43,583 nucleotides of DNA, from NCBI GenBank assembly GCA_003222155.1, contig QHUU01000070.1, positions 1 through 43,583 on the forward strand, in the 5' to 3' direction. The translations under genes were made by a program, and so were the position numbers. This DNA is from Gemmatimonadota bacterium. Its GTDB lineage: Bacteria > Gemmatimonadota > Gemmatimonadetes > Gemmatimonadales > GWC2-71-9. Shown in pieces: positions 1 to 43,583 of this stretch. The notes beneath the pieces were generated by a model. That model saw nothing but the letters and a program-made list of their open reading frames with translations. It was not told the DNA's origin and did not search any database. How positions within the stretch are numbered: position 1 is the first letter of the stretch; every line of letters starts with the position of its first letter.

Positions 1-432
1 CGGCCGGCAGGGGTGGGCCACCTGCAGCACCTCGAGGCGCACGAGCTCCCGGCCGTCGGGCGCGAGCAGCGCGACGACCGGCTCGAGATCCTCGATCGCG
101 ATGCGCCCGATGGTCTCGACGATGATGTTCTCCCCGGCGCAGCCGAGCGTGATGCGGTCGCCGAAGCGCTCGCGCATCGACGCGTAGTGCGACGTGAAGC
201 CGAGCGACACGCCGTGCACGCCGTCTTCGTTCTTCGTCCAGGGATGGGCGCGGTGGTGCACGTCCACGAGCCAGGCTCCGCCCGCGCCCTCTCCTAGCAC
301 GCCGTCCGGCCCGACTGCGACGCGGTCGACCGCGAACAGCGGGGCAGGGTCGTAGGTGCGCCGGGGCTTTTCACCGGTCTTCAGCGAGGAGCGCTGGATC
401 TGGAGGCGGACGATGCGGCCGAGGTCTCGCAT
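1..432 (-). CDS. MOSC-domain-like protein, 3' end missing
   Basis: The minus-strand frame is open from an ATG at 432 to the window edge, giving 144 residues with no stop, so the C-terminus lies outside. The segment around residues 99-107 reads LGCAGENII and is followed by a beta-rich stretch ending in a Cys-Arg-Pro (VAHPCRP, last visible residues). That GENI...PC layout is typical of MOSC domains, the sulfur-carrier domain of molybdenum cofactor sulfurases and YiiM-like proteins, where the cysteine is the functional residue. The family call comes from these motifs only. It is transcribed away from the zinc-ribbon gene at 478, so the 45 bp between them should hold two divergent promoters. Substrate is unknown. 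A plus-strand frame over the same bases was judged a shadow. Confidence 0.6.
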   Translation of the reverse strand, partial: MRDLGRIVRLQIQRSSLKTGEKPRRTYDPAPLFAVDRVAVGPDGVLGEGAGGAWLVDVHHRAHPWTKNEDGVHGVSLGFTSHYASMRERFGDRITLGCAGENIIVETIGRIAIEDLEPVVALLAPDGRELVRLEVLQVAHPCRP

Positions 433-477
433 AACGGAATCTAGCAAAACGTAGTATCATGTGGGTCGCCAACGCCC

Positions 478-849
478 ATGAGAATCACGCTCGGCTGGGC
501 CCGCTGTGCCGACAACGTGGCGGATATACTCCGTCGCGGTGCGTGGTACCCGATCGTCGAGGAGTCGCCGGACGGGCAGGTCGTCGTGGAGGTGCGGCAG
601 CAGCGCGTGCGGCTCGCGCGCGCGGACGTGACGGTGCGGGCCGAGCCGCCGGATCACTGGAGCGTCGTGGCCCGCACCGGCGTGCTGCGGCCCACCCTGG
701 GCGGGGGAGGGCGGGGGAGCGACGTGCTGACCACCTACTCGGTCTGCCCGTTGTGCCACTATCGCCAGGATTTCGCCGGCAAGCCCGCTACCCTCAAATG
801 CGTCCGCTGCGGCGCGACGTCGCCGGTGGACTGGAGCGAGACCTGTTAG
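478..849 (+). CDS. Small C-terminal zinc-ribbon protein of unknown function
   Basis: This 123-residue protein was not recognised as a named family. Its N-terminal two thirds (residues 1-80) are a mixed alpha/beta stretch opening MRITLGWARCADN, with a run of Gly and Arg near residues 74-81 encoded by a G-rich 10-bp repeat. The C-terminus holds two CxxC-type pairs, CPLC near residue 89 and CVRC near residue 106, spaced like a rubredoxin-type zinc ribbon. It is therefore likely a soluble metal-binding protein, perhaps a nucleic-acid or protein adaptor. The ATG at 478 has no clear Shine-Dalgarno sequence. An alternative ATG at 459 belongs to a different, Arg-rich frame that lacks the cysteine motifs and was rejected. 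Confidence 0.6.
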   Translation: MRITLGWARCADNVADILRRGAWYPIVEESPDGQVVVEVRQQRVRLARADVTVRAEPPDHWSVVARTGVLRPTLGGGGRGSDVLTTYSVCPLCHYRQDFAGKPATLKCVRCGATSPVDWSETC

Positions 850-850
850 G

Positions 851-996
851 CGCTGCACGTCACACCTTGCACGTTGCACGAAACTGCAGGCTCCTTTTGC
901 GTGGGGAGACATAGTTAGTATATTAACCGTCAATATGTTAACTACTACCGCGCGTGCGAGGCATCACCTGCAACGTGCAACTTGTAACGTGTAACG
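851..996. repeat. Inverted pair of 7-bp-unit arrays flanking the marR operator
   Basis: The left arm (851-880) and right arm (967-996) are inverted copies of about 30 bp. Each is built from four degenerate 7-bp units of the type TGCAACG. The right arm reads TGCAACG, TGCAACT, TGTAACG, TGTAACG from 969. The arms are separated by 86 bp and enclose the AT-rich palindrome at 912-944, so the three elements are nested almost concentrically. The role is unknown; a long-range hairpin in DNA or RNA is possible. Confidence 0.65.
912..944. promoter_or_regulatory. AT-rich palindrome, probable MarR-family operator
   Basis: The two 13-bp half-sites (912-924 and 932-944) match at 11 of 13 positions in inverted orientation, around a 7-bp centre: TAGTTAGTATATT and AATATGTTAACTA. 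It is strikingly AT-rich for this genome and lies 58 bp before the marR start at 1003. MarR regulators commonly bind such palindromes and repress their own gene, so autoregulation is the simplest inference. It probably overlaps the promoter, although no confident -35/-10 pair was assigned. Confidence 0.6.
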
Positions 997-1002
997 CACC
1001 TC

Positions 1003-1464
1003 ATGCCCGACCGCTCCGCCCTCGCCCTGCAGCTCACCGACGCCATCCGCATGGCGCGGGCTGCCGTGGAGCACGCCGGCGACCGGGCGTTCCGCGCGTA
1101 CGGCCTGTCGCACCGGGCGCATGCCGTGCTCTCGGCGGTGGACCTGGGCGGCCCCGACGGGGCACGCCCCAAGGAGGTCGCCGCCCAGCTGGACGTCTCC
1201 CGCGCCGCCGCTACCACGTTCATCCAGCGGCTCGAGACGAAGGGGCTGGTGGAGACCACGCCCGACCCGGAAGACGACCGCGGCGTGCGCGTAACGCTGA
1301 CGCGCCGCGGTCTCGAGGTGCTGCTGCGCGCCAGCCAGCTGGAGCGCCGCCTCGCCGCCCGCGCCATCGAGGGACTCCCCGCCTCGAGCATCGCACGCGC
1401 GGTGCACCTGCTCCAGGAGTTCAAGCAGCGGCTGGAGGAGAAGCAGATCGGCGTGGTGCGCTAG
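1003..1464 (+). CDS. MarR-family transcriptional regulator
   Basis: The protein has 153 residues, the usual MarR length. A helical N-terminus for dimerisation is followed by a winged helix-turn-helix: the stretch PKEVAAQLDVSRAAATTFIQRLE (split here as PKEVAAQLDVSR and AAATTFIQRLE, about residues 56-78) is the DNA-recognition part. The wing, KGLVETTPDPEDDRGVRV, keeps the Asp-Asp-Arg signature of the family. A long C-terminal helix pair closes the dimer interface. Such proteins act as dimers on palindromic operators and release on binding phenolic or oxidising ligands. The strong palindrome just upstream suggests it controls its own transcription. No obvious target operon is adjacent: the next gene, cobB, starts 215 bp downstream behind its own hairpin. 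The ligand is unknown. Confidence 0.85.
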   Translation: MPDRSALALQLTDAIRMARAAVEHAGDRAFRAYGLSHRAHAVLSAVDLGGPDGARPKEVAAQLDVSRAAATTFIQRLETKGLVETTPDPEDDRGVRVTLTRRGLEVLLRASQLERRLAARAIEGLPASSIARAVHLLQEFKQRLEEKQIGVVR

Positions 1465-1471
1465 CGGCGGG

Positions 1472-1579
1472 GGTTACCAATGTGGGTATTTTTATGCACG
1501 ACGCCGCGGCCCAGCACTACCGTCGATCACATGCGAGACAGCACTTGAGGTCTGTCCTCTATTTCACCGCTTGGTAACC
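1472..1579. repeat. Short inverted repeat in the marR-cobB gap
   Basis: A perfect 9-bp inverted repeat, GGTTACCAA at 1472-1480 and TTGGTAACC at 1571-1579, bounds about 90 bp of lower-GC sequence. No convincing gene, RNA or transposase fragment was found inside. It could be a chance match, a paired regulatory site or the remnant ends of a tiny mobile element. Confidence 0.35.
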
Positions 1580-1645
1580 AGTTATCCCGCGCCGCGCCAC
1601 GCTCGCGAGGCGCGTGTCGGGCGCGTCCCCTGCGCTGCTCTGCCC

Positions 1646-1694
1646 GTCAAGTTTTCCACAGCGGGCTGGCGATCCCGCAATGTTGAAAACTGAC
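1646..1694 (+). promoter_or_regulatory. Stem-loop covering the cobB start codon
   Basis: Sequence 1646-1665 (GTCAAGTTTTCCACAGCGGG) pairs with 1674-1694, which contains CCCGC and GAAAACTGAC, leaving a loop of about 8 nt. The ATG at 1680 sits inside the downstream arm. If transcribed, the hairpin would hide the start codon and could limit translation. No strong Shine-Dalgarno sequence is visible before that ATG, and an alternative in-frame ATG exists at 1614. Confidence 0.45.
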
Positions 1695-2459
1695 GAGGCG
1701 ACCACGCAGGCGGCGGTCCGCGCGTTGCGAGCCGCCCGGTGCGTGGTCGTGGCGACCGGCGCGGGCATGTCCCAGGACAGCGGCATCCCCACATTTCGGG
1801 ACGCGCTCACCGGCCTGTGGGCGCGCTACGACCCCGACGAGCTCGCGACCGAAGCGGCCTTTCGTCGCAATCCCGCCCGGGTGTTCGGGTGGTACCTGTG
1901 GCGTCGCCGCCTGGTCCGAGCGGCCGTGCCGCACGCCGGCTATCATGCCCTGGTGGCGTTGGAGCGGATCGTTCCCGAGCTTGTCGTCGTGACGCAGAAC
2001 GTGGACGGGCTGCACCGGCGCGTGGGACAGAGCCGGGTGGTCGAGCTTCACGGCTCGCTGGAGCGGTTCTCCTGCCTGGCGGCGCGACACCCCTTCCCGC
2101 CGGACCAAGTGGCGACGCCGGACTCGGAGGGCGAGTGCGAGCCGCCGCGCTGCCACCGCTGCGGAGCGCTGGTGCGGCCCGACGTCGTGTGGTTCGGTGA
2201 GACGCTGCCCCAGGACGCCACCGCGGCGGCGTGGGACTGGAGCACGCGCTGCGACGCGATGCTCGTGGTGGGGACGTCGGGACTGGTGCAGCCGGCGGCG
2301 CAGCTGCCGCTCGTCGCGCGCGGGGCGGGGGCGGTGGTGATCGAGGTCAATCCCGAGCCCACGGAAATCTCCGCCGCCGCGCATATCACCTGCCGCGGGC
2401 CCGCCGGCGCCGTACTGCCGGCGGTGCTCGCGGCGCTCACGGAAAGGGAACGACCCTGA
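1680..2459 (+). CDS. cobB: NAD-dependent protein deacylase, SIR2 family
   Basis: The 259-residue product removes acyl groups from lysines using NAD+, releasing nicotinamide and O-acyl-ADP-ribose. Visible motifs are GAGMSQDSGIPTFRD (about residues 27-41), TQNVDGLH (105-112) and the catalytic histidine in VELHGSL (His124). Tyr72 and Arg75 in WYLWRRR match the Tyr-x-x-Arg pair that lets SIRT5/CobB-type enzymes bind succinyl or malonyl lysine. The zinc site looks irregular: after Cys132 the usual partner cysteine is missing, while CHRC follows later. The ATG at 1680 was chosen because homology begins just after it; an upstream ATG at 1614 adds 22 unrelated residues. The stop overlaps the proposed start of pyk, so the two are probably co-translated. 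Coupling of a deacylase to glycolysis is an inference. Confidence 0.9.
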   Translation: MLKTDEATTQAAVRALRAARCVVVATGAGMSQDSGIPTFRDALTGLWARYDPDELATEAAFRRNPARVFGWYLWRRRLVRAAVPHAGYHALVALERIVPELVVVTQNVDGLHRRVGQSRVVELHGSLERFSCLAARHPFPPDQVATPDSEGECEPPRCHRCGALVRPDVVWFGETLPQDATAAAWDWSTRCDAMLVVGTSGLVQPAAQLPLVARGAGAVVIEVNPEPTEISAAAHITCRGPAGAVLPAVLAALTERERP

Positions 2460-3871
2460 TTCGCCGCACCAAGATCGTCGCCACGCTGGGACCGGCCACC
2501 GGGAAACCCGAGCAGATCGCCGGGCTCATCGACGCCGGGGTGAACGTGATCCGCGTGAACGCATCGCACGGAACGCCGGAGCTGCGGGCGGGGTGGGTGG
2601 CCGCCGTGCGCCAGGCGGCGGACGCAGCGGGCGTGCCCGTCGCCGTGCTGTGGGATCTGCAGGGCCCGCGCATCCGCGTGGGAAAGCTGGCCGAGCCTCG
2701 CGATCTCCGGCCTGGAGAAACGGTCGTGTTCGCACCAGAGGAGGTCGCCCGCGCCGACGAGCTGCCGACGACCTATGCCGATCTGGCGACCGACGTCCGC
2801 CCGGGGGCCCGCATCCTGCTCGACGACGGGCTGCTCTCCGTCGAGGTCACACGGATCACTCCGCCGCGGGTCGAAGGCCGCGTCGAAGACGGCGGGACGC
2901 TCACCTCCAACAAGGGGATGAATCTTCCCGGCTTGCACGTGTCCGCTCCCGCGCTCACGGAGAAGGACCGGGAGGACGCGGCCCACGCGGCGTCCGTGGG
3001 CGCGGACTACCTCGCCCTGTCCTTCGTGCGCCGGGCGGAAGACCTGGCGGAGCTGCGCGCGCTCGTGCCGCCGGAGACCAAACTGGTCGCGAAGATCGAG
3101 AAGGCGACCGCCCTCGACGACCTGCCGCGCATTCTCGCCGCGTCCGATGCCGTCATGGTGGCCCGCGGCGATCTCGGCGTCGAGCTGCCGTTCGAAGAAG
3201 TGCCCGTGGTGCAGAAGCGCCTGATTCGCGAAGCGAACCGCCACGGCAAGCCGGTCATCACGGCGACCCAGATGCTCGAGTCGATGGTGCATAACCCGCG
3301 TCCCACGCGGGCCGAGGCCTCCGACGTGGCCAACGCGATCCTGGACGGCACCGACGCCGTCATGCTCTCGGCCGAAACCGCCGTGGGCGCGCACCCGCTC
3401 GAGGCCGTGCGCGCGATGGACCGAATCATCAAGGAGATGGAGCGCCACGGCCCCGCTGCGGGCGTGGGGACGGGGCGCGACGAGCGCCGCGCGACGCCGG
3501 GAGCGACGGTCTCGGTGGAAGATGCGATCGCGCTCGGCACGAGCGCGGTGGCGCGGATGCTGCAGACCCCCCTCATCGTGACCCTCACCAAGGGCGGCTT
3601 CACGGCACGCAAGGTGGCCGCGCTGCGCGCGCCGGTGCCGATCCTCGCCGTGACGACCGAGGCGGCGACCTACCGTCAGCTCGCGCTGGTGTGGGGCGTG
3701 ATGCCGGTGCTGGTGGACCGTGTGCCGGGCTACGACGCCATGCTCGCCGTGGTGCGCGATCTGCTGCTGAAGCGCGGCTACGCGCACGCCGGCGATCGCA
3801 TCGTGATGACGGCGGGCGTGCCCTGGGAGGTCTCCGGAGCCACGAACCTGCTCAAGGTCGAGGTCGTGTGA
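2456..3871 (+). CDS. pyk: Pyruvate kinase, probable CTG start
   Basis: The enzyme converts phosphoenolpyruvate and ADP to pyruvate and ATP in the last step of glycolysis. From 2456 it has 471 residues, the normal size, and begins directly with RRTKIVATLGPAT. Visible active-site parts are VNASHG (34-39), the catalytic lysine in AKIEKA (Lys213), MVARGDLGVELP (234-245) and TATQMLESM (269-277). The C-terminal regulatory domain is complete. No ATG, GTG or TTG lies near this point in frame; the nearest ATG is at 2231, deep inside cobB. CTG at 2456 overlaps the cobB TGA as CTGA and follows GGAAAGGGAA at 2441-2450 at good spacing, so it is the best start; ATT at 2459 is an alternative. Translational coupling to cobB is likely. 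Confidence 0.92.
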   Translation: MIRRTKIVATLGPATGKPEQIAGLIDAGVNVIRVNASHGTPELRAGWVAAVRQAADAAGVPVAVLWDLQGPRIRVGKLAEPRDLRPGETVVFAPEEVARADELPTTYADLATDVRPGARILLDDGLLSVEVTRITPPRVEGRVEDGGTLTSNKGMNLPGLHVSAPALTEKDREDAAHAASVGADYLALSFVRRAEDLAELRALVPPETKLVAKIEKATALDDLPRILAASDAVMVARGDLGVELPFEEVPVVQKRLIREANRHGKPVITATQMLESMVHNPRPTRAEASDVANAILDGTDAVMLSAETAVGAHPLEAVRAMDRIIKEMERHGPAAGVGTGRDERRATPGATVSVEDAIALGTSAVARMLQTPLIVTLTKGGFTARKVAALRAPVPILAVTTEAATYRQLALVWGVMPVLVDRVPGYDAMLAVVRDLLLKRGYAHAGDRIVMTAGVPWEVSGATNLLKVEVV

Positions 3872-3872
3872 C

Positions 3873-4652
3873 GTGAGGCTCGTGTTCCTGGGGACGGGGA
3901 CGTCGTACGGGGTGCCGCAAATCGGGTGTGCGTGCCGCACCTGCACGTCCGCCGATGCGCGCGACCGGCGCACGCGCAGCGCCGCACTGATCGAGTCGGT
4001 GGGCCGGCGAGTGCTCGTCGACACCCCGCCCGAACTTCGGTTGCAGCTCGTGGCCGCCGGCGTCGGCACCGTGGACGCGGTGCTCTTCACCCACGCCCAC
4101 GCGGATCACGTGCACGGCATCGACGATCTGCGGGCCATCTCCGTGCGTCAGGGGGCGGCGCTCGACGTGTACGGGGCGGCGGGTACGCTCTCCGAGCTGG
4201 AGCGCCGATTCCCGTACATCTTCGACCACACGCCGCCGCAGCCGGGCACGAGCAAGCCCCAGCTCGCCGCGCACGTGCTCGAGCCCGACTGCGAAACGGG
4301 GATCGCCGGGATGGCGGTGCGGGCGGTGCCGCTGCCCCACGGCCGCGACACCGTGCTCGGCTTTCGGGTGGGGTCGATCGCCTATCTCACGGATGCGAAG
4401 GCGGTGCCCGAGGCGGCGCGCGCGCGGCTCGCGGGTCTCGAGGTCCTGGTGCTGAACGCGCTGCTCCCCCGACCGCACCCGCTGCACCTCTCGATTCCGG
4501 AGGCCGTCGCGGCCGCGCAGCAAATCGGCGCGCGCCGCACGTTCCTCACGCATCTGACGCACGACACGCCGCACGCCGAGCTCGCGGCGCGCCTCCCTCC
4601 CGGCATCGCGCCGGCGTACGATGGACTGGTTGTCGAAGTGGGCGCGGGGTAG
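3873..4652 (+). CDS. MBL-fold metal-dependent phosphodiesterase, PhnP-like
   Basis: The 259-residue protein starts at a GTG one base after the pyk stop. Its N-terminus, FLGTGTSYGVPQIGCACRTC (about residues 5-24), carries the Cys cluster (Cys19, Cys21, Cys24) seen in PhnP-type phosphoribosyl cyclic phosphodiesterases, where it binds a structural zinc. The metal-binding HAHADH motif lies near residues 73-78, and further histidines (LPHGRD and HLTHDT) complete the two-metal centre. The family cleaves cyclic phosphates or related phosphodiesters; the substrate here is not known, and no phosphonate genes are nearby. Tight spacing suggests it belongs to the cobB-pyk operon. A role in repairing a cyclic-phosphate by-product is speculative. 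Confidence 0.8.
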   Translation: MRLVFLGTGTSYGVPQIGCACRTCTSADARDRRTRSAALIESVGRRVLVDTPPELRLQLVAAGVGTVDAVLFTHAHADHVHGIDDLRAISVRQGAALDVYGAAGTLSELERRFPYIFDHTPPQPGTSKPQLAAHVLEPDCETGIAGMAVRAVPLPHGRDTVLGFRVGSIAYLTDAKAVPEAARARLAGLEVLVLNALLPRPHPLHLSIPEAVAAAQQIGARRTFLTHLTHDTPHAELAARLPPGIAPAYDGLVVEVGAG

Positions 4653-4667
4653 GGCGGATTTCCGGTC

Positions 4668-4689
4668 ACCCCGGGCTTGCGCCCGGGGT
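4668..4689. repeat. REP-like palindrome, copy 1
   Basis: A perfect 9-bp stem, ACCCCGGGC and GCCCGGGGT, closes a TTGC loop. It lies 16 bp after the metallohydrolase stop. No T-run follows, so it is not a standard intrinsic terminator. The same palindrome occurs twice more at 16921-16990. Confidence 0.75.
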
Positions 4690-4728
4690 CGGTGAAAGAG
4701 ATAGATTCGACGGCAGGAGGGAGGTCTC

Positions 4729-6108
4729 ATGTCGAACGCTTCACCTGAGGCGGTGCTGCGACGGTTCGAGAGTCCCGCCGTGCGCCAGAGCGCGGCGATG
4801 GACGAGCTGGTGCGCCAGGCGGTGTTCGGGCCGGCCGCGGAGCGTGAGGAGGCGCGCTGGCTGATCTGGGAGATCGGGCAGCATGCCGGCGTGCGGCCGG
4901 CGTCGATCCACGAGTTGTACATGGCGCGGGGCCGGGGCGAGGTAGCGGCGTTCACCACGCCCGCGATGAACATCCGGGTGCTCGCGTACGATTCCGCGCG
5001 CGCCGTGTTCCGCGCGGCGAACCGGCTCGACGTGGGCGCCCTCATCTGCGAAATCGCCCGTTCGGAGATCGGCTACACGGAGCAGCGCCCCGCCGAGTAC
5101 GTGGCCGTGATGACCGCCGCGGCGCTGCGCGAAGGCTTCACCGGGCCGTTGTTCATCCAGGGCGACCACGTGCAGGTGAACGCCAAGAAGTACGCCGCCG
5201 ACCCGGAGGCCGAGCTCCAGGCGCTGCGCACCCTCATCGAGGAAGAGCTGCACGCGGGGTTCTACAACATCGACATCGATACGTCGACGCTCGTGGACCT
5301 GTCGCAGGCCACGCTCCCCGAGCAGCAGCGCGTCAATTACGAGCGCGCCGCCGAGCTGACCAGGTTCATCCGCGATCGCGAGCCCGAAGGCGTGACCGTG
5401 TCGGTGGGCGCGGAGATCGGCGAGGTGGGCGGCAAGAACTCGGACGTGCACGAGCTGAAGGCGTTCATGGACGGCTACGTCCAGACGCTGCGGCGCCTGG
5501 GCAAGTACACGGGCATCAGCAAGATCTCCGTCCAGACGGGCACGAGCCACGGCGGCGTGGTGCTGCCCGACGGAACCATCGCCAAAGTGCAGCTCGACCT
5601 CGACGCGCTGAAAGCGTTGTCCCGCGACGCGCGCGCCACGTACGGCCTGGGTGGGGCGGTGCAGCACGGGGCCTCCACGCTCCCGCCCGATGCCTTCGGC
5701 AACTTTCCCAAGTGCGAGGCGATCGAGATTCACCTCGCGACCAACTTTCAGAACATCGTGTTCGACCACCCCAAGCTGCCCGCGGGGCTGCGGCGCGAGC
5801 TGCAGGAGTGGGTGAAGGCCGAGTGCAAAGACGAGTGGAAGAAGGGCGACACGGAGGAGCAGTTCTACTACAAGAGCCGCAAGAAGGCGATCGGTCCGTT
5901 CAAACGGCGCCTGTGGGACCTGCCGGGCGATGTCCGGGCGGCCATCGCCGCCGACCTCGAGAAGACGTTCGCCTTCCTGTTCGAGCAGCTGCGCGTGACC
6001 GAGACGCGTGCCGTCACCGATCGGTTCGTGCGGCCGCCGCTGCAGTCGCACGCGCAGCCGCGCCCGGTCGCGGTGGCGGCCCCCGACGACCTGGAGGCGG
6101 GCGAGTGA
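4729..6108 (+). CDS. Class II (metal-dependent) ketose-bisphosphate aldolase-like protein
   Basis: A strong Shine-Dalgarno run, GGAGGGAGG, precedes the ATG. The product has 459 residues, far longer than the usual 285-360 for class II aldolases. The zinc and substrate ligands of that family are in order: His147 in QGDHVQV, Glu229 in GAEIGEVGG, His274 in GTSHGG and His313 in VQHGAS, with FYNIDIDTS (178-186) in the barrel. Family members cleave fructose- or tagatose-1,6-bisphosphate to dihydroxyacetone phosphate and glyceraldehyde 3-phosphate. Extra sequence sits at the N-terminus (about 1-75) and in a Lys/Glu-rich C-terminal region (350-459). Its nearness to pyk fits central sugar metabolism. 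It may be a divergent subfamily with another substrate, so no gene symbol is given. Confidence 0.72.
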   Translation: MSNASPEAVLRRFESPAVRQSAAMDELVRQAVFGPAAEREEARWLIWEIGQHAGVRPASIHELYMARGRGEVAAFTTPAMNIRVLAYDSARAVFRAANRLDVGALICEIARSEIGYTEQRPAEYVAVMTAAALREGFTGPLFIQGDHVQVNAKKYAADPEAELQALRTLIEEELHAGFYNIDIDTSTLVDLSQATLPEQQRVNYERAAELTRFIRDREPEGVTVSVGAEIGEVGGKNSDVHELKAFMDGYVQTLRRLGKYTGISKISVQTGTSHGGVVLPDGTIAKVQLDLDALKALSRDARATYGLGGAVQHGASTLPPDAFGNFPKCEAIEIHLATNFQNIVFDHPKLPAGLRRELQEWVKAECKDEWKKGDTEEQFYYKSRKKAIGPFKRRLWDLPGDVRAAIAADLEKTFAFLFEQLRVTETRAVTDRFVRPPLQSHAQPRPVAVAAPDDLEAGE

Positions 6109-6407
6109 GCGAGCAGAGCACGGGATTCGGGCCGTTCCTGTTCGGCGTGGTGATCGGGGCGTCGCTGGGATTCCTGTTCGCTCCCGAGGCCGGCGCGGCG
6201 TCGCGCACCAAGCTGGCGCGCCGCGTGCGCGAGCTCGCGGCCGAAAAAATCGACGAGCTGGGCGAGCTCGTCGGCTCGGAAGACACCGAGGAGGGCGCGC
6301 CGACGGCCCGCGCGGCGCTGACGCGCCGGCTGACCGACGCCAAGCGCCGCCGCCGCGTGGCCCGGCGGGGCGGCGGCGTCGAGGAGGAGGACGAGCCCGT
6401 CGCGTGA
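6105..6407 (+). CDS. YtxH-like small membrane protein
   Basis: GTG at 6105 overlaps the aldolase stop as GTGA and gives 100 residues, MSEQSTGFGPFLFG onward. A single hydrophobic segment at residues 9-28 contains GVVIGASLGFLFAPEAG, the signature of YtxH-type proteins: one membrane helix, an APxxG turn, then a soluble charged helix. The rest is an amphipathic, Arg- and Glu-rich tail likely to form a coiled coil in the cytoplasm. YtxH proteins are linked to stress responses in Bacillus, but their biochemical role is unsettled. It also overlaps the next gene by 4 nt, so the three genes form one transcription unit. Confidence 0.7.
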   Translation: MSEQSTGFGPFLFGVVIGASLGFLFAPEAGAASRTKLARRVRELAAEKIDELGELVGSEDTEEGAPTARAALTRRLTDAKRRRRVARRGGGVEEEDEPVA

Positions 6408-7294
6408 AGGCCCAGGGCGGCTGGCACCGGTCGCCGACCGGAGTCGTGCGCCGCACCCTGGAGGCGGCCTTCGAGGACAACATTCCCTTTCTCGCCGGCG
6501 CCCTGTCGTTCGATCTGCTGCTCACCATCATCCCGTTCGTCGCAGTGCTGCTCGCCATGGTCGGGTATCTGGTGGAGCACCAGGTCACCACCCAACAGGT
6601 GGACCTGCACGAGCTCCTGGCCCGCCTGCTCCCCACCACGCTGGGCGGCGGCACCGATGCCGCGTTCGCGCAGGTGGAAGCCGCCCTGGCAGGCGTCATG
6701 CGCCACCGCGTGCGCATCACCGCCGTCGCGCTCCCGTTGTTCGTGTGGTTCTCCACCCGCCTGTTCGGCGGATTGCGCGCCGCCTTGAACGAGGTCTTCG
6801 ACACCGACGAGCGGCGCCCCTGGCCCATGGCCAAGCTGCTCGACCTCGCCATGGTGCTGTGCACCGGGGCGCTGCTGGTGCTGAGCAGCGTGCTCACCGC
6901 CTGGGAGGCGCGCAACGCGAGCAGCGTGACCCGCAGCTTCGTCCTCGACTGGCTGTGGCGCTTCGGCCTGGAGACGACGGCGTTCGCCCTTGGCGTCCTG
7001 CTGTTCTTCCTGATTTTCAAGCTCATGCCCAGCCGGCGCATCGACTGGCGCACCGCGCTCGTGGCCGCGGTGTTCTGCTCGCTCGGCTTCGAGGTCGCGA
7101 AGCGGCTGTACGCGCTGTACGTGACCCGCTTTGCGACCCTGGATCGCGTGGCGTCGGATGCGAACGTGGTCGCCCTGCTCCTGTTCCTGCTGTGGGTGTA
7201 CTACACAGCCTACTTGTTTCTGCTGGGCGGCGAGGTGGCGGAGACCTACGATCTGATCCGGATGCGACGTTCCCAGCGGGTGCAACTTGGCTAA
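6404..7294 (+). CDS. YihY/BrkB family inner-membrane protein
   Basis: GTG at 6404 overlaps the preceding stop as GTGA, giving 296 residues. Several hydrophobic segments are visible, including IIPFVAVLLAMVGYLV, ITAVALPLFVWFSTRLFGG, LLDLAMVLCTGALLVL and NVVALLLFLLWVYYTAYLFL, consistent with the six helices of this family. The conserved N-terminal AGALSFDLLLTIIPF and the C-terminal LLLFLLWVYYTAYLFLLGGEV match YihY, once misnamed RNase BN. Function is uncertain: proposals for the family include small-molecule export and envelope maintenance. A 9-bp-unit hairpin follows 6 bp after the stop, so the operon may end here. Confidence 0.85.
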   Translation: MKAQGGWHRSPTGVVRRTLEAAFEDNIPFLAGALSFDLLLTIIPFVAVLLAMVGYLVEHQVTTQQVDLHELLARLLPTTLGGGTDAAFAQVEAALAGVMRHRVRITAVALPLFVWFSTRLFGGLRAALNEVFDTDERRPWPMAKLLDLAMVLCTGALLVLSSVLTAWEARNASSVTRSFVLDWLWRFGLETTAFALGVLLFFLIFKLMPSRRIDWRTALVAAVFCSLGFEVAKRLYALYVTRFATLDRVASDANVVALLLFLLWVYYTAYLFLLGGEVAETYDLIRMRRSQRVQLG

Positions 7295-7300
7295 GAGCAG

Positions 7301-7392
7301 GTTGGGGAGGTTGTGGAGGTTCTGGAGGTTGGGGAGGTCACGTAAGCGGGGCAACCTCCCCAACCTCCACAACCTCCAGAGCCTCCACCAAC
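7301..7392. repeat. Inverted 9-bp-unit arrays, long hairpin
   Basis: The left arm (7301-7338) consists of four GTTGNGGAG-type 9-bp units; the right arm (7352-7392) holds the inverted units with few mismatches. The loop is about 13 nt. RNA from this region would form a stem of roughly 30-38 bp between yihY and the JAMM-domain gene. No T-run follows. The same unit recurs in frame within the symporter gene at 22559-22603. Confidence 0.8.
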
Positions 7393-7408
7393 GTCTTATC
7401 TTCTGCGC

Positions 7409-9117
<1,709 letters not shown>

Positions 9118-9133
<16 letters not shown>

Positions 9134-10044
9134 GACTGCTCCTGCTCATGATCGCGGCGTCGCCGGTGCACCCACAAGGGCCGGGCGGCGAGCGGCTGCG
9201 GAAGACCGACCTGGTCCGGCTGCTCTCGGGGCTCACGCTCGCGCCGGACGAGCTCGCCGCACTGATCCGTCGCAGCTGTCTGAGCTTCACGCCGAGCGGC
9301 AGAGATCGAGCCGACTTCGTGGCCCTGGGCGCGGACTCGGGCGTGCTGCGGGAGATCGATGGGTGCGTGCGCCGCGCCGCCATGCCGCCCGTGACCGCGC
9401 CGCGCCCGGCGCCCCGTCCGCCGCTGTCCGGTGTGCGCAGCGGGTTTGTGCTCGGCGTGGGCCAGCACGCGGCGGCAGGCGCGCACCCGCCCGTGCCGCT
9501 CCTGTTCGAGCTGCGGGACACCGCCGGCGTCCCCGTCTCGGGGCACGAGGTCGCGCTGTCCGCGACGAACGGGCGGCTGGGGGCGCCGCGGGTCGTCACC
9601 GACTCGAGTGGGCGCGTCCATGTCGACGTGACGCTGGGCCCCCGTGTGGGGCCGGTGGAGGTGAGGGCGCAGGCGGGCACCATCGAGCGGCAGGCGACGT
9701 TGTATGCCGAGCCGGGTCCGGCGGCGAAGCTCACGCTGCGCTGCGGGGAGGGGCGGGTCGAGGATCGCATCTCGCTCGCGCCGGGGGGCGCCGCCGTGCT
9801 GCGCGTGACGGCCCAAGACACGTTCGGCAACGAAGCACCCGTGACGGGACTGCAGGCGGCGACAGGCGACCGCGGCGTGGTGCGGGTGACGTTCGTCGGC
9901 GGCGACACCGCGGGCGGTCTGGTGCGCGTCGCCCCGGGAGACGAGGGCTCCACCAGCCTCGTCATCGTCGCGTCGCGCCAGCGTGAGGATGTGAGCGTCA
10001 CGGTCGCACGGGCGCCGCTCGCAGGAGTGACGCATTGTCCCTAG
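9118..10044 (+). CDS. Exported protein with Ig-like domains
   Basis: ATG at 9118 lies inside the end of the JAMM gene, overlapping by 16 nt. The 308-residue product begins with a signal peptide, MRAPIGLLLLMIAASPVHPQ. Residues 25-85 form a helical region with two cysteines. After a Pro-rich hinge (about 92-103) come two beta-rich segments resembling bacterial Ig-like (Big/invasin-type) domains: one around 110-200, containing LFELRDTAGVPVSGHEV and SATNGRLG, and a second around 205-300, containing LRVTAQDTFGNEAPV. Such domains usually bind proteins or sugars at the cell surface or in the periplasm. No catalytic motif was seen. The overlap suggests co-translation with the periplasmic tail of the JAMM protein, a possible partner. 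Confidence 0.65.
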
Positions 10045-10072
10045 CGGCGCGATTCCGTGTGTCCTGCTGGAT

Positions 10073-10092
10073 CTGTTCACCCCTGTGCGTCT
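10073..10092 (+). repeat. 20-bp motif upstream of the SRP RNA
   Basis: CTGTTCACCCCTGTGCGTCT ends 39 bp before the SRP RNA. A 19-of-20 match lies at 18933-18952 before tRNA-Asn. It may be part of a stable-RNA promoter region or a dispersed repeat. Confidence 0.6.
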
Positions 10093-10131
10093 ATCCCTGT
10101 TGTCTCATTGCCTGTCCAACTAGCTTTCCAG

Positions 10132-10230
10132 TGCCCCAGGTCCGCAGGTCATCTGGTCGTGAACCGCGTCAGGCCCCCGCAGGGAGCAGCGCTAAGCGAC
10201 GTCGGGTGTCGCTGCGGGGTGCCTGGGGCA
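10132..10230 (+). ncRNA. ffs: Signal recognition particle RNA (4.5S, small type)
   Basis: The 99-nt segment closes with a perfect 9-bp terminal stem, TGCCCCAGG at 10132-10140 and CCTGGGGCA at 10222-10230. The conserved Ffh-binding helix is centred on GTCAGG (10168-10173) and AGCAGC (10185-10190), the same pieces that surround the tetraloop in E. coli 4.5S RNA. The apical loop is unusual: CCGCA between CCC and GGG, instead of a GNRA-type GGAA. The gene sits directly before dnaX-ybaB-recR, the arrangement known from Bacillus subtilis, which supports the call. The RNA pairs with Ffh to target membrane proteins co-translationally. The promoter was not clearly resolved; TTGTCT at 10100 and TAGCTT at 10121 are only 15 bp apart. 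Confidence 0.88.
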
Positions 10231-10236
10231 TCTGCT

Positions 10237-10364
10237 ATGAACGCGGAAGTGGGAACGCGGAACGCGGAACAGAACATGAGCCGTCGAGCCCGGAGGTGGC
10301 CCTGATGTTCCGCGTTCCGCCTTCCGCGTTCCGCGTTTGAAAGCGCGTTTCGCGTTCCGCGTTA
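10237..10364. repeat. Inverted 7-bp-unit arrays before dnaX
   Basis: GGAACGC units run from about 10237 to 10275, and the inverted units (GTTCCGC type) from about 10305 to 10364. The copies can fold into a long hairpin enclosing about 30 nt. The array fills nearly the whole gap between the SRP RNA and dnaX, ending 11 bp before the dnaX ATG. It may act as a terminator, a processing site or a mobile repeat; no T-run is present. Confidence 0.75.
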
Positions 10365-10374
10365 GATTGACCCC

Positions 10375-12018
10375 ATGATCGCTCTCGCCCGCAAATACCG
10401 CCCCAAGAAGTTCTCCGACCTGCTCGTCCAGGACCACGTGGCTGCCGCGCTGCGCGGCGCCGTGGCGGGTGGTCGTGTGGCCCACGGATACCTGTTCGCG
10501 GGCCCCCGGGGGGTGGGGAAGACCACGGCGGCTCGCATCCTGGCGATGGCGCTGAATTGCGAGCGGCGGGAGGCGGCTGGCGTGGCGGGGGAGCCGTGCG
10601 GCGAGTGCGACTCGTGCACGCGCACCTGGGCGGGGGCCGCCAACCTGGACGTCGTGGAGCTCGACGCGGCGTCGAATCGGGGGGTGGACGACGCGCGCGA
10701 CCTGCGGGAGCGCGCCATGTACGCCGCATCGGCCGAGGGCCGCCACAAGGTCTACATCGTGGACGAGGCCCACATGCTGACGCGCGAAGCGTGGAATGCG
10801 CTCCTCAAGATTCTCGAGGAGCCACCGTCGGGGGTCGTATTCGTGTTCGCGACCACCGAGCCGCAGAAGATCGCGCAAAGCGCGGCACCGATCCTGTCCC
10901 GGCTGCAGCGCTTCGACTTCCGGCGCATCGGCCCGCACGCCATCGCCGAGCGCCTGCGCCAGGTCGTGGCGGCCGAGGGCCTGGCCGCGGACGACGACGC
11001 CCTGCACCTGATCGCCAAGAGCGCGGATGGCGGGATGCGCGACGGCCTGTCGATCCTGGATCAGGTCGTGTCGTTCGGCGCCGGGCCGGTGACGGCCGAC
11101 CGCGTGCGCGAGGTGCTCGGCTTGATCTCGGACGACGTTTATGGCGAGCTGCTGCGCGTGGTTGCCGAGCGCGATTCGGCCGGCGTGTTTCCGCTGGTCG
11201 AGCGCCTGGTGGATGGGGGCGCGGATCTGGGCGAGTTCGTGAGCGGCGCGGGGGAGATCCTGCGCGCGGTGCTGATGGCCAATCTCGGAGGGAAGCCCGA
11301 GGGATTCACCGAGGCGATGCAGACGTTGATCGAGCGGCACCGCTCCCCGCTCTCCGCTCCCGACGTGGTGCGCTTGCTCGCCGTCCTCACCGAGCTCGAG
11401 CCCCAGCTCCGCGCCAGCGGCAATGCCCGGCTCGGGGTCGAGCTGCTGCTCCTGCGATGGGCGATGATGAGCAGGACCGTCGAGCTCGAGGCAGTCATCC
11501 GCGCGTTGGGTAAGGGGCCGGTGGAGAAGCCGGGGAAGGGGAACCCCGCGCCGGTTATGCGCGACTCAGCCGTCCCTCCCCCTTCCCCGGCCGTTCCACG
11601 GACCGTCTCCCCGGCCGTTCCCCCGGAGAAGGGGCCCCTCACCCTCGATCGTCTCCGCGCCCTCTGGCCCCGCATCGTCGAAGACGCGCGGCGCGAGAAG
11701 CCGATGCTCGGCGCGTTGTTGCCCGGGGTCGAGCCCGGAGCCATCGACGGCACGACCGTCGGGGTGCGGGTGCTCGACCCCGTACACGCCGAGGGACTGG
11801 AGCGGCAGCGTGAGGCGCTGGCCCTGCTGATCGGTCGTTACGTCACCGAGTCGGTGCGCATCAAGCTCGAGGGAGTGGGGAGGGGGGAGCGGTCCGCGCC
11901 CCGCCCCGGGCGGCTCACGGAAGACGGTGTGCGGGCGGATCGGCTCGAGGCGCTGCGCGCGCGCGATCCGGGCCTCGATGCCGCCGTCGACGCGCTAGAT
12001 TTGGAGCTGCTCGAGTAG
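10375..12018 (+). CDS. dnaX: DNA polymerase III subunit gamma/tau
   Basis: The 547-residue product is the clamp-loader ATPase of the replisome. Its start, MIALARKYRPKKFSDLL, matches the family. Walker A is GPRGVGKTT (43-51), the zinc module has Cys62, Cys75, Cys78 and Cys81, and Walker B is YIVDEAH (127-133). The arginine-finger motif usually written SRC reads SRL here (about 175-177), keeping the arginine. Domain III extends to about 365, followed by a Pro-rich, low-complexity linker (380-420) and a tau-like C-terminal domain. The linker DNA contains G-rich and C-rich inverted stretches, and three 7-bp GGGAG-type units lie at 11871-11891. No classical A-rich slippery site for a separate gamma product was noticed. 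It heads the dnaX-ybaB-recR operon. Confidence 0.96.
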   Translation: MIALARKYRPKKFSDLLVQDHVAAALRGAVAGGRVAHGYLFAGPRGVGKTTAARILAMALNCERREAAGVAGEPCGECDSCTRTWAGAANLDVVELDAASNRGVDDARDLRERAMYAASAEGRHKVYIVDEAHMLTREAWNALLKILEEPPSGVVFVFATTEPQKIAQSAAPILSRLQRFDFRRIGPHAIAERLRQVVAAEGLAADDDALHLIAKSADGGMRDGLSILDQVVSFGAGPVTADRVREVLGLISDDVYGELLRVVAERDSAGVFPLVERLVDGGADLGEFVSGAGEILRAVLMANLGGKPEGFTEAMQTLIERHRSPLSAPDVVRLLAVLTELEPQLRASGNARLGVELLLLRWAMMSRTVELEAVIRALGKGPVEKPGKGNPAPVMRDSAVPPPSPAVPRTVSPAVPPEKGPLTLDRLRALWPRIVEDARREKPMLGALLPGVEPGAIDGTTVGVRVLDPVHAEGLERQREALALLIGRYVTESVRIKLEGVGRGERSAPRPGRLTEDGVRADRLEALRARDPGLDAAVDALDLELLE

Positions 12019-12055
12019 CTTGCCACCCGTTGGAGCGAGGGGTAACTTTCGACGT

Positions 12056-12379
12056 ATGGCGGATTTATCTAGCCTGCTGCAGCTGGGCCAGCAGATGCAG
12101 TTCCGATTGTCCGAGATCCAGTCCCAGCTGGCCCAGCAGACGGTCACCTGCACGGCGGGCGGTGGGATCGTCGCGGCCACTGCGGACGGGCGGGGTCACA
12201 TCCGCGCCATCAAGATCGATCCCCAGGCGATCGCCCAGGGGGATATCGAAATGCTCGAGGACCTCGTGCTCGCCGCGGTGTCGCAGGCGCAGCAGCGCGC
12301 CGCCGAGCTGTACCAGGCGGAGGTGAAGAAGCTCGCCTCGGGCCTGCCGTTCCCGCTTCCGCTGCAGCCGCCCCTTTAG
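12056..12379 (+). CDS. ybaB: YbaB/EbfC family nucleoid-associated protein
   Basis: ATG at 12056 gives 107 residues, the standard size. The order is an N-terminal helix (LLQLGQQMQFRLSEIQSQLAQQ), a three-stranded sheet carrying VTCTAGGGIVAATADGRGHI and IKIDPQAI, then a long C-terminal helix, matching the tweezer-like YbaB dimer. The family binds DNA with little sequence preference and is almost always found between dnaX and recR, as here. An upstream start at 12020 would add 12 residues unrelated to the family. GAGGGG about 13 nt upstream is a weak ribosome-binding site. It probably acts in nucleoid organisation or recombination-linked repair. Confidence 0.93.
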   Translation: MADLSSLLQLGQQMQFRLSEIQSQLAQQTVTCTAGGGIVAATADGRGHIRAIKIDPQAIAQGDIEMLEDLVLAAVSQAQQRAAELYQAEVKKLASGLPFPLPLQPPL

Positions 12380-12385
12380 CGCGCC

Positions 12386-13009
12386 GTGTCGGCCATCGAT
12401 GATCTCGTGACGGAGCTGGCCAAGCTCCCCGGGATCGGACGGAAGACGGCGCAGCGGCTCACGTTTTACCTGCTGAAGCAGCCGGTGGAGAGCGCCGCGC
12501 GCCTCGCGGACGCGATCCGCACCGTGCGCGAGCGCGTCACGACCTGCGGCGTGTGCGGCACGCTCACGGACGAGGACCCGTGCACCATCTGTCGCGACCC
12601 GCGGCGCGACGCGAGCGTGTTGTGCGTGGTGGAGGAGGCGTCGGATGTCACGGCGATCGAGCGGGCCGGGCGGTTCCGCGGCCGGTATCACGTGCTGGGC
12701 GGGCGGCTGTCGCCCCTGGAGGGCATCGGCCCCGAGGCGCTGGGGCTCGACCGGTTGCTCGGGCGCGTGACCAACGGCGGGGCCGTCGGCGTGCGGGAGG
12801 TCATCATCGCGACCAACCCCTCCATGGAGGGGGAGGTCACGGCGACCTACCTGCAGCAGCTGCTCAAGCCGACGGGCGTGCGGGTGACCCGCATCGCGCG
12901 CGGCATCCCGGTGGGCGGCGACCTCGAGTACGCCGACGGCGTGACGATCGCGCAGGCGTTGCTCGCGCGGCGGGACATGACCGAGTCCGACAAGTCCGAG
13001 GCCGGGTGA
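12386..13009 (+). CDS. recR: Recombination mediator protein RecR
   Basis: GTG at 12386, 6 bp after ybaB, gives 207 residues, typical for RecR. The N-terminal helix-hairpin-helix is LAKLPGIGRKTAQRL (about 11-25). A C4 zinc finger follows, with CGVC (54-57) and CTIC (66-69). The Toprim domain runs from about 80 to 175 and contains LCVVEEASD and ATNPSMEGEVTA. The C-terminal RIARGIPVGGDLEYADGVTIAQAL is the family signature. RecR forms rings that, with RecF or RecO, load RecA onto gapped single-stranded DNA. The stop overlaps the roadblock gene start by one base, so these genes are co-transcribed. Confidence 0.97.
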   Translation: MSAIDDLVTELAKLPGIGRKTAQRLTFYLLKQPVESAARLADAIRTVRERVTTCGVCGTLTDEDPCTICRDPRRDASVLCVVEEASDVTAIERAGRFRGRYHVLGGRLSPLEGIGPEALGLDRLLGRVTNGGAVGVREVIIATNPSMEGEVTATYLQQLLKPTGVRVTRIARGIPVGGDLEYADGVTIAQALLARRDMTESDKSEAG

Positions 13010-13497
13010 TGGCGGGTGCCGCGAGCTGGTCGTTCTCCGAGAACGACTTCAAGCAGATCCAGCAGCACCTCCAGGCGTTCCTGCGCGACTGCAACGCCCG
13101 TTGCGCGCTGCTCGTGGACCGCACCGGTCAGCTCGTGGCGACCGTGGGCGACCCGCCTCAGTTCGACTCCGCCGCGTTCGCGTCGCTCACCGCCGCCGAC
13201 TTCAGCGCCAACGACCAGCTCGCGAAAATGATCGGCGAGCAGGAGTTCGCCTCCCTCGTGCATCAGGGCGAGAAGGAGTCCATGTTCCTCGCCGACGTGG
13301 CGAAGCGCGTCATCTTGGTCGTGCTGTTCGACCAGCGCACCACGCTCGGCCTGGTGAAGCTGAAGGGCAAGGGGGCGGTGGAACACCTGAACCGCGTGTT
13401 CGAGGCCATGTTCAACCGTGTCGGCGCGGGGCCCGCGGCGCCCGAGAAAGGCTTGCTCGAGGGGGCGGAAGACGAAATTGACAAACTCTTCGGCTGA
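13009..13497 (+). CDS. mglB: Roadblock/LC7-domain protein, MglB-like GAP partner
   Basis: ATG at 13009 shares its A with the recR stop (TGATG), giving 162 residues. The roadblock/LC7 fold spans about 10-125: a first helix (FKQIQQHLQAFLRDC), strands ARCALLVDRTGQLVATVG, and the central helix and strand pair ending KRVILVVLFDQRTTLGLVKLKG. The C-terminal tail is acidic. Such proteins dimerise and act as GTPase-activating partners for MglA-type GTPases, which control polarity and gliding in Myxococcus. Here mglA follows 15 bp downstream, a strong context match. Whether this organism glides is not known; control of polarity or cell envelope placement is equally possible. Confidence 0.82.
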   Translation: MAGAASWSFSENDFKQIQQHLQAFLRDCNARCALLVDRTGQLVATVGDPPQFDSAAFASLTAADFSANDQLAKMIGEQEFASLVHQGEKESMFLADVAKRVILVVLFDQRTTLGLVKLKGKGAVEHLNRVFEAMFNRVGAGPAAPEKGLLEGAEDEIDKLFG

Positions 13498-13512
13498 GAG
13501 GGCGCGCGCCGT

Positions 13513-14187
13513 ATGTCGATGATCAACTACGCGTCCCGCGAGATCAACTGCAAGCTCGTGTACTACGGCCCCGGGTTGGGCGGCAAGACCACGAATCTCG
13601 AGCACATCTATGGCAAGGTCTCACCCAATACGCGCGGCAAGATGATCTCCCTCGCCACGGAGACGGAGCGCACCCTGTTCTTCGACTTCCTGCCCGTGGA
13701 CTTGGGCACCATCCGCGGCTTCAAGACGCGTTTCCACCTCTACACCGTCCCGGGACAGGTGTACTACAACGCGAGCCGCAAGCTCATTCTGAAGGGCGTG
13801 GATGGGATCGTGTTCGTGGCGGATAGCCAGATCGAGCGCATGGAGGCCAACGTCGAGTCGATGCAGAACCTGTACGACAACATGTCCGAGTACGGCTACG
13901 ACCTGACGAAGATCCCGTTCATCATCCAATACAACAAGCGGGACCTCCCCAATGCGGCACCGATCAAGGACCTGCAGGGGTCCCTCAACCCCGGCTGGCC
14001 CATCGAAGACGGCCCCCAGCAGAGGATCACGCCCGATCCGACCCATACGGGCGAGAACCTGGTGGAGAAGGTGGACAACCAGTGGATCGGCCGCGCGCCC
14101 TATCTCGAGGCGGTGGCGGTGCGCGGCGACGGCGTGTTCGACACCCTGAAGACGGTGAGCAAGATGGTCCTGAAGACGCTCAGCTAG
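13513..14187 (+). CDS. mglA: MglA-like small GTPase with an extra insert
   Basis: The 224-residue product is a Ras-like GTPase of the MglA class. The P-loop is GPGLGGKTT (19-27), switch regions include LGTIRGF (64-70) and TVPGQVYY (78-85), where MglA proteins have Pro-Gly-Gln, and the guanine-specificity motif is NKRD (141-144). Compared with the about 195 residues of Myxococcus MglA, about 30-38 extra residues lie between NKRD and the G5 segment, roughly 160-197, rich in Pro, Asp and Gln. The C-terminal helix [19 protein letters not shown] is kept. GTP-bound MglA marks a cell pole and recruits machinery; MglB at 13009 is its expected activator. The insert may form a new partner-binding surface. 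The start codon follows closely after mglB. Confidence 0.88.
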
Positions 14188-14205
14188 CGAGCGGTCCTCC
14201 GCCCC

Positions 14206-14847
14206 ATGCGCTGGACCCTGCCCAACATCCTCACCCTCGCGCGCATCTGCCTCACGCCGGTCATCGCGCTGCTCCCGTTCATTCAGGGGTACTGGCCCAA
14301 GGTGATCGCGTTCCTGATCTTCCTCGCGGCCGGAGCCTCGGACGTCGTGGACGGCTATGTCGCCCGCCGGCGTAACCAGGTGAGCGAGCTGGGCCAGCTG
14401 CTCGATCCCATCGCCGACAAGCTGCTCCTGTTCGCCACGCTGATCCCGATTTTCTGGCTCACCCGCCACCCCACGATTCTCGTCGACTACCGCATTCCCT
14501 GGTGGGGCAGCTTCCCCGTGTGGGTGGCCCTGCTGCTCGTGGGACGCGAGCTCCTCATTACCGGCTTCCGCTTCTTCGCCAAACGGCGCGGCGTCGTGAT
14601 CCCGGCGATCGCGGCGGGGAAGCTCAAGGCCGTGGTGCAGAACGTGTTCATCGGCGCGACGCTGTTCTGGTTCGCGTGGAAGGACGCGCTGGCGGCGCAT
14701 CGCTGGGCGGGGTGGTTCCGGAACTTCTGGAACGAGTTTCACGGCGCCGTCGTCGCCCTGACCCTCGCCGGCGCGATCTTCCTTACCGTGTATTCGTTGC
14801 TCGTGTACCTCTACCGCTACCGCGCGCTGCTCAAGGGCCGGGGGTGA
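14206..14847 (+). CDS. pgsA: CDP-diacylglycerol--glycerol-3-phosphate 3-phosphatidyltransferase
   Basis: The 213-residue membrane enzyme makes phosphatidylglycerol phosphate from CDP-diacylglycerol and glycerol 3-phosphate. The CDP-alcohol phosphotransferase motif DGx2ARx8Gx3Dx3D is exact in DGYVARRRNQVSELGQLLD plus PIAD (about residues 48-70). The N-terminus, MRWTLPNILTLARICLTPV, is the usual PgsA opening. Hydrophobic segments are visible at about 12-30, 33-47, 80-95, 105-120 and 180-205. The ATG lies 18 bp after mglA, so it appears to ride on the recR-mgl operon, and its stop overlaps the cinA start. A related enzyme such as phosphatidylinositol-type synthases is less likely given the opening sequence. 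Confidence 0.92.
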   Translation: MRWTLPNILTLARICLTPVIALLPFIQGYWPKVIAFLIFLAAGASDVVDGYVARRRNQVSELGQLLDPIADKLLLFATLIPIFWLTRHPTILVDYRIPWWGSFPVWVALLLVGRELLITGFRFFAKRRGVVIPAIAAGKLKAVVQNVFIGATLFWFAWKDALAAHRWAGWFRNFWNEFHGAVVALTLAGAIFLTVYSLLVYLYRYRALLKGRG

Positions 14848-16091
14848 GGCTCGAGCTCCTCACCATCGGCACCGAGCTCCTGCTCGGCCACACCGTGGAC
14901 ACGAACGCCGCCGAGCTGGGACGGGCGCTCGCGGCCGCGGGCGCGGAGATCACCCGCCGCACCACGGTGCCCGACCGACCCGACGCGATCCGCGCGGCCG
15001 TGGCCGAAGCCCTGGACCGCACGGGCTTCGTGATCGCCACCGGCGGCCTGGGCCCGACGCGCGACGACATGACCAAGACCGTCGTCGCGGAGCTCGTCGG
15101 CAAGCGCCTCGTGCTCGACGAGGGCCTGCTCGCGGCTCTCGAGGCGCGCTTCAAGCAGCTGGGACGGCCCATGCCGGCGCTCAACCGCACGCAGGCGGAG
15201 GTGCCCGAGGGCGCCACCGTGCTCCCCAACCCCCGCGGCACGGCCCCGGGCCTGTGGGTGGAGGACGCGCGCGGCCGCGTGGCCGTGCTCCTGCCGGGCG
15301 TGCCGCGCGAGATGCGCGGCCTGCTGGTCGAGGAAGTCCTGCCGCGGCTGGTCGCACGCCAAGGGACTGACCGCCGCGTGGTGCTGTCCCGCACGGTGCG
15401 CACCACGGGCATCGCGGAGTCGGCACTCGCCGAGCGCGTCGGGCCGATCGAGCCGGAGATCCTGCCGCTCACGCTCGCCTACCTGCCCTCGGTGGACGGC
15501 GTGGATTTGCGCGTCACCGCCTGGGGGCTCGAGCTGCGGGACGCCGAGGCGCGGCTCGCCGCCGTGGTCGAGCGGCTCCGCGCCGCGGCGGGTGAGCACG
15601 CCTACGGTCAGGACGGCGCCGATGTCGCCGCGGTGGTGCTCGACGCCCTGCGCACCGGGCGACACCGGCTGGGCGTAGCCGAGTCGTGCACGGGCGGGAT
15701 GGTCGCGGCACGGGTCACCAACATCCCCGGCGCCTCGGACAGCTTCATCGGCGGGGTCGTGGCGTACGCCGACGTCGTCAAGACGGCGGCGCTGAAGGTG
15801 CCGATCGAGACGCTCGAGGCGCACGGCGCCGTCTCCGAAGAGACGGTGCGCGCGATGGCCGAAGGGGCGCAGCGCCTGTTCTCGGCGGATTGCACCATCG
15901 CCGTCACGGGGATCGCCGGACCGGGCGGGGGCACGCCGGACAAGCCGGTCGGCACCGTGTGGCTCGCCGCCCGCGTCCACACCGCCACGCACGCCGTGAA
16001 GCGGGTGTTTCCCGGCGACCGCGACGAAATCCGCCGCCGCGCCGCGCAGGCGGCGCTCGATCTGCTGCGGCGCCTGCTGGCCGAATCTTGA
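14844..16091 (+). CDS. cinA: CinA family protein, NMN amidohydrolase / ADP-ribose pyrophosphatase
   Basis: GTG at 14844 overlaps the pgsA stop as GTGA; the protein begins MRLELLTIGTELLLGHTVDTN, the standard CinA start, and has 415 residues. The N-terminal MoCF-like (COG1058) domain covers about 1-170 with ATGGLGPTRDDMT and LLPGVPREM. A linker region (170-255) is followed by the C-terminal CinA domain (255-415) with VAESCTGGMVAARVT and AVTGIAGPGGGTPDKPVGTVW, the site for hydrolysing nicotinamide mononucleotide to nicotinate mononucleotide. The protein therefore works in pyridine nucleotide salvage. In some bacteria it is competence- or damage-induced and linked to recA; that link is not seen in this window. 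Confidence 0.93.
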   Translation: MRLELLTIGTELLLGHTVDTNAAELGRALAAAGAEITRRTTVPDRPDAIRAAVAEALDRTGFVIATGGLGPTRDDMTKTVVAELVGKRLVLDEGLLAALEARFKQLGRPMPALNRTQAEVPEGATVLPNPRGTAPGLWVEDARGRVAVLLPGVPREMRGLLVEEVLPRLVARQGTDRRVVLSRTVRTTGIAESALAERVGPIEPEILPLTLAYLPSVDGVDLRVTAWGLELRDAEARLAAVVERLRAAAGEHAYGQDGADVAAVVLDALRTGRHRLGVAESCTGGMVAARVTNIPGASDSFIGGVVAYADVVKTAALKVPIETLEAHGAVSEETVRAMAEGAQRLFSADCTIAVTGIAGPGGGTPDKPVGTVWLAARVHTATHAVKRVFPGDRDEIRRRAAQAALDLLRRLLAES

Positions 16092-16906
16092 TGCCTACGC
16101 TCACCGCACCCGACGGCGCCCAGCTGGTCTACGACGCCTACGAAGCCGCCGCGCCGCGCGCCGCCGTGCTGGTGCTGCACGGCTGGTTCGACCACGCCGG
16201 ACGCTGGCGCGAGACCGGAGAGCGGCTATGCGGCGCGGGGTACTCGGCCTATCTGCTGGACCTGCGGGGCCACGGCCGCTCGGGAGGGCGACCCGGACAT
16301 CTGTCACGCTTCAGCCAGCTGCTCGGGGACCTGCAGGCGTTCCGTCGCGTCGTGCGCATCCGCACCGAGCGCCCCCAGGTGCTGCTCGGGATCTCGTTCG
16401 GCGCACTCGTGTGCCTGCGGTACCTCGAGACGCAGCCGAGCGACCCGATCGCCGGGGCCGTGATCGCCGGCCCCTGGCTCGGGCTCGCGTTCCGGCCCCC
16501 GGCGTGGAAGCTCATCGGCGGCCGCATCCTCGCGGACCTGTGGCCGACCCTGCCGATACCCGCCCGCCTCGACCCCGACACGCTGAGCCGCGATCCGGCG
16601 GTCAATCAGGCCTACGCCGAGGATGCCGCGGTCCACAGTGTCATGACGCCGGGGGCGTGGCGCGAGATCCAATGGGCCCAGCGCGCCGTAGTGGCGGATG
16701 GATATCGCATCGAGTCGCCGCTGTTGTTCCTCCTGGCGGGCGAGGATCGCGTCGTGGACGCGCACCAGGCGCGTGCGTTCGCCGACGGCTTGAAGGGCAG
16801 CGTACGGGTCCGCTGGTACCCGGAGATGTACCACGAGGTGCTGCACGACCCGCAGCGCGATCAGGTGTTCGGCGACCTGGTGGCGTTTCTGGCGGGCAAA
16901 CCGTGA
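16091..16906 (+). CDS. Serine alpha/beta hydrolase, monoacylglycerol lipase-like
   Basis: ATG at 16091 shares the A of the cinA stop and gives 271 residues. The alpha/beta-hydrolase features are complete: oxyanion region VLHGWFDHAGRW (about 29-40), LDLRGHGRSGG (57-67), the nucleophile elbow GISFGA with Ser near 101, the acid in AGEDRVVDAHQA, and the catalytic His in MYHEVLHD near residue 253. The layout matches lysophospholipase and monoacylglycerol lipase-like (Hydrolase_4) enzymes, which free fatty acids from glycerides. Its place behind pgsA fits lipid turnover, but the substrate cannot be read from sequence. No signal peptide is present, so it should act in the cytoplasm. REP-like palindromes follow directly after the stop. 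Confidence 0.87.
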   Translation: MPTLTAPDGAQLVYDAYEAAAPRAAVLVLHGWFDHAGRWRETGERLCGAGYSAYLLDLRGHGRSGGRPGHLSRFSQLLGDLQAFRRVVRIRTERPQVLLGISFGALVCLRYLETQPSDPIAGAVIAGPWLGLAFRPPAWKLIGGRILADLWPTLPIPARLDPDTLSRDPAVNQAYAEDAAVHSVMTPGAWREIQWAQRAVVADGYRIESPLLFLLAGEDRVVDAHQARAFADGLKGSVRVRWYPEMYHEVLHDPQRDQVFGDLVAFLAGKP

Positions 16907-16920
16907 GGAACGAGGTTCTA

Positions 16921-17012
16921 CTGACCCCGGGCGCAAGCCCGGGGATCCCGGGAGGTCGGTTCTGAACCCCGGGCTTGCGCCCGGGGTCAGTGGGGCTTGC
17001 TCCCGGGGTTAG
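16921..17012. repeat. REP-like palindrome cluster, copies 2-4
   Basis: A 24-bp element beginning CTGACCCCGGGC at 16921-16944 recurs as a perfect reverse complement at 16967-16990. Each copy is itself a palindrome with an 8-9 bp stem and a GCAA or TTGC loop. A degenerate third copy lies at 16992-17012. The paired, inverted layout is like bacterial BIME/REP clusters. It separates the hydrolase from grpE. Confidence 0.85.
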
Positions 17013-17068
17013 TTTGCCAAAACGGCGCACGAGAGACGGCACATCCATTGCGAGTAAAGCGCAACACC

Positions 17069-17638
17069 ATGGACGATAAAGAGAAGGAACGGCCAACGAC
17101 CGAAGGGCTGGAGCCCACGCAGGGGTCCGGCGCATTGATCGAGCCGTCGGAGGAGGCCGTGGCCCGACTGGAGCGTGAGGTCGCGGATCTGAAGGACAAA
17201 TATCTCCGGCTCGCCGCCGAGTACGACAATTTTCGCAAGCGCGCCGTCAAGGAGCGCACCGAGGCGTGGGAGAAGGCGCAGGGCGACCTGGTGCTGCGGC
17301 TGGTGGACGCGCTCGACGACCTGGCGCGCTTCGCGCACGTCGACCCGGCGCAGACCGACGCCAAGACGATCCACGACGGTGTGGACCTGGTGGAGCGCAA
17401 GCTGTGGAAGGAGCTGGAGGCCGCCGGGGTGACTCGGGTGGATCAGAGCGGCGTGCCCTTCGACCCCAACCTGCACGAGGCCGTCACCACGCAGCCGGCG
17501 GACGATCGCGCGAAGGATCACACCGTGGGGGCGGTGCTCCAGCCGGGATATCGGATGCGGGGTGCCCTGATCCGACCGGCGCGCGTGGTGGTGCTGCAAT
17601 GGACGGCGGACGAGGGAAGGGGGAAGAGGGAAGCGTAG
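17069..17638 (+). CDS. grpE: GrpE nucleotide-exchange factor
   Basis: The 189-residue product releases ADP from the Hsp70 DnaK. After an acidic, disordered head (1-30) comes the long coiled-coil helix, with LEREVADLKDKYLRLAAEYDN and FRKRAVKERTEAW (about 35-70), the classic GrpE signature. The C-terminal beta-wing includes GVPFDPNLHEAVT and GAVLQPGYRMRGALIRPARVVV. The start at 17069 was chosen because upstream residues from 16997 are unrelated. The last codons are made of three 7-bp units (17612-17632, GAGGGAA type), giving the Gly/Arg/Lys-rich tail DEGRGKREA, which looks like repeat-derived sequence. dnaJ starts immediately after the stop. No hrcA or dnaK is adjacent, and no CIRCE element was seen. 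Confidence 0.93.
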   Translation: MDDKEKERPTTEGLEPTQGSGALIEPSEEAVARLEREVADLKDKYLRLAAEYDNFRKRAVKERTEAWEKAQGDLVLRLVDALDDLARFAHVDPAQTDAKTIHDGVDLVERKLWKELEAAGVTRVDQSGVPFDPNLHEAVTTQPADDRAKDHTVGAVLQPGYRMRGALIRPARVVVLQWTADEGRGKREA

Positions 17639-18721
17639 ATGGCATCTGAGCGGGACTACTATCAGGTCCTCGGCGTGCCCGAGACGGCGACCACGGACGA
17701 GATCAAGAAGGCGTTTCGCCGGCTCGCGAAGCAGTACCATCCCGACCGTAACCCGAACAAGCCGCAGGCCGCGGAGCGCTTCAAGGAGATCAACGAAGCG
17801 CACGACGTGCTGAGCGATCCCGAGAAGCGGAAGAAGTACGATCAGCTGCGCCGCTACGGGGCGTTCGCGGGCGCCGGGAGCGGCGGGGTTGGGACGCGCG
17901 GCACGCCCGGGGGCCCCGGCGTGGAGTTCGACCTCTCGGATCTGGGCTCGTTCGGCGGGCTGGGGGATCTGTTCTCGTCGATTTTCGGGCGGCGCGGCGG
18001 CGGCCCGCGTGCCGAGGACGAAGACGAGATCGAGACCGCCGTCTCGATTCCGTTCCGCGTCGCCGCGCTGGGCGGCCGCGTGCCCGTCACGCTCACGCTC
18101 CCGGAGGTATGCCCCACGTGCAGCGGGTCGGGAGGCGCGCCCGGGACGACGTTCTCGACGTGCCCCGAGTGCAAGGGGCGCGGCACGATCTCGTTCGGCC
18201 AGGGAGGGTTCGCCGTCACGCGGCCATGCCCCGTGTGCCGCGGCCGCGGGCGGGTGCCGGCGCAGCCCTGTCCCACCTGCCACGGGTCGGGCGAGGTGCG
18301 CGTCGAAAAGCGGCTGGCGATCACGATCCCGGCCGGCACGGAGGACGGCACGCGGCTGCGTCTCAAGGGGCAGGGGGCCAAGGGGCGGGGGGACGTCGTG
18401 GTCGCCATCCAGGTCGAGCCCGACCGTTTCTTCCGGCGCGACGGGCTCGATGTCATCGGCGTCGTGCCGATCAACCTGGCGCAGGCCCTGCTCGGCTCGA
18501 AGATCAAGGTGCGCACGCTCGACGGCAAGCGCGTGGTGCTCAAGGTGCCGGCCGGCACGCACCACGGCCAGCGGTTCCGGATCCCGGGACAGGGCATCGA
18601 GCGGAACGGACGGCGTGGCGATCAGTACATCGAGATCCACGTCGAAATTCCCGAGCACCTCACGGCCGAGCAGGAAACCGCGCTGAAGGCGTTCGCCGAG
18701 AAGAGCGGGATGAAATACTAG
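17639..18721 (+). CDS. dnaJ: DnaJ co-chaperone
   Basis: The 360-residue product stimulates DnaK ATP hydrolysis and delivers unfolded clients. The J-domain (about 5-70) has the HPD motif in KQYHPDRNP. A short Gly-rich region (75-100) follows. The zinc-binding domain holds all four CxxCxGxG repeats: CPTCSGSG, CPECKGRG, CPVCRGRG and CPTCHGSG (about 157-220). The two-part C-terminal client-binding domain ends at FAEKSGMKY. Its position directly after the grpE stop shows they are co-transcribed. The Gly/Phe region is shorter than in E. coli DnaJ, but every functional motif is present. An array of 7-bp units starts within the stop codon. Confidence 0.96.
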   Translation: MASERDYYQVLGVPETATTDEIKKAFRRLAKQYHPDRNPNKPQAAERFKEINEAHDVLSDPEKRKKYDQLRRYGAFAGAGSGGVGTRGTPGGPGVEFDLSDLGSFGGLGDLFSSIFGRRGGGPRAEDEDEIETAVSIPFRVAALGGRVPVTLTLPEVCPTCSGSGGAPGTTFSTCPECKGRGTISFGQGGFAVTRPCPVCRGRGRVPAQPCPTCHGSGEVRVEKRLAITIPAGTEDGTRLRLKGQGAKGRGDVVVAIQVEPDRFFRRDGLDVIGVVPINLAQALLGSKIKVRTLDGKRVVLKVPAGTHHGQRFRIPGQGIERNGRRGDQYIEIHVEIPEHLTAEQETALKAFAEKSGMKY

Positions 18722-18755
18722 GGACTCGGGGTTAGGGGCTGGGGACTGGGGGCTT
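18721..18755 (+). repeat. Tandem 7-bp units after dnaJ
   Basis: Five units follow each other: GGGACTC, GGGGTTA, GGGGCTG, GGGACTG, GGGGCTT. They begin at the last base of the dnaJ stop codon. The pattern resembles the heptamer STRR repeats known from heterocystous cyanobacteria, though no common origin is claimed. Confidence 0.7.
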
Positions 18756-18879
18756 GCTCCTGACCCCGCCTGATGATACCGTACACGCCTATGGCGATGC
18801 CCGCCCTGTCGAACGCGAATTGCAACGGCAACCCCAATTCGGGGGCCGTCGGGGCGTAGCGACTCGGCTGATCCCGTGA

Positions 18880-18919
18880 GCGCGCCCCCGGCACCGAGCG
18901 GTCCCGGGGGCGTTTGTTT
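18880..18919 (+). terminator. Intrinsic terminator between dnaJ and tRNA-Asn
   Basis: CGCCCCCGG (18882-18890) pairs with CCGGGGGCG (18903-18911) around a 12-nt loop, followed by TTTGTTT. It should end transcription from grpE-dnaJ. The about 125 nt before it (18756-18880) hold no supported gene. Confidence 0.8.
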
Positions 18920-18932
18920 CCTGGATCCTGAG

Positions 18933-18970
18933 ACTGTTCACCGCTGTGCGTCTGCGCGTCTGTGCGTCTA
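18933..18970 (+). repeat. 8-bp repeats with the shared stable-RNA upstream motif
   Basis: CTGTTCACCGCTGTGCGTCT at 18933-18952 matches the motif before the SRP RNA at 10073-10092 in 19 of 20 bases. It continues into two more GTGCGTCT-like units, ending 7 bp before tRNA-Asn. Confidence 0.6.
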
Positions 18971-18976
18971 GAACTT

Positions 18977-19049
18977 TGGGGTGTAGGTCAATTGGCAGAC
19001 CGCCCGGCTGTTAACCGGGAAGTTGGAGGTTCGAGTCCTCCCGCCCCAG
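18977..19049 (+). tRNA. tRNA-Asn (GTT)
   Basis: The 73-nt cloverleaf is complete. The acceptor stem TGGGGTG pairs with CGCCCCA (one G-T pair), the anticodon stem CCCGG/CCGGG holds loop CTGTTAA with anticodon GTT, and the T stem GGAGG/CCTCC holds TTCGAGT. The discriminator is G, and CCA is not encoded. The 130 bp that follow contain an imperfect inverted repeat (GTTGCTGAAACG / CGTTTCAAC) and no gene. Confidence 0.96.
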
Positions 19050-19180
19050 TTCGCCGTTGCTGAAACGAATGTTGCGGGTCAGCACCGCCCTCCGTTTCAA
19101 CCTGAGCGTTACAATCGCCCTCGACATACGGAACCCCGGCTCCACACCGTCGCGTATCACGCCTACATCCCCGAGACGAG

Positions 19181-20314
19181 ATGATGGCAATGAGAGAGCA
19201 CCTGCTGGACACCCTTGAGATCGGCAAACCGCTCCCGCCGGCCGTGCGGAGCGCGGTCCGCGTGCCGTATGCCCTGCGCCGGGTGCCGGCGTCGCGCTGG
19301 CACACGTTGCTGCCCCGGCGCGACCCGCCGCAGGTCGGCGACGTCGCGCTGGCACGCGTCGAGTCGATCGGGAAGAACATGGCCCTGGATCTCGCGTCGG
19401 GGCGTCGCTGCAAGCTGCACAACGGCGACCTGATCGGCGCGGTGTTCGGCCACCGCTACGCCACGCTGCAGTTCGAGGGGTACGCGCGCTCGGACGGCGA
19501 TCGGTGCGATCTGCTCTCCGGGGGCGGGCTGTGCGGGCAGGTCGCGAGCAAGCACGACACCATGCCCGAGCCGACCCGCCTGCGCATCGCAGGCGCCCTG
19601 GGCGACGAGAGCGGGCAGCCGCTGCGGCTGCAGAATTTCACGGTGCGCGAGCGTGGCGGCGCCGGTGTCGAGCGTCCCCGGATCGCCGTCGTGGTGGGGA
19701 CCTCGATGGACTCCGGGAAAACACACACGGCACTGAGCGTGATTCAGGGGCTCGAGCGGCGGGGCACCGCGGTGGCCGGCATCAAGCTCACCGGCACCGC
19801 CGCCGGCACCGACACGCTGGCGATGCTCGACGCCGGCGCGTGCGTCGCTCTGGACTTTGTCGACGGCGGACTGCCGTCCACGTACCGCTGCACGCTGGGG
19901 GAGCTGCTGGATCTGTACCGCCGGCTGGTGGATCACGCGGCGGCAGAGGGCGCCGACTGGGTTGTGGTGGAGATCGCCGACGGCGTCATCCAGGGCGAGA
20001 CGGCCGCTCTGCTGGCGAGCGCGCGCTTCGTCTCGAGCGTGACGGCGTGGCTCCTGGCCGCGAACGACGCCCTCGGGGCGCTCGGCGCGGTCGGTCTGCT
20101 GCGCCACAAGGGCCTCGTGCCGCTCGCCATCTCGGGGATGGTGTCCCGCAGCGCTCTCGGCCGCCGGGAGGTGGAGGCAGCCACCCAGATCCCGTGCGTC
20201 CCCGCCGCGGAGCTGCAGGCCGGCGCCTTGAACGCGAAATTGCTTGCCGCCGCTCCGCCTCACGGGCTGCGTGCCGTGTCGGGTGAGTACACGGCGATCG
20301 CGGCGGCCGAGTGA
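19181..20314 (+). CDS. P-loop NTPase of unknown function
   Basis: The 377-residue protein has an N-terminal beta-rich domain (about 30-125) and a C-terminal P-loop domain. The Walker A is GTSMDSGKTHTA, about residues 176-187, like that of DUF1611 and dethiobiotin-synthetase or MobB-type enzymes. The acidic pair in VVVEIADGVIQGE (about 264-276) may serve as the Walker B/substrate site. An N-terminal segment, GHRYATLQFEGYAR, looks conserved in character. Several cysteines are present but no clear cluster. No signal peptide or membrane helix was found. The start is ATG at 19181, 4 nt after GAGACGAG; internal ATGs follow closely. Its gene converges on the alpha-galactosidase gene and shares no obvious operon. 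A synthetase or transferase using ATP is likely, but the substrate is unknown. Confidence 0.65.
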   Translation: MMAMREHLLDTLEIGKPLPPAVRSAVRVPYALRRVPASRWHTLLPRRDPPQVGDVALARVESIGKNMALDLASGRRCKLHNGDLIGAVFGHRYATLQFEGYARSDGDRCDLLSGGGLCGQVASKHDTMPEPTRLRIAGALGDESGQPLRLQNFTVRERGGAGVERPRIAVVVGTSMDSGKTHTALSVIQGLERRGTAVAGIKLTGTAAGTDTLAMLDAGACVALDFVDGGLPSTYRCTLGELLDLYRRLVDHAAAEGADWVVVEIADGVIQGETAALLASARFVSSVTAWLLAANDALGALGAVGLLRHKGLVPLAISGMVSRSALGRREVEAATQIPCVPAAELQAGALNAKLLAAAPPHGLRAVSGEYTAIAAAE

Positions 20315-20323
20315 GGGCCCTGA

Positions 20324-21487
20324 TCAGCCGCCGGTGACCGGCGTGACCCGTACCATCACCACCCCGTGCGCCGGCACGGTCGCCATGAAGCGCGCCGGGA
20401 ACGTCCCGAGATCGGCGTGAGCCCACAGGTCGCGCACCCGAGCCGGACCCCGGAAGCCGATGGCTCTCCATGAGGCGGTGATCACCGTCTGCAGCGCGCT
20501 CCGGTTGAACAGCACGACCGCCCGCGAGCCGTCGCTCAGCGGCTTGGCCCACACTTGCAGATCGGGCGCGGGCTCCTGGACCAGCATCCCCTGCATGCCG
20601 AGCGTGTCCTGATCGACCGCCACGACTTCCTTATTCAGGAGGATGTCGCGCGTCGCCGCAGGCATGGTGCGGACGTCGTTCCCCGCCATCAACGGCGCGG
20701 CCATCAGGGCCCACAGGCTGAAATGGGCGCGGTACTCGTCGTCCGTCATGCCGCCGTTGCCGACCTCCAGCATGTCGGGGTCATTCCAAGCCCCGGGGGC
20801 CGCCGCCATCGCGTACTGGGCGTTCAAGTCGAGCAGGGCGATCATACTCGCCCAACGATCGCCGATGTCGCCCGTGGTGCGCCACAGGTTGCCGGTGCGC
20901 GGCCCCCATTCCCACGGCCGGTTCGAGCCCCACTCGCAGATGCTGAACACGATGGGCCGGCCCGCCTTGGCGAGCGCGTCGCGGAACTTGGCGTACTGGG
21001 TCGGCGCGTCGAGCCCCTCGGAATCGCACCAATCCTCCTTGACGTAGTCCACGCCCCACTCGGCGAAGGTCCGAGCGTCGATTTCCTCGGAGCCGTAGGT
21101 GCCGGGGCGGCGCTGGCACGTCTGCCGCCCCGCATCGGTGTAGAGGCCGAACTTGAGCCCCTTGGAATGAACGTAGTCCGCGAGCGGCTTCATGCCACCT
21201 GGGAACCGCACTGAATCCGCCACGAGCCGGCCGGTGGCGTCGCGGGCGACCTGCCAGCAGTCGTCGATCACGAGGTATTGATAGCCCGCGTCGCGCATGC
21301 CGCCCTTGATCATCGCGTCCGCTGTCTCCCGGATCAGCTGCGCGCTCACGTCGCACCCGAAATGGTTCCAGCTGTTCCATCCCATCGGCGGCGTGCGGGC
21401 GAGGCGGTTGTCGAGCGGGGGCGCGGGATCGCGCACGACAGCGAGACCGAGGCCGAGGCACATGAGCGCGGCGAATCGCGGGAACAC
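20324..21487 (-). CDS. GH27 alpha-galactosidase, exported
   Basis: The 387-residue enzyme hydrolyses terminal alpha-1,6-galactose from galactomannan or oligosaccharides. GTG at 21487 follows AGGAGA at the right spacing; the ORF extends further upstream but without family similarity. A signal peptide (about 1-22) precedes the barrel. GH27 motifs are TPPMGWNSWNHFGC (32-45), YLVIDDCW (71-78), LKFGLYTDAG (111-120), the nucleophile Asp152 in VKEDWCD, and the probable acid/base Asp208 in RTTGDIGDRW. WNDPDMLEVGN lies further on. The C-terminal antiparallel sheet domain is complete. It is the last gene of a minus-strand operon with the symporter and small membrane protein, and lies beside two mannanases, so galactose removal from galactomannan is the best guess. 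Confidence 0.93.
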   Translation of the reverse strand: MFPRFAALMCLGLGLAVVRDPAPPLDNRLARTPPMGWNSWNHFGCDVSAQLIRETADAMIKGGMRDAGYQYLVIDDCWQVARDATGRLVADSVRFPGGMKPLADYVHSKGLKFGLYTDAGRQTCQRRPGTYGSEEIDARTFAEWGVDYVKEDWCDSEGLDAPTQYAKFRDALAKAGRPIVFSICEWGSNRPWEWGPRTGNLWRTTGDIGDRWASMIALLDLNAQYAMAAAPGAWNDPDMLEVGNGGMTDDEYRAHFSLWALMAAPLMAGNDVRTMPAATRDILLNKEVVAVDQDTLGMQGMLVQEPAPDLQVWAKPLSDGSRAVVLFNRSALQTVITASWRAIGFRGPARVRDLWAHADLGTFPARFMATVPAHGVVMVRVTPVTGG

Positions 21488-21512
21488 GAGACATCTCCTT
21501 TCGGGCGTAGAG

Positions 21513-21755
21513 CTACGTGTCGTCCCCCCTCTCCGGAACGGAGAAGGGGCCAGGGCGTGAGGACGGGCGTGCGCGCCGGGCGAGCCCGAGCATCGCGACA
21601 CCGAACACGAGCAGCGCGGCGCCCCATATCAGGTCGATCGGCACGCCGGTGGGGGTCGTGCCGGGTGTGCTGCGGGTCGCCCATCCATAGCCGGTGAGCA
21701 GGACGCCCAGCAGGGTGAAGAACGCGCCGAGCGGCAGTCGTATGTCGAGGGACAT
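21513..21755 (-). CDS. Small two-helix membrane protein paired with the symporter
   Basis: The ATG overlaps the symporter stop as TGATG, giving 80 residues. Two hydrophobic segments are visible, LGAFFTLLGVLLTGYGWA (about 9-26) and LIWGAALLVFGVAMLGLA (about 42-59), separated by a Thr/Pro/Gly loop, with a basic, Pro-rich cytoplasmic tail. The opening SLDIRLPLGAFF is characteristic of small proteins next to SSS symporters in other sugar loci, by memory of the family and not checked by search. It may be an accessory subunit that stabilises the symporter, as small partners do in acetate and pantothenate transporters. The 3' end is encoded by a sequence with a CTCTCCG/CGGAGAAG hairpin. Confidence 0.65.
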   Translation of the reverse strand: MSLDIRLPLGAFFTLLGVLLTGYGWATRSTPGTTPTGVPIDLIWGAALLVFGVAMLGLARRARPSSRPGPFSVPERGDDT

Positions 21756-23572
21756 CAGAAGAACACGGCGTTCAAGACCAGCGTGACCGCCAGTACGACC
21801 ACGGCGAGCGCGACCGGGCGCTCGTACCACGGGGCCGCCGTATCGACGGGCTGCCGCGTCAAGCCGTACACCAGGCCACGCAGCTCGTCGGGCGCGCGCG
21901 GTCTGGTGAAGAGTGACACGACGATGGTCACGACGAAGCACGTGACCCACGCCACGATCGCGGTCCAGAACGTCTGGGCCAGCTCGCTCGGGAACGTCGT
22001 CACGACTCCGAGATAGCCGCCCTTCACGCCGACCGCGGCGCCGGCCGGAAGGGACAGGCCGTGGTGCACCGCCGCCGCGAGTGTGCCGGCGACGAGCCCC
22101 GCGAACGCCCCGTGCCCGGTGGTGCGCTTCCAGAACATCCCCAGCGCGAACGTGGCGAACAGCGGCGCGTTCACGAACGCGAACACGAGTTGCAGGAAGT
22201 CCATGATGTTGTTGAACGACGCCGCCACGTAAGCCGCCGCGATCGAGATCGCGACGCCGGCCACGGTGGCCCAGCGCCCCATCGCCAGGTAGTGCGCGTC
22301 GGGCGCGCCCGGGCGTACGTAGCTCTGATACAGGTCGTAGGTCCAGACCGTATTGAACGCCGTGACGTTGCCGGCCATCCCGGACATGAACGACGCGAGC
22401 AGCGCCGTGAGGCCGAGCCCCAAGAGGCCCGCGGGAAAGAAGTGCAGCAGCAGCATCGGCGTCGCGAGGTCGTAATCGAGCACCACGCCGCCGGCTGCGT
22501 CACGGAGCGGCGCGCCATGCGCATCGACCTTCGGTGGCACGATACCAACCGCAGACGCGGAGGTTATGGAGGTTGTGGAGGTTGGGGAGGTTGTGGAGGT
22601 CGAAGAAACAGCCGGCGCCGCTGCGCGTACTCCGCTCGCGGGACTCACGACCAGCGCCAGCATGCCCGGCAGGATCACGAGAAACGGGAACAGCATCTTC
22701 GGGAACGCGGCGATGAGCGGCGTGCGCCGGGCCGCGGTCATCGAGTTCGCGGCCATAGCGCGCTGCACCACCAGAAAGTCGGTGCACCAGTAGCCGAACG
22801 ACAGCACGAACCCCAGTCCCATCACCAGGCCGAACCACTCGACGCCCACGGGATTGGCGGACGCGTGCCCCATGAAGGCCCAGCTGTGCGTGTACGCCCC
22901 CGGTGCAAAGCCGCCGGCGGTGGCGTGCTCGGCCAGACGCGACACGAGTCCCGACCAGCCGCCCACCGCGCGCAGGCCCAGGAACACCAGCGGCGCGAAC
23001 CCGAGGACGATCAGGAAGAACTGCAGCACCTCGTTGTAGATCGCGCTGGTGAGCCCGCCCAGGAAGATGTAGGCGAGCACGACACCCGCCGCGATCAGGA
23101 TGCTCACGTCGAAGCTCCAACCGAGCAGCAGGTGCAAGAGCTTCCCCATGGCGTAGAGCGAGATCCCCGAGGAGAACACCGTCATGATCGCGAACGAGAC
23201 GGCGTTCAGGGCGCGGGTCTTCTCGTCGAACCGCAGCTTCAGGTACTCGGGCACGGAGCGGGCGCGCGAGCCGTAGTAGAACGGCATCATGAAGAGGCCG
23301 ATGAACACCATCGCCGGGATCGCCCCGATCCAGTAGAAGTGGCTGGTAGCGATGCCGTACTTGGCGCCCGAGGCCCCCATCCCGATGACTTCCTGGGCGC
23401 CCAGGTTCGCCGAGATGAACGCCAGCCCGGTGACCCAGGCGGGAATGGAGCGTCCAGAGAGGAAGAAGTCTTCGCTGGTGCGCACGTAGCGCCGCAACGC
23501 CGCGCCGATGCCCAGCACGAACGCGAAGTACAACGCCATCACGGCGTAGTCCACCCAGCTGAGCGTGGTCAT
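21755..23572 (-). CDS. Sodium:solute symporter (SSS family), sugar-type
   Basis: The 605-residue protein has about 13-14 hydrophobic helices and starts MTTLSWVDYAVMALYFAFVLGIG. SSS hallmarks are visible: FLSGRSIPAWVTGLAFISANLGAQEVIGMGA (split FLSGRSIPAW / ISANLGAQEVIGM, about 37-66), ILGGLTSAIY-like IFLGGLTSAIYNEVLQFF near 168-185, and NVTAFNTVWTYDLYQ near 400. This resembles the SglT/galactose-type branch, so sodium-driven monosaccharide uptake is likely, with galactose the obvious candidate next to GH27. A Ser/Thr/Pro tract at residues 324-338, coded by a 9-bp array, expands a loop. The gene is divergent from susC1 and shares its 388-bp control region. Confidence 0.9.
   Translation of the reverse strand: MTTLSWVDYAVMALYFAFVLGIGAALRRYVRTSEDFFLSGRSIPAWVTGLAFISANLGAQEVIGMGASGAKYGIATSHFYWIGAIPAMVFIGLFMMPFYYGSRARSVPEYLKLRFDEKTRALNAVSFAIMTVFSSGISLYAMGKLLHLLLGWSFDVSILIAAGVVLAYIFLGGLTSAIYNEVLQFFLIVLGFAPLVFLGLRAVGGWSGLVSRLAEHATAGGFAPGAYTHSWAFMGHASANPVGVEWFGLVMGLGFVLSFGYWCTDFLVVQRAMAANSMTAARRTPLIAAFPKMLFPFLVILPGMLALVVSPASGVRAAAPAVSSTSTTSPTSTTSITSASAVGIVPPKVDAHGAPLRDAAGGVVLDYDLATPMLLLHFFPAGLLGLGLTALLASFMSGMAGNVTAFNTVWTYDLYQSYVRPGAPDAHYLAMGRWATVAGVAISIAAAYVAASFNNIMDFLQLVFAFVNAPLFATFALGMFWKRTTGHGAFAGLVAGTLAAAVHHGLSLPAGAAVGVKGGYLGVVTTFPSELAQTFWTAIVAWVTCFVVTIVVSLFTRPRAPDELRGLVYGLTRQPVDTAAPWYERPVALAVVVLAVTLVLNAVFF
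22559..22603. repeat. In-frame 9-bp repeat array inside the symporter gene
   Basis: Five units (GGAGGTTAT, GGAGGTTGT, GGAGGTTGG, GGAGGTTGT, GGAGGTCGA) are read on the minus strand as Ser/Thr/Pro triplets, residues 324-338. The unit equals that of the intergenic hairpin at 7301-7392. Being a multiple of 3, the array keeps the reading frame. Confidence 0.85.
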
Positions 23573-23960
23573 GGTACAGACTCAACCCGCACCGCGCGCG
23601 CGGGGTTGAAAGGCGCTGCTGCGGAGGTGCCACACGCGCGTTCCCGTCGGTATTGCTCGCACGCAACGGGCGGCTCCCCGGGTGCGCCCGAAGACCGCGC
23701 GCGGCGCTGGCGCATCGGGTGGCGCGTGACGGCGTCAAACTTGAAGAGCGACTGACTTGACCCGTTGTACCCTTTGGGCCGTCCAGGGGAGCGACGTGAC
23801 TCAGGTCAGGGTGCCGTCCTTTGACCACCCCACCTCGCCCGAGGTGGGGGGCCGCGAGCGCCGTGAGGCTGCGGAGCTCGCGCTACCCGCCGTTTCCGCC
23901 TTCCGCCACACTGTCACTCGTCGAGCGGGCCGCCTTCCGGCGGCTCCGGAGAACCGTCCT
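23573..23960. promoter_or_regulatory. Divergent control region between symporter and susC1
   Basis: No gene is supported in these 388 bp. Three structured sites stand out. The imperfect palindrome 23582-23609 (TCAACCCGC / GCGGGGTTGA) lies 10 bp before the symporter ATG. A perfect 10-bp stem at 23828-23849 (CCCCACCTCG / CGAGGTGGGG) lies about 110 bp before susC1. A GCCGCC-TTCC-GGCGGC hairpin at 23929-23944 sits just before the GGAG ribosome-binding site (23947-23950). A possible promoter (TTGAAG near 23742 with GTTGTA 17 bp later) would make a long susC1 leader. Regulation by sugar is inferred only from position. Confidence 0.5.
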
Positions 23961-26900
23961 ATGCATCGAATCCTGTCCTTGCTCTCGCTCCTGGCGCTCG
24001 CCGCCGCCCCGAGGCTCCTCGAAGCCCAGGGCTCGATCTCCGGGACCATCACCGACACGTACACGGCCGCCCCGGTCGCGGGCGTCACGCTCAGCGTCGT
24101 CGGGACGGCGCTCGGCAGCGCGACCGATTCCGCCGGCCGATATACCGTGGCGAATGTACCCCCGGGCACGCAGCGGCTGCGAGCGCGCAGGGTGGGTTAC
24201 GCGCCCGCGGACACGACCGTCGTGGTGCGGCAGGGAGAACCGACGCTCGTGAATCTGCGGCTGCGGCCGAGTCCCTTCGAGCTGAATCCCGTGGTGGCGA
24301 TCGGGTACGGCGAGCAGGCCAAGGGGACGCTGACGGGCTCCGTCAGCGCCGTCTCGGGCAAAGACGTGCAGAGTGTCCCGGCGCTCAACCTGTCGAACAC
24401 GCTCGGCGGCCAGCTGCCCGGCCTGGTGACCGTCAACCCCAGCGGCGAGCCCGGGTACGACGGAGCGATCATCCGCGTCCGCGGCAGCCATACACTGAAC
24501 GACAACAGCGCGCTCGTGGTGGTCGACGGCGTGCCGGATCGGGACGGCGGCTTGGAGCGGCTCGACCCGGGGGACATCGAGAGCATCAGCGTGTTGAAAG
24601 ACGCCACGGCGGCGATTTACGGATCCCGCGCAGCCAACGGCGTCATTCTCGTCACGACCAAGCGGGGACGCAGCGGCGCAGTGCAACCGCCGCAGCTCAC
24701 CGTGACCATGAACCAGGGCTTCAACCACCCCACCCGTACGCCCAAGATGGCAGACGCCGCGACCTACATGACGATGCTCGACGAGATCGACATGTACCGG
24801 AACCAGACGCCGCGCTACTCGGCTGACGTGATCGCGAAGTATCGGCAGGGGGGCGATCCCTGGCTCTACCCGAACACCGACTGGTTCGGCGCGGTCATCA
24901 AGCCGATGTCGTACCAGACCAGAGGCAACGTCGCGCTGCGCGGCAGCAGCGAGCACATCGGGTATTACCTGTCCCTCAACGGTCTGACCGAAGACGGCTA
25001 CTACCGCAACAGTGCTACCCGGTATAACCAGTACAGCTTCCGCAGCAACATCGACGGTCGGATCACGGACCACCTCAGCCTGCGGTTCGACCTGACGGGA
25101 CGACTCGAGGACCGCAATTTCCCGGTCCGCAGCGCCGGCTCGATTTTCCGCGAGCTGATGCGCGGCAAGCCGAACCTTCCGGCGTACTGGCCGAACGGGC
25201 TGCCGGGTCCCGACATCGAGTACGGCGACAACCCGGTCGTGATCGGGACGCCGGCGACCGGATACGACCGGGACGGGCGTGACTACGTGCAGGGCAGCCT
25301 GGGCATGGAGTTCAAAGTGCCCGGGATCCGCGGCCTCACCGTCAGGGGCAATGCGTCCTACGACGTGCGCTTTCGGAGCCAGAAGACGTGGCGCACGCCC
25401 TGGACGCTGTACACCTGGGACTACAAGACGCGCGACGCGGACAGCCAGCCCGTGCTGCAGGCGGCCCAGCGGGGATACAGCACGCCGCAGCTGAACCAGT
25501 TTGACGGGCGCGGCACCGGGACCCTGCTCAACCTCGTGGGTGAGTACCGGCGGCAGTTCGGCCCGCACACGGTGGGCGTGCTGGGCGGCCTCGAGCGTCA
25601 GCTGGCGGACAGCGACTACGACAGCGCCTTCCGCGATTATTTCACCTCCGCTCAGATCGACCAGCTGTTCGCCGGGGGCGACCTCGGGAAGACGAACAAC
25701 GGTACCGCGTGGGTCGCGGCGCGGCAGAACTACTTCACCCGCATCAACTACGCCTTCCGGGACAAGTATCTCTTCGAGTTCGTGGGGCGCTACGACGGCT
25801 CCTACATTTTCCCGGCGGCGAAGCGGTTGGCCTTCTTCCCGGCCGTCTCGGCGGGGTGGCGCATTTCGGACGAGCCGTTTTTCCGTGACCACGTACCGCT
25901 ATTCGACGACCTGAAGCTGCGCGCCTCGTGGGGCGAGACGGGAAACGACCGGATCGAGCCGTGGCAGTACCTCCCCACCTACGGCTTCGGCGGCGGGTAC
26001 GTGTTCGGCGGCAATCAGGTCGTGACGAGCGTCTTCCCCACGCGTACACCCAACCCGAACGTGACGTGGGAGGTCGCGAAACAGTTCGACATCGGCCTCG
26101 AAGGGCGCCTCTTGAGCAACCGGCTCTCCTTCGAATTCGACCGGTTTAGCGAGCGGCGCAACAACATTCTCTCGTTTCGGAACGCCTCGGTTCCCCAGAC
26201 GGCCGCCATCCCCCTGCCGCGCGAGAACATCGGCGTGGTCGCCAACTCGGGCTACGACGGGTCGATCACCTGGCGGCAACAAATGGCCAACGACGTCTCT
26301 TTCCAGGTCACGTTCAACGGCGGCTATGCCCACAACAAGATTCTGTTCTGGGACGAGCCCCCGGGCGCGCCTCCCTGGCAAGTCGCGACCGGCCATCCCA
26401 TGAATTGTCCGAACCAGGCGAATCAGCGCTGCGATCCGCGCGCCGCCGGCATGTATTACGTGGCGATTGGGATCTTCAAGGACTCGGCCGCCGTCGCCAA
26501 TTACCCCCACTGGGCCGGTGCCCGACCGGGGGACATCATTTTCCAAGACGTCAACGGCGACGGTAAGATCGACGCGAACGACATGGTCCGGATCGACAAG
26601 ACCGGCGATCCCACCTTCACCGGCGGCCTCAGGCTCGCCGCGCAGGTGAAGAGCTTCGACGTCAGCGTCTTTTTCCACGCCGCCTTCGATGCGGTGCAGT
26701 ACTTCAGGACGGAATCCGGCGACATCGGCAACTTCACGCAGGAATACGCGCAGAATCGCTGGACCCCAGACAATCCCAACGCTCCCGGTCCACGCACCTT
26801 CAACCGCCAAGACGAATACTGGGTCGCGCCCCAGAACCCCAACACCTACTTCCTGCGCGATGCGTCGTTCATCCGTCTGAAGTCGGTCGAAGTGGGATAC

Positions 26901-27080
26901 CATCTCCCCGCTCACCTGGCGGCGGGGTTGGGCGTGCACGACGTCCGAGTCTACGCTAGCGGATACAATCTCCTGCTGTGGGACCGGTTCGGGGTGGTGG
27001 ATCCCGAGACGCGGGACAGCCAGGGTCAGTACTACCCGCAGCAGCGCGCGATCAATCTCGGCGCGTCCGTAACGTTCTGA
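23961..27080 (+). CDS. SusC-like TonB-dependent outer-membrane receptor 1
   Basis: The 1039-residue protein starts at ATG 23961 with a signal peptide, MHRILSLLSLLALAAAPRLLEAQ. An N-terminal carboxypeptidase-like beta-sandwich (about 24-105, GSISGTITDTYTAAPVAG onward) is followed by the plug domain (about 115-235) with ALVVVDGVPDRDG and IESISVLKDATAAIYGSRAANGVILVTTKRG (split here, last part YGSRAANGVILVTT). The rest is the 22-strand barrel, ending in a phenylalanine (SVTF), with the DVNGDGKIDANDM loop typical of SusC proteins. SusC imports oligosaccharides by TonB energy through the barrel while a SusD lipoprotein acts as its lid. Its SusD partner follows 14 bp downstream. Confidence 0.95.
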   Translation: MHRILSLLSLLALAAAPRLLEAQGSISGTITDTYTAAPVAGVTLSVVGTALGSATDSAGRYTVANVPPGTQRLRARRVGYAPADTTVVVRQGEPTLVNLRLRPSPFELNPVVAIGYGEQAKGTLTGSVSAVSGKDVQSVPALNLSNTLGGQLPGLVTVNPSGEPGYDGAIIRVRGSHTLNDNSALVVVDGVPDRDGGLERLDPGDIESISVLKDATAAIYGSRAANGVILVTTKRGRSGAVQPPQLTVTMNQGFNHPTRTPKMADAATYMTMLDEIDMYRNQTPRYSADVIAKYRQGGDPWLYPNTDWFGAVIKPMSYQTRGNVALRGSSEHIGYYLSLNGLTEDGYYRNSATRYNQYSFRSNIDGRITDHLSLRFDLTGRLEDRNFPVRSAGSIFRELMRGKPNLPAYWPNGLPGPDIEYGDNPVVIGTPATGYDRDGRDYVQGSLGMEFKVPGIRGLTVRGNASYDVRFRSQKTWRTPWTLYTWDYKTRDADSQPVLQAAQRGYSTPQLNQFDGRGTGTLLNLVGEYRRQFGPHTVGVLGGLERQLADSDYDSAFRDYFTSAQIDQLFAGGDLGKTNNGTAWVAARQNYFTRINYAFRDKYLFEFVGRYDGSYIFPAAKRLAFFPAVSAGWRISDEPFFRDHVPLFDDLKLRASWGETGNDRIEPWQYLPTYGFGGGYVFGGNQVVTSVFPTRTPNPNVTWEVAKQFDIGLEGRLLSNRLSFEFDRFSERRNNILSFRNASVPQTAAIPLPRENIGVVANSGYDGSITWRQQMANDVSFQVTFNGGYAHNKILFWDEPPGAPPWQVATGHPMNCPNQANQRCDPRAAGMYYVAIGIFKDSAAVANYPHWAGARPGDIIFQDVNGDGKIDANDMVRIDKTGDPTFTGGLRLAAQVKSFDVSVFFHAAFDAVQYFRTESGDIGNFTQEYAQNRWTPDNPNAPGPRTFNRQDEYWVAPQNPNTYFLRDASFIRLKSVEVGYHLPAHLAAGLGVHDVRVYASGYNLLLWDRFGVVDPETRDSQGQYYPQQRAINLGASVTF

Positions 27081-27094
27081 CGGGGACACCGAAC

Positions 27095-28885
27095 ATGAGA
27101 CTCCATATCCGGATCACCAGGGCGGCGGTGCTGGTTCTCCTCGGGTTGACGGGTTGCACCGGGGTCATGGACCTCACCCCGAAGGATCAATTGCCGGAGG
27201 AGGCGGTCTTCGCAGACCCGAATCTCGCCCAGGCCTTCCTGAACGACATGTATCGGGGGCTGGGGCACGGTCTGTACGAGATCATGCTGGCCTCCATCAC
27301 CGACGAAACGCACTTCATCCACAACTACGCCACGGAGCCGGTCGTCAAGTCGATCATCACCTCGAGCGACCGCGGCGCGATCGACGATGGCCGATTCGCG
27401 CACTTCAACTGGGGACCCACCTACTCTCGCATCCGGCAGACGAACGTGTTCCTGAGCCACATCGACAAGACCACGTTCGACGATGCCTGGAAGCACCGGA
27501 TGAAGGGGGAAGCGTACTTCCTGAGGGCGTACTTCTACCACAACCTGATGCGGATGTACGGCGGCGTGCCACTCATCACGAAGGTCTACGGGCTGAACGA
27601 AGACTACCGGGTCGCCCGCAACACCTTCCAGGAGACGGTCGCCTTCATCGTGGCCAATGCCGACTCGGCGGCTGCGCTGCTGCCGCTCTCGTACAGCGGC
27701 GCCGACCTCGGCCGGGCGACGAAGGGGGCCGCGCTCGCGCTCAAGGCACGCGTGCTGCTGTACGCGGCGAGCGAGCTGTACAACGTGAACCCGAGCGGCA
27801 AGCCCGAAAACGGCTATACCACGGCGCAGGATCGCACGGCCCTCTGGAGGGCCGCGAAGGACGCGGCCAAGGCCGTGATGGATCTCGGCATCTACAGCCT
27901 GTTCCGCCCGAGCCCGGCGAACGCGCAGGAGGCCGCCAAGAACTACGGTGACCTGTTCCTGCAGACGATGAGCGAAGAAGTGATCCTGAGCCGTTTCTTC
28001 CTGTCGACTCGGGACGACGGCTACAATCCCGGCCTGCACAACGGTCCCAACGGCTTTCACACCTGGGGCGGGAACACCCCGATCCAGAACCTAGTCGACG
28101 ACTATCGCATGTCCGACGGCTCGAAGTTCGACTGGAACAACCCGGTGGAGGCCGGGGCGCCGTACGCGAACCGCGACCCCCGTTTTTACGCCTCAATCGC
28201 CTACGACGGCGCCCCGTGGAGACCGCGTCCTGACGACGTGAAGGGCCTGGACCCCGTCGGCATCATCCAGACGTTCCGGCAGCTCGCCATCCGCAACGAC
28301 TCAGGCAGGGTGACGGATGTGGTGCCCGGCCTTGACACCCGTGACAGCCCGGTCGAGAACTGGAACGGTGCCTACTCCGGCTACTACATCCGGAAATTCG
28401 TCGACCCGTCCATCAACGCGCAGTTCATCAAGGAGCAAGTCCCCTGGATCTTCTTCAGGTACGCTGAAGTGCTCCTCAACTACGCCGAGGCCTCGATCGA
28501 GCTCAATGAGCTGGCGGATGCCGTCAGCGCCCTGAACCAGATCCGGGTGCGCGCCGGCATGCCGGTGTTCTCGGCGGCGTTGGGCCAGGCCGCGCTGCGG
28601 GACGAGTACCGCAACGAGCGCCGCGTCGAGATGGCGTTCGAAGAGCAGCGCTTCTTCGACGTCCGACGCTGGATGATCGCGCCTCAACCGGAGAGCCAGC
28701 CCGCGCGCGGCATCAACATCTTCCTCGACGGGACCAGCCGGACAGACCGGACGACCTGGCGGAACTACCGCTACGCGATCGACACCGTCCAGGCGCGGGC
28801 GTGGAACGACAAGATGTACTTCATGCCGATTCGCCTGGATGAGCTGAACCGGAACAGCATGCTCAAGCAGAATCCGGGATACTGA
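27095..28885 (+). CDS. SusD/RagB-like surface lipoprotein 1
   Basis: ATG at 27095 gives 596 residues. A lipoprotein signal, MRLHIRITRAAVLVLLGLTGC, places the lipid on Cys21. The sequence shows the SusD order: N-terminal QLPEEAVFADPNLAQAFLNDMY (about 35-56), TPR-like helices including KHRMKGEAYFLRAYFYHNLMRMYGGVPL (split KGEAYFLRAYFYHN, about 136-163), then VPWIFFRYAEVLLNYAEASIELN and the C-terminal LNQIRVRAGMP...RRVEMAFEEQRFFDVRRW, ending PIRLDELNRNSMLKQNPGY. SusD proteins bind glycans at the cell surface and open like a lid over SusC. It follows susC1 directly and forms a pair with it. Confidence 0.94.
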   Translation: MRLHIRITRAAVLVLLGLTGCTGVMDLTPKDQLPEEAVFADPNLAQAFLNDMYRGLGHGLYEIMLASITDETHFIHNYATEPVVKSIITSSDRGAIDDGRFAHFNWGPTYSRIRQTNVFLSHIDKTTFDDAWKHRMKGEAYFLRAYFYHNLMRMYGGVPLITKVYGLNEDYRVARNTFQETVAFIVANADSAAALLPLSYSGADLGRATKGAALALKARVLLYAASELYNVNPSGKPENGYTTAQDRTALWRAAKDAAKAVMDLGIYSLFRPSPANAQEAAKNYGDLFLQTMSEEVILSRFFLSTRDDGYNPGLHNGPNGFHTWGGNTPIQNLVDDYRMSDGSKFDWNNPVEAGAPYANRDPRFYASIAYDGAPWRPRPDDVKGLDPVGIIQTFRQLAIRNDSGRVTDVVPGLDTRDSPVENWNGAYSGYYIRKFVDPSINAQFIKEQVPWIFFRYAEVLLNYAEASIELNELADAVSALNQIRVRAGMPVFSAALGQAALRDEYRNERRVEMAFEEQRFFDVRRWMIAPQPESQPARGINIFLDGTSRTDRTTWRNYRYAIDTVQARAWNDKMYFMPIRLDELNRNSMLKQNPGY

Positions 28886-28886
28886 G

Positions 28887-29327
28887 CTGAAGCGAGACTG
28901 CCGCGGGCTCATCGTCGCCGTCGTAATCGGCTGCGGGCGCGGCGCGCCGCCGCCGGAGCGCGCCGCCCCGGTTGCCACCGGTGCCGTGACCACCGTGGTT
29001 CCGACCGAGACGGACGCGCGCGTCGCTCGGGTGGAAGAGCTGCTGCGCGGGGTGCCGGGACTGGACGTGACCCGACTGTCCGACGGCAATTATCAGCTCC
29101 GCATCCGCGGCCACCGCAGCATCCGCGGGAACCCCGGCGACGACGACCCGCTGGTCGTCATCGACGGCATTCCCATCTCGCGCGAGGCGGTCGCCAGCGC
29201 GCTCGCCGCGCTCGCGCCCGGAGACGTCGCCCGGATCGAAGTGCTCAAAGATGCCGGGGCGGCGGGGATGTACGGCTCGCGCGGAGCCAACGGGGTGATC
29301 GTCATTACCACCAAGCGCGCCCGATAA
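28887..29327 (+). CDS. Stand-alone TonB plug-domain lipoprotein, probable CTG start
   Basis: Only a plug domain is present, without any barrel. From CTG at 28887 the product has 146 residues and begins MKRDCRGLIVAVVIGCGRG, a lipoprotein signal with Cys16 in the lipobox VIGC. No ATG, GTG or TTG occurs in frame between the upstream stop at 28845 and this point; the first standard start is GTG at 28986, which would lose the signal. The plug (about 45-146) includes VEELLRGVPGLDV, DPLVVIDGIPI, ARIEVLKDAGAAGMYGSRGA and NGVIVITTKRAR, the same motifs as in SusC plugs. It lies directly after susD1 and before the small barrel gene. It could be an accessory periplasmic or surface part of the SusCD machine, or a decaying receptor. 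Confidence 0.7.
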   Translation: MKRDCRGLIVAVVIGCGRGAPPPERAAPVATGAVTTVVPTETDARVARVEELLRGVPGLDVTRLSDGNYQLRIRGHRSIRGNPGDDDPLVVIDGIPISREAVASALAALAPGDVARIEVLKDAGAAGMYGSRGANGVIVITTKRAR

Positions 29328-29347
29328 TAATGGACAGGAGGAGCGAC

Positions 29348-29884
29348 ATGATGACTCGAGTGATTCGGCTCGCCGCCACGGCGTCCCTCGCCGCCACCCT
29401 GCCGCTGGCGGCCCAACGCGTCGGCACGATCGAGATCGGGGCATTCGCACGCTACACCGATTTCGACAACAGCCTGGGGTTCGGGAACGCGATCGGCGTG
29501 GGGGGACGGGGCGCAGTGTACGTGCGGCCCGACTTCGCGCTCGAGCTGGACGTGTCCCGATCGACGAAGTACACCCCGGTGCACGCGCGGCTGGTCAGGG
29601 CGTTCGCGGCGGGCGCGCGCGCCGACGTGCTGCTCGGTGGGGGCTACGTACGCAACTCGTACGGCGGGGCGCTGGGCGTGAGCGACGGCGGGTTCTCCGC
29701 CCTCCTGGGACTGCGCTACCGCGTGGGCGAGCGTCTGTGGCTGCGGGCCGGATTCGACGCCGACGCCATGTTCTCGACCGACAGCCGGCGCAGCAATCCG
29801 CTTCCCTTCTACAGCGGGAACTGGGGCCTCCAGCTGGGCGCCACGCTGCGGCTCAACGGCGGCCGGGGCGGCGCGCAACCGTAA
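29348..29884 (+). CDS. Small outer-membrane beta-barrel protein
   Basis: A strong AGGAGGAG at 29336-29343 leads to ATG at 29348 (a second ATG follows at once), giving 178 residues. A signal peptide ending near LPLAAQR is followed by alternating hydrophobic and polar strands: GTIEIGAFARYTDFD, GGRGAVYVRPDFALELDV, FSALLGLRYRVGERLWLRAGFDADAMF, NWGLQLGATLRLN. This is the pattern of an eight-stranded OmpA/OmpW-like barrel. No peptidoglycan-binding domain is present. Its place between the plug lipoprotein and susC2 suggests a role in the same surface complex, perhaps passing small molecules or bracing the SusCD pairs. The exact function is unknown. Confidence 0.7.
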   Translation: MMTRVIRLAATASLAATLPLAAQRVGTIEIGAFARYTDFDNSLGFGNAIGVGGRGAVYVRPDFALELDVSRSTKYTPVHARLVRAFAAGARADVLLGGGYVRNSYGGALGVSDGGFSALLGLRYRVGERLWLRAGFDADAMFSTDSRRSNPLPFYSGNWGLQLGATLRLNGGRGGAQP

Positions 29885-29896
29885 GGAGGCCGGGTC

Positions 29897-32800
29897 ATGA
29901 GACGCCGTCCCTGCGCCTGGCTTATTCTGAGCGGGGCGCTCGTCGGAGGCGCACTGCGCGCCCAGGCCCCGACGGGTACGATCACGGGCCACGTGACCGA
30001 TGCCCCGACCGCGCGCCCGGTGCTGGGCGTCCGGGTGACGGTGGTCGGCACGGACCGAGGCGTCGTCACGCGCGACGACGGCGGCTTCGTCCTGACGGAC
30101 GTGCCGGAAGGTGCGCACCGCGTGCGGGCCACGAGAATCGGCTTCACCCCCCAGGAGCAGACGGTAGTCGTGGTCGCCGGGCAGTCGGTGACGGCGGATT
30201 TCACGCTGTCCACGGTCGCCGTCTCGCTGTCGGACGTCGTCGTGGTGGGCTATGGGACGCAGCGCCGGGCCGACCTCACGGGCGCCGTCGTGTCCGTGCC
30301 CCCCGACCAGGTCCAGAAGACCGCGGTGGTCAGCCTGCAGCAGGCGCTGCAGGGGAGCGTGCCGGGTGCGACGGTGACGCAGGGCGACGCGGCGCCGGGC
30401 GGCGCGATTTCCGTGCAGATCCGCGGCGCGACCTCGACCAGCGGCGATAACCAGCCGCTGTACGTGATCGACGGCGTGGCGGTCGGGACGGCCGGGGTCG
30501 ACAAGTTCACCGTCGGGCCGTCGGAGCCGAGCTTCACCACCATGACCACCACCAATCCGCTGTCCACGCTCGCCCCCTCCGACATCGAATCGATCGACGT
30601 CCTGAAGGACGCCTCGGCCACCGCGATTTACGGCAGCCGCGGCGCGAACGGCGTGGTGATCATCACCACCAAGCGGGGCCAGCGCGGCCAGCCGGGGCAG
30701 ATCACTTTCAGCTCCTCGACCGGGATGTCGACCGTGGTGCGCGAGCTCGACGTGTTGAACGCGCGCGACTACGCCACCTACGTGAACAAAGCCAACGTCA
30801 ACGCGGGCCAGCAGGCGCCCTACGGCGGACGGACGGGGAGCATCGCCCCCGACAGCATCGCCCGGCTGTACGGCGCGGGCATCGACTGGCAACGCGCCAT
30901 TTTCCGTACGGCGGCCACGCGCGACCTGCAGCTCGCCTTTTCGGGCGGGGACGGGAGCGGCAGCTATGCCGTGAGCGGCAATTACTTCGACCAGGACGGC
31001 GCGATCCGCGGCTCCGGTTTCGGGCGCGGGGGGGTGCGCGCCAACCTGGACCGCAAGCTCAACTCGATCGTGCGCATCTCGAGCAGCCTGGACGTCACGC
31101 GCTCCAAGGCCAACCTGGTGCGCTCGTCCGGCACCGAGGGCACGAGCGCCGAGGGGATCGTGCGGGGCGCGCTCCGCTACAGCCCGCTCCCGAACGAGGC
31201 GTACGACACCTCACGCCTTGCGATCGATCCGCGGGCCGAGAACCTGGCTCTGTCCGGCATCCTGGGCGCGAACCCGCTGCGCTACACCGACGAGGTGCAC
31301 GAGAGCGAGACGGTGACGCGCGGCCTGGGCGGCCTCCGCATGTTCGCGCAGCTCCTGCCCTCCCTCTCGTTCGAGACGAGCATCGGGGCGAACTACGAGC
31401 GCAAGGGCGTCGACTCGTACTTCCCGCGCACCGTGTTCGAGGGCAGGAACAGCGACGGGCTCGCCATCGTGAGCGGCTCCGAGTACGTGAACCTGGTGCA
31501 CGAAGACCTGGTGCGGTTCGACCGGGAGCTCGGCGCCGACCATCACCTCGACGCGGTCGCGGGCTTCACCTACGAGTGGGACCGCAGCAGCTGGAACAGA
31601 GACGAGGTGAGGAAATTCCCCGACGACATCCTCGGCTCGAGCGCGCTGCAGCGTGGGCTCGCGGTGTCGGCGCCGCTCAGCGGCGTCGCCGTGTGGAAGA
31701 CGGCGTCGTACCTGGCGCGCGTGAACTACGGCTTCCGCGACCGCTATCTCGTCACCGGCACGCTGCGCTCCGACGGCTCCTCCAGGTTCGCCATCAACAA
31801 CAAGTGGGCCACGTTCGCGTCGCTGGGACTGGCCTGGCGCGCCAAGCAGGAGCCCTTCCTGCGCGACGTCGCGTTCCTCACCGACTTGAAGCTGCGCGGC
31901 AGCTACGGGCAGTCGGGCAACCAGGCGATCGACACCTACCAGTCGCTCGCGAGCGTCCAATGCGGCACCACCGTGCTGGACGCGCAGCTCGTGTCGGCCT
32001 GCTACTTCGCGCGGCTCGCGAACCCGAACCTCGGGTGGGAAACGACCACCCAGTACGACGTGGGGCTCGACGTCTCGGCGTGGCAGAATCGCGTGACGCT
32101 GACGGCCGACCTGTATCGCAAGCGCACCGACGGCCTGCTGCAGAACGTGACCCAGGCCCCCAACACGGGCTATTCGAGCGCCTGGGTCAACTCCGGGCGC
32201 GTGACGAATCTGGGGCTCGAGCTCGCGGCGGACGTCCGCATCCTCAGCGGCGCGGCGGGCGGCCCCGCCTGGACGGTTTCGGCCAACATCGCCGGCAACC
32301 GGAACCGCATCGTGAGCCTCGGCGCCACGCAGCAGCAGTTCTCCGATCGACTGGGGGCGGGTGGGGGGCTCGAGGTGAACCCCTTCATCCAGAAGCCGGG
32401 CCTGCCGATCGGCACCATCTGGGGCTACCAGACCGACGGGATCTTCCGGGACACGGCCGCGGTCAACGCCTACAAGAGCGTGCAGCCCGACGCCCAGCTG
32501 GGCGACTATCGCTACAAGGATCTGAACGGCGACGGACACTTGACCGACGCCGACAAGACGATGATCGGCAACGTGAATCCCGACTACGTCTTTGGCATCA
32601 CCAACCGCGTCACATTCGGTCGCTTCGATTTCAGCGCCCTGATCCAGGGAGTGCACGGAAACAACATCCTCAACGCCAACCGGCTCCAGTTCCTCGCGCT
32701 CGACGGCTTCGGCGGCAACATTCCGCTGGAGTACTACCGGAACGCTTTCGATCCCGTGACGAACCCCAACGGCAAGTACCCCATGGTCACCGCCAACCGT

Positions 32801-33076
32801 GTCGGCGTGGGGCGATTCTCCGATGCCTTCGTGGAGGACGGGAGCTACATCCGGCTCAAGAACGTGCAGCTCGGCTACGAGCTGCCGCCCAGGGTCGTTC
32901 CCGGGGCGCAGGCCGCCCGGGTTTATGTCAGCGCGATCAATCTGCTCACGAGCACCGACTATACGGGCTACGACCCCGAGGTCAGCGCCTTCAGCACGAC
33001 CGCCATGCGCGGCGTGGACCTGGGAAGCTACCCGCAGTCGCGCCTGCTCACCTTCGGCATGACCTTGACCTTCTGA
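29897..33076 (+). CDS. SusC-like TonB-dependent outer-membrane receptor 2
   Basis: AAGGAGG before ATG 29897 gives a strong start. The 1059-residue product has a signal peptide (MRRRPCAWLILSGALVGGALRAQ), a carboxypeptidase-like domain (about 26-110, GTITGHVTDAPTARPVLG onward), the plug domain (about 113-260) with YVIDGVAVGTAG and IDVLKDASATAIYGSRGANG, and a barrel ending LLTFGMTLTF with the C-terminal Phe. DLNGDGHLTDADKTMIGN is the usual SusC loop. The plug has extra sequence around 195-225 (FTVGPSEPSFTTMTTTNPLS). It forms a second SusCD pair with the gene at 33090, so the locus may import glycans of two sizes. It differs from receptor 1 in length and detail and is not a recent copy. Confidence 0.95.
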   Translation: MRRRPCAWLILSGALVGGALRAQAPTGTITGHVTDAPTARPVLGVRVTVVGTDRGVVTRDDGGFVLTDVPEGAHRVRATRIGFTPQEQTVVVVAGQSVTADFTLSTVAVSLSDVVVVGYGTQRRADLTGAVVSVPPDQVQKTAVVSLQQALQGSVPGATVTQGDAAPGGAISVQIRGATSTSGDNQPLYVIDGVAVGTAGVDKFTVGPSEPSFTTMTTTNPLSTLAPSDIESIDVLKDASATAIYGSRGANGVVIITTKRGQRGQPGQITFSSSTGMSTVVRELDVLNARDYATYVNKANVNAGQQAPYGGRTGSIAPDSIARLYGAGIDWQRAIFRTAATRDLQLAFSGGDGSGSYAVSGNYFDQDGAIRGSGFGRGGVRANLDRKLNSIVRISSSLDVTRSKANLVRSSGTEGTSAEGIVRGALRYSPLPNEAYDTSRLAIDPRAENLALSGILGANPLRYTDEVHESETVTRGLGGLRMFAQLLPSLSFETSIGANYERKGVDSYFPRTVFEGRNSDGLAIVSGSEYVNLVHEDLVRFDRELGADHHLDAVAGFTYEWDRSSWNRDEVRKFPDDILGSSALQRGLAVSAPLSGVAVWKTASYLARVNYGFRDRYLVTGTLRSDGSSRFAINNKWATFASLGLAWRAKQEPFLRDVAFLTDLKLRGSYGQSGNQAIDTYQSLASVQCGTTVLDAQLVSACYFARLANPNLGWETTTQYDVGLDVSAWQNRVTLTADLYRKRTDGLLQNVTQAPNTGYSSAWVNSGRVTNLGLELAADVRILSGAAGGPAWTVSANIAGNRNRIVSLGATQQQFSDRLGAGGGLEVNPFIQKPGLPIGTIWGYQTDGIFRDTAAVNAYKSVQPDAQLGDYRYKDLNGDGHLTDADKTMIGNVNPDYVFGITNRVTFGRFDFSALIQGVHGNNILNANRLQFLALDGFGGNIPLEYYRNAFDPVTNPNGKYPMVTANRVGVGRFSDAFVEDGSYIRLKNVQLGYELPPRVVPGAQAARVYVSAINLLTSTDYTGYDPEVSAFSTTAMRGVDLGSYPQSRLLTFGMTLTF

Positions 33077-33089
33077 AAGGAGGCACGCC

Positions 33090-34778
33090 ATGAATCGAGC
33101 TCGTCGCGGCTGGTTGGCACTGCTGGCGTCGGCGTGCCTCTGCAGCGGCGCCGCGGGGTGTCACGATCTGTTCAATCTCGACGAGCATCCGCAGACCTTC
33201 GTCGACCCCGCGAGCTACTTCAAGACCGGCGACCAGGCCATCGCGGCGGTGAACGGCATCTACGCGCCGCTGATGACCTGGGACGATTGGATCGATCCGG
33301 CCTGGCAGGAAGTGACCTGCGAAGGTCCGGACATCTTCTGCCCCGACTGGTGGGCGTTCGGTCGCCTGGGCGCAAAGACCGGCACGTGGTTCGCCGGCCG
33401 CACGTGGACCGCGAACTACCAGGTGATCCGCCGCGCCAACGACGTCCTGGGTCAGCTGGACCACGTGAGCCTCGACCCGGCCCTCGAGGAGCGCCTGCGG
33501 GGCGAGGCGCATTTCCTCCGCGGCTACGCCTATTTCGAGCTGGTCCGGCGCTACGGCGCCGTCCCGCTGCGGCTCACGCCGTACGTCCCCGACGGCACCT
33601 ACGGCGACGCGCCGCGGGTGCCGATCGCGCAGGTGTATCCCGCGATCGTGAACGACCTGAAGGCCGCCACCCAGGAGCTGCCGCCCGATTTCGCGTCGCA
33701 CACATACTCGAGCGCGGACCGCGGCCGCCCCACCGCGTTCTCGGCCTGGGGTCTCCTCGCCAAGGTCTACCTCACGATGGCCGGGGCGGAGCTCGTGGGA
33801 ACGCCGCTGGCCGCCGCCAAGCAGCAGTACGCCGATTCCGCGCGCCTGGCCGCGCAGCAGGTGATGCAGAGCGGCTGGATCACGCTCGAGCCCAGCTACA
33901 TGCGGTTGTTCGACGGGCAGCAGCAGATCAACAGCAACGAGATCCTGTTCCAGATCGGCGCGACGCACCAGGAGAACACCGGTCCCGAGATCGCCACGTT
34001 CTTCAACCCGCACGACTACTCCACGGCGGGCGGCGGCGGGGGCGGCTTCCTGAGCATGCGGCAGGTCTTCTACTCGACCTTCGACACCCTGGACCGGCGG
34101 ATCGCCCCCGGCTACGCGATCTTCGCGGGGTGGAAGGAATCGTCGTCGTCCGCCGACCCCGGGACGCCCGCCTGGTACCAGGGCGCGGTTCCGGACAGCA
34201 TCAGGATCGCAGTCGCAGCCGACAGTCAGATCGGCTGGACCTGGACCGAATTGTGTGAGACCGTCGGCGCGAACGCCTACTTCAACCGTAGCACGCGCAC
34301 GGTGGTGCAGATCTCGCCACGCATCTACACGATGAAGTACATCGACCGCACCGCCCTCACCAAGAGCCAGAACGAGACGAACCCGATCATCCTGCGGTAC
34401 GCGGACGTGCTGCTGGTGTTCGCCGAAGCCGAGAACGAAGCGAGCGGGCCGACGGCGGCCGCGTATGACGCGATCAATCGGGTCCGCACCCGCTCCAACG
34501 TGCCCAACCTGACACTCGGCCTGTCGCAGGCGCAGTTCCGCGACTCGGTGTGGCTGGAGCGCCGGCACGAGCTGTATGGGGAGTTCCAGGAATGGTTCGA
34601 CCTGAAGCGCCAGGGCCGCTGGCTCGACATCATGAACGACCGCATCCCCGCCTACCCGGGCGGCACCGCGCCCAGCGCGTCGGTGTGCCGGCCGCGCCAG
34701 GCGTATCAGATGCTCCTGCCGATCCCCGATGCCGAGATCGGCGCGAACCGGCTCATGACCCAGAATCCCGGCTACTGA
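33090..34778 (+). CDS. SusD/RagB-like surface lipoprotein 2
   Basis: AAAGGAGG before ATG 33090 gives 562 residues. The lipoprotein signal MNRARRGWLALLASACLCSGAAGC places lipidation near Cys24. SusD order is seen: ASYFKTGDQAIAAVNGIYAPLM (about 46-67), LRGEAHFLRGYAYFELVRRYGAVPLRLTPY (split, about 140-170), TNPIILRYADVLLVFAEAENEASG, then VRTRSNVPNLTLGLSQAQFRD and RRHELYGEFQEWFDLKRQGRW, ending LMTQNPGY. It is the glycan-binding lid for receptor 2, with its start 13 bp downstream of that gene. A Gly-rich run (AGGGGGGFLS, about 312-321) is a likely flexible loop. Mannan specificity is inferred from the glycoside hydrolases that follow. Confidence 0.94.
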   Translation: MNRARRGWLALLASACLCSGAAGCHDLFNLDEHPQTFVDPASYFKTGDQAIAAVNGIYAPLMTWDDWIDPAWQEVTCEGPDIFCPDWWAFGRLGAKTGTWFAGRTWTANYQVIRRANDVLGQLDHVSLDPALEERLRGEAHFLRGYAYFELVRRYGAVPLRLTPYVPDGTYGDAPRVPIAQVYPAIVNDLKAATQELPPDFASHTYSSADRGRPTAFSAWGLLAKVYLTMAGAELVGTPLAAAKQQYADSARLAAQQVMQSGWITLEPSYMRLFDGQQQINSNEILFQIGATHQENTGPEIATFFNPHDYSTAGGGGGGFLSMRQVFYSTFDTLDRRIAPGYAIFAGWKESSSSADPGTPAWYQGAVPDSIRIAVAADSQIGWTWTELCETVGANAYFNRSTRTVVQISPRIYTMKYIDRTALTKSQNETNPIILRYADVLLVFAEAENEASGPTAAAYDAINRVRTRSNVPNLTLGLSQAQFRDSVWLERRHELYGEFQEWFDLKRQGRWLDIMNDRIPAYPGGTAPSASVCRPRQAYQMLLPIPDAEIGANRLMTQNPGY

Positions 34779-34794
34779 GCCGGGTCGCTTCACG

Positions 34795-35865
34795 ATGCAG
34801 ACCGGCCGTCCAGCGCTCCGGGCTCTCCTGGTGGTCGCCGCGGTGGCGGCCTGTCACGGCAATTCCGCCGGCGTGCAGGTCCCTCCCGCTCCCACGCCCG
34901 CCCCCGCCGTGCGCGTGCAGGGGAACGGGCTCGTCGACACGGCCGGCCGCCCGGTGCGGCTGCGTGGTGTGAACCGCTCCGGCGCCGAATACGCGTGCGC
35001 GCAAGGGTGGGGCATCTTCGATGGCCCGTCCGACTCGGCCTCCGTGAGCGCGATCGCGTCCTGGCGGGCGAACGTGGTACGGCTGCCGCTCAACGAGACC
35101 TGCTGGCTCGGGATCAACGGCGTGACGGCCGCGTACGCGGGAGCGAACTATCAAGCGGCGATCGCCGACTATGTCGGAAGGCTCAACCGCGCCGGCCTGG
35201 TGGTGATCCTCGACCTGCATTGGACCGCCGCGGACACGGCCAAGGCGCTCGCGCAGGCCCCGATGCCGAATCGCGACCACACGCCGGAATTCTGGCGCCA
35301 GGTGGCCACGGCATACGGGCACAACAACGCGGTGGTCTTCGATCTGTTCAACGAGCCGTTCCCGGACAGCAACACGGACTCGCCGGAGGCGTGGCGCTGC
35401 TGGCGCGACGGCGGCACGTGCCGCGGGATGAGCTTCCAGGCTGCGGGAATGCAGGAGCTCGTGAGCGCGGTGCGCGGCACCGGCGCCACCAACGTGATCA
35501 TGCTCGGCGGCGTGCAGTACGCCGCCACCCTGTCGCAGTGGCTCGCCAACCAGCCGACCGATCCTGTGAACAACCTGGCCGCCTCCTGGCACGTGTACAA
35601 TTTCAGCTGGTGCCATGTGAAAAGCTGTTGGGACGGCCAGGCTGCCCCCGTCGCCCAGCGCGTGCCACTGGTGCTCGGCGAACTGGGGCAGAACGACCGC
35701 GGCCGTACCTTTGTAGACTCGCTGATGGACTGGATGGACGCGCGCGGCGGCAGCTATCTCGCCTGGACCTGGGATGTGTGGAAGTCGGTCTGGGACCTGA
35801 TCCAGAGCTACGACGGAACACCTACGGCGTATGGGGCGGTGTTCAAAGGGCGCTTTGCCTCGTAG
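34795..35865 (+). CDS. GH5 family endoglycanase lipoprotein, probable mannanase or cellulase
   Basis: The 356-residue product carries a lipoprotein signal (lipobox VAAC, Cys20) and a Pro-rich linker (28-39). The GH5 barrel begins LVDTAGRPVRLRGVNRSGAEY (split LVDTAGRPVRLRGVN, 46-60). The catalytic acid/base is Glu187 in DLFNEPF and the nucleophile Glu296 in LVLGELGQ; WHVYNF (265-270) holds the conserved His/Tyr. GH5 enzymes cut beta-1,4-glucan or beta-1,4-mannan. With a GH26 gene next door and GH27 in the locus, galactomannan or glucomannan is favoured over cellulose. The lipoprotein signal suggests surface or outer-membrane anchoring beside SusD. Several Cys pairs (Cys202/Cys209 and Cys273/Cys278) may form disulphides. 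Confidence 0.9.
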   Translation: MQTGRPALRALLVVAAVAACHGNSAGVQVPPAPTPAPAVRVQGNGLVDTAGRPVRLRGVNRSGAEYACAQGWGIFDGPSDSASVSAIASWRANVVRLPLNETCWLGINGVTAAYAGANYQAAIADYVGRLNRAGLVVILDLHWTAADTAKALAQAPMPNRDHTPEFWRQVATAYGHNNAVVFDLFNEPFPDSNTDSPEAWRCWRDGGTCRGMSFQAAGMQELVSAVRGTGATNVIMLGGVQYAATLSQWLANQPTDPVNNLAASWHVYNFSWCHVKSCWDGQAAPVAQRVPLVLGELGQNDRGRTFVDSLMDWMDARGGSYLAWTWDVWKSVWDLIQSYDGTPTAYGAVFKGRFAS

Positions 35866-36991
35866 CGCCGCCGCGTCGCTCGCCACGCTGCTGCTCGCGT
35901 GCCAGGCGGGCGGGCCGCCGGAGCCGCGGGGGCCTGCTCCGATCGATCCCGGCGCCACCGCGGAAACGCGGGCGTTGTTCGCGAATTTGCGGCGCCTGAC
36001 GGGCAAGGGCGTGCTCTTCGGCCATCAGGATGACCTGGCGTACGGTGTGCAATGGTCCAACCAGCCGGGACGCTCCGACGTGAAGGAGACGGCGGGATCC
36101 TACCCCGCCGTGTACGGCTGGGACGTGGGCGGACTCGAGGCGGACGCGGGGGCGAACCTCGACGCCGTCGCGTTCGAGCGGCAGCGCGGCTGGATCGTCG
36201 AGGGGTTTCGACGCGGCGGCGTGATCACCCTCAGCTGGCACATGCGGAATCCGGTCACTGGGGGCAACGCGTGGGACACGATCCGGGCCGTGCCGGCGAT
36301 GCTCCCGGGCGGGGTGCAGCACGAGCATTATCGACAGTGGCTCGACCGCTTTGCAGACTATGTCAACAGTCTGCGTGCGCCGGTCCTCGTGCCCATGATC
36401 TTCCGGCCGTTCCACGAGACGAGCGGCGGCTGGTTCTGGTGGGGTGCGCGGCATGCGACGCCGGACGAGTACAAGCAACTGTGGCGCTTCACGGTCGAGT
36501 ATCTGCGCGACCGCCGGGGCATGCACAACCTGCTGTGGGCCTATTCGACCGACGTGTTCGACTCGAAGCAGGCGTACCTGGAGCGCTATCCGGGCGACGC
36601 ATACGTCGACGTGCTCGGCTTCGACGACTACCAGAGCGTGCGCTCGCCGGCGACGCGGGCCGTGTTCGCGCGGCGTCTCAGAGACGTCGTCGAGCTGGCG
36701 GAGGCTCGGGGGAAGATTGCCGCGCTCACCGAGACCGGCGTCGAGGGCGTCCCGGATTCGTTGTGGTGGACGGGCACATTGCTCGCCGGCATCGAGAGCG
36801 ACTCCGTGGCGCGGCGCATCGCGTGGGTGCTGGTGTGGCGCAATGCGACGTTCGAACGCGAGCACCGCTACCATTTCTTCGCCCCGTATCCGGGGCAGGC
36901 CAGCGCCGCGGATTTCGTGCGCTTCGCCAAGGACCCGCTGGTGCTGTTGGAGAACGAGCTGCCCGACCTGTATCATCTCGAACGTCCGTGA
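35855..36991 (+). CDS. GH26 beta-mannanase lipoprotein
   Basis: TTG at 35855 follows AAAGGG at 35845-35850 and yields a clean lipoprotein signal, MPRSAAASLATLLLAC, with lipobox LLAC; the alternative ATG at 35831 adds eight residues and lacks a ribosome-binding site. The mature part has the GH26 order: VLFGHQDDLAYG (53-64), ITLSWHMRNP (124-133), the acid/base Glu188 in FRPFHETSGGWFWWG, and the nucleophile Glu293 in LTETGVEG. WAYSTD and LGFDDYQ line the cleft. GH26 endo-beta-1,4-mannanases split the backbone of mannan and galactomannan. The gene overlaps the GH5 gene by 11 nt, so both are translated together and probably act on one substrate. Confidence 0.92.
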   Translation: MPRSAAASLATLLLACQAGGPPEPRGPAPIDPGATAETRALFANLRRLTGKGVLFGHQDDLAYGVQWSNQPGRSDVKETAGSYPAVYGWDVGGLEADAGANLDAVAFERQRGWIVEGFRRGGVITLSWHMRNPVTGGNAWDTIRAVPAMLPGGVQHEHYRQWLDRFADYVNSLRAPVLVPMIFRPFHETSGGWFWWGARHATPDEYKQLWRFTVEYLRDRRGMHNLLWAYSTDVFDSKQAYLERYPGDAYVDVLGFDDYQSVRSPATRAVFARRLRDVVELAEARGKIAALTETGVEGVPDSLWWTGTLLAGIESDSVARRIAWVLVWRNATFEREHRYHFFAPYPGQASAADFVRFAKDPLVLLENELPDLYHLERP

Positions 36992-37157
36992 AAAAGCAGA
37001 TGCTTCGGCCCTCTCCAATGTCATTCTTTTCTTCTTTTCTTACACAAGGCGCGCGAGCGAAGGACCTGCTGTTCTCGCCGCCTTCACCGAAAAGTCGGTC
37101 ACAGTCTGGCTCGCGTCGCGCAGTAGAAAAATCGGGAGCTGACTCCGGGAGGTTGAC
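36992..37157 (+). other. Gap between GH26 and the GH109-like gene
   Basis: No gene was found. A pyrimidine-rich stretch (TTCTTTTCTTCTTTTCTTAC near 37024-37043) and a GGGAGG ribosome-binding site just before 37158 are the only marked features. A separate promoter is possible but not demonstrated. Confidence 0.4.
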
Positions 37158-38543
37158 ATGACAGCGAATACCGATGACCTGGACCGGCGCGAGGCGCTGA
37201 AGCTGATCGCCGGCGGGCTCGGCCTTAGCGCCCTGAGCGGGACCGCATCCTGCGCTCCGACCGTGCGCGCTGCGTCCGCCCAGCCCCGGCTCCAGGCCGG
37301 ACCCGCACCCGAGCGCTTCTTCGCCGCCCCGCCGATCGACCCGGTGCGGATCGGCTTCGTCGGCGTGGGCGGACAGGGGAGCGCCCACGTGCGCAACCTG
37401 CTGCGCGTCGAGGGATGCGTGATCAAGGCCGTGGACGACATCGTGCCCGAGAAGGTGACCCGCATCCAGGACCTGGTCGAGCAGGCGGGCTTCCCACGTC
37501 CGGCGGGCTACTCCCGCAGCCCCACGGACTTCGTCCGCATGTGCGAACAGGAGGACCTGGATCTGGTCTTCAACGCCACGCCGTGGGAGTGGCACGTCCC
37601 GATCTGCCTCGCGGCGATGCGCAACGGCAAGCACGCCGCCACCGAGGTGCCGGCGGCTTACACGGTCGAGGACTGCTGGGCCCTGGTGGAGCACGCGGAG
37701 AAGTACAGTAAGCACTGCATCATGATGGAGAACTGCACGTACGGGCGGATGGAGATGATGGTGTTCAACATGGTCCGTCAGGGCGTGTTCGGGGAGATCC
37801 TGCACGGCGAAGGCGGGTACCTGCACGACCTGCGATCCGTGAAATTCAGCCCCGAAGGCGAGGGGCTGTGGCGCCGCGCCCATTCGACGCAGCGGAATGG
37901 CAACCTCTACCCCACGCACGGTCTCGGGCCCGTGGCCAACTGTATGGACATCAACCGGGGCGACCGGTTCGCGTCGTTAGTCTCGATGAGCAGTCCCTCC
38001 CGCGGACTGCAGCTGTACGCCCGTGAGCACTTTGCGGAGGGCGCGCCGCAGCGGCAGGAACGCTACGTTCTGGGCGACGTGAACGTCAGTTTGATCGAGA
38101 CCGCAAACGGGCGAACGATCTGCGTGAGTCACGACACGAACCTGCCGCGGCCCTACAGCCGGGTCCACGTGGTCCAGGGCACCCGCGGTCTGTTCCAGGG
38201 CTACCCGGATCGCGTCTACATCGAGGGGCGGAGCAAGCCGGACGAGTGGGACCCGGCGGACGCGTACCTGGCCGAGTTCGATCACCCCCTGTGGAAGCAA
38301 ATGGAGGAGAAGAGCCGGGGCGCCGGGCATGGGGGCATGGACTACCTCGAGGACTACCGGCTCATCAAGTGCCTGCGCGAAGGCGTGCCCACCGACATGA
38401 ACGTGTACGACGCGGTGGCCCTCAGCGCCGTCACGCCGCTCTCCGAGTGGTCGGTGGCGAACGGCGGCCGGCCGATCGACTTCCCCGACTTCACGCGCGG
38501 CCGCTGGAAGACCTGGCCGCGGTTGGGGATCGTCACGGCGTGA
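37158..38543 (+). CDS. Gfo/Idh/MocA-family protein, GH109-like, Tat-exported
   Basis: The 461-residue protein begins with a twin-arginine type leader (LDRREALKLIAGGLGLSALSG, around residues 8-28). The Rossmann fold starts VRIGFVGVGGQGSAHV (about 62-77) for NAD binding. NATPWEWHVPICLAAMRNGKHAATEVPAA (split NATPWEWHVP / GKHAATEVP, about 137-165) and NLYPTHGLGPVANC (250-263) are close in character to GH109 alpha-N-acetylgalactosaminidases, which cleave by an NAD-dependent redox mechanism. GHGGMDYLEDYRLI lies near 394-407. Export by Tat fits a cofactor-bound periplasmic enzyme. In a mannan locus it may act on another side chain or be a sugar oxidoreductase; the substrate cannot be told from sequence. 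Confidence 0.82.
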   Translation: MTANTDDLDRREALKLIAGGLGLSALSGTASCAPTVRAASAQPRLQAGPAPERFFAAPPIDPVRIGFVGVGGQGSAHVRNLLRVEGCVIKAVDDIVPEKVTRIQDLVEQAGFPRPAGYSRSPTDFVRMCEQEDLDLVFNATPWEWHVPICLAAMRNGKHAATEVPAAYTVEDCWALVEHAEKYSKHCIMMENCTYGRMEMMVFNMVRQGVFGEILHGEGGYLHDLRSVKFSPEGEGLWRRAHSTQRNGNLYPTHGLGPVANCMDINRGDRFASLVSMSSPSRGLQLYAREHFAEGAPQRQERYVLGDVNVSLIETANGRTICVSHDTNLPRPYSRVHVVQGTRGLFQGYPDRVYIEGRSKPDEWDPADAYLAEFDHPLWKQMEEKSRGAGHGGMDYLEDYRLIKCLREGVPTDMNVYDAVALSAVTPLSEWSVANGGRPIDFPDFTRGRWKTWPRLGIVTA

Positions 38544-39487
38544 CCGACTCGGCACCGCGCGCGCTGGTAACCGGTGGAGCGGGCTTCATCGGCTCCCATC
38601 TCGTCGATCGCCTGCTGGCGGACGGCCGCCGGGTGTGCGTGGTGGACGATCTGTCCACGGGATCCGCCGGCAACGTTCCGTCCGATGTTCGGTTCCAGCG
38701 AGTCGACGTCTGCGATCTGGCCTCGCTCGGTGAAGTCTTCGCCGCGTTCCGGCCGGACGTCGTGTTCCACGCGGCGGCGCAGACGGACGTGCGCCGGTCG
38801 ACGCGGGAGCCGGACTTCGACGCGCGGGTGAACGTGCTGGGCGGCCTGAACGTGTTGCGCGCGGCCGCCGCCGTCGGAGCGCGACGTATCGTCTACGCGT
38901 CGTCGGCCGCCGTGTACGGCGATCCTGAGCGGCTGCCCGTGTCCGAAGCCGATCCCACACGTCCGATTTCCGACTATGGCGCGAGCAAGCTCGCATTCGA
39001 GCATTATCTCGGCGCCCACGCGGCGCGCGGGCTGATCGAGCACGCGGTGCTGCGCTATGCCAACGTGTACGGTCCAGGACAGCGGGCCGATGGGGAGGCC
39101 GGAGTCGTGGCGATCTTCGCGCGACAGATGCTCGCCGGCGAGCCGGTGGCGATCTTCGGCGACGGCAGGAAGACACGCGACTACGTGTACGTGAGCGACG
39201 TCGTGGAGGCGACCATTCGGGCGGCCGCCGGACCCTCGGGCGTCGTCGCCAACATCGGGTGGGGGCGGGAGATCTCAGACCTCGAGCTGTTTCGCGCCGT
39301 GGCGGCGGCCACAGGATACGCCAAGGGGCCCACCCACGCCGCGGACCGGCGGGGCGACATCGCGCGGATCTCGCTCGACCCCGCGGTGGCGCGGCGAACC
39401 TGGGACTGGCGTCCATCCGTGCCGCTAGGGGACGGCGTGCGACGGGTGGTGGAGGCAACGAAGGCCAAGCCCGAGCTCGCGAGGTAG
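38540..39487 (+). CDS. NAD-dependent sugar-nucleotide epimerase/dehydratase
   Basis: GTG at 38540 overlaps the preceding stop as GTGA and gives 315 residues. The extended SDR fold opens ALVTGGAGFIGSHLVD (8-23) with TGxxGxxG. The active site is Ser122 in YASSAAVYG with Tyr146 and Lys150 in SDYGASKLAFE, and substrate-binding LRYANVYGPGQR lies near 173-184. This is the UDP-glucose 4-epimerase type of layout. In this locus it probably interconverts UDP-galactose and UDP-glucose or acts on GDP-/dTDP-sugars. A related activity (dehydratase, reductase) cannot be excluded, so no gene symbol is given. Coupling to the next gene, a nucleotidyltransferase, supports a sugar-nucleotide pathway. Confidence 0.85.
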   Translation: MTDSAPRALVTGGAGFIGSHLVDRLLADGRRVCVVDDLSTGSAGNVPSDVRFQRVDVCDLASLGEVFAAFRPDVVFHAAAQTDVRRSTREPDFDARVNVLGGLNVLRAAAAVGARRIVYASSAAVYGDPERLPVSEADPTRPISDYGASKLAFEHYLGAHAARGLIEHAVLRYANVYGPGQRADGEAGVVAIFARQMLAGEPVAIFGDGRKTRDYVYVSDVVEATIRAAAGPSGVVANIGWGREISDLELFRAVAAATGYAKGPTHAADRRGDIARISLDPAVARRTWDWRPSVPLGDGVRRVVEATKAKPELAR

Positions 39488-39490
39488 GCC

Positions 39491-40372
39491 ATGGGCGCGC
39501 CGGCACTTGTCGTCCTCGCGGCCGGAGTCGGCAGCCGTTATGGCGGGCCGAAGCAGATCGAGCCCGTCGGGCCGGGCGGAGCCACGCTGCTCGACTATTC
39601 CGTCTACGACGCGCGGCGCGCGGGCTTCGAAGCGGTCGTCGTGGTCACCCGACCGGAGCTCGCGGCGGCGTTCGAGCGGATCGGTGCGACGGTCGCACTC
39701 CAGCGACTCGACGATGTGCCCGGACCGGTACCGGCCGGACGCACGAAACCGTGGGGCACGGGCCACGCGGTGCTGGCGGCGGCCTCCCACGTCAGCGGTC
39801 CGTTCGCCGTGGTGAACGCGGACGACTTCTACGGCCGCGACGGGTTCACGCGGGCGGCGGAGTTCCTGGCGGCGCGGCCCGCGGGCGAATCGCCCGGGAC
39901 GTTCGCCATTATCGCGTACCCGCTGCGCGACACGCTCAGCGCCGCCGGCGGCGTGAACCGGGCGGTCTGCCGCGCCGATGGGGAGGGGTGGCTCGAGTCC
40001 ATGGAGGAAGTCGTGGACATCCGGCATCTGGGAGATGGCACGTATGAAGGCACCGATGCCCGCGGCCGGCCGGTGCGGCTCGCGGGGGACGCGCTCGTCT
40101 CGATGAACCTGTGGGCCTTCACACCCGCAGTGTTCGCTCTGCTGCGGCGCGGACTCGCGGAGTTCCTGTGCCGGGCCGATGCCGGGCGGAGCGAGTTCCT
40201 GATCTCCCACGGGATCCGGGACGCGGTGCGCCGGGGCGAGGCGCGGGTGCGGCTGCTGGACACGCAGGGCAAGTGGCTCGGCGTGACGCACCCGGACGAC
40301 CGCCCGCGCGTCGCGGCGGCGCTGAGCCAGCTCGTGGCCGCGGGCGAGTACCCGGAGCGGCTCTGGGGATGA
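39491..40372 (+). CDS. Sugar-phosphate nucleotidyltransferase
   Basis: The ATG lies 3 bp after the epimerase stop, giving 293 residues. The N-terminal signature LAAGVGSRYGGPKQIEPVGPGG (split LAAGVGSRYGGPKQ, about 9-22) is the NTP-binding loop of this superfamily. The metal-binding FAVVNADDFYGRDGF (about 113-127) and the sugar-binding WGTGHAVLAAASHV (about 94-107) are in order. It should join an NTP with a sugar 1-phosphate, releasing pyrophosphate. Standard GalU or GlmU proteins differ in the GGPKQ part, so the sugar is unclear; UDP-galactose or GDP-mannose production would fit the locus. No sugar kinase is in the window. Its stop overlaps the symporter start (ATGA). Confidence 0.8.
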   Translation: MGAPALVVLAAGVGSRYGGPKQIEPVGPGGATLLDYSVYDARRAGFEAVVVVTRPELAAAFERIGATVALQRLDDVPGPVPAGRTKPWGTGHAVLAAASHVSGPFAVVNADDFYGRDGFTRAAEFLAARPAGESPGTFAIIAYPLRDTLSAAGGVNRAVCRADGEGWLESMEEVVDIRHLGDGTYEGTDARGRPVRLAGDALVSMNLWAFTPAVFALLRRGLAEFLCRADAGRSEFLISHGIRDAVRRGEARVRLLDTQGKWLGVTHPDDRPRVAAALSQLVAAGEYPERLWG

Positions 40373-42135
40373 AACTCGACACCCTCGATTGGATCGTGCT
40401 GGCGCTCTACGGCGTCGTCTGCGTCGCCATCGGCCTGGCCGTGGTGCGCCGCGCCGGTCAAGGCCGCCAGGAGTTCTTCCTCTCCGGGCGCCGGCTGTCG
40501 TGGTGGCTCCTGGGCGTGTCGCTCGTGGCCACGACGTTCTCGACCGACACGCCCAACCTCGTCACCGATCTCGTGCGCACCGGCGGCGTGAGCCAAAACT
40601 GGGTCTGGTGGGCCTTCGCGGTCACGGGAATGTGCACCGTGTTCTTCTACGCCAAGCTGTGGCGGCGCTCCGCGGCCCTCACCGACATCGCGTTCTACGA
40701 GGTCCGCTACTCCGGCAAGCCGGCGGCTTTTCTCCGGGGGTTCCGAGCGATCTACCTGGGCGTGTTCTTCAACGTGATGATCATGGCCTCGGTCAATCTC
40801 TCCGCGACCAAGATCGCGGGCGTGATGCTCGACTGGGATCGCCACACGGCGGTGCTCATCGGCGGCGCCGTCACCGTGCTGTACGCGGCCAGCTCCGGGC
40901 TGTCGGGAGTCGTCTTGACCGATTTCGTCCAGTTCCTGATCGCGATGGTCGGGTCCGTGACGGCGGCCGTCGTGGCGCTCGGGCTGCCCCAAGTCGGCGG
41001 CCTGTCGGGGTTGTTCGCCCACCCCGCGGTGGTCGCGCGCCTGTCGCTCCTGCCCGACTTCTCCGATTGGAGCACGGCGGCCGCCGTCCTGCTCGTGCCG
41101 CTCGCGGTGCAGTGGTGGAGCACGTGGTATCCCGGCGCCGAGCCGGGAGGTGGGGGTTACGTGGCGCAGCGCATGCTCGCCGCGCCCACCGAGCGCGACG
41201 CCATGCGCACGACCCTGCTGTTCAACGTGCTGCATTACGCCGTGCGGCCCTGGCCGTGGATCATCGTGGCGCTGGCGTCCCTCATCGTCTATCCCGACCT
41301 CGCCTCCATCGCCGCTCGGTTCCCGCGGATCGACCCGGCGATCGTGCGGAACGACCTGGCCTACTCCGCGATGCTCGTGTATCTCCCGCACGGGCTCCTC
41401 GGCCTGATGATCGCCTCGCTCGCGGCGGCGTACATGTCCACCATCAGTACTCACCTCAACTGGGGGGCCTCATACGCGGTGGAGGACTGCTACCGCCGGT
41501 TCGTCGCGCCCCACAAGGACGAGCGTCACTACGTGCGGGTGGGGCGCGGCGTCACGGTGGGGCTCATCGCCCTCGCGTCGGCCCTGTCGCTTTGGCTCCA
41601 CAACTCCTACCAGGCGTTCCAGATCTTGCTCCAGATCGGCGCCGGGACCGGACTGATCTTCCTCCTGCGCTGGTTCTGGTGGCGGATCAACGCGTGGAGC
41701 GAGATCGCCGGCATGGCGATCTCGTTCGTGGTCGCCGTGTACTTCCAGTTCGTGCACACGGCGCTCGGGCTCGCGCCGCTCGCCCCCACGCTCCAGCTCG
41801 TGACCGGGGTCGCGATCACCACCGTCGGGTGGCTGGCCGTGACGTTCGCGACGCCGCCCACCGACCGCGCCACTCTCCAGACGTTTTATGACCGCATTCG
41901 ACCCGTGGGCCCGGGCTGGAGCCGCGCCGTGACGACCGGGCCGGCGACCCCTGGGGAAAGCGTGACCGCCGCCTTCCTGTGCTGGTTCCTGGGCTGCGTC
42001 GTCATCTACGCGGCGCTGTTCGGCACGGGATACCTGTTGTACGGGAAGCCGCTGCCCGGGATCGTGTGCCTGGTGGGCGCGGGCGCGGCGGGGTGGGGGC
42101 TGTTCCGGGCACTGCCGCGGGTCGGGTTCGAGTGA
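40369..42135 (+). CDS. Sodium:solute symporter (SSS family) 2
   Basis: ATG at 40369 overlaps the previous stop, giving 588 residues. About 13 membrane helices are visible. The start, LDTLDWIVLALYGVVCVAIGLAV, is followed by FFLSGRRLSWWLLGVSLVATTFSTDTPNLVTDLVR (split FFLSGRRLSW and TFSTDTPNLVTD), which is typical of one SSS branch. LSGVVLTDFVQFLIAM and MIASLAAAYMSTISTHLNWGASY are further family marks. It should carry a monosaccharide or small organic solute with sodium across the inner membrane. It is not close to symporter 1: the N-terminal signature and the loop lengths differ, and it has no Ser/Thr repeat tract. The likely solute is mannose or a related sugar from the locus. Confidence 0.9.
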   Translation: MKLDTLDWIVLALYGVVCVAIGLAVVRRAGQGRQEFFLSGRRLSWWLLGVSLVATTFSTDTPNLVTDLVRTGGVSQNWVWWAFAVTGMCTVFFYAKLWRRSAALTDIAFYEVRYSGKPAAFLRGFRAIYLGVFFNVMIMASVNLSATKIAGVMLDWDRHTAVLIGGAVTVLYAASSGLSGVVLTDFVQFLIAMVGSVTAAVVALGLPQVGGLSGLFAHPAVVARLSLLPDFSDWSTAAAVLLVPLAVQWWSTWYPGAEPGGGGYVAQRMLAAPTERDAMRTTLLFNVLHYAVRPWPWIIVALASLIVYPDLASIAARFPRIDPAIVRNDLAYSAMLVYLPHGLLGLMIASLAAAYMSTISTHLNWGASYAVEDCYRRFVAPHKDERHYVRVGRGVTVGLIALASALSLWLHNSYQAFQILLQIGAGTGLIFLLRWFWWRINAWSEIAGMAISFVVAVYFQFVHTALGLAPLAPTLQLVTGVAITTVGWLAVTFATPPTDRATLQTFYDRIRPVGPGWSRAVTTGPATPGESVTAAFLCWFLGCVVIYAALFGTGYLLYGKPLPGIVCLVGAGAAGWGLFRALPRVGFE

Positions 42136-42172
42136 TTTGGGGGTTGGGACGGGGCTGCCCCGTTATAGGAGT

Positions 42173-43171
42173 GTGCACCCCGAGGACGAGCGTCTCTATC
42201 TCCTGTTGGACCGCTACCTGGCCGGCGAGGCGTCGGCCAGAGACGCGGAGGCCGTGCAGGAGTGGCTCGCGGATGACCCCGAGCACGCCCTGCTCCTGGA
42301 CGATCTGCGGCTCATCAAGCGTGTCATAGCCGACAAAGCACCGCCCAGCAGCACCGATGCCGCCTGGGCCAAGGCGGTCGCAGCGCTCGAGGTCGCCCGT
42401 GCCCCGGAGCCGCGCGTGTCGCGACGGCTGCTCGTGGCGGCGCTTGCCGCCGCGGCGGTCGTCATCGCGCTGATCGGCGGAAAGGGCTTGCTGCGGCGGG
42501 CGCCCGAGTGGAGTGAGCACGCCACCGCCGCCGCGCAGCGCGCGGTCATCCGGCTGCGCGACGGCACGCAGGTCACCCTCGCGCCCCAGAGTCGCCTGCG
42601 CTACCCGGCCGACTACGGCAGAGCGCACCGCGAGTTGTATCTCGACGGCGAAGCGTATTTCCAGGTCGCACCCGATTCGCAGCGTCCGCTCCGCGTCCAC
42701 ACCGCCGCGAGCGTCACCGAGGATCTGGGGACCGCGTTTGTGGTTCGGGCGTATGCCGATCAGGTCGCGACCGAAGTGGTAGTGGCCGAAGGGCGCGTGA
42801 CGCTCTCGCAGGCCGATACGACCGCGGCTTCGCGCACGCGCTCGCTGGTGCTCGGGGCCCGGGACCTGGGGCGGCTCGATCCGAGCGGTGTCGCCACATT
42901 GCGACGTGGGGTCGACGTCGGGCGGCAGCTCGCGTGGACCAGGGGCGTGCTCGCGTTCGACGGCACACCGCTCGGTGATGTGGTGCACACGCTCGAACGG
43001 TGGTACAACGTCGAGATCCGGCTGGCCGACAGTGCCCTCGCTGCGCGCCGGCTCACGGCGACTTTCCAGAACGAATCGATCGATCTGGTGCTTCAACGGA
43101 TTGCATTGACCGTCGGCCTGCGTGTCGAGCGCGCTGACGGATCCGTCATCTTGCTCCGGAACGGTAGGTGA
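42173..43171 (+). CDS. FecR-like anti-sigma / regulator protein
   Basis: From GTG 42173 the protein has 332 residues. The N-terminal part, LLLDRYLAGEASARDAEAVQEWLADD (split LLLDRYLAGEAS, about 10-21), is the cytoplasmic anti-sigma segment. One membrane helix (about 84-103, LLVAALAAAAVVIALIGG) leads to the periplasmic FecR domain with LRDGTQVTLAPQSRLRYP, RELYLDGEAYFQVAPDS and DLGTAFVVRAY. A C-terminal STN-like domain (about 255-330) ends SVILLRN. FecR relays the occupancy of a TonB receptor to an ECF sigma factor. No sigma gene precedes it here. The start is uncertain: TTG 42137 and CTG 42155 are also in frame, and the AGGAG lies only 1 bp before GTG. Confidence 0.85.
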   Translation: MHPEDERLYLLLDRYLAGEASARDAEAVQEWLADDPEHALLLDDLRLIKRVIADKAPPSSTDAAWAKAVAALEVARAPEPRVSRRLLVAALAAAAVVIALIGGKGLLRRAPEWSEHATAAAQRAVIRLRDGTQVTLAPQSRLRYPADYGRAHRELYLDGEAYFQVAPDSQRPLRVHTAASVTEDLGTAFVVRAYADQVATEVVVAEGRVTLSQADTTAASRTRSLVLGARDLGRLDPSGVATLRRGVDVGRQLAWTRGVLAFDGTPLGDVVHTLERWYNVEIRLADSALAARRLTATFQNESIDLVLQRIALTVGLRVERADGSVILLRNGR

Positions 43172-43173
43172 CC

Positions 43174-43583
43174 ATGATGCTCATGTACCGCGTGGCGTCG
43201 TCTGCTCTCGTGCTCGCGTTGGCGATGACGGTGGTCCCGCACGGCGCCACCGCGCAATACGCGGGCGACCCGACCCAACCCCGAGCCCCGCGATTCCTCC
43301 TGGCCATGGCCGAGCGCTCCAAGCCGGTGCCGGTCGATCTGGCGCGATCGGCGGTGTTACGGCGGCGGCTCTCGCTCGCGTTCGACGGCGCCACGCTCAA
43401 GCAGGCGCTGGCGGAGATCTCCCGGCAAGCGGGACTGAGCCTGGTCTATGCCGACGACGTGTTGCCGGCCGGGGCGCTGGTGAACCTGCGCGCGGGCCGC
43501 ATCACGGTAGCGGCGGCGCTGACGGACGTGCTGCTCGACGCTGGCGTCGACATCGTGTTCACGCCGGAGGGAAGGGCCACGCT
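43174..43583 (+). CDS. TonB-dependent receptor with STN domain, 5' part only
   Basis: ATG at 43174 (second ATG at 43177) begins 2 bp after the FecR stop and stays open to the window end, giving 136 visible residues. A signal peptide, MMLMYRVASSALVLALAMTVVPHGATAQ, is followed by a secretin/TonB short N-terminal (STN) domain (about 64-135): LSLAFDGATLKQALAEISRQAGLSLVYADDV (split FDGATLKQALAEIS) and LTDVLLDAGVDIVFTPEG. STN-bearing receptors use this domain to signal to a FecR protein, exactly the gene before it. A plug and barrel are expected beyond the edge, most likely a third SusC-type receptor. The ligand is unknown. Confidence 0.8.
   Translation, partial: MMLMYRVASSALVLALAMTVVPHGATAQYAGDPTQPRAPRFLLAMAERSKPVPVDLARSAVLRRRLSLAFDGATLKQALAEISRQAGLSLVYADDVLPAGALVNLRAGRITVAAALTDVLLDAGVDIVFTPEGRAT

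Follow-up and report, generated by a model that had tools for sequence, protein, structure and literature searches.

The gene at 28887–29327 (+) of the window, as we call the entire 43,583-nucleotide stretch analyzed here, one contig from a Gemmatimonadota genome of 3.45 Mb, encodes what is well supported to be a lipoprotein that consists of a complete TonB plug of the SusC type and lacks a barrel. The protein belongs to a conserved family of plug-only lipoproteins found throughout the Gemmatimonadota, including soil bacteria; in this phylum, the stopper of a sugar-importing outer-membrane channel now exists as a protein of its own. Our leading, though tentative, explanation is that this lipid-tethered plug acts in trans on SusC barrels and is not pulled by TonB, an explanation that stands level with one in which the plug fold has been repurposed as an interaction domain.

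The ORF listing gives a frame open throughout 28848–29327 (+), and translation from the CTG at 28887 to the TAA at 29325–29327 yields 146 residues that begin LKRDCRGLIVAVVIGC and continue into the plug. The lipoprotein signal peptide is encoded by 28887–28934, with the lipobox VIGC and the codon of the lipidated Cys16 at 28932–28934. An earlier note on this DNA had held that the lipoprotein signal appears only if CTG 28887 is the start, and this proved correct: the interval from the upstream stop to the lipobox contains no ATG, GTG or TTG, translation from the earliest ordinary start, the GTG at 28986, would lack the signal peptide, and the window CTG (CTGAAGCGAGAC) aligns base for base with the ATG of orthologues, as in the genomes G035 (ATGAAGCGCGAC) and G143 (ATGACGCGAGCC). 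The stop codon of susD1 ends one base ahead of CTG 28887, before which we found no strong ribosome-binding site, unlike the starts of the downstream outer-membrane protein (OMP), SusC2 and SusD2, which are preceded by GGAGG-type sites. The plug gene is thus likely translated by coupling to susD1. Its GC content by codon position (0.75/0.51/0.87) is similar to that of the neighboring genes, and orthologues 66–77% identical occur in other species and genera, which together place the ORF far above chance. The close relatives also hold further paralogues, and the window genome itself carries five plug-only genes and about 22 SusC.

The same note's description of a complete plug without a barrel likewise holds. 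The Pfam Plug domain (PF07715) extends over 28977–29297 and matches profile positions 6–107 of 107 (E 7e-16), while no barrel model in Pfam or NCBIfam matches the protein, its ORF stops directly after the plug, and the 22-stranded C-terminal barrel typical of TonB-dependent transporters and SusC is absent. NCBIfam matches the SusC plug part, with the SusC signature TIGR04057 above its cut-off. AlphaFold2, run with 27 homologues in the alignment, gives a mean pLDDT of 79.5, with block means mostly between 80 and 95 for residues 31–146; a Foldseek search of the PDB with the predicted structure places SusC transporters at the top and SusC plugs as the best matches, and searching the PDB with a sequence profile gave a concordant result. 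On this basis, the isolated domain is predicted to adopt the fold of a SusC plug.

How widespread is this layout? A 27-member profile is matched at E<=1e-25 in 143 of 298 Gemmatimonadota genomes, some of the matches being full SusC; the best-scoring ones are almost all short frames that span the whole profile, lipobox included. The fetched loci yielded 57 distinct plug-only genes, all from Gemmatimonadota, each with the lipobox pattern (57/57). The layout common to the family, to which the window protein conforms, consists of a lipobox, a linker, a complete plug and a stop right after the plug, and every aligned member (27/27) matches Plug and no other domain. The top 150 matches from 20 Bacteroidota genomes included no plug-only gene: all were full SusC, none was short, and none reached the signal region. 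The open-access literature, the body of work searched, yielded no description of plug-only lipoproteins, whether standalone or orphan, and gave nothing usable on older work in which the FhuA plug and barrel were made separately. Presumably, automatic annotation names such genes "TonB-dependent receptor plug domain-containing protein".

Three groups can be told apart within the family. Group 1, to which the window protein belongs, is a clade of seven (support 100/95) that lacks a Ton box. Group 2, its sister clade, has retained a Ton box-like stretch, for example DEVSVGYGTQ, comparable to the Ton box DEVVVTG of the SusC Bt1763 (PMC7782687). Group 3 is again without a Ton box; its genes are mostly found next to large VCBS-type lipoprotein genes that belong to SusCD clusters, and sometimes occur as tandem pairs. 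In total, a Ton box-like stretch occurs in 12 of the 57 members, mainly those of group 2 together with two others.

A decaying, barrel-truncated SusC or a chance ORF could in principle have produced such a gene, and the CTG start, the absence of a strong ribosome-binding site and the existence of one shortened homologue speak for it. Against it stand the 57 lipobox-bearing homologues, the ATG of the orthologues, and pairwise dN/dS values (Nei–Gojobori) of 0.21–0.42 in group 1; the remaining pairs tested gave 0.18–0.53. In a tree of the 57 plug-only proteins and 37 SusC plugs, a single branch divides the two sets (support 91/95, on only 97 columns). Since repeated local truncation of SusC would have mixed the sets, the plug-only family may go back to one old origin, with the caveat that the alignment is this short. 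Considering the selection, the conserved lipobox and the tree, we reject a pseudogene or truncated SusC and give decay or chance a negligible probability. The argument against decay made in the earlier note is upheld, both by the Ka/Ks ratio that it proposed to compute and by the homologue search, in which genes with the same lipobox–plug layout were found beside susCD genes and neither a lack of homologues nor a set of truncated pseudogenes emerged. The shortened homologue (L084:2077–2388) encodes 104 residues, having lost the RIRG half of the plug and kept the lipobox, and adjoins an intact paralogue.

In the window, the plug gene lies in a tight run of genes ordered SusC1–SusD1–plug–OMP–SusC2–SusD2–GH5–GH26. 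All five of its closest companions are on the forward strand: SusC1 (23961–27080), the first gene of the operon, with its own complete plug and a Ton box-like stretch; the lipoprotein SusD1 (27095–28885; lipobox LTGC|TGVMDLT); the OMP (29348–29884); SusC2 (29897–33076), with a complete plug and barrel; and SusD2 (33090–34778). The OMP, described previously as a small barrel, is indeed predicted to be one, with eight strands and a resemblance to OmpA and OprF, and it is the conserved partner of the group-1 plug. Close to the run are GH27, a GH109-like gene and two sodium:solute symporters. The region 20324–42135, which thus comprises a GH27 alpha-galactosidase, two SusCD pairs, GH5, GH26, a GH109-like oxidoreductase and the two symporters, is likely a galactomannan utilization locus, judging from the enzyme families. 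Near the contig end, a FecR-type anti-sigma gene (42173–43171) precedes the beginning of a further secreted protein, which probably belongs to another SusC-type system truncated by the contig edge.

Neighbors were counted across the family within a radius of 1.5 kb of the 57 plug-only genes, after VCBS matches overlapping the plug on the opposite strand had been filtered out as frame shadows. A susD gene is directly upstream on the same strand in 11 cases, and this orientation holds for all SusD-linked cases (11/11); a VCBS-type lipoprotein gene of SusCD clusters lies beside the plug in 27, mostly tail to tail. One or the other adjoins the plug in 38 of the 57, and 19 have neither. In one locus (L080), the frame of the VCBS-type lipoprotein (3584–7240) extends past its usual end and overlaps a plug-only gene (6914–7369) on the opposite strand by about 320 bases. 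Two orphan plug-only genes bear a Ton box (L070:7273–7761 and L235:7753–8256); of these two orphan settings, one is by an ABC transporter gene and type IV pilus-like genes, and the other in an apparent sugar-acid catabolism cluster.

Within group 1, the order SusC1–SusD1–plug–OMP is found in the window and in the genomes G024, G143 and G234. G035 and G273 carry plug and OMP without SusC1 and SusD1 at the same chromosomal site, between a DnaJ/GH27 region and other genes, and G002, of the same genus as the window, has a group-1 plug alone, so that the plug–OMP gene pair is kept in six of the seven group-1 loci. The persistence of the pair without SusC1 and SusD1 implies a constraint on the plug that is independent of an adjacent SusC. 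The idea that the plug protein is a part dedicated to the neighboring SusC1 is weakened accordingly, as it is by the orphan state of several members, and we reject a dedicated SusC1 partner on the grounds that G035 and G273 retain plug and OMP without SusC1/SusD1. A gate, stopper or scaffold serving SusC barrels at large may still be its role. In the genome G006, an 84% identical OMP (L226:4008–4643) occupies that site by itself, flanked by GH27/symporter genes on one side and GH5 on the other, and neither SusCD pair nor the plug is present; this genome is incomplete, and the arrangement may reflect a deletion or an assembly gap.

On which side of the membrane would the protein be held? In Bacteroidota, surface export depends on acidic K-(D/E)2 or Q-A-(D/E)2 signals (PMC5080379). 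Cys16 of the window protein is followed by GRGAPPP, which has no acidic residue and no LES-type export signal, and across the seven positions after the cysteine the plug-only set averages 0.19 acidic residues versus 1.87 in the SusD lipoproteins of the same genomes (p 1e-9). Read with the Bacteroidota export rule, these non-acidic residues point to an anchor that faces the periplasm. If that rule holds in Gemmatimonadota, the analogy suggests that the plug-only protein sits on the periplasmic side and that SusD is exported.

The residues that would matter inside a barrel can be followed by alignment with E. coli K-12 FhuA, whose R93 and R133 fix the plug in its barrel (PMC11658791). R93 aligns with R74 of the window protein (codon 29106–29108, +), which is 100% conserved in both the plug-only and the SusC sets, and R133 aligns with K121 (codon 29247–29249, +), at which the plug-only set has K in 91% and R in 5%, hence K or R in 96%, and SusC has K in 94%. 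The SusC barrels examined show, by motif only, an acidic residue in an NxGxE/D motif where E571 is expected. Three residues of the helix after VLKD, A123, A125 and M128, are near invariant in SusC plugs and relaxed in the plug-only set, in which E50 (92%), D113 (100%), L106 and I117 have become newly fixed. Separately, an M56 membrane protein of Bacteroides oleiciplenus (L252) ends in a half-plug, PLFIVDG...VLKD...YGEKGKNGV, and has no barrel. In this one clear case the half bearing R74 is lost and K121 is kept, which makes R74 the more telling of the two residues and K121 weak evidence.

The movement of the plug in TonB-dependent transporters, whether by whole exit or partial unfolding, is a long-standing question. 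We propose that the protein would receive its lipid, travel to the outer membrane and be anchored there, probably on the periplasmic face, and that its linker of about 17 residues could allow the plug to dock in SusC-type barrels, or immediately beneath them, once their built-in plug had been pulled or pushed out. The free plug might then serve as a spare or holding stopper that keeps the membrane closed while SusC passes through its transport cycle or is being assembled. As the Ton box has been lost in window-type members, TonB would be unable to pull this plug, unlike the built-in plug of SusC. An empty barrel is a plausible client, since a whole SusC plug has been seen to leave: cryo-EM and crystal data show that closed, empty Bt1762-63 lacks its plug, and although the authors regard the expulsion itself as probably an in-vitro effect, they take it to suggest that TonB removes the plug as a whole (PMC7782687).

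The evidence divides between this proposal and a repurposed fold, each of which we consider possible. Action in trans is favored by the complete SusC-type fold, the universal lipobox, the conservation of R74 and K121, the scarcity of acidic residues after the cysteine, the selection seen in group 1, the branch that sets all plug-only sequences apart from SusC plugs, the observed exit of a whole SusC plug, and the SusD or VCBS lipoprotein genes beside most members. However, SusC1 and SusC2 carry plugs of their own and do not obviously need a second; the isolated FepA plug behaves as unfolded in the work as cited in PMC11658791; K121 is kept in the barrel-less M56 half-plug; and orphan members have no SusCD alongside. 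The relaxation of A123, A125 and M128, which might follow if that face had left the barrel wall, weighs on the same side and, together with the newly fixed columns, favors a plug fold repurposed as a periplasmic interaction or scaffold domain that never enters a barrel, with the SusC N-terminal domain, the eight-stranded OMP or an envelope regulator as proposed partners. Such repurposing also draws on the plug and OMP found together without SusCD in G035 and G273 and on the M56 peptidase, in which plug pieces exist outside barrels, but it accords less well with the invariance in the plug-only family of R74, dispensable in the half-plug, and with the fact that the aligned members have gained no extra domain.

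A third function, that of a ligand-binding or sensing lipoprotein whose free plug binds sugars or signals the state of the transporter to an anti-sigma factor of the FecR type, seems unlikely to us. On its own, the FepA plug retains ligand binding, at about 5 uM (PMC11658791), the window contains a FecR gene, and sigma and FecR-like genes appear, by eye, in several SusCD–plug loci (L229, L233, L234 and L236); yet the loops from RIRG to PLVVIDG are short, a signaling domain is absent, most members have no FecR nearby, and FecR genes accompany SusCD generally. The TonB-interacting adaptor suggested in the earlier note did not survive for the window protein. A decoy or adaptor lipoprotein would offer a Ton box to TonB, as the stretch in the 12 members, which matches the SusC DEVVVTG (PMC7782687), might do, but none is present in the window protein, in any other member of group 1 or in group 3; we judge this function very improbable and reject it for the window protein, unless TonB binds another site, a rejection that does not extend to group 2. 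Hardly credible is a split, two-gene TonB-dependent transporter made of the plug and the adjacent small barrel, to which the kept gene pair of group 1 might point. Plug-bearing transporters have 22 strands, whereas the partner is predicted to be an OmpA-type barrel of eight, which on this model is not wide enough to accommodate a plug; a partner of this kind is absent from groups 2 and 3, and the OMP occurs without the plug in the incomplete genome G006. We therefore reject the split transporter.

Returning to action in trans, if it is correct, these proteins would represent a part of the SusCD import machinery that has gone unrecognized in a major soil phylum, and would offer a natural tool for asking whether plugs enter and leave barrels in trans. 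It is a somewhat doubtful extension that lipid-tethered plugs without a Ton box form, phylum-wide, a separate gate layer determining whether a sugar importer is sealed or usable.

Several known systems invite comparison. In Anabaena, all2620 and other genes likewise encode a plug apart from a full barrel, but they keep part of the barrel, the missing part being encoded next door for two of them, and as described they are not plug-only lipoproteins (PMC2771747). The Bacteroidota M56 (BlaR1-like) half-plugs share with the window protein a plug-derived sequence without a barrel; they comprise only the C-terminal half, without the RIRG half, and are fused to a membrane peptidase. The SusD/SusE-type lipoproteins of polysaccharide utilization loci are likewise lipoproteins encoded beside SusC, probably in the same operon, although the folds are unrelated and the acidic residues that follow the cysteine in SusD are missing from the plug-only protein. 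SusC/RagA itself (TIGR04056/TIGR04057, PF07715) has a plug about 40–45% identical, the same fold, and the RIRG, VLKD and YGSRGANGV motifs in common; relative to it, the window protein has neither the barrel nor the N-terminal carboxypeptidase-like domain nor a Ton box, and it carries a lipoprotein signal where SusC has a plain signal peptide.
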